Shown piece after piece: positions 1 to 64,000 of a stretch of 64,000 bases of DNA. The notes under the pieces are model-generated. The model was not told the DNA's origin, searched no databases, and was given only the letters and a program-made list of their open reading frames with translations. The position numbers and the translations under genes were made by a program. Source of the DNA: Sycon ciliatum (Eukaryota; Porifera; Calcarea; Leucosolenida; Sycettidae); assembly GCF_964019385.1 (NCBI RefSeq), contig NC_088643.1:74102965-74166964 (forward strand), given 5' to 3'. Within the stretch, counting starts at the first letter, position 1. Each line of letters opens with the position of its first letter.

Positions 1-203
1 GACAATCACATGTACATAGCATTGGCACTCAGATCTGACTAGACAAGCCAGTGGGTGCCATTCAGTGGACTCAGAGTGCAGATTGCCGTACATGCAGCCA
101 ATGCTACCATACCCAACAGTCCACAAGATGACAAGGCAATACCAATGACCTGCATCATCATCTAACCAGTTTGCAGCTAAGACGCTAGTCGCGCGTCACT
201 TAC

Positions 204-806
204 CTTGCCACTGAAATTGATAATTAGGAAGGCGCCGATAACAGCCATGAATGCACCTGTCCAAATCAGGGCAGAGCAACACATATCAAATACAATCAAT
301 TTGTTTCACTAGATACACAACCAGGGTGACCCATTTCCTCACCTTTGAGTTCAGCCCTGCAAGTTCATGTAACTTATGCATGCAGGAAAAATTAATATTG
401 ATAGCAGATCCTGCAGCAGAGTGAGAACAACAGCCATGACTACATTCACACACTTACACCAATAAACACGGCACATTCCAACTCCTCAAAAACTCTCATC
501 CCTTACCAAGTATGTCATCAGCATGTAATGTCTCCTTCAAGAATACGACTGCTATAGCTGCATTTGCTGTACCACGAATGGGAACACGAGAAAGACACAC
601 GGGTAAAAATGATGCTGATACTATAGCAGAGTTGTAGCTAAAGCGACCCAGTGTGATGCTACGGCGGAACGCCCTGCCAGTTCAAGCTTCACCCGTCCCC
701 CCTTTTAAAATTTTAAAAACGTCACTGCACAATGCGTGGTTTGACTTACCAACACACCTGCTCGTTTCCCTCTGCACGGATGCATGTATGCATGTGTGCA
801 TGTGTG

Positions 807-882
<76 letters not shown>

Positions 883-3800
883 CGTGGCAATAGACGAACA
901 TTAGTATGCTATACTCCTTGTGTGGAGCAATGCAGATTGTACAACCATGCACGAACGTTGCCAGCCGTCCCCTTCTCCACTGATGATTTCATGCTGGCTA
1001 TAAAACTGCTGCATACAGAGCTGAGGAATAGCCAGGGGTACGTGATTGCCAGGGGTACGTGATTGCCAGGGGTACGTGATTGCCAGGGGTACGTGATTGC
1101 CAGGGGTACGTGATTGCCAGGGGTACGTGATTGCCAGGGGTACGTGATTGCCAGGGGTACGTGATTGCCAGGGGTACGTGATTGCCAGGGGTACGTGATT
1201 GCCAGGGGTACGTGATTGCCAGGGGTACGTGATTGCCAGAGAATGTGTACACAAATGATATCCAAACCATGAAAGAAACTGTGCCACTTCTGCGAGTGAC
1301 GCTCAAATCGATCACAGCCTGGTACTGTCCAAGTTAGTACTAACAGCACCGGGAGGAGTAATGAGAACATTGTCCAGATAAAAGTGCTCTTGATCGTAAT
1401 CTGCCCCACTGTAAAGCTTGCTAAATGGCTAAAGCCCTAACTAAATTTTGTCGATGGCTTGAACGTAAATTAACAGGCTGGACCAACTAAGACGAGACAA
1501 ACGCACTTGACTGTTACAGTGCGGTGCCAGCCTACCTAAAACTGTTGTCATGCCTAGGGGCGCCACGACTGATGCTGGCGCAAAGGAATATGCTGCAAAG
1601 TTCCCAAGTTCACCGCCCACCATCAAAAGGAGGCCGACCCTGAGCAGCGGGCAAGGACAGCAAAAGAGAGAGAGAGACACACACACATACACACACAGAG
1701 ACGTAAAGAATTTCTGAGCAATAGTAGTGAACGCTACGAGTTTCATGTGCATTGCTTCACCACTGCAACGGGCAGTCAAAATCGTAGACTCGGAGTCCGG
1801 TCCATTCGAGTGCAGTATTATGACCTTTCAAAATAATACATGTACTCTATGAAGTGAAATCATGGCGACATGATTCGCAGCACATGGCCCAGCCCCACAC
1901 AATAGGAATTATAGTACACAGTGGCGGTGACAGCCACACCGTGTAAATCACCCCGCCTCCCCGCTTCATTGCAAAGTGTCCAGCTTTGCTTACAGATGCA
2001 GACGGTGCCACAAGCCAATAACATCATGGTCTCCGGCATCACAGCGTATATCACTTACCACCAAATCCAGTTACACAGGTAACTACTACGTGACTTCTCC
2101 GCACCGTCCGCATCGCGTTGCTGTTGCTGACTCGTATGGGCAAATCTCTGCAGAGTTTGTCACACGCACATAACCGTTACAGCACTCATGATATAAAGTA
2201 GAACATAGTATTAAAGCACTGGTATCTGCTAGTACTTATGACTGTAAAGCCCTACGGTAATGAGGTCATAATTATTGATTATGCTATGAATCTCATGATA
2301 CACTAACGCAACCCGGATCATAACGATGCTAAGTCTGGAATATATAAATCTATGACTTCAACCTGCTAACTTTTTACACTGAGGTGCTAGCCATGAAGTT
2401 GAAAGAAACACATTATGGTCTGTACAAAGCTGTCTTCACCAATATCTACCATCATAATAGACGAGCCATAGCTATGTTTGGAGAGCAGTCAGCTAAGAGT
2501 AAGACCCTATGGAGCACTCTGACATTGTACCATACACTACGTCTGCATGGTTTACAGAGACTCGCTCAACATATCCATAAGGACTGGCCTTCTGTGCAGC
2601 ATGGAATGGGTGGCAGCACTCAGACCAGACTGAGAGCAACACATACTAGTAATATACTCAGCCTGCCGTCCTCGACACCAGCAGACTGCAGTGTTTTCTT
2701 GCACCGTGACATGATGTGTCAGCGGATCAGTACAGGCATTGCCTGTATACGAAGTTAATTCGTGTCATGATGCAGCAGCCAAGCCAACACACCCTTGTCA
2801 TAGGCTTATACTGAGTCCTGCTCCTGACACCGACACTGACACATGCTCATGGACGACTGATAAATCCCATGCAGGAGAATCATGAACAGACATGTAGCAT
2901 ACGTACTGCTGCAGAGTGCAATGCCGTGTAGAGTCACCAGAGTGTCTCCAAAATGACTGCGGGGAGATATGATATGCACACTGTACATGCATGCTAGTTC
3001 ACTGGAACAGCTTAAAATCGACACCCCCCCCCCCCCCCCACCACCACCACCAGCCAGAAGACAGCGTGAACTGGCGAGCCCTCGACAGTGCCTCACCTGT
3101 GCGTTCATAGATACGCTGATCAGAAGGTTTCCGCCTACTGCAACGGCTGAGCCGATAAGAACCGCCTGGGCAGAGTAAAGAACGAAGACGACAAGACTGG
3201 GAACGGCAGGTAAGGTGCACACGACTGCTGGACCAGTCAGCATCACAAGCCACCCGCTCCCCTGGCCACCAAGGCCCCCACACCGAGATGGGTAAGTCAC
3301 ACGCATCATTCTCTTATCACTGAAATCCCTTGCATGATGCATAGGTAAGTCCTGGAGGTCAGGGCACTGCGGCAGTGTGAGATATTGGGGACTGTGTTCA
3401 CGGGACATGAGAACTGCACAATATAGATTACATGTAACTGCAATACTAGGTTAGACTAGAATGGCATACGAGCACATGTAGCTGGTTTGATGCATTCCAG
3501 CGATCATCAGCAACGGCATTGGGTGAATGCCAAATGCAGCTACAGAGCCTTTCGCCTCCGTTGTATGCGTATCTGGTTTGGCTATGTCTCCCACCATGGT
3601 TGATTGACACTGGATTTGCAGGGACCTTCTTACAAGGAAGCGTGCCAGGTTCAAGATCAAGCGGCCGACCACTGATGACTTGGGTGCACAACATCATGGG
3701 CTGGACTTGCCATTCACCGCATGCTCTTGCTCACATCGCTCATGATAGAATTGAATATAGGTCTCTTGTTCATGATTTTGTTTTCCGACTTGATTGACAC

Positions 3801-4721
3801 CCCTATGATCACTTCTGGTTATGGGTCATACTGTAACTTATACACACATGTACATGCGTGTGCCATTTCAACAGCAGACACCTTTTTGCACTGGCTTACA
3901 AGTGCAAAATGAGTAGGAGTCAAATGCGTATCCGTTATCCTCCCGGCTCGAGGATTTGTATGAGCTCTGTAGCTGTAGCTTGTTTACAAGAGTGGATGAC
4001 TCTTCATTTGCCGGCCGCTCCGAATGGGATTCGTCTCGTACTCCGGGCTTTCGTCGTGAAATGTGAACGTCTCTAGTTATAAATTATAACCAGAAAGTGG
4101 CTCGGGTCTGCACCGAAGTACTCATCTCGTAGGGCTCCTGGCCGTAACATTCTACACTGTTACTCTACTTGTTGTTGGTTTGACAGCATGAAACAAAGGT
4201 GGAGGACACCGTGTTCGGAAACAGTGACCTTGCTACACACCGGCATCCACACAGTTGGCAGAGCCCCGGTCTGTTGAGACCATCTACCAACCGTGTGGAT
4301 GCCGGTTTGTAGAAAGGTCACTGTTTCCGAACACGGTGTCCTCCACCTTGCTTGCTTCGTGCTGTCAAACCAACAACATGTGTGAACTAAAACAAGGTTT
4401 ATCTAATAGTACTGTTACTGTACTTCCAATGGCACATTGCTGGGTTTTCCTACAATCAATAAGTTTATTATGGCACATGATAGTACAAGTACGCAGCTCG
4501 CTGATCAATGATTCATTATGTAGTAGATCTAGCTCCATGTCATCAATTAATATTAGTTTTAGCACTGTACGTGCATACGTGTTACAATATTTTACCTCCG
4601 CATGCGACATACCAGCCATTGCTGGGTCCGCTGCTAGGCTGTGAGGATCATACACACTTGGTTGGTCAGTGCTGGCGTTCGCCATTGCAGTAGTTTTGAA
4701 GCTCTCCGATGTGTCCATCAT
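204..4721 (-). CDS. NIPAL: NIPA-like magnesium transporter (NIPAL/SLC57 family), partial, six exons seen
   Basis: Predicted multi-pass membrane magnesium transporter. Exons on the minus strand that join in phase are 4721-4596, 3165-3097, 2147-2059, 1639-1536, 566-507 and 256-204; each donor begins GT and each acceptor ends AG. Exon 1 (42 codons, with Met at 4721 or 4718) is a soluble N-terminus. Exon 2 gives the first membrane segment (AVLIGSAVAVGGNLLISVSM) followed by NAQRFAH, which matches the N-L-Q-K-Y-x-H motif of NIPAL2/3 rather than NIPA1/2. Exons 3-4 give YLCNWIWWVGLLLMVGGELG and NFAAYSFAPASVVAPLG, the family signature. Exon 5 reads AVVFLKETLHADDILG and exon 6 AFMAVIGAFLIINFSGK. The last visible donor is at 203, so the remaining membrane helices and the stop lie beyond base 1. 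Exon 1 is assigned from phase and position only and is the least certain. Family membership is clear; the exact paralogue is not. Confidence 0.85.
809..879. repeat. (TG)n microsatellite
   Basis: An uninterrupted TG dinucleotide run of about 70 bp in an intron of the NIPA-like gene. It produces cysteine-valine or threonine-histidine open frames on both strands that are not genes. Confidence 0.95.
1032..1239. repeat. 17-bp minisatellite, about 12 copies
   Basis: Perfect tandem copies of CCAGGGGTACGTGATTG in the intron between the NIPA-like exons at 1639-1536 and 566-507. Since 17 is not a multiple of three, the array stays open in all minus frames and creates artefactual open frames of 100-166 codons. 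The copies are essentially identical, so the array expanded or was homogenised recently. Confidence 0.95.
4171..4377. mobile_element. Foldback (MITE-like) element in NIPA-like intron 1
   Basis: About 207 bp forming a long, nearly perfect hairpin. The arm at 4171-4187 (GTTGTTGGTTTGACAGC) is the reverse complement of 4361-4377, the arm at about 4198-4231 matches 4314-4347, and the inner arm around 4240-4258 pairs with 4288-4306. No coding capacity is seen and no clear target duplication was found. It looks like a short non-autonomous inverted-repeat transposon of unknown superfamily. Confidence 0.75.
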
Positions 4722-5390
4722 GGCATGGCGCCGCTACAGTTCAGCCCATGCACAGCCCTGCTTGAGAGCCCGCAATAATGGCAAGGTTCCAAATAATTGG
4801 CAACTGGAGTCTGAACTGTCACCTAATATTTACCCTATTCGTTCAGAAAATCATTTCTTCACGGACGATCTTTCATCAAAACACAGCTGGGAGATGGAAG
4901 CCAGCGGAAACAACCGCTCGATGGTAAGGACACAACAAGGCAGAGTAGATCTACCTCGTGACGCTACACGATACAATGATTCTCACCTTCCTGAACGCCT
5001 TCCGGAAAAATATGATTCGCTTCGCTAGCCAGTTGTTTGAGCCGGCCGGTACGATACGAGCACTACAGTCATGCACTAGCCACTACTGTACTAACTCTGT
5101 AGTACTGTACTGTAGTCTGCAGTACTCGCTATGGTCTGGACCTGGTTAAATATCCGGCCCGGTTGGACTGGTGCAAGTACTGGTACCCTGATCAGGACAC
5201 CGCCCGGATTCCCCCGGCCGGAGGGAGTCCGGACTCTTGAACCAGCAGCTAGCTAGCTACAGACCAGTACAGAATACAGGTCAGTACAGTAGTCCACTCC
5301 TTGAGCATGGCTTCTCAGGTGCCCTGCATGATCGTCCCTACATCGGGCTAATGGTGGTGGTGGGGGGGGGGGGGGCTAGTATAGGGTATA

Positions 5391-5851
5391 TGGCTACTCA
5401 TGCTGCCCTCTGTTGCCCCGGCATGCGTTCAACCAGATACAACAGCAACTCGTAACAGTATGAGACCAAGAACTTTCTCCTCTGAGATAAAACTGCAAGA
5501 ACACAAACTGTAAACTGCTTCCTACAGTTCAAAACTGACAACTAAAAAACTTCAAAGGCATGGAAGTATACATTCTAGAATGACGAAAGCGAGAGCGCAA
5601 TCGCAGCCCGCGAGTATCCACAGGACTGTGCACAAATGCAAAGACGAGTGAATATATTACGACTAGATAGCATGGAGACAGCACATGCATCAAACGATAC
5701 GCTACTTGAATCTCAGACAATGCAAAGGTTGAGACTGGCCTGCGGTCAATACATCAGGCGCCAGCAGCATGCACTAGAATAAAAGAAATGAAACCTGAGT
5801 ACAATGAAAGGTCATGCAAGATTCACCACAAGCTGGGAATATTCCAGAACA
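5391..5851 (-). repeat. 3' LTR of the BEL/Pao element
   Basis: A 461-bp copy identical to 12171-12630 except for one extra A near 5715. It is bounded by TG/CA ends and the GTATA duplication. Confidence 0.93.
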
Positions 5852-5863
5852 TATCCCCCTTCA
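5852..5863 (-). promoter_or_regulatory. Polypurine tract of the BEL/Pao element
   Basis: On the element strand, GAAGGGGGATA immediately precedes the 3' LTR start (TGTTCTGG). This is the expected place and composition for the plus-strand DNA primer. Confidence 0.7.
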
Positions 5864-5943
5864 CTCACGAGCACAGGGTCAGCAAACAAACTGTGACGAG
5901 TGAGTACTACTACGGTACTGTATGATGAAAGAAAAACTTCATA

Positions 5944-5947
<4 letters not shown>

Positions 5948-6027
<80 letters not shown>
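5948..6027. repeat. (AG)n microsatellite
   Basis: An uninterrupted AG run of about 78 bp inside the BEL/Pao element, between its stop codon (6074) and the polypurine tract. Confidence 0.95.
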
Positions 6028-6029
<2 letters not shown>

Positions 6030-6073
6030 TGTCACAGGGCTGCCTGTAGCACTTCAGATACACAAGGCACAAA

Positions 6074-9000
6074 CTACTCGGTGTCCAGAATAGGTACTAG
6101 ATGGTGGATAGACCGTCGGTAGATCTTGTCGCCGATCTTAATATCCACTACTCGGACGAGCTTGTCTGCACCAGGATGCACTGCTGTGACTCTACCCATG
6201 GGCCATGTTCCACGGGGAGTGTTTGATGTAAGACACAGCATGATGTCACCTACGGCTACATTGCGACCTTGACGTTGCCACTTACGACGGACATTCAACA
6301 AGGGAACATACTCATCTCGCCACCTGTTCCACACGTCTGCTACAAGCCGCTGAACATACAACCAACGTTTGCGTGGGTCTCTGCTGGGGTGCTCGTCTGC
6401 TTTCACTTCCAGAGCCATTGGTGGGTCGAGTCGTCCGACGAGGAAATGTGCTGGTGTTAGAGGCTGCAAATCAGCTGCATCGGCACTTACGACTGTCAGC
6501 GGGCGCGAGTTCATCATGTCCTCAACCTGGCACATGGCAGTCACTAACTCTTCATCTGTGACGTCCGCTTTCCCAAGTACTGCTTTGAGTCCGCGCTTAG
6601 CCGTCTTGATGAGGGATTCGAATACGCCGCCGAAATGTGGTGCTCTAGGTGGGTTGAAGCGCCATCGCACGCCATCACTGACCAGTCGCTTCTCGATCTT
6701 CTCCTTGTCCATGGCCCGGACGGCCTCACGGAGTTCTCGCTCCGCGGCAGTGAAGTTGGTCCCGTTGTCGCTGACCATTTCAAGCGGGACACCACGGCGC
6801 TTTGTGAATCTCTCAAATGCTAACAGGAATGACTCAGTGGAGAGGCCATATGATACCTCTAGGTGACAGGCACGAGTCTCAAGGCAAGTGAACAGGCACA
6901 GGTACCGCTTAGCCTGCGTCTTACCTCGGCCCTGCTTGGTCAGGAAGGGACCCGCGTAATCAACTCCTGTACGGCTGAACGGTTTCAACGAGCCTGCAAC
7001 TCGGAAGTCTGGAATCTGGCCCATCATCTGGGACGCTGGCTCCGCACGGTTCTTACGGCAAGTGACGCAGTTGCTTCGAACGGCCTTGACTGTTGATGTT
7101 CCGTGAACAATCCAGTAGCGTTGTCGCAGATTGGCCAGAAGATGCTGTGGCCCAACTGCATGGAAGCACCGATGATCTTCCTGTTCGATTATCAGCTGGG
7201 TTACTCGGTGCTTTGCTGGTAGGATGACTGGGTGGCGTACGCCACTTGGCATGTTCTTTGTAGCTTGCAATCGACCTCCTACCGTCATCAGGGGTGACTC
7301 TGTTGCACTATCGAACTGGGGACAGAGAGGTGCCAGAGGGTCCGATTTCAACATCGGTTGCCTAGACTGTAGACGATGGTATGCTGTACCATGGCAATCC
7401 TTCTGGGCAGTTGCAATCCAGTGCCGCTCTGCTACTGATACTTCGTCAGTGCTGAGAACTGGAACACTGATGGAGCGGGTGCCGCCAAACTGTACTGGCA
7501 CTCTCACTGGCGTGCTGGACTGGCTGTCCGATGCGGCATCCCCCTTCGTGGACTTGCTGTCACTGACTGCCTGCCGACAGTTTGCCACAAATCGCTTGCA
7601 CCATGCTGTCACGCGTACCAGTCGCGACCATGTGCTAAAGCGACCCAGGATCTCGGAGGGTGGAGGGACGACTGCAACTAGCGCCGTCTTGAGCTGACCA
7701 GGCAGCGAGGATGTGCTGACTTCCTTCATCTGAGGCCACTCATCTGGCTGCTGGCGAAGAAACTGTGGACCGGACCACCACACTGCGTCACGGCACAGTA
7801 ATGCAGCAGACAAACCACGAGTACCTTTGTCTGCAGGGTTGTTCTTTCCGGGAACATGTCGCCACTGGTGTGCTCTCGTTGAGGTCTGGAGCTCAGAGAT
7901 TCGGTTGCCAATGTCCACTTTGTAGCGCCGGCTGTGGCTTTGGACCCAGCCCAAGACGTTCATCGAGTCCGTCCAAAATGTGTGAGCTGACACTGGGATA
8001 CCGATGGATTCAGCGACGAGATGACTAACGCGAACGCCAAGCACAGCTGCTCTCAGTTCAAGCTGCGGGATCGTCTGTCGCCTCACTGGTGCCGGCTTCG
8101 CTTTCGACATCGCTAGCGTTATTCGGGTGGTACCGTCTGGGTAGCTGGCTCTGACATACACAGCGGCTGCTATCGCCCGATCTGAGGCGTCGGAGAAGCA
8201 GTGCACGGAAAGACTGGCGTCTTCGGATGGCTGTTGTGGATCCTTGAAACAGCGGCTGATCTCCAGGTTACTCAGGTCTGGGAGGCCTTGGAACCAACCC
8301 CGCCACTTGACGACTTGTTCCTTTGGCAGCAGGTCGTCCCATCCCTGTCCCAGCAACCAGGCATCCTGCAGGAGTACCTTAGCCGTGATGACGTATGGCG
8401 AGATCAGGCCACGCGGATCGAATATGGAGGCCAGGCCGCGCAACACAGAGCGTCGGGTGAATGTCGTGATGTCCTTCATTTGATGCTGGAAGGTGAAGGC
8501 ATCCTTCTCGGCGTTCCAACTGACGCCGAGAGTCTTGACAGTTGGGAGGCTGGTGTCACTGTCCACATCTCGGACGACATCAGGTGACCTATCTTCCTCT
8601 GGTATGGTGTTCATCACTTCAGCTTTGTTCGACAGCCATTTTCGCATGTGAAAACCGCCCTTGGCAAGTAGTTGCTGCGTTTGCTCTCTGGCCTGGATGG
8701 CACGCTGTGTGGATGGTAGTGATGACAGCATGTCGTCAACGTAGAGGTCTTTGCTTAGGCACTGCACGACGTCAGAGTCGTACTCATCACCGTGGTGCTT
8801 GATGACCTCTTTCACCGCTCGTCCTGCCAGATACGGTGACGCCTTAGCGCCGAAGAGCACACGGGTGAACTGATACACCTGCACTTGGCCATTGTCATCA
8901 TACCACAGAAAGCGATGATAGCGCTGGTCACGTTCCGCCAGTTTGACTTGGAGGAACATCTCCGACACATCACCAACAAGCGCAACTGGTTCCAGTGAGA

Positions 9001-12000
9001 ATCGGATCAACACACTGGTCATGTCGTTTTGAAGTGCAGGACCTGTAAACATCTCATCGTTGATGGAGTGTCCATCCCAGCGGGCTGCACCGTCAAATAC
9101 TATTCTCACTTTTGACGTGGATTTATCTGAGCGTACTACCGGGAAATGGGGTAGGTACCACTGGTCGTTGCCGTCTTTGGCTATCTCATCCGGGTCCACG
9201 CGTCTCACGTAACCCTTGGCAATATGTTTCTGCATAACGTCAGAGTACTGCTGCTTCACGGCTGGCCGTGACTGTAGCGAGCGTTGTAGACTGCGGAGCC
9301 GCTGCTCAGCCTGAGCTCTGTTGGACCTGACACGTGGCTTACCGCTGTCATTGACCCATGGGATTCGGACAGTTACCCGGTTGCCGTTGCAGCTGATTGA
9401 TTGGCTCGTGAGCTCCTCGGCTCTTCTGTCATCGGGTGAAGGCGTCTCCTCTAGTGGGTTATCTGTGCCCGCCGACTCATCTCGCCAGAACTTCTCTACT
9501 AGCTCGGTCAGCCCATCAGTTAGCACTGTGTCAGTAGCTGGTGTAGTAGCTGTGATTGCACGAGTGGTGTCGACTCCTGTACCAATGCACACCCACCCGA
9601 GAGGAGTTCGTCGAGCAATGGGCGCTCTTGCTGTTTCTGCTCGCCGTTCTTCTAGAGTAGCATGAAGCTCGATGGCATTCAGGCCGATAAGCGCGTCGAT
9701 CTGACTGCCCTTGATGGATGGGAAGTCAATATCACTAAGATGCGGCCAGCTGCTCTTGTGCTGATTCCAGTTCACTGCCGGTAATGACACGGTGACGGTG
9801 GGCAGAACCCAAGCTTCAAGCTTGTTCATGGTCTTGTCGCCCAGAGCCGCCACTTGGATCTGTACATGCTCACGTCTTGCTGCGGTCTGCTTGCCGCCTA
9901 CTCCGGAAGTGACGAGCTGCCGCTTGGGTCCACGCACATTGAGGGCTGTTGCCACGGACTGCTGGACATAACTCGTGGACGATGCTGGGTCCAGGAGTGC
10001 ATTACCTTGGAGGCTCACACCATTGTGTCGGAATACAACAGGCACAACCATGAATGACTCGCCACTGTCAATCTCTGGCTGATGACTTGCGCAATGTGTT
10101 GTAGCAATCTTGGCAGGACCGCCACTGCTGGCCGAAGCTGCGTTGGCCTTGATTGCGGCATTTGATGGGTCTGCAGCGGAATCCGAGCGTCGGATGTTGT
10201 AGTGTAGCATGTCATGATGCGTGCGGCTGCACTTTGAACAGGGTTGCCTGGTACAAGTCTTTGCGCGATGATTGAGACCGAAGCATAGGGCGCAGACATC
10301 TGGCTTGGACTTGATGACTTTCCATCGGTCCCTGACCTCCATCTTAATGAAATCGGGGCAGCGGTGGAGCTGATGCGCCTTGCCACACGAGGGGCAGCTT
10401 CTGTCGGCACCTGCATCCTTGCTAGTTGCCACAAATGTTCGTTCAGACTTTGTAGCACTCTGCTTCGACCATGATCTTGCTGGTGCTGGTGCTGAGGCAG
10501 TGACTTCTGTCGACCGGAGTCGTTCATCGGCACGGCGTAGTGTGTTGACGCGTCTGAGGAGCCACTGTGTTAGCTGGTAAATATCACAGTCAGCATCGTC
10601 ATACTTCTCCATGTACCTAAGCAACAGCGATTTCGGCAACTTCTGCGTAACCGATAGGTACAACTCACGGCCCGGTGTTACTGCACACATCTCCATATTC
10701 ATGAGCATCGTCCGGAGTCTGAGGACAAACTTGGCAAAGTTGTCGTCTGACTCTTTTAGCTTCGGCCACTGCAAAATCTCCTTCTCTTGGCGCTCAACAG
10801 TGCGATTGTCGCCGCCATACCATGCATCTAGCTCCCTAAGGATGGTGTGGTAGGCTCCTGGACCGTCAAGCACGCCATCAACAAGGTCGCTGGCCGTGCC
10901 ATGCATGAGACACTCACGCAGTTGCGCAAGTTTGTACGCTTCAGTCGTTAGTGGATCTTCGTCAACAACGCGGCGAAAGTTCTGCTTCCACCGGTCGTAG
11001 TCACTAGTCTTGCCAGAGAACTTTGGTAGCTCCAGTGGCTTCACGTGAAAGCTGAAACTAGCAGGGTGTAGTGTCTGCAGTTGAGGTGGATAGGGCATGA
11101 AGGACTCTGCTTGCGGGTTTAGCACCTGCTTGGAGTGTTCTTGCACTGCCACTGGTGTTGGTTGCTGCTGTTTGGCCACTGCTGTATGCTTCTGTGGTGT
11201 ATGCCATGGTGGTGTTGCATTCAGCATTGATACTGCCTTCTTGTTACTGCCAGGCAGTCTTGATTGTACTGCTGCACTGCGTATTGCTGGCTGTACAGGC
11301 ACTGCATTACTAGCTGCCTGTATGGACACTGTAGTACGTCCTACAGCCACAGGCGCACCACTGGCCATTGACTTCTTGGCTGGCACTACTGACAGCACTG
11401 TACTGGTCACAGACTTTTGAGCGGGCGCGCGCATGAATGCTTGCGCCACTGGCCCCAGGGCAGGCACGCCAAACGCATTGACACTACATGTACTTGACTG
11501 AGCTGGGCTGTCTTCCGCCACACCTAATACAGCCTCAGGTTGTGTGGGCGCATTCACAGTACGAAACGTACCTTGCAAACTCCTTGGCTTGCCGGGGTCG
11601 CGTTGTCCGTTCACTCCACCGACATCACTCATCGTTCTGAAGTGCTCACGCGGTGGTAATACGAATTTTCGACCAGGTCCGGCCAACTTGTCGTGCTCAG
11701 CAAGACTCTTGGCAGTCAATATTGCCCTGCCACTGGATGCAGCGTTTCCAGTCTCTGATTTGCGAGACGACACTTTGCTCCCTGACCCGGATCGTAGTGC
11801 AGCTGCAGATTCAGCCTCGGCTCTTCGAACCTCCAGTTCCCTCTGCACCAAACTTGTCTCACGAGCCAACTTGCGTGTCTCGGCTTCCTCCTCCAGCTCA
11901 GCGATTTGCCTTGCAGCCTCAAGTTCTACACGAAGCATCTCTGCACGAAGTGACGCCTGCGACGCAGCAGTTCCTGAAACTTTCGAGGGCGCATGTCCTG

Positions 12001-12181
12001 CAGAGCTCACGCTGTCCGGGACGTCACTCCAGTTATCAAACCCGTATCTGCTCGGCGGTCTCCCTTTGGTAGACCGCGAGCTCCGTCTACACTCAGCGCC
12101 TGGGACTTGCTCGTCGTCGCGCAGGACTTCTTGGATCTGGCTCTGAGATCCGGCTCGAATAGGACCACTATGGCTACTCAT
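6074..12181 (-). CDS. BEL/Pao Gag-Pol polyprotein, intact frame (2035 aa)
   Basis: A single uninterrupted frame encoding all parts of a BEL/Pao retrotransposon. Approximate residues: charged coiled coil 78-125; DUF1759-type Gag region from about 385 (FSGKTSDYDRWKQNF); three Cys-His clusters at about 594 (CPSCGKAHQLHRC), 630 (CALCFGLNHRAKTC) and 650; aspartic protease region near 730 with LLDPASS, a departure from the usual D-S/T-G; reverse transcriptase with LVGDVSEMF (about 1068) and YVDD (about 1147); RNase H with FSDAS (about 1327), QLELRA and WTDS; integrase with an H/C zinc region near 1670, then VDYAGPF, SDNGTNF and FGGVFES giving the D, D, E triad; and a C-terminal DUF5641-like tail. 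The first ATG lies inside the last 11 bases of the 5' LTR, so the first four codons come from LTR sequence; a downstream ATG cannot be excluded. No stop or frameshift is visible. Confidence 0.93.
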   Translation of the reverse strand: MSSHSGPIRAGSQSQIQEVLRDDEQVPGAECRRSSRSTKGRPPSRYGFDNWSDVPDSVSSAGHAPSKVSGTAASQASLRAEMLRVELEAARQIAELEEEAETRKLARETSLVQRELEVRRAEAESAAALRSGSGSKVSSRKSETGNAASSGRAILTAKSLAEHDKLAGPGRKFVLPPREHFRTMSDVGGVNGQRDPGKPRSLQGTFRTVNAPTQPEAVLGVAEDSPAQSSTCSVNAFGVPALGPVAQAFMRAPAQKSVTSTVLSVVPAKKSMASGAPVAVGRTTVSIQAASNAVPVQPAIRSAAVQSRLPGSNKKAVSMLNATPPWHTPQKHTAVAKQQQPTPVAVQEHSKQVLNPQAESFMPYPPQLQTLHPASFSFHVKPLELPKFSGKTSDYDRWKQNFRRVVDEDPLTTEAYKLAQLRECLMHGTASDLVDGVLDGPGAYHTILRELDAWYGGDNRTVERQEKEILQWPKLKESDDNFAKFVLRLRTMLMNMEMCAVTPGRELYLSVTQKLPKSLLLRYMEKYDDADCDIYQLTQWLLRRVNTLRRADERLRSTEVTASAPAPARSWSKQSATKSERTFVATSKDAGADRSCPSCGKAHQLHRCPDFIKMEVRDRWKVIKSKPDVCALCFGLNHRAKTCTRQPCSKCSRTHHDMLHYNIRRSDSAADPSNAAIKANAASASSGGPAKIATTHCASHQPEIDSGESFMVVPVVFRHNGVSLQGNALLDPASSTSYVQQSVATALNVRGPKRQLVTSGVGGKQTAARREHVQIQVAALGDKTMNKLEAWVLPTVTVSLPAVNWNQHKSSWPHLSDIDFPSIKGSQIDALIGLNAIELHATLEERRAETARAPIARRTPLGWVCIGTGVDTTRAITATTPATDTVLTDGLTELVEKFWRDESAGTDNPLEETPSPDDRRAEELTSQSISCNGNRVTVRIPWVNDSGKPRVRSNRAQAEQRLRSLQRSLQSRPAVKQQYSDVMQKHIAKGYVRRVDPDEIAKDGNDQWYLPHFPVVRSDKSTSKVRIVFDGAARWDGHSINDEMFTGPALQNDMTSVLIRFSLEPVALVGDVSEMFLQVKLAERDQRYHRFLWYDDNGQVQVYQFTRVLFGAKASPYLAGRAVKEVIKHHGDEYDSDVVQCLSKDLYVDDMLSSLPSTQRAIQAREQTQQLLAKGGFHMRKWLSNKAEVMNTIPEEDRSPDVVRDVDSDTSLPTVKTLGVSWNAEKDAFTFQHQMKDITTFTRRSVLRGLASIFDPRGLISPYVITAKVLLQDAWLLGQGWDDLLPKEQVVKWRGWFQGLPDLSNLEISRCFKDPQQPSEDASLSVHCFSDASDRAIAAAVYVRASYPDGTTRITLAMSKAKPAPVRRQTIPQLELRAAVLGVRVSHLVAESIGIPVSAHTFWTDSMNVLGWVQSHSRRYKVDIGNRISELQTSTRAHQWRHVPGKNNPADKGTRGLSAALLCRDAVWWSGPQFLRQQPDEWPQMKEVSTSSLPGQLKTALVAVVPPPSEILGRFSTWSRLVRVTAWCKRFVANCRQAVSDSKSTKGDAASDSQSSTPVRVPVQFGGTRSISVPVLSTDEVSVAERHWIATAQKDCHGTAYHRLQSRQPMLKSDPLAPLCPQFDSATESPLMTVGGRLQATKNMPSGVRHPVILPAKHRVTQLIIEQEDHRCFHAVGPQHLLANLRQRYWIVHGTSTVKAVRSNCVTCRKNRAEPASQMMGQIPDFRVAGSLKPFSRTGVDYAGPFLTKQGRGKTQAKRYLCLFTCLETRACHLEVSYGLSTESFLLAFERFTKRRGVPLEMVSDNGTNFTAAERELREAVRAMDKEKIEKRLVSDGVRWRFNPPRAPHFGGVFESLIKTAKRGLKAVLGKADVTDEELVTAMCQVEDMMNSRPLTVVSADAADLQPLTPAHFLVGRLDPPMALEVKADEHPSRDPRKRWLYVQRLVADVWNRWRDEYVPLLNVRRKWQRQGRNVAVGDIMLCLTSNTPRGTWPMGRVTAVHPGADKLVRVVDIKIGDKIYRRSIHHLVPILDTE
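12150..12167 (-). promoter_or_regulatory. Candidate primer-binding site of the BEL/Pao element
   Basis: Three bases inside the 5' LTR the element strand reads TGGTCCTATTCGAGCCGG. It begins with the usual TGG and resembles the complement of a tRNA-Tyr 3' end (CCGGCTCGAAGGACCA) but carries two extra bases. The match is from memory and imperfect. Confidence 0.45.
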
Positions 12182-12630
12182 GCTGCCCTCTGTTGCCCCG
12201 GCATGCGTTCAACCAGATACAACAGCAACTCGTAACAGTATGAGACCAAGAACTTTCTCCTCTGAGATAAAACTGCAAGAACACAAACTGTAAACTGCTT
12301 CCTACAGTTCAAAACTGACAACTAAAAAACTTCAAAGGCATGGAAGTATACATTCTAGAATGACGAAAGCGAGAGCGCAATCGCAGCCCGCGAGTATCCA
12401 CAGGACTGTGCACAAATGCAAAGACGAGTGAATATATTACGACTAGATAGCATGGAGACAGCACATGCATCAAACGATACGCTACTTGAATCTCGACAAT
12501 GCAAAGGTTGAGACTGGCCTGCGGTCAATACATCAGGCGCCAGCAGCATGCACTAGAATAAAAGAAATGAAACCTGAGTACAATGAAAGGTCATGCAAGA
12601 TTCACCACAAGCTGGGAATATTCCAGAACA
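12171..12630 (-). repeat. 5' LTR of the BEL/Pao element
   Basis: A 460-bp LTR, one base shorter than its partner at 5391-5851. On the element strand it starts TGTTCTGG and ends GAGTAGCCA, and it contains the likely promoter and the first ATG of the polyprotein. Confidence 0.93.
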
Positions 12631-12638
12631 GTATACTA

Positions 12639-12847
12639 CAGGGGCGTAGCAGCCGCTCCGGCCGGTCCGGCTTTTGCCGGACCACTTTCTCGCCCGGCCA
12701 CGACCACCATAGTAAAACAATGCCAAAAGCGCCCAGAATACAGGATTTTGCACCCTAATTTCAAAAAAATTACGGGGGCACATCCCCCTGGACCCCTCCC
12801 CCCCCCCCCCCGGCCGGACCACCGCCAACGGCGGTGCTACGCGCCTG
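12639..12847. mobile_element. Short hAT-type non-autonomous element
   Basis: A GC-rich 209-bp element with ends CAGGGGCGTAGCA and TGCTACGCGCCTG, flanked by the 5-bp repeat TACTA (12634-12638 and 12848-12852). The terminal CAGGGGCGT equals the terminus of the autonomous hAT element at 49031-52588. Both also have an internal C-rich stretch of the CCCCTGGACCCC kind following a run of A or T. No coding capacity. It is probably a deletion derivative or MITE related to that hAT family. Confidence 0.75.
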
Positions 12848-14446
12848 TACTAGTACTAATTCTCCAAGCCCAGCAGCACAATGTGTATGTGCACTGTACC
12901 TCTTGGCCATTTTATTCAGGCGTGCCTCAAACCCAAAGCGCAGACATAATATTATCAATTATCAGGGTTGCAAACCCCCCAGGTCCGGTATTACACGACG
13001 AGAAAACTTGAGCCTTGAAGCGCAAGAATGAAAACTATAGGAACAAGACTGGAAAAGCCAAACCCGGCTGAAACGGACAAGTCCATTTGAGCGTTTGTGG
13101 AAAAGCTTATTCTGAGCTACTCTCTTCCAAAAACTCATGGAAATCCGGCCAAGTTAGTGACAGTGAACCAGGCAGCAGCAAGCAGGGTCAGCAAGCAGGG
13201 GAGGGAAGAAGAGATTGTGCACATGTTCGGATCGTCACTGGAGAAGTTCCGGATCTTATGACGTGATCCAAGATCGGAGTAGGCAGGAGCAATCCATTGG
13301 TTATAGTTGCTGCTTGTGGTTTGGCTCATTGCCCGCCGTTGAAGTTGTATTGCTCCTGAGTGCTGCTTGGCAAAGTCCAACCCGACCCCAGAGTGGTTTT
13401 TGTCATGAAATCAACAGAGTCTGTAACCTTGGTGTTTATGGACTCCTGGCCGCAAAACGCATAGCAGGCTATGTGACACGCGGAGGTGCTTGCTCGGAAT
13501 TGCACCAAAGAAATAATAATACCGGCAACTGCCCTGTACTGACCAAACTGAGTGAAGAAACCAAGAATCATAAAAACAAACAATTATTACTTAGGAAATT
13601 AGGCCATGCGCCTGCTTATACTGCTCTTTTCTCTTCGAAACTCAACATTTGCAAGTCGCAAGCCAGATGCGAAATGCAGCATGCAAGTGTTGAGTTTCAC
13701 TACCTTTCAGAGAAAGACTAAGTATTATTAGTTAGTAGTCAGGCTGTCTAATTTCTTAGGTTAATACTTTGAAATTGTCTGTAAAAGGCCAAATTTGAAA
13801 TTGAAGCAAACAAATAACAAAAAGGAAAAAACAACGAGGAAACAGTAAGAAATGCTTGTCTCGGTAACAGCCAAGAGGAGGGGGGTTCAAGATACCCATG
13901 ATCTATGTACTTTGCCCGGCACCTTTTAATTTCGTGTTGGTAATGACACAGTGAGTGTGTAAGTTCTGCAGTCGCATACATACAGGTGTCAGGACAAAAC
14001 CTGCCCGGTGTATTTCGGATGGTGAGTAATATTTGACACAAAACCATGCCATAACCATTTTCGAACCACGACACAGTACATACAGTAGCACCATGCACCC
14101 GAGACACAGGAAAAAAGAGTAAAATAATATCATCGTGTCCGTTCCCGAGGGAACTCACTACGGCCGCTGTCACCCGGTAAAACCAGCCGCAGGTGCAGCG
14201 CCTTACAGCGGGAGACACAGTGTGAAATTATAAATTCTAATTTTTTCCAACTAAAGTAGCAACAGGGAAACCATTCACAATCAAAATCAAAAATTATGCC
14301 TCTGCAGCAGCAGCTAGACCAGAGCTGTACAGGAAGATAGAAAAGTATGAGAAATCAGACAAAAACAAATTACGCATCGTAATACTATGTACATTGACAA
14401 ATAAAACAACGTCAGCAGATTTACAAGCACTCGCAAGTATATGTAC

Positions 14447-14506
<60 letters not shown>

Positions 14507-14797
14507 AAGCTGGGTTTCAGGATTTCGGTCTAGCAGCTGTACATGATCGTGTACACTGTCCAGCAGTAGGGAGCTGAGGCTAGGGTTCATGTCAACAGCC
14601 AGCATAGCATGCGAGGATAAACACAGCATTATAATGGCATATGCAATATTCCGGACAGAGCGGAAGAACGCAACGGGTCAGGTTCGTTGGAGTATATACG
14701 ACGGCTAAAAAAAGAGAAGAGAATGTACAGTCAAGTGCGATTCTGACAACAGCCAGCAGTAGCAGAGGTTGCATCGAGTTGCCCAAGCAATATGCTC
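12848..14797. other. Intergenic, no gene recognised
   Basis: Between the short hAT-type element and the 3' end of WDR82. Short open frames are present on both strands (for example 13748-14218 minus) but none has a recognisable domain, consistent splice sites or a family match. An (AG)n run lies at about 14450-14502. Confidence 0.5.
14450..14502. repeat. (AG)n microsatellite
   Basis: An AG run of about 50 bp downstream of WDR82. Confidence 0.95.
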
Positions 14798-15005
14798 TCA
14801 CATAGGTTCGACCGCTGGGCTGTTCAGATCTGGAATCCAGAAAGCCATCACCGAGCAAGCACTAGCCAACATCATGTACTTGGGATTAAAAGCCACGCAC
14901 CGGCATGCAGTAGGATGCGGGCCCTCCAGCTGGTTCAGCAAGGCACCTGTCTTTGTATTGAAGAGATGGATGTGGCCATCACCAGCACCTACAACCAGTG
15001 TTAGC

Positions 15006-15058
<53 letters not shown>

Positions 15059-17569
15059 CGTGAGAATAAAATATTTCAAACAACAACAACGTTTCATGCC
15101 TTGGAATGTCTCAGTACTCCTTCAAGTCCTTGTCAGTTTTGTGCTAGATTGTGCATGTCTGACTGTTCAAAATCGGATTTGGTTGGTGGACTCGATCACA
15201 TAACTTGTGCCCACATTTTTCCATGCTACAAAAAATTGAAAAGTTCAAAATTATAAATTCTGCGAAAATTGACTACACCACCACCACCGGATGCACGGTT
15301 GGGTTGTTGTTGTTGGTGGTGGTGTTGTTTCTTTATTTTACTTCACCATATGAACAGGGTCTTTTCGTAACTGTTCTATTCCAACACATGATCTAACAAG
15401 CAACACCCTGTTGTGAAAAAATTCATTTTACGTAAGAGTAGCAAGCTTGCAAGTGCAATGAATGTGTTATACAAAAGAAAGTTAATAAACCCCTCCGGAA
15501 ATACATGTACAGTATTGTTTTGTATCATAAAAGCCTGTCTCATACACAACCCTGTTTCGAATACAAGCTTGAATTTGAATACTTGATAGTAATGATACAA
15601 CACGCGGCACCACCCACCCCATACACACTCCGACGCACTGACTTACCAACAATGAGGAACTTTGAGTCAGGAGTGAATGTGGCATCAATGAGGATGCTAG
15701 GTCGAATGCCACTTGCACTGCTTGTATTGGCTGGCGGCGCAATGCGGAACGTGTACAGCTCCTGTCCGGAGAACGCATCCAAGAGTAGAACAATACCCTG
15801 CGCAGATGTGATTGCAATCTGCTTGCCATCAGGTGAGAACTTCAGCAGCTAAACACACACAGAGGGTCAAGACGGCCAAAGAAAGACGGCATATTATCAA
15901 CAAATCCTGCGATAGCATGGAGGCATACGGGCCTCGCGAAGTATAGCGCTTTAAATAGCGTCATATTGCAGCGAATTAAACGTACTAGTCCATTCATGCA
16001 ATACATGCCCGAACACATGTTCTACAGTTGCCACGAGAGGACGGCGAAGAGAAATAACAGCTCGGACAAGTACAAGTACAGCTTCTCTTCTTATCTAGTA
16101 GTATATACCTGCCAGTCCCCGGTGTTACCCAGCTGACGATTCACGTTGGGAAAGGTGCTGAACGGTCCCTTGTCGTAACTGCGCAGATCGTAAAGCTTCA
16201 CATGCTGCGAGTCAATACCGGCGGCAAACACGAGACCTTCCGGATCGAATGCCGCGACCGGCCGTCCAGAGAGAGACATCAAGCCTGCAGAACACCATAA
16301 GTTCACAACAGTCGCCGTGATGCTCAATGTCACAAACCTGAAGAGCTCATGTTAACGGCCAAATTTGCTCAATGCTAAACGCAGGAGAATGTCATAAGCT
16401 AATATAGTACACATCAAGTCAAACCCTGCCCAGTAGCGGACATAAAAGTAGCTTGTTGAAAGCGCACTGCAAACCAAACACACACGACATACCTTGACAC
16501 GACTGTGACCGAAGATCCCATAATCGAACTGTCCGGTCCAGGGAGCCTGAAATGAACGTATCATCTATGGGCGACATATCCAAGGCTACAACTCGCCGTG
16601 TATGCCCGCCGAAATACCGCAAGTACTTCATGTCATGCAGTGAAAGATAGCGGATTTGATCATCAACCTGCAAAAGGAAAGTAAGAAGTAAATGTAAAGT
16701 TGTTGTAAACCATACACATGAACACAGTAGGGACATTCCCCCAAGACTAGAGGGAGTCCAGTTCGGCGATCACAAACATATGCTTAGACAACCGAGGGAG
16801 CACAGAACTATTGAACAGATGCACACCGACTACACTCATAATAGCTTGAAAAGTCTCGAAATGTTGATGTCATGCACGTTGGAACACTAATCCATGACAC
16901 ACCAAGGGCAAAGCGAGCCTCATAAATACGTGAAGCATACATGTATACAGTAGGTGTGCTGAAGACAAGCCAGGTAATAGCACACGACCAACAACATCAT
17001 AACTGTCCGGTTTCCGACCCAGAACAGGTCAGAGATGCAGTGCATCCGCATGAAACGCCGTTACCATACGTGTATGATGCCAGCATGTATCTAAGTATGG
17101 CCAGATTTCAAAGCCGTTTTCCAATAAATTGTACTGATAGTGAGAGTACAATACCACTGGAGCCTACTGTAGAGTGCAGTAGCAAGAGTACATACCCCCC
17201 CCCCAGAGTGTGCAATGCCTGATCCAGCTCTGCATAGGGTCTTCGTCGAGCGTAATCAGATCTTCTGATGTCATAATACCGTACACATCTGAGGGGAACC
17301 CGGGGAGTCGTGGGGATTCTCTGATCCAAAAATAACGGTGCCCTGCCTCGAGACTGGCCTTGCGCTGGTGTGGAGTGTACGCATGCCATCAGAAGATCCA
17401 ACGACGCTCGACCAAGACCCTTTGCAGAGCTGGATCAGGCGTTGCACACTCTGGGGGGGGGGGGGGGGGGGGGGTTATGTACTCTTGGTAGTACAGTAGC
17501 CTGATGTAAAACTGTGCACATGCATGTGCACGTGTGTGTGTCGGTGTATGGCCTAGCTGCTATACATGA

Positions 17570-17600
<31 letters not shown>

Positions 17601-17775
17601 TGGCATGCAACAGTATATACGTGTGTGCTTGCATGTGTGGCGTACAATCAGGCACACACACCATGTACCATGTAATGTATACATGTACGCCCATCGCAAG
17701 AGAAGCACGCAAATCTGCAAGTGCACTGGATGTGCACCCACCGATTTTCTCTTACACACACCACACACACACACA

Positions 17776-17829
<54 letters not shown>

Positions 17830-18086
17830 CCAACCTTGGTGGATGCATGCAGAACAGCATTGGCGGCATGTGTGTACTTGACAAGGTCACAACCATACTT
17901 CTTGCTGTTCTGTGTGTTCTTCTGCACGCCGCTCTGGCAATCATAAACTACAATAGAGTCGTCATCGCTACTCGAAATGAGCAGCTCCCCATTGGCTGAG
18001 TAGCTAAGAGAATTTACACGATCGTTGTTCTCTCTAAAAACCTTCGCAACGGTGAACGACCTCAACACCTCTTGCGTTAGCTTCAT
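14798..18086 (-). CDS. WDR82: WD repeat-containing protein 82 (five exons, 331 aa)
   Basis: A beta-propeller protein that in animals recruits SET1/COMPASS H3K4 methyltransferase to RNA polymerase II phosphorylated on Ser5 and also belongs to the PNUTS-PP1 phosphatase complex. Exons that join in phase are 18086-17835, 16667-16493, 16284-16109, 15848-15647 and 14988-14798, totalling 996 nt including TGA (human protein 313 aa). Diagnostic stretches are [20 protein letters not shown] at the start, [13 protein letters not shown] in repeat 1, [66 protein letters not shown], and the ending [20 protein letters not shown]. These follow the human protein along its whole length. Intron 1 contains an (AC)n run and a foldback element; intron 4 contains (AAC)n next to the exon 5 acceptor. 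Confidence 0.97.
15004..15059. repeat. (AAC)n trinucleotide repeat in WDR82 intron 4
   Basis: About 18 AAC units, read as GTT on the coding strand, ending about 15 bp before the exon 5 acceptor (TTGTAG, exon from 14988). The pyrimidine-containing GTT repeat forms the region where the polypyrimidine tract would be. Confidence 0.93.
17183..17487. mobile_element. Foldback MITE-like element in WDR82 intron 1
   Basis: About 305 bp with long inverted arms. CAAGAGTACAT, a C run and AGAGTGTGCAATGCCTGATC at the left are mirrored at the right by a GATCAGGCGTTGCACACTCT segment, a G run and ATGTACTCTTG. Additional pairing runs inward (GCTCTGCA...; CATCAGAAGATC...). Its terminal AGAGTAC...AGAGTGTGCA pattern recurs in the elements at 44953 and 47071. 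No coding capacity. Confidence 0.75.
17763..17826. repeat. (AC)n microsatellite in WDR82 intron 1
   Basis: An AC run with one TAC interruption, ending about 8 bp from the WDR82 exon 1 donor (17834). Further AC runs lie at 17572-17599. Confidence 0.93.
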
Positions 18087-20235
18087 GCCTCACCGTCACA
18101 CACACACGCTTTACTTTGTCATAAATTAAATCTGGATGAGGTTGGTATTATAGGAACGAGACTGAAATGGCCAAAAATACCCAGCACAGGTCAACCGCAT
18201 GTACTAGTAGTATCGTAGAGGTGGAGGAGTGACCATTGAAATACCAAATCACTTCGGCGCTAGAACATCTACCAGGAAACCTTATACCGATACAGTCATG
18301 TATATCGCTTCTTGGCCAGAACAAAATACAAAAGCAGTTTCGTTACTGGCTGCAACAATTACAATAGCTAGCTTCGAGTATCCTCAATCCAAAAAATTGA
18401 AAATGATTATGTTCTTGATCTTGCCAAAAAAACATGACTGTGATGTAAAAATTATTTTTACAGGGAGTCGTCAAATATTTGACGACTCCCTGATTGTTTA
18501 TTGAGAGAAACGCAAAAAAAGCAAAGCGTTGAATACAAAATCAATGAGAATCCACAGCGAATCTCTGGTTCATGGTTACACCACATGCACAGAGATCATC
18601 ATGCATGACTTTGGTCTGGACTGTTTGAAAACTGTTTGGGAAGTGTACCAATTATTTTTTGGAAGTGCGCCAGCATAGACCTACGAAAGGTCGTGCGATC
18701 GTGGTACTGATGTGAGCTGTGTGCCCATGCCCCCCCCCCCCCATGGTGTCAGTGAGAAGACACAACACCCATTTCATGTAGGCCGGTACCTTAGAAGGAA
18801 GTGCTCTGTAGATATAAGGAATCAAATCTGGATATCACGTAAGTGATAATAATTATTATGTCTTAGATTTAGATTTTTCTGTGGAAAATATGTCAACTTA
18901 AATGAAATCATCGCAGCAGCAGGCTCGACAGTGTTCTTCTTTCATGTGATCTGGGAAGAGACTTTGTAGTAAAAAAAAGAGTGTTCATGCATCTCAATTC
19001 TCATCATGCTACACAACCACATCCACTGCCAATCGGCACTGCAAAAAAACGAATTGAATGAATTGAAGTCTGAAGAGAGTATTGAACAGGCCATCAAATA
19101 GGCCGTCAAATTATGTTATTTTATAATGAGACTTATCTCGTAACAAGAGTTGTATCTAAAGATGCAAGAAACACTGATTCACACTCGCATGAGACACCCT
19201 CAATACAACAATGTCATAAAAATATTTAAAAAAACTTCTCACCATAAAATAATTGACGAATCGCCGACACGGCTGTTCTTTGCATGCAAAAGGTCCAATA
19301 TTATGTTGTGTCTTTCTTCTTGATAATCTGGCCTGATCTTGTTCCTGCATGGACCATATTATCATACTAGGGGTGTGGGTCACCAGGGACATGGACTGAC
19401 GGTCATACTAACGAACTAGTTTTTGTACCAACAGATAATGCTGTGACCGGATCGGTAAACAAGTGTATAGACCACGCTTCGTCGAGGGTTTCAGATTGTA
19501 CTACTAAAAGAGGCTTAATATATACACCGACCGGACTCATTATAATGAGGGAGGACCAGTACATGGAAGTTCACTGAAGATCTTCCCCATCTGCCTCTCG
19601 TTTGAGGGCCGCTCATTTTCTAAGGAATTAATTTTGTATAGGACTGACTGTGCATGCGTGCCTTTTAACATCCCTGCGCAAGGTTAGGATTGACATACCA
19701 GAGGTCTGCTTTATAATTCTTGGTCCCCATGGCCCCAGTTCAAAAAGAAATTAGGGATGAAAGTTGGCACTGAGATCCCGAGTTCGAGTACTCTGATTTT
19801 CTCCGATCGAATATTCGAGTATTCGAGTATTCTTGATAGCCTAAAAATCACACACCAACCGCCTCAAAAATCACATGATACAACCCTGATTGAACAGATT
19901 GGCAGTTCTTTTCTCGGGTGTATTGGTTGGTGGGTCATTTGGGCTCTCTCTAATCGTGTACACAAATGCTCACCACACACTCTGTACATCAATATCTGCT
20001 GACTGCTGCTCTGAAACTGCAGACTTCTGTAGTAAATGCATGTACCATGTATGAGCGTGTACTCTGATTTATTCCGAGTACGATTATATTTGAAAATTCC
20101 AAACGAGTATTCGAATATTCGGTATAATTGTTTCACCCCTAAAAGAAATGAAACTAAAACCGCCCGCCTTGATTTTTTTGCGAAAATGATGACATTGTGT
20201 ATGTTTGACCGTTTGTGCTGTTGCTCCAATGCAGA
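18087..20235. other. Intergenic region between WDR82 and the ATP10-like gene
   Basis: Divergent upstream region of two genes. It is AT-rich from about 18200 to 20150 with no recognisable coding exon. It contains a perfect 32-bp palindrome at 18461-18492 and clustered GAGTATTCGAATATTCG-like sequences around 19790-19835 and 20100-20125. No transposon ends were recognised. Confidence 0.5.
18461..18492. repeat. Perfect 32-bp palindrome
   Basis: CAGGGAGTCGTCAAAT followed directly by its reverse complement, with no spacer. It lies in the AT-rich intergenic region upstream of WDR82. It may be a cruciform-forming relic of an inverted insertion; no function can be assigned. Confidence 0.85.
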
Positions 20236-30891
<10,656 letters not shown>

Positions 30892-32405
30892 CCTAACTGC
30901 TGTGTAGTCGTCTGCACGTTCAACGCATTTTTTCTGGTGCTGAAAGAGTTCCATGGTGGGCTTGCTTCCGACATGTGTCGCAACTCATCTCTCATTCCCA
31001 TACCATGGAGCATGACTGATTGTGGTAGCTATGTCGCAGCTTGCTCATGTAGCAGAAAGGCCATCATTGCCCGAACACTTCCAACGCTCTCGGGTAGATT
31101 GCAATGATCCGCTGCCAAGACGTCAGAGGCAGTGGCAACGGGGCAAACCTACACGTACTGGGACGCTCTGATCTGCATACCAGTGCTCTCCCATATGCTT
31201 TAGCTTCTAACGCTGAACCATCATCAACCTCATATCAAAAGTACCCGTCAGTATGACACGCTCTACTCCGAAGTACATGATTGTACATGTAGTCTCAATA
31301 CGTTCTCTACTGCAATCAGCCAATGTAGTCTAGCCAACTACACATGCAGCAGCGTGCCTTCAAGCGTCTGGAAAGGAGACCACACACACACGCACATCAA
31401 TACAGTACAATCATATTCTGGATAGTCAATATTCACTCAATTTCACCATTTCTCCTTTCCTAGCATTCGTATTATATGTTCTATTAGAATCTTTCATATT
31501 TCATCATAATCATACTTCATTAGTTCGAGGGACTTATGACAATGATTAAAAGTGATTAAAAATTGAAAATACTATATAATTTTTTGAAATGATTGACCGA
31601 TTGGGAGAACTTCAAATTCAAAGGATTCAAAATAGTAGCAGTTATGTTGTGAAGTGGTGAATGTCATGCATGTTTTAAAGTGATTTTCTAAATTCCTTCT
31701 TTTAAATATATCATCGAGAGACAGCTACATAATTCTAACAACTCAACAGACAGTTCTCTGACTATTAAAAACAAAAGATTATAAGTAGTCAGCAGGATAT
31801 GAGAAGTAACGCCAGCGGTCACCTTGCTACCAGAGTAGGGCAAGGCAGTTTTTATGCGTCTCCTAACTACCTACAGACTATGACCTGCCAGTCTGTTACC
31901 ATGATACATATACTTCATGTACTATGACGTTAGGCCATGAGCGGTGATAGCTGCATTCCGTAGCACTCAAGATGAAGTACACGTGTTTAGTATACACATG
32001 ATAAAAGTAGTAAACAAAATGGCTCAGTGCATCCATCATACTGAATGGTATGTGTGTGTTGTTTGGCTTCAGAGCAGTAAATACTGTAGTACCACTCCAG
32101 GTGTTCATGATGACGTTCTTGTTGTAGCTGATATTGGTAGATTGCAGCACCATACCATACATTAATGGCAACAAACACGAGACACAATATTTCCGTGAAT
32201 GGCAGGGACTGACAACAACCATGACTTCAAGAAGTGCCGGGACTGGTACCTGTCAGCATTCAGGCATGCAAGGGAACAGTGATTTTCAGTGTCAATGAGA
32301 TTCAGTCCCGTTCCCAAACTGCCATGTGAAAGACGCAAGGCCATGGCCATGGGTGTTGCTGGGGGCGAGTTCTGTTAGCGGTCAAGCAAAGCCACCCTGA
32401 AAGCA
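30892..32405. other. Intergenic, convergent 3' ends
   Basis: Lies between the ATP10-like stop codon and the methylthioribose kinase stop codon. AT-rich, with short open frames only (for example 31896-32222 minus) and no family match or splice-consistent exon. Confidence 0.5.
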
Positions 32406-33548
32406 TCAAGCCAACGATTTCATCATTTCAATCAACCTGTCCACGGTGTTGACTGATTGAGTGTCTGACAAGATCTTATAGCAAAGTCTAAGAACGGCCA
32501 GGAGAGAAGCATCATTCGACAAGTCGGGAATAGGAGCAGCTCCAATCACACGACGGGTGGCCTCACACGCACCAAACCCGACAGCGTCTAACCAGAACTG
32601 CGAAATGGCATCCTCGGCAACTCCATCAGCAAAGAAGCGCGACCTGTAGGTGTCCCACACACGTCTTGTGGCTTCCTCCAGAGTTGCAAGGAGGCTACCG
32701 TCAACGTCTGGATTACAATGCTTGTGAGCCAACCAGGACACGCAGAATTGGATAGTATACATCCCAATCTCAAATGCCGCTGGACCAATGCATGCAAACT
32801 CGACGTCAAAGAGTCGCGCCTCGCTGCCGCACACCATGATGGAGCCACTGTGAAGGTCGCCGTGCAGCAAGCACTCACGGTTCTCCAAGAACTTGCGCGT
32901 CAGATCAGCGACATTGCGCTTCACGGCCGCACTGGAGCGCATCTCCTGCGACAGCGCTTTGACTACGTCCGGTGACTTGTTTGTCGGGTCCTCAGCATCG
33001 TACGGTCTCACAAACACGTACTGTCGCGTGATGTCCACCATATCGGCGTTGGAGAAGTTGTCGCACAAATCTTCCCAGTCACGGCTGCCAGTGGAGAGCT
33101 TGTGGCTCTTGGAATGGATGGCGGCTGCAAACTTGGCCACAGCGCAGGCAGCATCCACATTCACAATGCCTGAGATGATCTGAGAGCGCATCACTACATA
33201 CGATCCCAAGTCTTCCATGATCATGAGCGAGCGTTCTTGATCGAAGTAGTACGGCCGTGGACAAGATCCTGGCATGATCTCGTGAAAACGCTGTAGAGCA
33301 TGGTACTCTACCTGCAGTCGAGCCTGCGTTAGGGCGTATTTTGGACCCAAACATTTAATGTATGCAGGTGCCTGCTTCACCACCACACTGCACGGTCTCC
33401 CATCCAGTATCCACTTCGCTCTGTAGACAAAATTCAAATTGCCGTCGCCGATCTCCTGGATTTCTGCTCCATCACGAGTGAAGCCATTCAGCTGCTCCAC
33501 AGTTCCTGCTAAAGTAGCTAACGTGTCCAGCACAGCATTGGATTCCAT
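32406..33548 (-). CDS. Methylthioribose kinase, single exon (380 aa)
   Basis: 5-Methylthioribose kinase phosphorylates methylthioribose to its 1-phosphate in the methionine salvage pathway of plants and many bacteria. It belongs to the APH/choline kinase-like fold. Start chosen at 33548 (MESNAVLDTLATL), which gives the usual family length of about 400 aa; the frame stays open upstream to 34043 but that part is low-complexity and not family-like. Signatures: EIGDGNLNFVYRAKW (glycine-rich nucleotide loop, about residue 27), VVVKQAP with the ATP-binding Lys near 54, LMIMEDL, the catalytic loop HGDLHSGSIMV near 233, and DVEFACIGPAAFEIG near 249 (the D-x-E metal motif). No intron is needed, unlike every other complete host gene in the window. 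Animals normally use MTA phosphorylase instead and lack this enzyme. The start lies about 550 bp from that of DONSON on the other strand. Confidence 0.9.
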   Translation of the reverse strand: MESNAVLDTLATLAGTVEQLNGFTRDGAEIQEIGDGNLNFVYRAKWILDGRPCSVVVKQAPAYIKCLGPKYALTQARLQVEYHALQRFHEIMPGSCPRPYYFDQERSLMIMEDLGSYVVMRSQIISGIVNVDAACAVAKFAAAIHSKSHKLSTGSRDWEDLCDNFSNADMVDITRQYVFVRPYDAEDPTNKSPDVVKALSQEMRSSAAVKRNVADLTRKFLENRECLLHGDLHSGSIMVCGSEARLFDVEFACIGPAAFEIGMYTIQFCVSWLAHKHCNPDVDGSLLATLEEATRRVWDTYRSRFFADGVAEDAISQFWLDAVGFGACEATRRVIGAAPIPDLSNDASLLAVLRLCYKILSDTQSVNTVDRLIEMMKSLA

Positions 33549-34099
33549 TACTAACACCTCGAACCTCGAAGCAAAAGAACGGCAAGAACTGTCTGACAAA
33601 CTCTGGAAGGAGGGGCACAGAACGAATGCAGGTGAAACAAATGAACTGAAGTCATGACCATCTCTTTTGACTTCACTTTTCTTGTCTTGATCAAGCTGTC
33701 TCGCCTTGCACCTGTCTTGCATCTTGCAAGCTTGGCGGATGCACCACGTGGCGCATGGATCATGTGATGCGCATATATGCATCCACTTCGCGTGGCTGTG
33801 GCCGCGATGGCGCCGTGGTCTCCACGGAGATCGTGTTTTCCAGCTGCCGACTCGACTTGGCGCGAAATTTGACTGGGTTGACATGATGCACGAAATCAGC
33901 TGAGTCAGATCAGGGACTGGGAGCTCGAGCAGAGGGAGCTCCGGAGCTGAGTGAGGAGGCAGATCGTGTGCATGGAGTAGAGTTCGAGTTTGCCATATGG
34001 CTGAGTGACTTATTCTTCTCCTCTCCTTGCTTGAAGTCAACAAAGGAAAAGTCTAAAGAATTGGGTAGCTGTGTAATCTCACGTTTTGTCGCATCAAGT
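33549..34099. promoter_or_regulatory. Shared upstream region of methylthioribose kinase and DONSON
   Basis: A 551-bp interval between two divergent start codons, relatively CpG-rich at 33730-33880. Likely contains a bidirectional promoter; no specific TATA box or factor site was identified. Confidence 0.5.
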
Positions 34100-37091
34100 A
34101 TGGACGCGGAGTCGTTACTTTCGCCTCGTAATCCCCATCGTTCTGTCCACATTCGTAAAAAGCGAAAATCAACATCGTGTCAACCTCTCCAGCCGTCATC
34201 GAAGGAGAACATTCCCCCGTATCTTCACAATGCTGTGCAAAAGAAACGAAAGGTGCCTGATTCCGTAAGTCTAACTTTTCAGCTTGCACTGATAGTCTGA
34301 TTTGACGTCGTCTCAGATCATACTTCGGTTGTAAAGAATTACAGTATTTGAATGTTTCTGTTGCCTGTGACCACGTGTCTACTTTTGACTGAAGGCATTG
34401 TACACGTACGTAATGGTTGAGTTGTTCATAGCTCCTGGCTTGCTTTGGCAGTCGAATCCTGACACGAAGTAAAGCCCGTAAAAGTGATCCCCAACTGAGA
34501 TTGGAGGTTGAGTATTCTTCCCATTTTTGATATTCCTCCTCAACTACTCTGTACTGCACATACCGGTAACAACAAAGATTCATAACCCCTGGGGGTTGTG
34601 TGGGGTTATGTACTCTTGATAACAAATATCTGTTGTTCAGCATGCACAAGTACTTCGAAGTTGCAAGAGTACACGAATACGATTACTAAGCAAAGGTGCA
34701 TTGACTATACTGTTGGAAGTACCCAATGCTGTAGACAGCAAGCTGTTTCGGCCACATAGGCCTCATCATCAGTACAGCTACAAAGGAGGCACCACAGACA
34801 TTAACATAACTCGTTGCTCTAGCACCAGAGTGCTCTGACTACTGAAAGTAACGAGTGATGCGTAACGCAGCAGCTCTAGGGCAGCCTACCGAGAGTGCTC
34901 AACAAGACAAATGTTGAGGAGCGTAATACAAGATTGAAGAAGGATCTTGACAATTATACTAAATTTTGCTAGTGTCAGTAGTCGTCCGCAATTCATCCTA
35001 ATGTGTAAAAAAAAACATCTTTATGCGGTATGTGAAAACCCCAAGGCAAAGTTACGGGGTATACACGTGCTGGTGGATGAAATTCGACCACGTTGGTCAA
35101 GTGAGCGACGGGCGCTGTGCAGCCCTAGACCTGCGAACACTGGGACGTTCACTGGTGCAGGGTGCAAAGCTGACTCGCTTGATCGGATTGCATCCACCGG
35201 TACTGTAGTAACAATTTTTCACTTCATGTAACAACAATGTCTCCTGCCCCCTTGGCCTCCGTTGTGTGTTGCAGGGCCTGTCTGAAAGAAGCATTCTAGC
35301 ACGTTCACCACTGGACTCCATCACCAATGTAAGCGGACGTCTGTGTTAGGAAATCTGCTTGCCTGTATTTGCATTGGAAATGCTGACTATATTTGCTGGT
35401 CATGGGACATGCATGCACACCTGCTGGCCTGAACGACGAAATGGATGTTGTGCAGGTAGCTCTACGCCTGCTGTTGTGCTGCTTTTAGATCTTAGAAACA
35501 CCTGTTTCGTCTGGGAAAATGTGTACGGTTGTCATCGCAATGACATTGTGCGCACGGTCCATAGAAGTATACTTTTATGGAAGACATGCCAGAAGAATCA
35601 TCCACATTTGTAGCATTTGATGGTGACCATATTTCTGATACGGATGAAATGTGCTGTGCCTGGGCGCATGGTTTAGTGCATGTGGTCTTTTCACGTATTT
35701 GATGCAGCTGGCACATGGCCGGTTCCCATTGGTCACTGTACCGCGAAGTGTTGGATTTGAAATGGATACCGTGTACATGTACCAGGAAGACACCCCAGTG
35801 TGGTCCGAAGCAAATGGCCACAAGCCATTGCCAACTCTGAATGCACATACTTGAGGCGAGAGTTTGCAGCTAGCAATTATGGGTAGCTGTCACGATTCAT
35901 GTTCAGAGTGACGTCCTTTTTCCATGATTTTATCCGCTCGCTCTATGTATGCATTCATGACTCAAGGTCAACCGTGCGTAATGCTCTTTTATGCAAGTCA
36001 AGTGCTGTACATTATGAGAATGACGTAGCGCTGGCGGCGAAAGTTTATGTGTGGAGTTGCACGTCCTGGAAAGGTGTGTACTCGTGCTTCAAGTGACCAT
36101 TCCTGGTGCATCGCACATCTGCATGGACATTCTAAGTGATTTGTAGTGTGTAGTGGTATCTCTGTTTGTTTTTCTGTTCTATTTTAGGAGGCTCGCGTGC
36201 AGCCGGTTGCTGGTGTGTCACATGCAACCTTGCCGCAAGATTGGAGCCTTAAGAATAGTGTTCGCTTTACATCTACCAGCTCTTTTGCGTGGGCGGACAT
36301 GGTGAAGAGCGGACGGAGCAATGAAACTGCGGCCGGTCTCACAGATTTTGTTCGGCACTCTCACGCAGAGGAGACAGTGCCCGAAATCGTTTCCGTTGAC
36401 GAGGTAAGCTGGTTTCTAATGGTTGCCCAGGTTGCTTCCTTTTTGTCTACTCCTTTTTTTATCTGTTTCACCGAGTCAGTCATTTCTTGACTTAGCACCC
36501 GACCAGCTTGTCTGGTCAAGGCCAATGGAAACAATAGACCAATAGTTTTGGGCGAAACTGAAGAGGAAACGAGGCAGCAGAACATTGCCGTTTGTGGTAG
36601 TCTGCATGCACATCGTGGAGCCACTTCGCATGCAATGTACACACCATTTTGTGGACTCCCCCACCCCGCCCTCGCCAAACAAGACGATCTTTATGGGCTC
36701 GGTGTATTGCTTATGCGATTGTGATTTTAACTGCAGTTGTCTATGCCCCGATTGGATTAGTTTAACTGCATTTGTGTATGCCCCGATTGGATTAGTTTAA
36801 CTGCATTTGTGTATGCCCCGATTGGATTAGTTTAACTGCATTTGTGTATGCCCCGATTGGATTAGTTTTGTCCCTTTATGGCTTGTGTGTGCTTCAGGCG
36901 AGCTCCGACCTCCGTCGGACCATTCAACGGCACACGATGCTCTGGATGCACCCTTCGTTGCCTTGGCTACAGCTCTTTCCGCGCACCCTGCTTGACGGCA
37001 AGATTTCCGGCCAGGCTGCATCGCCGTTGTCTGTGTCGATGCTGCTACAACCGGTGATGCAGACAGCGCTGCAAGATGCCTGGTGAGACTA

Positions 37092-37151
<60 letters not shown>

Positions 37152-39455
37152 GAGAGAGAGAGGGTGGGGGGGGGGGGGGGGGGGGTGCATGTTGCAGGTC
37201 TTTTTATTGAAAAAATGGGTGGCTGGTAAGGGGAGATTGTACCGGGTAGATTTGTGTTGTCGCTTAGTTCTCGTTGACACGTACCGGTATGTGAAGCAGG
37301 GCTGTTTTTTGTTCTCTGTGCATCTACTCTAGGCTGGAAAGCTTTACATCAACGTATCAACTGCTTCGCAATGGTCACTCGCCCTACTTTTACGTCTGTG
37401 CTTCCCAAATGACTCTGCTGTTCCGCTCCAAGTCCGAGAAAGCAGCGGGCCCGCCGAAAGTCGAAATCCTGATCTCACCGACGACAAAAGGTTTCCGTGA
37501 TGCTCTGACTTCTGAGGGTACGTGATGTTCCTTTGATGACACCCCTGCTTGCACCGAAAGCAACCTAACTGACCAACGTACACAACCCATTCTTATTCAA
37601 TGTACAATCAACCTTGCGAGTATCGAGTCTTATCGACCCTTGAATGTGCATGAGAAAAGTGTTGTTATTCGCGAGTTGTTGTTATATAGTACCCGAAGTC
37701 ATTTTCACGAGATTGACTGCATCTTCTCTGTGACATACATGTGGTGGTGATTACTCTTTTGTGCCGGCATATTTGTCGCGTGGCCAGAGTGCCGGCGTGG
37801 GCAACATTCCTAAGTTCTTCACGTGGAGTACTTTGCTTGCGCAGCGTAGGCACATTGCTGATCATGTGTAAGAACTGTGTTTCATAGTCCGGATGTTCTG
37901 GCCTCTCGGTTGTGCCGGTTGTAGTATGCCGGTGCAAAGCGGCCCGGGGTTGTGTGTTACATTTGCATACCGGTACATGTATCAGCACAGTTTTCTTCAA
38001 TGACCTGGACAGGAATATGGACCATGTTTAGTAGTACCTACATGTGTGTTGCGAGTAGCAACATTCTCCTACTGCTCAGACGTATGAAACAAACTGGTTA
38101 CAGTGGGTCTTGGCATTGTGTGTAGAGCTGATTCAATTGAACATTGTGTCGTTGTAAATCTCATCATTTGTTCTCTGTGTTTATTCTTGTCATGTGTGGT
38201 GTTGCATCCTGTGCAGATGTTTGCTTTTCCATGCCCCTCCACTCTCAGCGAAGTGACCAGGACGCACCCGAGTCGCCAACCGGCTCGCCGAAGGAAAGCA
38301 AGTCTGAATGGCTTGAGAGCATTGGCCTGTCGGTGGACAACTTCCCGTCCTTGCAGGACCACCATGTGTTCATGTGAGTTGATCTAGCTGCTTCGCACCC
38401 TTGCTCTTAGTGTATGATGCGTACAGCACATGCAACTTGTCATTAGAATGACCACGTCATACTCGGGTATGTAGTTTCATGCCCAAGAAATCGTGCAGTG
38501 GGGTTTGTCAACGGCTTATCTTGATCTATTAAACCACTGTCAGTATCTACTGCTCAACGCTATAGCTTTGTTGCTACGTGACTAGTCAAACATATGCGTA
38601 GATCTGTGTAACGCTTGCCCCCTCAAGAAACCATTTCTGAATTTATTTTTGCAGTGAAACCTACAGTACACCAGTACGATGTTCAATGGGAACGGTCGGA
38701 CATGTGAAAAGAGAGCCCCTCTGGACCTGCCACTGATCTTCTGTTTTGTTGTGTACCTGTGTGATACCTATCCTTTCTGCAGACAAGAAGCAAGATCTCA
38801 CCGACACGACTTCCGTCCGGAGTCACTCATCCTCATCGAAGGCTCGTCAAGCCAAGCTTTCTTCAACTACGTCCTGTGTAACAGCGGTCAGCTTGTTGCT
38901 AGCACCGGCTCTCAAACTGGCTTGCCACCGACAATTCTTTGTCCGGTGGCGTTCTCCGGAGCAACACTACATCCGCTCAAGGTCAGTTCTTGTCCTTTCT
39001 CTGGTTTGGCAAGCTTGTGTCATGGGCTGGATCTACAATAGCATGGGTTTCCTTTGCCTGCAGAGCCTTTCAGTCCATTAGGAATGGATATGCGTGGCAT
39101 TGAGTGTGGTGTTCAGGTTAGCGTGTTTCGATTTGTTTACATGACGCTTTTTGTGTTTTCAATGCGATGGGTGTGTGTGTGTGTGTGTGTGCAGGTGGAA
39201 GTGTCGACACTGCGAGTAGCGGGTCGTGACGGCTCGTCCACGCACCACAGCCTGGAAGTGAGTGGCGCCGTGCTGCCTCATCACGTGCAGACACTGTGCG
39301 CATTGCTGCAAGCGTGCCAGGGCGATCTGCATCTGACGACCAACGTGCACGAGCCGACTGCCGCGTTCAACTCACTGCCAGATGGGCAGTCGGTCACCTT
39401 CCGGAAGGTCTCTGCTCGCGAGGGTGGTGACATGCCCTGGACCGTGATGCAGTGA
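34100..39455 (+). CDS. DONSON: DONSON (protein downstream neighbour of Son), nine exons
   Basis: Replisome factor needed for CMG helicase assembly and fork stability in animals. Exons: 34100-34264, 35275-35328, 36188-36403, 36898-37082, 37333-37517, 38217-38373, 38783-38981 (or 39003), 39064-39116 and 39195-39455. Exon 1 is basic with an IRKKRKST nuclear-localisation-like motif. Family landmarks: DWSLKNSVRFTSTSSFAWAD; LWMHPSLPWLQLFPR; SPYFYVCASQMTLLFR and LISPTTKGFRDAL; SEWLESIGL; RPESLILIEG; GLPPTILCPVAFSGATLHPLK; and near the end LEVSGAVLPHHVQTL with HEPTAAFN. Phase is consistent for exons 1-7 and 8-9. Joining 7 to 8 needs the weaker donor GTTTGG at 39004, because the strong donor GTCAGT at 38982 leaves the wrong phase. 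The C-terminus is shorter than in the human protein. Confidence 0.95.
36727..36867. repeat. 35-bp minisatellite, four copies, DONSON intron 3
   Basis: Four tandem copies of a 35-bp unit beginning TTTAACTGCATTTGTGTATG and ending CCCCGATTGGATTAG, ending about 30 bp before the exon 4 acceptor. Confidence 0.92.
37094..37185. repeat. (AC)n followed by (AG)n and a poly-G run
   Basis: Compound simple repeat in DONSON intron 4, starting about 10 bp after the exon 4 donor: AC run 37094-37148, AG about 37150-37162, then an uninterrupted G run to about 37185. Confidence 0.92.
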
Positions 39456-40793
39456 CTCTCTGAACATAGAGCACTGTCTTCATACCTGGCATGCATTCCT
39501 TTTCAATGGAGACATTCCCTAATGGACTTGAGCATCGTGCAACCGGTGTAGTAGGGGTATTTAGTATTTGCTATTTGACAATGGTGTTTCTCGGCTTGTT
39601 CTTCGACGTGCTTGCATTGTTACAATATGTCATGTTCTTGTTGCTGGTCTGACTTACTAAGTTGCTAGTGTTAGGTATCTCTCATTTTGCGAGTGGATTA
39701 TCTATTATTTATTGACCACCTGTAGCCTGTTGAACTGACTTAGGTTTTCACACTTTCTCTGCTCGTTCATTGTTAATTTTACAATGAATGATAGAAATAC
39801 TAACAGATATCTGTCACCCTACACTTGCAAGCATCTCGCTATTTGCCTATGCATTCACGGCCTACAACCTCTCTTTTTACGCACATCAGACATGCACCTC
39901 CAAATGTGGTGTGGTTGATTCAATTCTCTGATTCCTGGTTGCACAAAGTCGCGCGGAGCACCCGCTGCAAAACACAAGCCAAAGAAAAGTGTTAAAAAAA
40001 ACCTTTTTTGCTGGTCCACATGCACTGCATGAAGCCCGAAGGTAGCTGCCCGCTGGTCCACTAAACACAGAAACAGCATGCTTTAGAGTTATGCCCTCTT
40101 GCTATGTATATGTAACTTGTAATAATTATTATAAGGTACAGTCCATCACCCTCGCAGAACAATGCGTCAAGAGGCAAATGTGGACAGGAAAAGTGTGGAG
40201 TGATTTGAAATACGAATTACAGAAGACGGTGTAATATTGAGAGTTGCCCAGGAATTGTCGGAATAAAGTTTGGAGTCAAAATGCAAGCAGATAAGACATC
40301 AGATCTAATCGGCCAAGAACTTGAAAATAAAGAACAGTTACTACACACACACGAAACACACTCATTGCCCGTGAGTGCCAACCGACGTACAGCGACAGTA
40401 CTACACAACACGGCCTATCCTTTCCGTGCGCACAAACTACGAGTCATTGTATAGGAATAATATGCTTGGAACTGCTGAAAAGTATTAAAAATATATATAT
40501 GGCAAGTGATAGAAACCAGTGCAATCAGTAACTTTACACAACCAGTTCCTACAATTCGAAATAAGACCTATGTACAGGCACTACCGATGGGGTTGATTTT
40601 GAAATAGCATCTTTAAAAAAAAGGAGCAGTTGAAGAGGAGGACAATCATTGCTCGTTTGGGTAAGTCTAAAACGGAGTGACAAACTTCAAAGAAAGGACA
40701 GAGACGAGAAAGAGAGAGAGACACCCACACACACACCCACAGACACAGAGAGAGAGAGACAGAAAGACAGAGACAGAGTGAGAGAGAAAGAGA
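39456..40793. other. Intergenic, convergent 3' ends of DONSON and GCHFR
   Basis: AT-rich sequence without recognisable exons or transposon ends. An AG/CA-rich stretch occupies about 40700-40795, immediately downstream of the GCHFR stop codon. AATAAA-like words occur on both strands but no specific polyadenylation site is supported. Confidence 0.5.
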
Positions 40794-41960
40794 CTACGCA
40801 GACTTGTGCAGAGTCCAGACTATTGTCTGGCCAGTACCAGCGCATGTGACAAGAGTGTAGCCACAGCTTTCTAGCTTATCTAGCACCATTGCTGGACAGG
40901 TCGGTGCCACCCACTGAGGACTGAAGAGTTCAACCACAAAAACCAACACAGAAACAAGAAGAATAAAATGTACAACGTCAAAAGACAGCCTCGCAAAGAA
41001 GAAACCAAAGATTTGCGTCCAGGCATGAATTGTGTAAGGCTACGATTACCCGGTTACGCACCTGCCCAGCACACAGTTCCACTGCACACTGTGTAGTGAG
41101 GTCTAGCAAACACAGCACAGCATATTATCTGGAGCATGCTGGAAGATTGCCCGGCCATCAAACTCGGGATAGCATCCGTGTCCTTCACCCTCCGTTAAGT
41201 AGGAGTGCGGACGTGTATATAAATTAGCGTACCGGTAGAGGTATTCATTGACCAATTCACACAGCACTTACAAGTTGTTGCCAGCTCTGGTCACAAGCGA
41301 CGCTCCTAAGTACTCCATCAGATCCGCATCACTGTCAGCACCGCCGCAAATAGTCGGGCCAGCCTCCTGCACATACACGTATTGATAAGATTAGTGGTTC
41401 CTATTTTCATGTATTACAGTCATTGCACGGTTGAGTCACTGTGTATACATTGGTATGCTGTGCTTGATGAAATTCTAGGCTGGTCGTTCTTCGGCGCCTG
41501 ACAGTATTGCAGAACAGCAGCGTCATTTGAAGACCTGGGGAAGACCTGGAGAAAATTTTGTGGTACGTGTGAAGCAGATATTTTTACTATGTACTGTGTT
41601 CATTAGATTCCTTGTCTAAACATGAGATGTCACATTGTCAGTTTGCATTTTGTTTACACTTCAGTCTCGTACCTAACACTAACAGTCATGCTGGAATGTG
41701 TGGGGGACTTTTAGAATAATTACTGTGCACGCACTTCACATTTCCAACGCCGAAAATGGTACGAGTGTATGATTGTATGCAGTTACTATGGTGTAGCAAG
41801 CTTGGTTGTTGGGAGCATGAGCTGAGGCGACTCAAACAATTGTCAAAACCTTTCCTGAAATTTGAAAAACCACTTACTACAATTGTAGTACTAGTATCAG
41901 ATTCTACCAATACACGGTACTTACGGTGCGGATTAGACAGCAGATCACCACGTAAGGCAT
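40794..41960 (-). CDS. GCHFR: GTP cyclohydrolase I feedback regulatory protein (GFRP), three exons, 85 aa
   Basis: Small pentameric regulator that mediates tetrahydrobiopterin inhibition and phenylalanine stimulation of GTP cyclohydrolase I. Exons on the minus strand: 41960-41925 (MPYVVICCLIRT), 41366-41272 (EAGPTICGGADSDADLMEYL, then GASLVTRAGNN) and 40920-40794 (beginning PQWVAPTCPAMVLDKLE and ending TGQTIVWTLHKSA). Donor sites GTAAGT and GTAAGTG and phases 0 and 2 agree, giving 258 nt with stop. The human protein is 84 aa with the same layout (MPYLLISTQI, E-x-GPT, LGAS, GNNF, VLDKLE, TGVGQTLVWCLHKE). No exon exceeds 130 bp, so ordinary open-frame searches miss the gene. Confidence is high because length, landmarks and splice phases all agree. 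Confidence 0.93.
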
Positions 41961-42599
41961 CTTTGCAGCTAGCCGGTTGAAACTGATAACTTCGAAGTAA
42001 AAATAGTCGACAATATAGTGTAGTGCAGGATGCAGACTACAAGACTGCACACGATACGAATACCTTTTTCATTTCAAGTCAATTCGAAATCCAAAATCTG
42101 GAAACAAACCTCAAGTCAAGAGGCTTGTGTGCAGGCGCTAGCCGGACACGGCTGTCCCATGCATGCGACGGGCGTTCATTAAATATGGCGGCCAAATTTT
42201 AATATTTTTCATTTTTTACGCGACCTGGCCTAGTTGTATGTTTGCAATTTCGCTCGACTTCCATCTCAAACGGGCAAGGTCAACCGAAACCACGGGTGTT
42301 TGCCAGGTCATTCGATAGAGTTTAGAGCTTGGACTGGCCTTGCCTTCGACTGTGCCGCCGCTCGAGCGATCTTTTTGGGTTACCCACGCGCTACGCATGG
42401 TTTCTTTCTCGACGTGGGTGCAATTATTTTTGGATCGTCGCTCGATTTCAAGGGCTCACCAACCTCGTCAGCGAATTTTCTCCGCCTCGCAGACAATTTT
42501 CTAGTATACCTCGATGTCCTAGCCTTTCGATTTCGTGTATTCCTAAGCTTGACGTGCATAACTGTAGCTTTTCGTGGCCATGTTAGAGACGTTATTTTG
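41961..42599. other. GCHFR upstream region
   Basis: Interval between the GCHFR start codon and the zinc-binding relic. Contains an ATGGCGGCC motif at about 42186 and an AT-rich patch at 42195-42225. Open frames on the plus strand (42234-42623) show no recognisable domain. Confidence 0.4.
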
Positions 42600-43074
42600 T
42601 TCAGAAATGGAGGCTCATGTTAGCTTCCTGTCGTCGTGTTGTCGTATTGGAGGGGAGAAATTCGCGTCAAGGAGTGGACGGACGAAGTATCGTGTGGCAG
42701 ATCATACTCAATCCATTTTGGCAGTGTTTCATCTCAACTTGATGTGGATGAAACCAAATACACCCTGAACTTTTTTGCCACACTTGCAAATTGGCCATGG
42801 AATGCACTGCTACTGCCAGGGGCCCAACATTCTCTGGAGCTCCAGAGGTGGATGTACACCGTTCAAAGACTGGGAGCCACACAGTGGGACAAACTGTTTG
42901 AAATGCAAGTCTTCCAAGCCTGGCAGGAAGTCCAAATGCAAAACACAAACGCAAGACAAACTTGCAGCATGGGAGAAAACGCGGGCCATCGCCCGCAAGC
43001 ACGAGCACATGCACGCCGCCACCACTGACAGCAGCATCACCAAGAAAACCTTGCCCCACCACACCAGTACCTGA
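42600..43074 (+). pseudogene. Frame-broken zinc-binding segment resembling the RAG1 N-terminal (N-RAG-TP-like) region
   Basis: Pieces of one conserved pattern appear in sequence order but in three plus frames. Frame 1 (from about 42606) reads CCRIGGEKFASRSGRTKYRV then ADHTQSILAVF. Frame 3 follows with LDVDETKYTLNF. Frame 2 gives FCHTCKLAMECT and PEVDV. Frame 1 resumes with FKDWEPHSGTNCLKCKS, a basic KPGRKSKCK and a helical KLAAWEKTRAIARKHEHMHA, stopping at 43074. Together they match the order C-x-x-x-G, Y-x-V, VF-x-x-DV-x-D, FCH-x-C, W-x-PH, C-x-x-C known from RAG1 upstream of its RING finger and from related invertebrate transposon proteins. One shift falls at a T6 run, so decay or sequencing error are both possible. 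The resemblance is from memory; the breaks make a functional product unlikely as sequenced. Confidence 0.45.
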
Positions 43075-44952
43075 TCACTGGATAGTTTAGTCTGTTTGGT
43101 TTACGAATTCAAAAAAGGAAGACAAAATAACAAAACTAAAAACACGAGCGTCGCATGGACCGAATCTGATGAGCAGCAGCACGTCACACCCGCATACCAA
43201 GTTTAGTTATAGTAGTAAAGTATTTATTCATATTTCTCTAGGGTTTAGTGGGTAAATCTCTGCATCCAGAACAGTTCATATAGGAATGCAATAACACACG
43301 CACAATGTCCACTATGTCACAGGTAGAGAGAGAAGTGTTTGCAGCTTGCTGGTAGACGTTCAGCCGTGCATGCATTGGCAAATGGCTAGAGCAGACGGCC
43401 CGCTGCCCTTAATGTAAGGCACACACGCAAGCGTCAGAGCTACAGCAGCCGAACAGCATAGTTTATGGATTCATGAAAGACTGCACCATACACTGCGCCA
43501 GCTCTGGTAGGGTGCCCTATTTGAGCATCGTCACTGGTCGGTGACGTTTTGCAGGCCTCACCATCAAAGATGCGAGGTGATGCTGCTGATCGACTTGCTG
43601 GCATGATAGTCACAAGCATAACTAACGGAGGATGGCTGGAAGTCGAAACCAGCTGTAGATGTAGATTCCAGGTATACAAGAGAATTACTGACGCCAGCAC
43701 TTTATCCGATGCCCCATCAGTGTCAACTGTACGCCGATGGTCACAGGACCGTGACAGCCTTTCGATCGGTCTACGGTCGGGAGACGGGGCTGCAAGCCCA
43801 AAGCAGCGGGTATATAGTGTTCGTCACCAGCTGAGCAAGAGAGCTTGCTGAGAGATTTAGGTGTGCACTGTTCAGCAACCACTGAGTCCCAACATAGGTT
43901 TGTCCATGAAGGCTGGTGATCCTCAGCTATCATACAACAAATTCCTACTCACTGCGCATATGGCTTGTGAAACAGCAGCAGAAACTGCACTGCCTTGACA
44001 AACGCACCAGTTACCATGATGGAGCAGATATGCCAACACCAAATCTCCAATCGCTAGTACAAGTAGCTCTTCACTAAATCATGCCTAGTGCCTGCTGGCA
44101 GTGATATTTTCAGCAAGAGCGCTGCAGTTACTGCTGAGGAGATATACAATTGCGTCCTTGAAGTCGAAGGCGCTCATCAAAGATTTCTTGCCATCAATTC
44201 TTGGCCTTATGCAGGCACGAGGTGGTCTCCCGTGGCATTGGCCATATTACCCCGAGCTGCACTTGCTCGAGGAGCACGTTGTTTCGCTCATGGAAGTCCT
44301 TCGTGTTGGACTGAGTAGGCTTGCTGAGAGAACAGAGCGCTGAATCCATCCACGTCCACAACTACGAATAATTTACAAAAACATTCCTACTGCAGATCAG
44401 CGCTTGAAAACGGCGATGCAGATCAGCGACGTTGGGCTTCTCCATTCAAAAGGAGAGCCTTCCTAACGAAGCAATTCTCATGTGACACTACATAGTCTCT
44501 CAAGCACTCTAGTTCAGGTCTTCTTCTCTCCACTCCATTATCATTTCGATCTTCACTCGGTCGACGTGATGGTAGTAGCTATGTAAAATAATTATGATGG
44601 ATTTCTCCCGATCCTCGTCGCGGCTAAAATTTGTTCGGTGTTTGTCTAAATTCTCAAACTGACAGGGTTTACAAGAGAAATGTACCTAATTTTGTGCGAT
44701 TGATGCAAATAAATCGGAATATGTCCGACTTCATAAATCCGTGCGGTAAACCGCATGAAAGGACGCCATGTCGTTAGTTGGTGCACATGAAGTCACCGTG
44801 CGGACAGCAGCCACACTTCGCGCTGACGACGCGACGCGCGCGTCGCGCGACGTCGACATCGCGGCTGATGTCACGATGTGCACGTGCACGAGCTAGCGCA
44901 AATCTCATGACATCATCCAATTTTTTGAAGAAAGAGTCATTATAATTATTAT
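43075..44952. other. Intergenic, no gene recognised
   Basis: No host exon or transposon end was recognised. A plus-strand frame at 44101-44343 has a plausible helical composition (ALIKDFLPSILGLMQ) but no splice context or family match. It could be further relic sequence of the zinc-binding element upstream. Confidence 0.4.
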
Positions 44953-45246
44953 CAAGAGTAGATAAACAAGAGTGTGCAACTCCGCATGGGTTGGCCCACG
45001 GCGGAATTTTTTGTTGACGTAATCTTTTCGACGACGCACGCGCTGCGAGCCTTTTGGAGAGTTTTCCCTCGTGCACTTGGCTGGGCTTTACACTGCATGC
45101 AAGGTCGGTGCCCAGCACGTGCTCTCACACTGCTCTGCGGCAAAGCCGCGTTTCTCTGAAAAAAGGTGACGTAAACAAAAAATTCCGCCGTGGGCAGATT
45201 GTGCAGGAGAGATCCGGAGTTGCACACTCTTGTTTATCTACTCTTG
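44953..45246. mobile_element. Foldback MITE upstream of SNAPC1
   Basis: 294 bp with long inverted arms: CAAGAGTAGATAAACAAGAG then TGTGCAACTCCG at the left, mirrored at 45214-45246. Inner arms also pair (GGCGGAATTTTTTGTTGACG with CGTAAACAAAAAATTCCGCC). A 7-bp repeat TTATTAT flanks both ends (44946-44952 and 45247-45253), though it is low complexity. The terminal motif is shared with the elements at 17183 and 47071. The right end lies 197 bp before the SNAPC1 start codon. Confidence 0.8.
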
Positions 45247-45443
45247 TTATTATGCGTCTTCCCTGATCTTGTCTTCCGAAATGTAAAAAAAGTGTTGAAT
45301 CTTCTATCATCCCTCGACTCTTGTCTTGATACTCCTTTTCAAACAATCTCACTGCTCAGTTTTGCATAGCGAAAAATCAATGCAGGCTTGAAGGTGTGGC
45401 GGTGGGAGCGACTTTCCTTCTCTTTAACCAAAGGTAGTCAGTA

Positions 45444-48094
45444 ATGATTCCTAGCAAGCCAAGAAAGAGTAGGGTCGGTGCGAGGCGTTCTTTCAAAGAA
45501 AAACACCCGGAGCAAATTCCCCAGTGTGGCACTGCTGCTAATGACTGCCAACGCTTAATTGAAGAATACATTGAGAAGCAAACAGTGCGCTTTGAAGAAT
45601 TTGTCAAACTATGGAAGACTGGAGGTTACAGCTTGTTGCAGTGGTAAGATAATTTTTGAATAGCGTCGTACATGGTCCATCCACGACTGGGTGGACTTCC
45701 TGTACATGTAAAATACGATAATGATAGGAATATCCTACACTGCTATGCGTGTTACATGATTGGTTCGTTGTTGCAACTGAGATGAAGCTCAAGAGCATAT
45801 TTTGGATGAAGAAAAACTGTTTTTTTGTATGCTAGCATATTGTGACTGAATAATGATTGCTGCGTGCATGGCTGTTTTTTGTGCGATTTTACGCCACTTA
45901 ACAATATGGCCGCCGAAAGTCTCGATTGGGCTTCAATGGCAAGAAAATTTGAATTTTCAAATCGTCAGAACACGAGTAGGCCATGGTTTCCCCTGGATAT
46001 TGGAGACTAGTCAGCCCGGACAGCCCGGGGAACACGCTGATCATCTGCGTCTTGTTTCAAGCTTTCCGCTCGTACCTCACATGACTGCCTTTCCTTCAAG
46101 AAACATTTGTTCTGTGTCGTGCGACTTTGGCTTCGTTCTGGAATACTCCTTGTGTCGTCGCTGACAAACTCGACTCCGAGAAGCCCTTCCCGATTTTTTC
46201 CCAGCTTAGATCGATTTTTTCCCAGGTAGAGGACTATCCTCTGGTTGTCTTCCACAAGTGTCATTAGAATACGCGCGTGAACTTTTAAATACGCGCGACG
46301 AGTCAGGAGCCTGTTTTCTCTTGATTTGGAAGACAAAATGGTGTGGCCCTTTAGTTGCTGTTGAGTGTAGAAGGCTGCTTCCTGCTGTAAATTGCTTAGT
46401 CAGCATGTGGGATATTATAGAAGAAGACAGCAGCCGGCCAAGTGAGCTTGAAATTGTGATATCTACCCTATTGTGCGTTGAACGATTACGAAATGTCTAA
46501 CTTGAATGTTGTACACGCGAGAAAGGTGGTATATCTCGCTCGAGCGCTTTCAAAACTTTCTCTTGGTTTCGCGTCCCAAATCGTGGAACCACGCGAGGAT
46601 CGACATGAGTTTCTTGCAAAAACGCAAACTCATCGCATATTTGTACTATTCGCACAATGTTACATAAATCGCACCGAACGACGCCATATTGATAAGTGCC
46701 TGCACGTGAACAGCCGTGCGTGGTGGGTGTACGTGTATATTGTGGTGCGGTGGGTGTACCCGAACCGGTACATGCATGTATGTCCTTGCGTTTGACTGTT
46801 TGGTGTCTGTGTTTACACTTGCAATTGTAGAGACATGTGCATATCAATCTTGCTGTGACTCTTGAGTTTTACAGTTCACGCCCAAGCGATCATCAGTCTA
46901 TGTGTCTGTGTGCCCAATTCCCTGTGTGGTTGATGTTTGTGTCCCTGTCTGCGTGCTTTTCTTGGTGGTGTACGTGTTTTTGTGCTGCCTTCTTCCAGTG
47001 CCGTAGATCAACGCTTCCGTAGCGAGGTAAGACCTTGATCAGGCTACCATACTTTAGTAGGGCATTATTGAGAGTACATAAACCAGAGTGTGCAGCTCCG
47101 CACCTATGCTGCATAAAACCAATCCCACGGCAGAGTTTTTGGTTTTGTTTCGGTCATCACGAATCCTAGATTGCCGGTCATGCCGTAGGTTCAATGCGAA
47201 ATCACCGTATCACTGAGGTGATGATGGGAAATTCACGTGCGCTTTTCACCACTTGTACGAAAAGTAGCAATGCCCAACAGAAATTACCTTAGTGAGCCGG
47301 TGAAATGACCTTGTGAACGGGTATGAGATGTAGCCAAGGCAGGTCACTACAATCTAAATCAAAATTAATTTTCTGCTGTGGTCTCATTCTCCCGGAGTGC
47401 AGTTGCACATTCTGGTTTATGTACTCTTCGTACCATTGCACCTGGCAGTATACTACTTTGGGGCAAGTCGATTGTCATTTGCATGCACAAGCACATCTGC
47501 AGTCGCAATAAACCGGACAGTGCAACTAGTCACGATGGGTTTGCCGTGTTACAACCGGGCGTCCGGTTATCTGTCCTGTGTACACTGTTGTTTCCTGTTG
47601 CATTGTGCAGCTTGTGGAGTTCATGATGGGCCAGTTCATCATACAGCTCCGTTCTGACAACGTGTTGAACTGCGTGGCCAGTATCTATGCGCTGTATTGC
47701 ACCTACACATCACAAACCTGCCAGCCTATTGTTCGTGTAAGTAGCACGGTTCGTCTTGCCATGCTTTGCAGTGGGACTCCTTGCATGATGATAGCCCAGT
47801 ATGCAAACACATGTCATCTTGGCAGTTATTCATAAGTGGTGGCGCATACCGTGCATGCGCTCGCATGTGTGTGTGCACGGCCGCGCACATGTACACACAC
47901 GCACACCTCAGACCTCAGACATGCCCATCGCGGAAGCGATGATAGCGAACAGCTATGTTAGACATAGCAACTTGTGCTGGGATTACACCATTCAACAGCT
48001 TGCAAGGCTGATGAATTGACCGCCACTATTTTTAGCCTGGTATCCACCACACAGCTGTTTGAAGTGACTTTTTCTGGCCAGTGAATCCCTATAC

Positions 48095-48182
<88 letters not shown>

Positions 48183-51100
48183 CTACAGTGGTCCCTCTAT
48201 AATCCGGCACCATTTGTGCCACGAAAATCTGCTGGATTAGGGAGGGTGCTGGATTAACAAATCTGATTTACTGCTGCAATGTGCATGAAGAGGACATTTT
48301 GGCTACTGAAAATTGTGCTGGTTTATCGAGGGTGCTGGATTATAAAGTGCCGGATTAGAGAGGGACGACTGTACTACTACTACTACTACTACTACTATTG
48401 ACAGCTGCCAGGATTGGCCACGCCGCTCCCAGATGGGAGGTACTGTCAGAGAGGTTAGGGGGGGAGGAAGGCAATGCTCTAAGTGGCGTTCCAGATCTTG
48501 CCGCCTCCGGAACCGTCGGTTGTGGCAAACTTGGCAGTGAAACTTGAATTGTTGGCGTTCAGCCACAGTAGGGCGCTTTGGACAGGTTCCACAACGGTGA
48601 CGCTTGAGACCCGCAGCCGATTTAAATGAACGCTGACAGTTGGTGCAAGTTACACCCGGAACAACAAGAGGAGCAGGGGCAGGGGCCGGCGGCTGGTCGA
48701 CATCGCCTAGTCGACACTTATGCACCGCAAAGCCTCCTCTGCTACGTAGCCATCAGTTGCATGTTGGACACTGTACTGATCCAGGCTGCTCCGATACCGG
48801 GAGCTGACGGATTGCTGAACACTTGTGCCGGGCCATGTCGGAACTACGGCGGAACAGACGGTGGCGGGTTGGGCACTCGATGCTCTTCGGGGCAGGTTCC
48901 TTGTCCTCACCTGCTGCTGTCACCACTCCACGCCACTCTCCACGATCGCTTGCCAACTCAAACCAGTTACGCACTCCAGCCACGGATAGGTCCGTGTGAA
49001 TGGTGTCCTTCCAGCGACGACGAGGTCCACCAGGGGCGTCACACACGGTACGACCACTACGACCATGGTCGTACCACTTTTCGTCCAGGATGGTCCACCC
49101 AATTCATCCAAAAAAGCGATAAAAAAATTCAAGGATCTTCGGACTTGTACAAAAGTCAAAACATCGTAACTACAACTAAAAGTCGCTCTAAAAGTCACGG
49201 CACGAAGCACGGCATTCCTGTACATGTGTACTACACTCTAGCAGTGTACTCGTACAGTGAGAAGATGGTCGCAGCACTCGCCCATATGTACAGATCGTAC
49301 ATGTCGGTGTGCTAAACAAGGCAGATCGCGCCTTGCTGGTAGGCCGGATGTGACCAGTGACATGTCACACCTCGTAGCACAACGCGAAGTGTTGCAAGAC
49401 TAGTCTAGAGTACATCCACTAGTACTAATCACATTATAGTACTTAGCACCTCACAGTCACACCACAACTGCGCACAAGGAGCACGCCGTAGATCTATGTA
49501 CACAGTTTGCGAAGCCAAATCGTTATAATGTTGTGATTGAGGCGGACTTACCGTCACACTTGGCTCCGTAGCTGCAGGGTAGTTTCAATGGCGGCGGAAT
49601 CCGCTGGACCAGAGATTGCGGATAAGCCCAATCAGCCCAGGGATTTCCAGTTTCCGAAGCGCAGCTATGGCGTAGCGACTGTTCTGTGGCGGTCCTTCCA
49701 GCCACAATGGTTTGATGTTTTTCCCTGGTTGCACTGGGACTCCGCAAGCGAGCGAGCGTTTTGCCACACTTGCGTCAGAGCGTCGAGGCGAGGCCTTATT
49801 TCCTCCAGAACCGTGGAGCAAGCCTTCGTGACAACAGGCTATCAGAATTGGAAGGAGGCAAGGCGCGTGATGTCGAAACATGCCGAGTCGCGCTGCCACA
49901 AGGAAGCGGTCGATCGCCTGCTGACAATCCCGGAAAATGTCGGCGATGTTGGTGAGCGCTTGGACTCCCAGTTTACTGCCCAGCGGAAGGAGAATCGTGC
50001 TTGTCTGCTGCAAGTGCTCCGATCCGTGCGCTTTCTCGCACGACAGGGACTCGCTTTGCGTGGAAGCTCCAGGTCGGGAGGTGGAGAGTGTGACGGTAAT
50101 TTTCTGCAGGTTCTGGCTCTACTGTCCGACAATGATGAGAGTCTTGTGCGCTGGCTGAACCGTCGGACTGACAAGTACACTAGTGCTGCCATTCAGAATG
50201 AAATACTTCAGGTAAGAATCAGACAAATGACTGCATGTTAATGATGTTATGCTATTGGATACATTCTTCAGAGCAATAATTGTGTTGCCAACTTCGATGT
50301 ATCAGACAAATGACTGCATGTTAATGATATGCTATTGGATATTATTATTCTTCAGACTCAGAGCAATAATTGTGTTTCCAACTTCGATGTACTTCGAAAA
50401 TAGCGAACAATAAATACTGTGGCATTTTCGTGATAGCAATGGCTTATCACTTATCAGCTATTGTTCCATTTCAGTGAATATATTGCAGCTGACTAATATT
50501 CACACAAACTTATTATTGTTGTATTGGCCTTTTGCTTGCCTCTCCTAGGTGATGGCCCATCGTTTGCTTCGTCAGTTGTCACTCCGGATTCGGAACGAGA
50601 TCTTTGCGATCATGGTTGATGAGACAACTGACTGCTCCACCGTGGAGCAATGTGTTGTAGTTGTCCGTTGGGTAGACGACAATCTCGAAGCCCAAGAGGA
50701 TTTCCTTGGATTTTATGCAATCCACACAGCCAACGCTTCAACTGTTGTCCAGGTAAATGCTGTCACTTGATGTTTAAAATCTTTTTGATAGAGCACTGTA
50801 TTGACAATGTACTGTGCAATAGTTACATTTCAGGGATTTGACTATTTTAATATGGTAGCAGTCAGTGTGAATGATTTTGCAATGTATTTGCACAGCGTGC
50901 CATTTACTTGCAGTCCCACAACATTGTTTTGATCTGGGTGTTTTGGTCTTGGTTTGTTCCTCATTGCACAGGTAATAAAAGACAGCATTATTCGCATGGG
51001 CATGTCACTCGCCAACTGCAGAGGCCAATGCTATGATGGTGCTGCAGTTATGAAGGGCACAAGGAATGGTGTGGCAAAACAGATCCAGGACGAGCAACCC

Positions 51101-54100
51101 AAAGCGATCTTCACGCATTGCTATGGACATTCGTTGAATCTGGCCTGCCAGGACATGGTGAGAGACGTGAAGGTGGTGAAGGATGCGCTAGACACTACCT
51201 TCGAGCTGAGCAAGCTACTCAAGTACTCGGCTAAGCGGACTGCTGAGTTTTCGAAGTTAAAAGAAGAGATAGCACCTGATGAGCCTGGTTTTCGAACCCT
51301 GTGCCCGACTCGTTGGACTGTCCGTGCAGCATCATTGCAGAGTGTCCTGGCAAACTATGAAGTAATCCAGGCCAGTCTTGAGAGATTTACGGAGTTGGCG
51401 AAGTACGACCACGAGATGTCAGCCAAGTGTAACGGAGTCGGCCATCAGCTAGCCACTTTCGAGTTTCTGTTTGGAACCTGCCTCGGTCACCTAGTTCTGC
51501 GTCTTGCTGACAACCTGAGTGTGGCGCTCCAACAGAAGTCACTCTCAGCAGCAGATGGGCAAAGGATGGCTTCGCAGACTGTAAAGGCGTTACAGAAGCT
51601 TCGATCCGAAGAGGAATTTCAGAAGTTCTGGGCCGATGTTCTCCTCAAACAGTCTGCTGTGGATGTCAGTGAGCCGCAGCTGCCACGTCGCCGCAAAACC
51701 CCTGCTCGCCTTCAGACGGGCACCTCCAGTCCTCACTTCCCAGCTACAGTAGAGGACCTCTATCGTCCGATGTTCTTTTCGGCACTGGACACCATCATAG
51801 CAGCTATCGGTGACCGGTTTGACCAGCCTGGCCTGCAGCATTACCAGAACCTAGAGCAACTTCTGCTGAAGGCTGCAGCTGGTTCTGCCTACAAGGACGA
51901 GAAGGAGCATGTTGCTAAGCTTTGGGGCGATGACATCAATATGTCATTGCTGGAGTCGCAGCTCGCTATCCTGGCGTCTTACTTCACCTCCAAGGAAGTG
52001 TCTCTTGCTCGTATCGCAGAGTACGTACAGGCCCTGCCCAACAAGCACTTCCTAAGTGAAGTTGTAGCCCTGCTTAGGCTAATTCTGGTTGCTCCTGCAA
52101 CCAATGCCACTAGCGAGAGATCTTTCTCTACCTTGCGCCGCTTGAAGACCTACCTACGGTCCACAATGAGCCAGGAGAGGTTGAATCACTGTGCCATCCT
52201 CACCACGATGAAAGAGGAGTGTGATGCCCTTGACCTGAAGGATATTGGCAATGACTTTGCCTCCTCCAACCAGCACCGCATTGATTTGTTTGGCAAATTT
52301 TAAATCTTGCGTCTGGCCAATGTTGATGCCGCTTAGAACTATTGTTCCGTATTTTTAATTATTTGTCGGATCAAGTGTCTTTGCTGATATTCTGAATTAA
52401 AGTTTCCCGTGTGATACATGTGCATATTGAGTGTAAGTGGGGTTGTCTAATAAGTGCTCGGGAAACCCTCGTTTGCGGCTGCAGAGCGCCAAAACGTGCC
52501 CTATTGCCCAAAAAATCCCAAATTTTTTTCCGGGGGACACCCCCGGACCCCCGGTCGTACCACTCCGAACTGCCCTGTGACGCCCCTGTCCACAGAATGG
52601 CCGAGACTGAGGGAGACAGGCAAACAGCAACTGCTTCGGTACTCTGGTGTCATCAAGACGAGCCAGGTGCCCAAGCCACTCCAACCGTCTCTGCTGCACC
52701 ATGCGTGACAATGGTGTGGGATCACCCCACTGTGCTCGCAGTTCCTGTGAAGAGATGCGCTGTTCCCACTGTCGGCCTCGCGATACGCCAAGGATGGAGC
52801 GAATGTTGGCATGGTGAAACCGGTCCATTCTATCTAAATCTGCCTTCAACGGCGTCCAGCATTCTGAACCATACAGAACCGTTGACAGTACGCAAACGAC
52901 ATACAAGTGACGCCTGGTAGGGAGGTTCAGGCTCCGGTCATGTAGGATGCGCCGAAGACCACCAAAGGCCCCTGCACCCTTTGCTAGACGGCTCCGAATG
53001 TCCGCTTGCGACCGCGAGTCTGGAGTGATGGTGGAACCAAGATAGGGGAATGAGGTGACTGCTTCAACCCTATCACTGCCAATGACCAAATCAGAGCAAT
53101 CAGAAGGGCAAACTCCGAAACCTGCAACGAGAAGCTTGGTCTTGGTCATGCTCACTGTGAGACCCAAGCTGGATGCGACCTCACAAAAGGCACACAGGGA
53201 TTGATCGGCTGCGTTGCGAGTTGTAGCGAGCAGTACAGCATCATCCGCAAACTCGAAGTCATCAGCATGGCCGGACTCGGAGTGGGGACGACGCCTAGTG
53301 ACACGAGGGAACAGCTGGCCATCAATTGTGAAGCTGAAGTCCACACCAGACTCTATTCCACGCTCCACGAGAAGGGATCGCCAACGCTCAATAAGTAAGC
53401 CGAAGTACAAGTTAAACAGTACAGGTGCCATCACGCACCCTTGGCGCAGCCCATTCTTGACAGATATCGGATCCGTGCAACCACCGGCAACGCGAACGCA
53501 AGCTGACATGTCTGTATGGAATGATTTGATGATGGCCACAGTCGGGGGCGGCACACCCAGCCGCAGCAATGCCTGCCAAAGAGCTTCGCGAGGGACAGAG
53601 TCGTACGCTTTGCGGAGATCCACAAATACGCAGAAGAGCTTCGATCGATGTTCGTACGACTTCTCGACAAGTTGACGGACAGAGAAGATGGCGTCTGCAC
53701 AACCACGGTGCCGCCGAAACCCGCATTGGAATTCAGGCAGTTCCGCCTCAGCAATACCTTGCAATCGGTTTTGCATGATCCGAGCAGCCAACTTGCCGAC
53801 AACCTCCAGCAATGCGATCCCTCGCCAATTATCGCAGCGAGAGAGGTCGCCCTTCTTTGGAATCGGTACCAGCAGTGCATCGCGCCAGTCCTGGGGCACG
53901 CAACCCCCCGACCAGACAGATTGGAGTAGGTCCAGGAGGAGTGGATGGAGGACAGGCACACCAACCTTCAGCAGCTCCGGCACAATCTGTGACATACCAC
54001 CAGCTTTGCCATTCTGTAGGTGTCTAATTGCCTGAGTCAGCTCATCCTCCGATGGTGGCAGTGAGAGGGAGTCCTCGACCTCACGCTGAGGGATAAGTTG

Positions 54101-55852
54101 GAAGACATGCGGATCGTACACACTGCAGACATTCAAGACACCCGAGAAATGCCCATGCCATGTGCCCTGCTGCTCCTGAACAGATTCGCAAAGAACTCCA
54201 TCGGCATTGCGGATGGATTGGACAGACAGGGGTTGCAAGCCCCCAAAGCAGCGTTGCATGTCGCGAATGGCAGACCAGACAGCTTTGCCACTGAAACGTC
54301 CACGGTGCACCACCGCCGCTTTGTCCATCAACCAAGTTGTTTTTGCCTTCCGGATACCAGTACGAGCCCGGCCACGCGCTTCTTTGAACGCCCGGTGATC
54401 AGAGTCCCTGCCGCTTCTCAGCCATTGGCTATACAGGGTATTACGAGACTCCAGTAGAGGCTCCAATACAAGGGTATTGTCACGGAACCAATCTGGCATC
54501 CGCCGCTTGTCCCGACCAACCACCTGCTCCGCCGCGTCAACGACAGCCGACTTCACGGTACTCCACTTACAGTCCACAGACGAGGCGCGGTCATACGTGG
54601 CTAAACGAGATTCAAGACTAGCACAGTACTCAGCACGTACAGTAGCCACACGCTCAGCCTCCTCTTCACTCATGAATGGCTTGAATTGGTGAACAGCAAA
54701 CTTCCACGGCCTGGAACGTGCATCATGATGGTACCGTTGCTGCACAACGTCAGGTAGCCGGTATTTCATGCGGACAAGACGGTGGTCTGTGCTACACTCT
54801 GCAGTGCGCATCACTTGACAGTCCATGCAACGTTTACGGTGTTGTTGGCGTACGAACACATAATCTATACAATGCCACTTCTGTGATCCAGGGTGTTGCC
54901 AGGTGTACATGTGAATGCGTTTCTTGGGAAACAGTGTGTTACATACTGTGAGCTGTTGACACGCCAAGAATGTGAGTAGTCGATGACCAGCATCGTTCAC
55001 ATCACCAACACCATGTGATCCATGCACTCCCTGCCACATCTCTAGTTGCTGTGGGCCAAAACCAACACGAGCGTTGAAATCCCCCAGGACGATGACGTCA
55101 TCAGCAGAGTTGACATCGCTGAGAGCAGACTGGAACTGAGCAAAGAACTCTTCCTTGTCAGCATGGGGGGATCGAAACGTAGGAGCGTAACATGAAATCA
55201 CTGACATCCACCCGTGCTCAAATCTCAACCTGGCCGTCACGATGCGTGACGAGACGGGTCTCCACTGGCAGCCTGCACGTTCAAATGCCTGCTTGGCCCT
55301 CCGACGCAGAACCAGCGCAACACCCTCGCCACGACGAAAATTTTCGTCAGGTACGGGGCGACCAGAGGCGAGTACAGTCGCATCGCCGATGTTGAAAGAG
55401 TCTCTCCCAAACCATTTGGTTTCCTGCAGGCCAGCCACTTCCACGTCAAACCTGGACAGCTCACGGATAACCAAGTCGATCTTTCTGTCCTCCACGACGG
55501 GCACAAAATTCAAATTTTCAAAATTCACTCGTCTCTTTGCCGTCTCGACCGGTCCGTCATTGTTGACCAGAGTGCGGACGTTCCAAGATCCAAAGGCCAA
55601 TGTTCGCAGCCTTCCTCTCCTCCGCCTTCCTGACAGTACTCTCTGAGCTTCGCAGTTTGAAACCATTCGGGGGTCAGCTACACCACCGCGAATGGAGAGA
55701 CGAGGACAACAACGATCGTGACAGAAAAGAAACTGCCCTGGCGACCGCGCCGCGGAACCCTCGCCCCAGGAAATTTAGGAACACGCCAGGGGCGACTCTG
55801 GTGAACCCAGAGCCACCCCGTGGCCTAAGACTAGTAAGAAGAACGACTGAAG

Positions 55853-55915
<63 letters not shown>

Positions 55916-55935
55916 ACGCACACACATGCACACAT

Positions 55936-55995
<60 letters not shown>

Positions 55996-58900
55996 AAATA
56001 GGTGATGGCCTTGGCTTTCTGTGGGTAGTTGGGAGCAATGCTATTGTGCCTTGCACGTATCCTTCATCTTTCTGTGAGAATCGGACCTCTGGGACTGTGA
56101 GAAGGCAACAATGCCTGTGCAATTGGTGAAGTAAAATAGAAGCGAACAACAACATATTCCCAACCCTGATGTGCTCTCATCTGCTGTCGTGTTTGTAACT
56201 TGTGTTTGTAGATTCGGCTAACTACTCACCTGTATCAGCGTATCAAACAGGTACACGACTGGGCCACTGCAGACGAGGTTAGTTTAACCAGGCACACCAT
56301 ATCCTGTTGATTTGATAGAGAGCTCTCAACACAGGCATGTGGTGTTTGTGTGGCCAACGGCCATAGCCAGACATTTCAATAAAAAGACTGCATCAGTACG
56401 GTTTGTATCTGCTGCACCTGCAGTACAGACTTGTGTCTTGCGGAGTCGCGCTCGATTAGCTCAATATTGCTACCTGGGGTGCCAATGTTGAACTGCTCAA
56501 CTATGACCACGTCCACGTCCGAACAACTACATCTAGGGTGGTTTAGAGAGGCAGGACAGGTGCTTGTCAACATGCAGTTTTTAATCGCAGTCATGGCCGG
56601 ATCTGGCTTGCACGTGTGTGTGTGGGTATGTGTGGGGGTGGGTGTGTGTGTTTTTTGTTGTTGTTTTTTTTATTACAAAGCACTGGCCAGCAACATAAAA
56701 GGGGAGGTAGACAAAATTGGACAAGCGAACATTGACAACACAGAGGAGCCTAGCATGCGTGCCGATGAGGTAGGTCAACCTCCCCCGACCTAGTGGTCTC
56801 GGGTTCATCAGTTGGCCTACGCATCAGGAAGGGGAAATGGACAGAGAAAGGGAGAATGAGGATGAGGAGCTTTCCAGGAGAGGAAGAGCGAGAGAGTGAG
56901 TGAGTGAGAGAGAGAGAGTCTGAGAGAGAGAGAGAGAGAGAAACAGAAAATCATAATAATAGAGACAACCGGTTATTCTCAGTGCTGGTTGACGTCAGTG
57001 GCCCATAGCCAATTGGTCTGGCGGAGGTGATGGTAGGCCTTGGTCTTGAATGTCGGCAATTTCTTGAGAGTTGGGCGATCGGCGAGGATTGGGGCAGGCA
57101 GTGTGTTCCAGCTCTCCCGGACAAAGTATGGGAAGGAGCGGCGGATGAACTCTGGACTGGAGGCTGGCAGAGGAGTTGTGAGTTGAAAAGAGTGGCCACC
57201 GAGGGACTGGTGTTGCCGGCGCGTCCAACGACACGGGCAATTTTCCATTATTGGGGCTGGACTCCATTTGCAAAACACAGGCGAAACAGTCTAGCCAGCG
57301 GATATGCTAGTTCAGCTGCACACTCCTTGAGTACTCGTCCTGGGATCTCATCTGGACCAGTGGATTTTGATGTCAGGCACCGTTGGACTTCGGAGACGCG
57401 GAAGCGGATGCGCTGCAGGCTCGGAGTGGTAGTGTGGGGTGTTGCTGGTAACTCAGCATTGTCGATGTCATTGTCCCCAAGGCTACATTTTTCAGCAAAG
57501 AATCTAGCAAGGCACTCGCTCTTGGCTTTCAATGTACAGTACTGTGCCCGTGCCCGTCAGCATCAGTGAGTGTTGGCACGTCTGTAGTCCTACCCAGGAC
57601 GGCGCGGCGCGCTTGACATTCCTCCACTAGTCCTTGTCTCTCATGGAACCACGTGTGAGACGCTCTCGGACTGTCTGCTCTTCAGCTTGTTGTCCACGAT
57701 GTTGGGTTATAATAGATTGAGTGACAGCTGTCATGAACGACTGCTTCAGGCATTCACTGGGCCCCTGGTGACGCCAGGCCTTCCACGCTTTCTCTTTGGC
57801 ACGTTGAGCCTCAGTGCATTCTGGTGTCCACCGGCTCGGATCGGACGGCCTTGTTTCCAGCTTCTTGTGGGGAATAAACTGCAGCATCCCGGACACGATG
57901 TGCCTAGTAACAAGGCTGCATGCTTCCTCTAGGTCCTCCGGAAACTCAGCTGTCCAGGCAATGCGATGGTAGTGGGCACGCAGTCTGTTCCAGTCGGCAT
58001 GGCCATATCGCCACGCACGCCTCCGTGTGCTGGGCTCATTTTCTAGCGAGGCTTGAGCGAGCTCAGCGTGGACAACACAATGGTCTGACCTTCCTATCGG
58101 CGGCGAGATACCGGTGGTCACAGTACCAGTGAAGTCAGAGAGCACTAAGTCCAGGGTGTTGAGACCTCGGGTTGGTTCTTGGACATGCTGCGTGAGGCTG
58201 TGGGCAGCGCTTAGTTCCTCCATGTACTCCCCTGCACGGGTGGTCTTAGAGCTGCCGAGCCAAGTCGTGTTGTGGACATTGAAGTCTCCAACCAGCACGG
58301 TGTGGGTACCGTGTTTTCTGACGTTATCCAGGATGCCATCGAGGTGCTCAAGTGTTGAGATATCAGTGCCTGAGGCGGATCCAGGCCTGTACACAGCACC
58401 CAGCACTATCTTACCATGATGGGCAGACTGCACTGTGAGCCAGGTTACTTCGTGAAGAGATGAGTCGTACTGATCTAGATGATGGTACGCCAATGGGCTG
58501 CGTATCCAGATTGCTATGCCACCACCATGTTCAGTCCTGTCACGCCGGAGTGGGCCGGAGTACCCTGGGATGGCTGACTCGTGAAGGGAGAACTTCTCTG
58601 ACGTGATCTTGGTTTCAGTATTAACAGCGATATCAGCTTTGGAGGATACAAGCGCATGTTGAAACTCTCCAAATTTGGACATGATTCCACCAGCACTTGT
58701 ATCTGGGCTGCTGCTTTTGTTGCTACCTGCGCTTTGCAGTGGATTGGGTAGGGATGGGGCTGTGTCTGGCTTGTCAGTTGGTGGGCAGCCAGGCTGAGCT
58801 GACCCTGGTGCCGTCTTGTGAGTGCCGGATGTGTGGAAGGTCCACCTCCTGCAGTAAAGTGGCCTTGGCCAGAAGTTGGCAGCCAGCAGGATATGCAGGG

Positions 58901-61108
58901 AGCTGGCATCCACAAACGCTCTTGCAGACATGCAGCCGCTAGCATTAACATGCATGCTACAGGTGTTGAGCACTACTGGTGTGTCAGAGTTGACGGCCCT
59001 GCTGCGCAAATCAACAAATTCACGTAACCGGTCTTCAGTTGTCTCCCTGCTGAGGTTACCAACATACACGACAGCTCTCTTCGCTCTGTGGGGCTCATCT
59101 GCAATGAGTTTCCATGCATCGTCGGAGATGGGCTGCAACACCTTTGTGCTCTTGTTGCGCTTTCGTCTCCGTGGCTGCTGAAAACCGTCATCCGCGTCAC
59201 TCTCGCTCATGCTGTCCACATTGTGGCCAGGACTGGCTGCTGGGCGAGCATCATTTTCAAATTCAGTACAGGGCGCATCGGATGCTGGACCTTGGTTCAG
59301 CGCGCTAGTAGATCTACTCATACTCGAACTCGTGCTATACGGCCTGCAGGCTGTGCGGGGGTCAGTACGGGTACGGTCACGGTTCGTAGTACGTACTGGC
59401 TGGCATGGCTGAGGAGCTTTCGCCGTGGTCATGGCGGATTCTTTGAGAGAAGCTACCTCCTCCTTCAGCTCAGATACTTGCCTGGATAGCTCATCGAACC
59501 TATTGTTCAGGCAATCCTCGCAATCGGCGGCCTCGGAGACAAGTGCGGCCAGACTTTTTAGCACTGCCGATACATCCGACTCGAAACTAGGCAGGGAGCC
59601 CAGCATTTTCGTCTCAGATTCAGTCAAGGCTGATGCACGAGAGCTAGTTCTCGTGGTAGCTCCGGGCATGGCAAGTTAGTTTCCGACACTACTCTACTTC
59701 TAATACTATTCCTAATCACTGATCTAGTCTACTTCCAGTCTGGCCTGATGCCGGCTGGGCTGCAAAAAGGGGAAAAAAGGAGAGCCCAAAAAACGCGTGC
59801 CTCACTTTATATGTATTGGAAACTTGTCTTCAGCTCTTGACTTTGTCTGTTCTGCATCTCGTCATGCTGTAGCACAGCGACTTGGATTTCATAATTCGTC
59901 AACTTGGCTGGAAGAATGCTCTGGATATAGTCTACTATAGCTCAGAGGTATGCAATACTATGCATACTTTGCTATCCCAGCCGACTGCTTTACTTCTCCG
60001 CAGTGCCTTTGTACATGCATGCATTCACAGATGTGTGTATGTGTGTGTGTGTGCGCGCACGCGCGTGTGTTTTGTGTCTTGGCTTGCCACAGTCCAGTTA
60101 AATTAGTTTAATGCGAAGTTTGATTAGAAGAAGCCGTGTTCTATCAACGTTTGGTCAAGCCGGTAACATTGACTCAGAAATGATGCTTTTGCAGTTCATT
60201 TTGAATCCTTTTTGCAAACTTTCATTATTTCAATATTTGTATTGTGGTCAGACAATTCTTGTTTCTATTCTTTCCTGTGCTGGTCACTCGGTGTACAGCT
60301 TCTGATTGGAACGGGCAAGACATGTCTGGAAGGTGGTGATCCACTGGATGAATTCCTCCAGTCTAAACCCACGTCTCACATGCCTGGTGTGCTTACGCAG
60401 GCAGGGGTCACGGTAAGCACTCTGCTTGCGACCAGCTTGCGTGCTTGCCCGCCTACTTCCCGGCTTCCACCTGTATTTGCGCTTTTTGTACTGCATGGTT
60501 GCTAGTAGTGAGAGTAGCACTGTTTGTCCGTCACCGTCAGCTTTGTCAGCAGTGAGAAAAATGCGTAGTCCTATTTCCTGGTTGTAGCATTCCGGGATCT
60601 TTGTGTTGTCAGACTTTACGTTACGTAGCCCTGTACGTTTTGCTTCATGAACAATTTCACGCTGCTGCACTGCAATTAATGGCCCCTGCGACTGTGGATA
60701 AACCAACAATCAGTACCAGTATCGCTGTGCAATTAGCAGTATTCAGGTGGCGTTTGCTTGCGTGTGTCCTGTGTTGTTAATCCTAAAACAATGTCTTCGA
60801 TTGGATATTTCCGTTTGCACAATCAGGGGTGTTCTGGCTGATGACTATACTACTGTTCTGTGAAGTGAAGACACTCTCTTTTCACTTCTTTCAACTGTTG
60901 CTGGGATTGTTATCCTGTGCTTGGTGTTCTCTTGTGCTTAGGAACTGGATGAGCTAATGGAAGAATATAAGCAAGCCAAGCAGTCTCTGTCTGGTGGCGA
61001 TTCCATTCTGGAACCGCTCAATTATCTTCAACCCTGTGTTGCCGGTGAACTACAAAGGTATGCGAATAGATGGTGCCTGGTGTATGTGTGTGTGTGTCTG
61101 TGTGTGTA

Positions 61109-61139
<31 letters not shown>

Positions 61140-62441
61140 TTGGTGTGTGTGTGTGTACGTGTATGTGCATGACTGCCGAAACTCCTTTTACTACAAAAAT
61201 ACAGACTTACATGTACCGTGTGACCTATGTAGTTATGTCAAATTTGACTTTGTAGAGTTTGTGCATACAATGTATACCAGTAAGTGTATGGTGAGTGAGC
61301 TACTGTGCATACAATGTATAGCAGTAAGTGTATGGTGAGTGAGCTACTGTGCATACAATGTATAGCAGTAAGTGTATGGTGAGTGAGCTACTGTGCATAC
61401 AATGTATAGCAGTGAGTGTATGGTGAGTGAGCTACTGTGCATACAATGTATAGCAGTGAGTGTATGGTGAGTGAGCTACTGTGCATACAATGTATAGCAG
61501 TAAGTGTATGGTGAGTGAGCTACTTTGCATACAATGTATAGCAGTAAGTGTATGGTGAGTGAGCTACTGTGCATACAATGTATAGCAGTGAGTGTATGGT
61601 GAGTGAGCTACTGTGCATACAATGTATAGCAGTGAGTGTATGGTGAGTGAGCTACTGTGCATACAATGTATAGCAGTAAGTGTATGGTGAGTGAGCTACT
61701 GTGCATACAATGTATAGCAGTGAGTGTATGGTGAGTGAGCTACTGTGCATACAATGTATAGCAGTAAGTGTATGGTGAGTGAGCTACTGTGCATACAATG
61801 TATAGCAGTGAGTGTATGGTGAGTGAGCTACTGTGCATACAATGTATACCAGTAAGTGTATGGTGAGTGAGCTACTGTGCATGCAATGTATAGCAGTGAG
61901 TGTATGGTGAGTGAGCTACTGTGCATACAATGTATAGCAGTGAGTGTATGGTGAGTGAGCTACTGTGCATACAATGTATACCAGTAAGTGTATGGTGAGT
62001 GAGCTACTGTGCATCTGAGACATATTGCCAACAGTGAGTGTTTGCCTACTTTGTATGCTGTGGACGCACTGAGCTTGCTACAGTGGTGGGGTGATGTGGC
62101 TGGGCGGAATGACCATCTGATCATGTTATGTCTTGGGGTTTTTTTTCAAGCAAATGTTGCGCGGGTTGCATCAAATTCTCGAAGTGTAATCGCCTGTGAA
62201 CGAACGTGCCTAGTGTGGTGCTGCGAAGCGCAATGTTACAATCGAATGTAGAGCAATTGGCTGAATGTGCTTGGCATTGAAACGTAGATGGCTGTTCATA
62301 CGGGCCGTGTTGCAGCTGCTGCTTCAACGCTATTATCTGTGCTTGCCGATACTTTCTCTCCTCTTGTCCAGCTTGTCAACGAAGGTTAGAGCTACGGCTG
62401 ATAAGGATTCGTCAAGCTCCAGCAAACAAGAAAAAGACTGA
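45444..62441 (+). CDS. SNAPC1: SNAPC1-like snRNA-activating complex subunit 1 (eight exons, 264 aa)
   Basis: Subunit of the SNAP complex that binds the proximal sequence element of snRNA promoters for RNA polymerases II and III. Exons joining in phase: 45444-45643, 46999-47026, 47611-47736, 56212-56277, 59873-59947, 60299-60412, 60942-61057 and 62372-62441 (795 nt with TGA). Landmarks compared with human SNAPC1: [20 protein letters not shown] then VKLWKTG, corresponding to the DCEALLSRF...VRFEDFTELW region; [60 protein letters not shown]; and a Ser/Lys-rich tail [16 protein letters not shown]. Intron 3 (8.5 kb) holds a pogo-like element and a LINE interrupted by a hAT transposon; intron 4 (3.6 kb) holds a second LINE; intron 7 is mostly a 44-bp minisatellite. 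The last three exons are supported by phase and splice sites rather than strong similarity. Confidence 0.82.
47071..47427. mobile_element. Foldback MITE in SNAPC1 intron 2
   Basis: About 357 bp with AGAGTACATAAACCAGAGTG then TGCAGCTCCG at the left, mirrored at 47395-47427 by CGGAGTGCAGTTGCACATTC then TGGTTTATGTACTCT. The termini are homologous to those of the elements at 44953 and 17183. No clear target duplication was found and no coding capacity is present. Confidence 0.72.
48094..48180. repeat. (AC)n microsatellite
   Basis: AC run of about 85 bp in SNAPC1 intron 3, directly beside the pogo-like element. Confidence 0.95.
48186..48371. mobile_element. Pogo/Tigger-like MITE
   Basis: 186 bp with ends CAGTGGTCCCTCTATAATCC and its imperfect mirror GGATTAGAGAGGGACGACTG, flanked by TA (48184-48185 and 48372-48373). 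The CAGT-x-G-x-CCCTC termini are typical of pogo/Tigger elements. No transposase. Confidence 0.82.
48372..49030 (-). pseudogene. 3' part of LINE-1 of this window (C-terminus with C2H2 fingers and TAG tail)
   Basis: The end of the non-LTR retrotransposon whose 5' part lies at 52589-55850; the two halves are separated by the hAT element. Read on the minus strand it begins [18 protein letters not shown] and DRGEWRGVV, the usual ORF2 C-terminal segment, followed by Cys-His zinc-finger motifs ([54 protein letters not shown]). One in-frame TGA at 48755-48753 interrupts the fingers. The element ends in a (TAG)n tail on its own strand (48372-48399), typical of several LINE clades. The broken frame and the insertion make this copy dead. 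Confidence 0.85.
49031..52588 (+). mobile_element. Complete hAT transposon inserted into a LINE
   Basis: A 3558-bp element with short terminal inverted repeats (CAGGGGCGTCACA at the left, TGTGACGCCCCTG at the right; both ends also carry GGTACGACC-like sequence just inside) and a 5-bp duplication TCCAC (49026-49030 and 52589-52593). Removal rejoins the LINE reading frame across the junction, which confirms the boundaries. The interior encodes a three-exon transposase with every exon open and all splice phases agreeing. The 5-bp duplication, rather than the usual 8, fits the hAT5 group. The autonomous structure looks intact. Confidence 0.92.
49588..52303 (+). CDS. hAT transposase, three exons (719 aa)
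   Basis: Exons 49588-50211, 50549-50752 and 50972-52303, all in phase 0, with donors GTAAGA and GTAAAT. The product resembles the transposases annotated as ZMYM1/TTF-type zinc-finger proteins. Order: N-terminal TTF/BED-like zinc finger ([12 protein letters not shown] ... [11 protein letters not shown], about residues 55-115), then a DUF4371-type RNase-H-like core with the first catalytic Asp in [11 protein letters not shown] (exon 2), the second in [12 protein letters not shown] and the [11 protein letters not shown] motif at the start of exon 3, and the C-terminal hAT dimerisation region with [20 protein letters not shown] near residue 675. ATG at 49588 has a strong context (CAATGGCG). No stop or frameshift is seen, so this copy could be active. 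Confidence 0.93.
52589..55850 (-). pseudogene. 5' part of LINE-1 of this window: APE endonuclease and reverse transcriptase
   Basis: A long open frame starts at 55666 and keeps LINE sequence to 52589, after which it runs into the hAT terminus (artificial stop at 52397). Apurinic-type endonuclease motifs are FGSWNVRTL (about residue 25), GLQETKWFG and [12 protein letters not shown]; reverse transcriptase shows [17 protein letters not shown] (about 685) and [11 protein letters not shown] (about 805), followed by [23 protein letters not shown]2 therefore lacks only its C-terminus here, which is found at 48400-49025. Sequence from 55667 to about 55850 is probably 5' UTR, bounded by an (AC)n run. 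The clade was not resolved; C-terminal C2H2 fingers occur in several APE-type clades. The element lies antisense in SNAPC1 intron 3. Confidence 0.9.
55857..55994. repeat. (AC)n compound microsatellite
   Basis: Two AC runs (55857-55914 and 55945-55994) separated by CACATGCAC/CGCGCG sequence, at the 5' edge of the LINE. Confidence 0.95.
56950..59690 (-). mobile_element. CR1/Jockey-like LINE with internal deletion
   Basis: Non-LTR retrotransposon remains in SNAPC1 intron 4, antisense to the gene. The main frame (59669-57627, 680 aa) starts with a coiled coil (about residues 45-80) and an RRM-like stretch ([20 protein letters not shown]), both ORF1 features, then continues in frame into an endonuclease ([41 protein letters not shown]). 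A shifted frame (57532-57248) holds the start of the reverse transcriptase ([29 protein letters not shown]). The catalytic RT core is missing, and the next segment (57278-56979) is the 3' ORF end ([20 protein letters not shown], then [14 protein letters not shown]). The copy is therefore dead. A (GA)-rich stretch follows at 56885-56940. Confidence 0.85.
61262..62012. repeat. 44-bp minisatellite, about 17 copies, SNAPC1 intron 7
   Basis: Tandem 44-bp units containing GTGCATACAATGTATAGCAG followed by T(G/A)AGTGTATGGTGAGTGAGC and TACT. Copies differ mainly at one A/G position and a few others. Each unit contains TATGGTGAGTG, a near-consensus 5' splice site. It lies in the intron between the exons ending 61057 and beginning 62372. 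Confidence 0.95.
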
Positions 62442-62597
62442 CACGAGGAAAGTCTCCGCTTTACTCCACTCACATGCCCGTCGATGTTCATAAGCTCACC
62501 GTGACGGGAATGGTGAGTTTTCGGCGAAACAATGAATTGTTTGCCCACCAGCACTTTGGTTACTCGACATACCATGGGTCACAAGCCAGACGAAACC
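62442..62597. other. SNAPC1 3' untranslated region (presumed)
   Basis: Sequence directly after the proposed SNAPC1 TGA, before the 52-bp minisatellite. No polyadenylation signal was identified with confidence. Confidence 0.35.
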
Positions 62598-63018
62598 GGT
62601 CAGTGCTGATAGTGAACACCTGCTTGGATACCAACCATTGCTCCGCACAGATCAGTGTTGATAGTATAAACCTGCTTGGATACCAACCATTGCTCCGCAC
62701 ATGTCAGTGTTGATAGTAAAAACTTGCTTGGATATCAACCACTGCTCCGCACTGGTCGGTGCTGATAGTAAAAACCTGCTTACATATCAACCATTGCTCC
62801 GCTCTGGTCAGTGTTGATAGTAAAAACCTGCTTGGATATCAACCATTGCTCTGCACAGGTCAGTGCTGACAGTAAAAACCTGCTTGGATACCAACCATTG
62901 CTCCGCACATGTCAGTATTGATAGTAAAAACTTGCTTGGATATCAACCACTGGTCAGTGCTGATAGTAAAACCTGCTTGGATACCAACCATTGCTCCGCA
63001 CTGGTCAGTGCTGATAGT
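62598..63018. repeat. Approximately 52-bp minisatellite, about eight copies
   Basis: Diverged tandem units with core GTCAGTGTTGATAGTAAAAA, CCTGCTTGGATATCAACCAT and TGCTCCGCACTG. One unit near 62941-62955 lacks the TGCTCCGCAC segment. Located just downstream of the proposed SNAPC1 stop codon. Confidence 0.92.
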
Positions 63019-64000
63019 CCTGCTTACCGTGCTAATAAGCAGTGCAGTGACTGTGACACCACTGCCAGTGCGTATACAGTACATGTACAGTGTAGACTGT
63101 GAACACATGTACTTGTACTGGTAGCTAGTGCCGGAACGTGGACAACAGCCAGCCAGATGATCATCCCGCAAGTCGCCTGTGTTCACACCATAGCTCATCG
63201 AAGTGTTGCTTCTGACCAATATGATCACAACCAAGCAAGGAGCAGCATTACTGAATCGGTCAAGACTTGTTCTCTAGGGATGAAAATGTACGCTGACTGC
63301 TCTGCTTTCCTTCTGCGAAGCTCGGCCCAGCCCAATGTTCTGGTTTTCTCAAACCCTCCAATGGCTGCCCGTTTGTCTGGAACGTGTCCTGCTCTGCGGT
63401 GGAAAGGTGTCTCTTGCGCACCTTTGGTTGATTTGAGGAGCTTGGTGTTTCAAGACTTTGCGCAAAGTGTCACTGCCTTCTCGCTCGTCATACGATTTGG
63501 CACCAAGTTTTCACTACTAAGTCTCTTTGCCCACTGTTTCTGTGTGCTCGTACTTGATGATGCTGGCGATGTCCTTGCCTAGCACCTAGCAGTGTGTTTC
63601 TACATGTAGTTGGTAGTAGTACATTTCCAGACTGCAGTGTACTTTGAAGTAGCACATTCAACCTCAACAATCACGCCATCTGGTCTCAGATTAGACGTTT
63701 TGTGATCCCCAGTATGATTCTGTAGGAAGTTGTATTTCAGCTCGCCAGTGATTTCTTTCCGTGGGAGTGCGTGCCCGTGCATGACCATGCAGTCAGTGGA
63801 CTACTCACACTGCTACTATAATAACCAACAGCTGGCTAGCATTAGAACTCATACGTAAACCATGCTAAACACTGTGAAACCCCTGACAGGGTTGCTAGAC
63901 TTTATTGTAACAACCCTCATGTATGCACATGTACTCCTCTCATGTATACTTCAAAGTTCATGTATGTATCATGTTCAACTAGATAACGTTAACACCAAGC
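63019..64000. other. Intergenic, no gene recognised
   Basis: Short open frames exist (for example 63157-63582 plus) but show no domain, no homology I recognise and no convincing splice context. Confidence 0.4.

Follow-up and report, generated by a model that had tools for sequence, protein, structure and literature searches.

A methylthioribose kinase-family gene with a Poribacteria-type sugar pocket on the chromosome of an early-branching animal

Methylthioribose (MTR) kinases are described from plants and bacteria, and animal methionine salvage is described as using MTAP only (PMC2194712). According to the same source, an extended IDXEF motif holds for most MTR kinases, and the 5-methylthio group is capped in the solved structures by three residues, which are W74, L180 and L345 in B. 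subtilis (PMC2194712). MTR itself is excreted by E. coli (PMC6302742, PMC6079011). No animal MTR kinase was found among the titles and abstract openings of a literature collection that leaves out most subscription journals, and within the same coverage no joint mention of "methylthioribose kinase" and "Amphimedon" was found. Here we describe an animal locus that encodes a protein of this family. With a probability of about 0.55, we read it as a gene that entered the nuclear genome of an early-branching animal, probably a sponge, in the distant past from a bacterium carrying the Poribacteria-type MTR kinase subfamily and has since adapted to the host.

The window, by which we mean the whole 64,000-nucleotide stretch analysed (G000:C1:74102965-74166964), is located on contig C1 (97,973,678 bases), at 74.1 Mb, in an assembly of 538 Mb and 313 contigs. 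The kinase gene occupies positions 32406..33548 of the minus strand as a single uninterrupted frame, running from ATG to stop and encoding 380 amino acids with no internal stop. This is the exact frame in which an earlier note on this DNA had recognized MTR kinase motifs, and all three motifs quoted there are present. The presumed start codon (33546..33548, minus strand), chosen by reading the sequence, has G at both -3 and +4 and gives the protein an N-terminus that is, in the alignment, about as long as those of the Poribacteria relatives. Upstream of it, the same frame stays open for 168 further codons (33549-34052, minus strand), nearly to the presumed DONSON start, which could be an N-terminal extension or chance. 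The protein matches the NCBIfam MTR kinase model TIGR01767 over residues 7-374 (E 5.3e-73, 246.4 bits). Since this score is below the NCBI curated cut-off of 275, we claim an MTR kinase-family protein and not a settled MTR kinase function. In the PDB, it matches the MTR kinases 2olc (E 4.3e-43) and 2pyw (E 1e-36), which we take to be the B. subtilis and Arabidopsis enzymes respectively. At E up to 1, TIGR01767 has no other match anywhere in the 538 Mb of the genome.

Fourteen catalytic and ligand positions were tested in the kinase (G-loop, Lys, Glu, HGD, DXE-F and RR) and all of them are conserved. The GXGNXN G-loop reads GDGNLN (residues 34-39), the HGD catalytic loop is formed by H229, G230 and D231, the Mg-binding DXE with its Phe corresponds to D248-V-E250-F251, and the twin Arg of the MTR site is R332 R333. 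The extended IDXEF motif reads FDVEF, an I to F change also found in at least three other rows, and the semi-conserved Trp of the W-loop is Y71, the same residue as in 34/34 Poribacteria sequences compared. The cap positions of the kinase are Y71, Y177 and A337, a combination that we name here the Y-Y-A subfamily. Y-Y-A is present in the one Latescibacterota sequence compared and in all 34 Poribacteria rows, which comprise the 30 best-scoring of 60 genomes over cut-off and four sequences from a pattern scan, 26 further matches lying outside the comparison. It occurs in 0/81 other rows, a biased sample made of 75 other best matches of the pattern scan, four plasmid genes and two PDB fragments, in which the plant row is gapped at the third position. 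In addition, 18 residues of the host protein are typical of the Poribacteria/Latescibacterota group vs 6 typical of the rest, the two counts being made with unequal thresholds. From the sequences, Y-Y-A marks a kinase subfamily. Because the 14 positions that serve ATP, Mg and ribose are unchanged and the cap residues altered, ribose recognition appears to be kept and the pocket for the 5-position to differ. Other pocket sets (YFI, FFI and WFI) were noticed in MTR kinases of Campylobacterota and Granulosicoccus and hint at further substrate variants.

The remodelled pocket suggests another possibility, somewhat unlikely in our judgement, namely that the protein is a kinase of the same fold whose substrate is a different one, for example 5-deoxyribose or some other 5-modified ribose. 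None of the three cap residues agrees with the classical enzymes, FDVEF stands in place of the usual IDXEF and the score is below the family cut-off; furthermore, an MTR kinase relative is reported to work on 5-deoxyribose and MTR about equally well (PMC6079011), and the structural relative PsiK is described as having a different substrate (PMC11808438). However, the ribose-holding catalytic Asp, the DXE-F and the twin Arg are all kept, and PsiK is described without the twin Arg (PMC11808438). Moreover, the bacterial relatives that share the pocket exceed the cut-off for MTR kinase, and mtnA was found in 5/5 genomes tested from such relatives.

The bacterial side was explored by a pattern scan of an 84,980-species collection, which gave at least 541 relatives. 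The best 80 of these were used and include four Poribacteria and one Latescibacterota, four of these five being ranked at the top. Similarity alone is not enough to pick out Poribacteria: the kinase is 32-36% identical to the Poribacteria/Latescibacterota relatives but also 33% identical to the B. subtilis fragment, and in phmmer the best Bacillota score (181 bits) lies within the range of Poribacteria (177-220). Each of three trees (43, 23 and 50 rows) has a long branch, and the kinase is placed together with Poribacteria and Latescibacterota on one side of it with a support of 100/99; its own end branch measures 3.2-4.2, and the program gave warnings for the 43- and 50-row trees, where long branches meet and the host letter composition is odd. 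AU tests on clades that were chosen after a tree had been inspected rejected the grouping of the host kinase with the plant one, a single Arabidopsis fragment being the only eukaryotic MTR kinase compared (p 0.048 with the 23-row tree and p 0.00067 with the quick tree). Hence a plant-type origin of the kinase was rejected. The grouping with Poribacteria was neither rejected nor favoured by tests of this kind (p 0.437 and 0.224), and in the 50-row tree the kinase stands beside, not inside, the sampled Poribacteria.

The gene is widespread in Poribacteria: 60/84 genomes are over the cut-off, and 61/84 have a match with E up to 0.001. By comparison, 1/64 genomes passes the cut-off in the phylum to which the Latescibacterota genome belongs, where the 36/64 found at E up to 0.001 are mostly weak matches with two strong partial ones. 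Within the Poribacteria loci tested, asd lies upstream of mtnK in 4/4 and dnaJ downstream in 3/3; the two frames that flank the Latescibacterota gene gave no family match. Other possible carriers were also considered. A viral carrier was rejected, the scan of viral contigs having given two pattern matches, neither of them a relative. Plasmids gave 102 matching records, all below 60% identity, and the four examined carry the W-L-L pocket. No relative was among the 13 matches that genome contigs gave in a single-sequence scan, although the alignment-based scan did find relatives. Taken together, the Y-Y-A pocket and the trees support the bacterial acquisition proposed in the earlier note, of Poribacteria/Latescibacterota type and not plant type. 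The event must be placed far back, because identity is just 32-36%.

We consider it unlikely, on these data, that the gene descends instead from an ancient MTR kinase of eukaryotes (holozoans) that most animals have lost and some early ones retained, with Y-Y-A being ancestral or spread among unsampled eukaryotes; in that case Poribacteria might share the pocket via an older transfer, in either direction. MTR kinases do occur in plants, Tetrahymena and some algae and stramenopiles (PMC2759508), and both the very long host branch and its position beside the sampled Poribacteria would suit such a history. The rejection of the host and plant grouping argues against it, as do the confinement of Y-Y-A to the Poribacteria/Latescibacterota group among the rows compared (none of the 81 others) and the presence of the gene in most Poribacteria genomes (60/84), its neighbours being conserved across the tested loci.

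Acquisition from a bacterium of the Poribacteria-type subfamily does not draw much support from gene structure. The intronless state, which had been taken as a sign of bacterial origin, turned out to be weak evidence here, because other genes of the host genome also occupy single uninterrupted frames. Two adjacent and very similar choline/ethanolamine kinase-like genes (G000:C1:17298682-17305460) are each contained in one frame (364 and 377 codons); one of the two was checked, the first, and it is confirmed by PDB homology. Rel-homology (NF-kB-like) matches were observed at G000:C1:13849750-13875451, C5:13409921-13410532 and C5:35531202-35531825, two of them within 26 kb, and 4/4 cover the 169-position domain from position 1 or 3 to its end, in frames that are 535-1099 codons long. 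These single frames would be unusual if Rel-homology genes of animals typically contain introns. Unlike the single-frame genes, MTAP, PNP and MRI1 match in pieces.

On one side of the kinase gene lies DONSON. An exon of this gene was identified on the plus strand at 38781..38990, where residues 42-111 of the frame 38658-39038 matched PDB 8q6o (E 1.8e-13). Its presumed first exon (34100..34264, plus strand), followed by GTAAG, was placed by sequence reading, without a homology match. Kinase and DONSON thus stand head to head with 551 bases separating their presumed starts, and the interval between the presumed start codons (33549..34099) could act as a two-way promoter. A promoter shared by the two genes is possible, the indication here being geometry only; the region 33549-34101 has a GC content of 0.50 and a CpG o/e of 0.81, vs 0.75 for the window. 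The earlier note had placed the kinase between two eukaryotic genes, which holds for the DONSON side; on the other side (25.9-32.4 kb) the nearest identified feature is a retroelement at 21605-25873. Ten large frames of the window were scanned with Pfam cut-offs, and mobile-element domains were detected in five (one BEL/Pao type, one gypsy-like, one hAT and two LINE-type), a weak match in one and none in four. The minus-strand regions 6077-12208 and 21605-25873 carry BEL/Pao-type and gypsy-like retroelement domains in long uninterrupted frames, and the region 49537-59675 holds the two LINE-type frames together with pieces of a hAT-like transposase. At the scale of the assembly, COX1 gave no match, so that there was no sign of a mitochondrial contig or of a bacterial one carrying COX1. 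An exact Hox-type motif (a pattern used without a positive control) was found 0 times in the genome, and a silicatein-like motif gave no match. Together with the four Rel-homology matches, the lack of Hox-type motifs suggests an animal outside Bilateria and probably not a ctenophore, a sponge being the most likely host.

It is very improbable that the gene is a recently dead copy without function: none of six polyadenylation hexamers looked for occurs in the 1.4 kb downstream, as might be expected of one, but 380 stop-free codons and all tested catalytic residues are intact despite great divergence, which implies long purifying selection. Codon usage of the kinase correlates at 0.85 with eight host coding pieces, vs 0.55, 0.31 and 0.33 with three Poribacteria relatives and 0.74 with the Latescibacterota one; this is a weak test, because the host pieces themselves correlate at 0.86 with the Latescibacterota gene. 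Bacterial contamination or misassembly is the least credible explanation: although the near relatives come from bacteria alone, the collection searched being bacterial, the gene lies inside a 98-Mb contig near a DONSON exon and eukaryotic-type mobile elements, its codon usage fits the host, and its identity to any bacterium found is 32-36% at best, not the high value of a recent symbiont gene or contaminant, the chromosomal place and the low identity being the main grounds.

The host genome was searched for enzymes of methionine salvage. PF01048 gave four matches, two MTAP and two PNP. The best PDB match of MTAP was the MTA phosphorylase 1cb0 (E 1.1e-41 over 88 residues), presumably the human enzyme. 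The isomerase MRI1 was found as three pieces that jointly span positions 3-334 of 335, none of them over the cut-off alone; in one piece the match is interrupted by a stop, as expected from intron read-through. The check for MTAP suggested beforehand was therefore positive, and MRI1 came in addition. The gene had also been said to imply either an MTA nucleosidase or an external source of MTR. No nucleosidase is found among the four PF01048 matches in the genome, where a gene divided among short exons could escape, and the external source is the better option: lacking such an enzyme, the host would have to obtain free MTR from outside. We infer the donor, the direction of transfer, and the substrate and expression of the kinase. 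With ATP and Mg, the enzyme would transfer phosphate to O1 of its sugar, either free MTR or a related 5-modified ribose. In the case of MTR, the product would be MTR-1-phosphate, the same compound as the product of the host MTAP, which MRI1 would then isomerise into methionine salvage. The free MTR would be supplied by excreting microbes, either food or symbionts. Most likely, then, the kinase feeds imported MTR excreted by microbes, or a related 5-modified ribose, into host salvage. For an animal with MTAP, an MTR kinase would open another way into this pathway, one that pays only where free MTR is available externally, and the kinase may let the host recycle a sulphur sugar that microbes discard. 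Poribacteria are known sponge symbionts, which fits this reading. We tentatively propose that a sponge took a kinase with a remodelled pocket from a sponge-dwelling bacterial phylum and, alongside its own MTAP and MRI1, uses it to capture the sulphur sugar of symbionts or food bacteria. If true, this would be a gene transfer that couples the methionine economies of animal and symbiont.

Among described systems, a precedent for prokaryotic genes in a sponge genome is provided by Amphimedon (PMC4784904), in a paper whose main text does not contain the term "methylthio". The 5-deoxyribose kinase DrdK is described as an MTR kinase relative that accepts 5-modified riboses (PMC6079011), and the host kinase may be likened to it by this description only. 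PsiK of psilocybin fungi is also eukaryotic, with an MTR kinase-like structure and a DXE motif, but it is described without the twin Arg (PMC11808438), which the host kinase keeps. The B. subtilis (2olc) and Arabidopsis (2pyw) MTR kinases share with the host protein the G-loop, Lys, Glu, HGD and DXE-F. The twin Arg is common to the host and B. subtilis enzymes, the Arabidopsis fragment ending before this site. Their pockets differ, being W-L-L in B. subtilis, W and V at the two positions covered in Arabidopsis and Y-Y-A in the host. Among the enzymes sampled, the closest likeness is to MtnK of Poribacteria and Latescibacterota. The host kinase is unlike these enzymes in its identity of 32-36%, its score below the cut-off, its FDVEF motif and its place on an animal chromosome; it resembles them in the motifs of the fold, the Y-Y-A pocket and the 18 typical residues, and all three trees put it with them on one side of the long branch.
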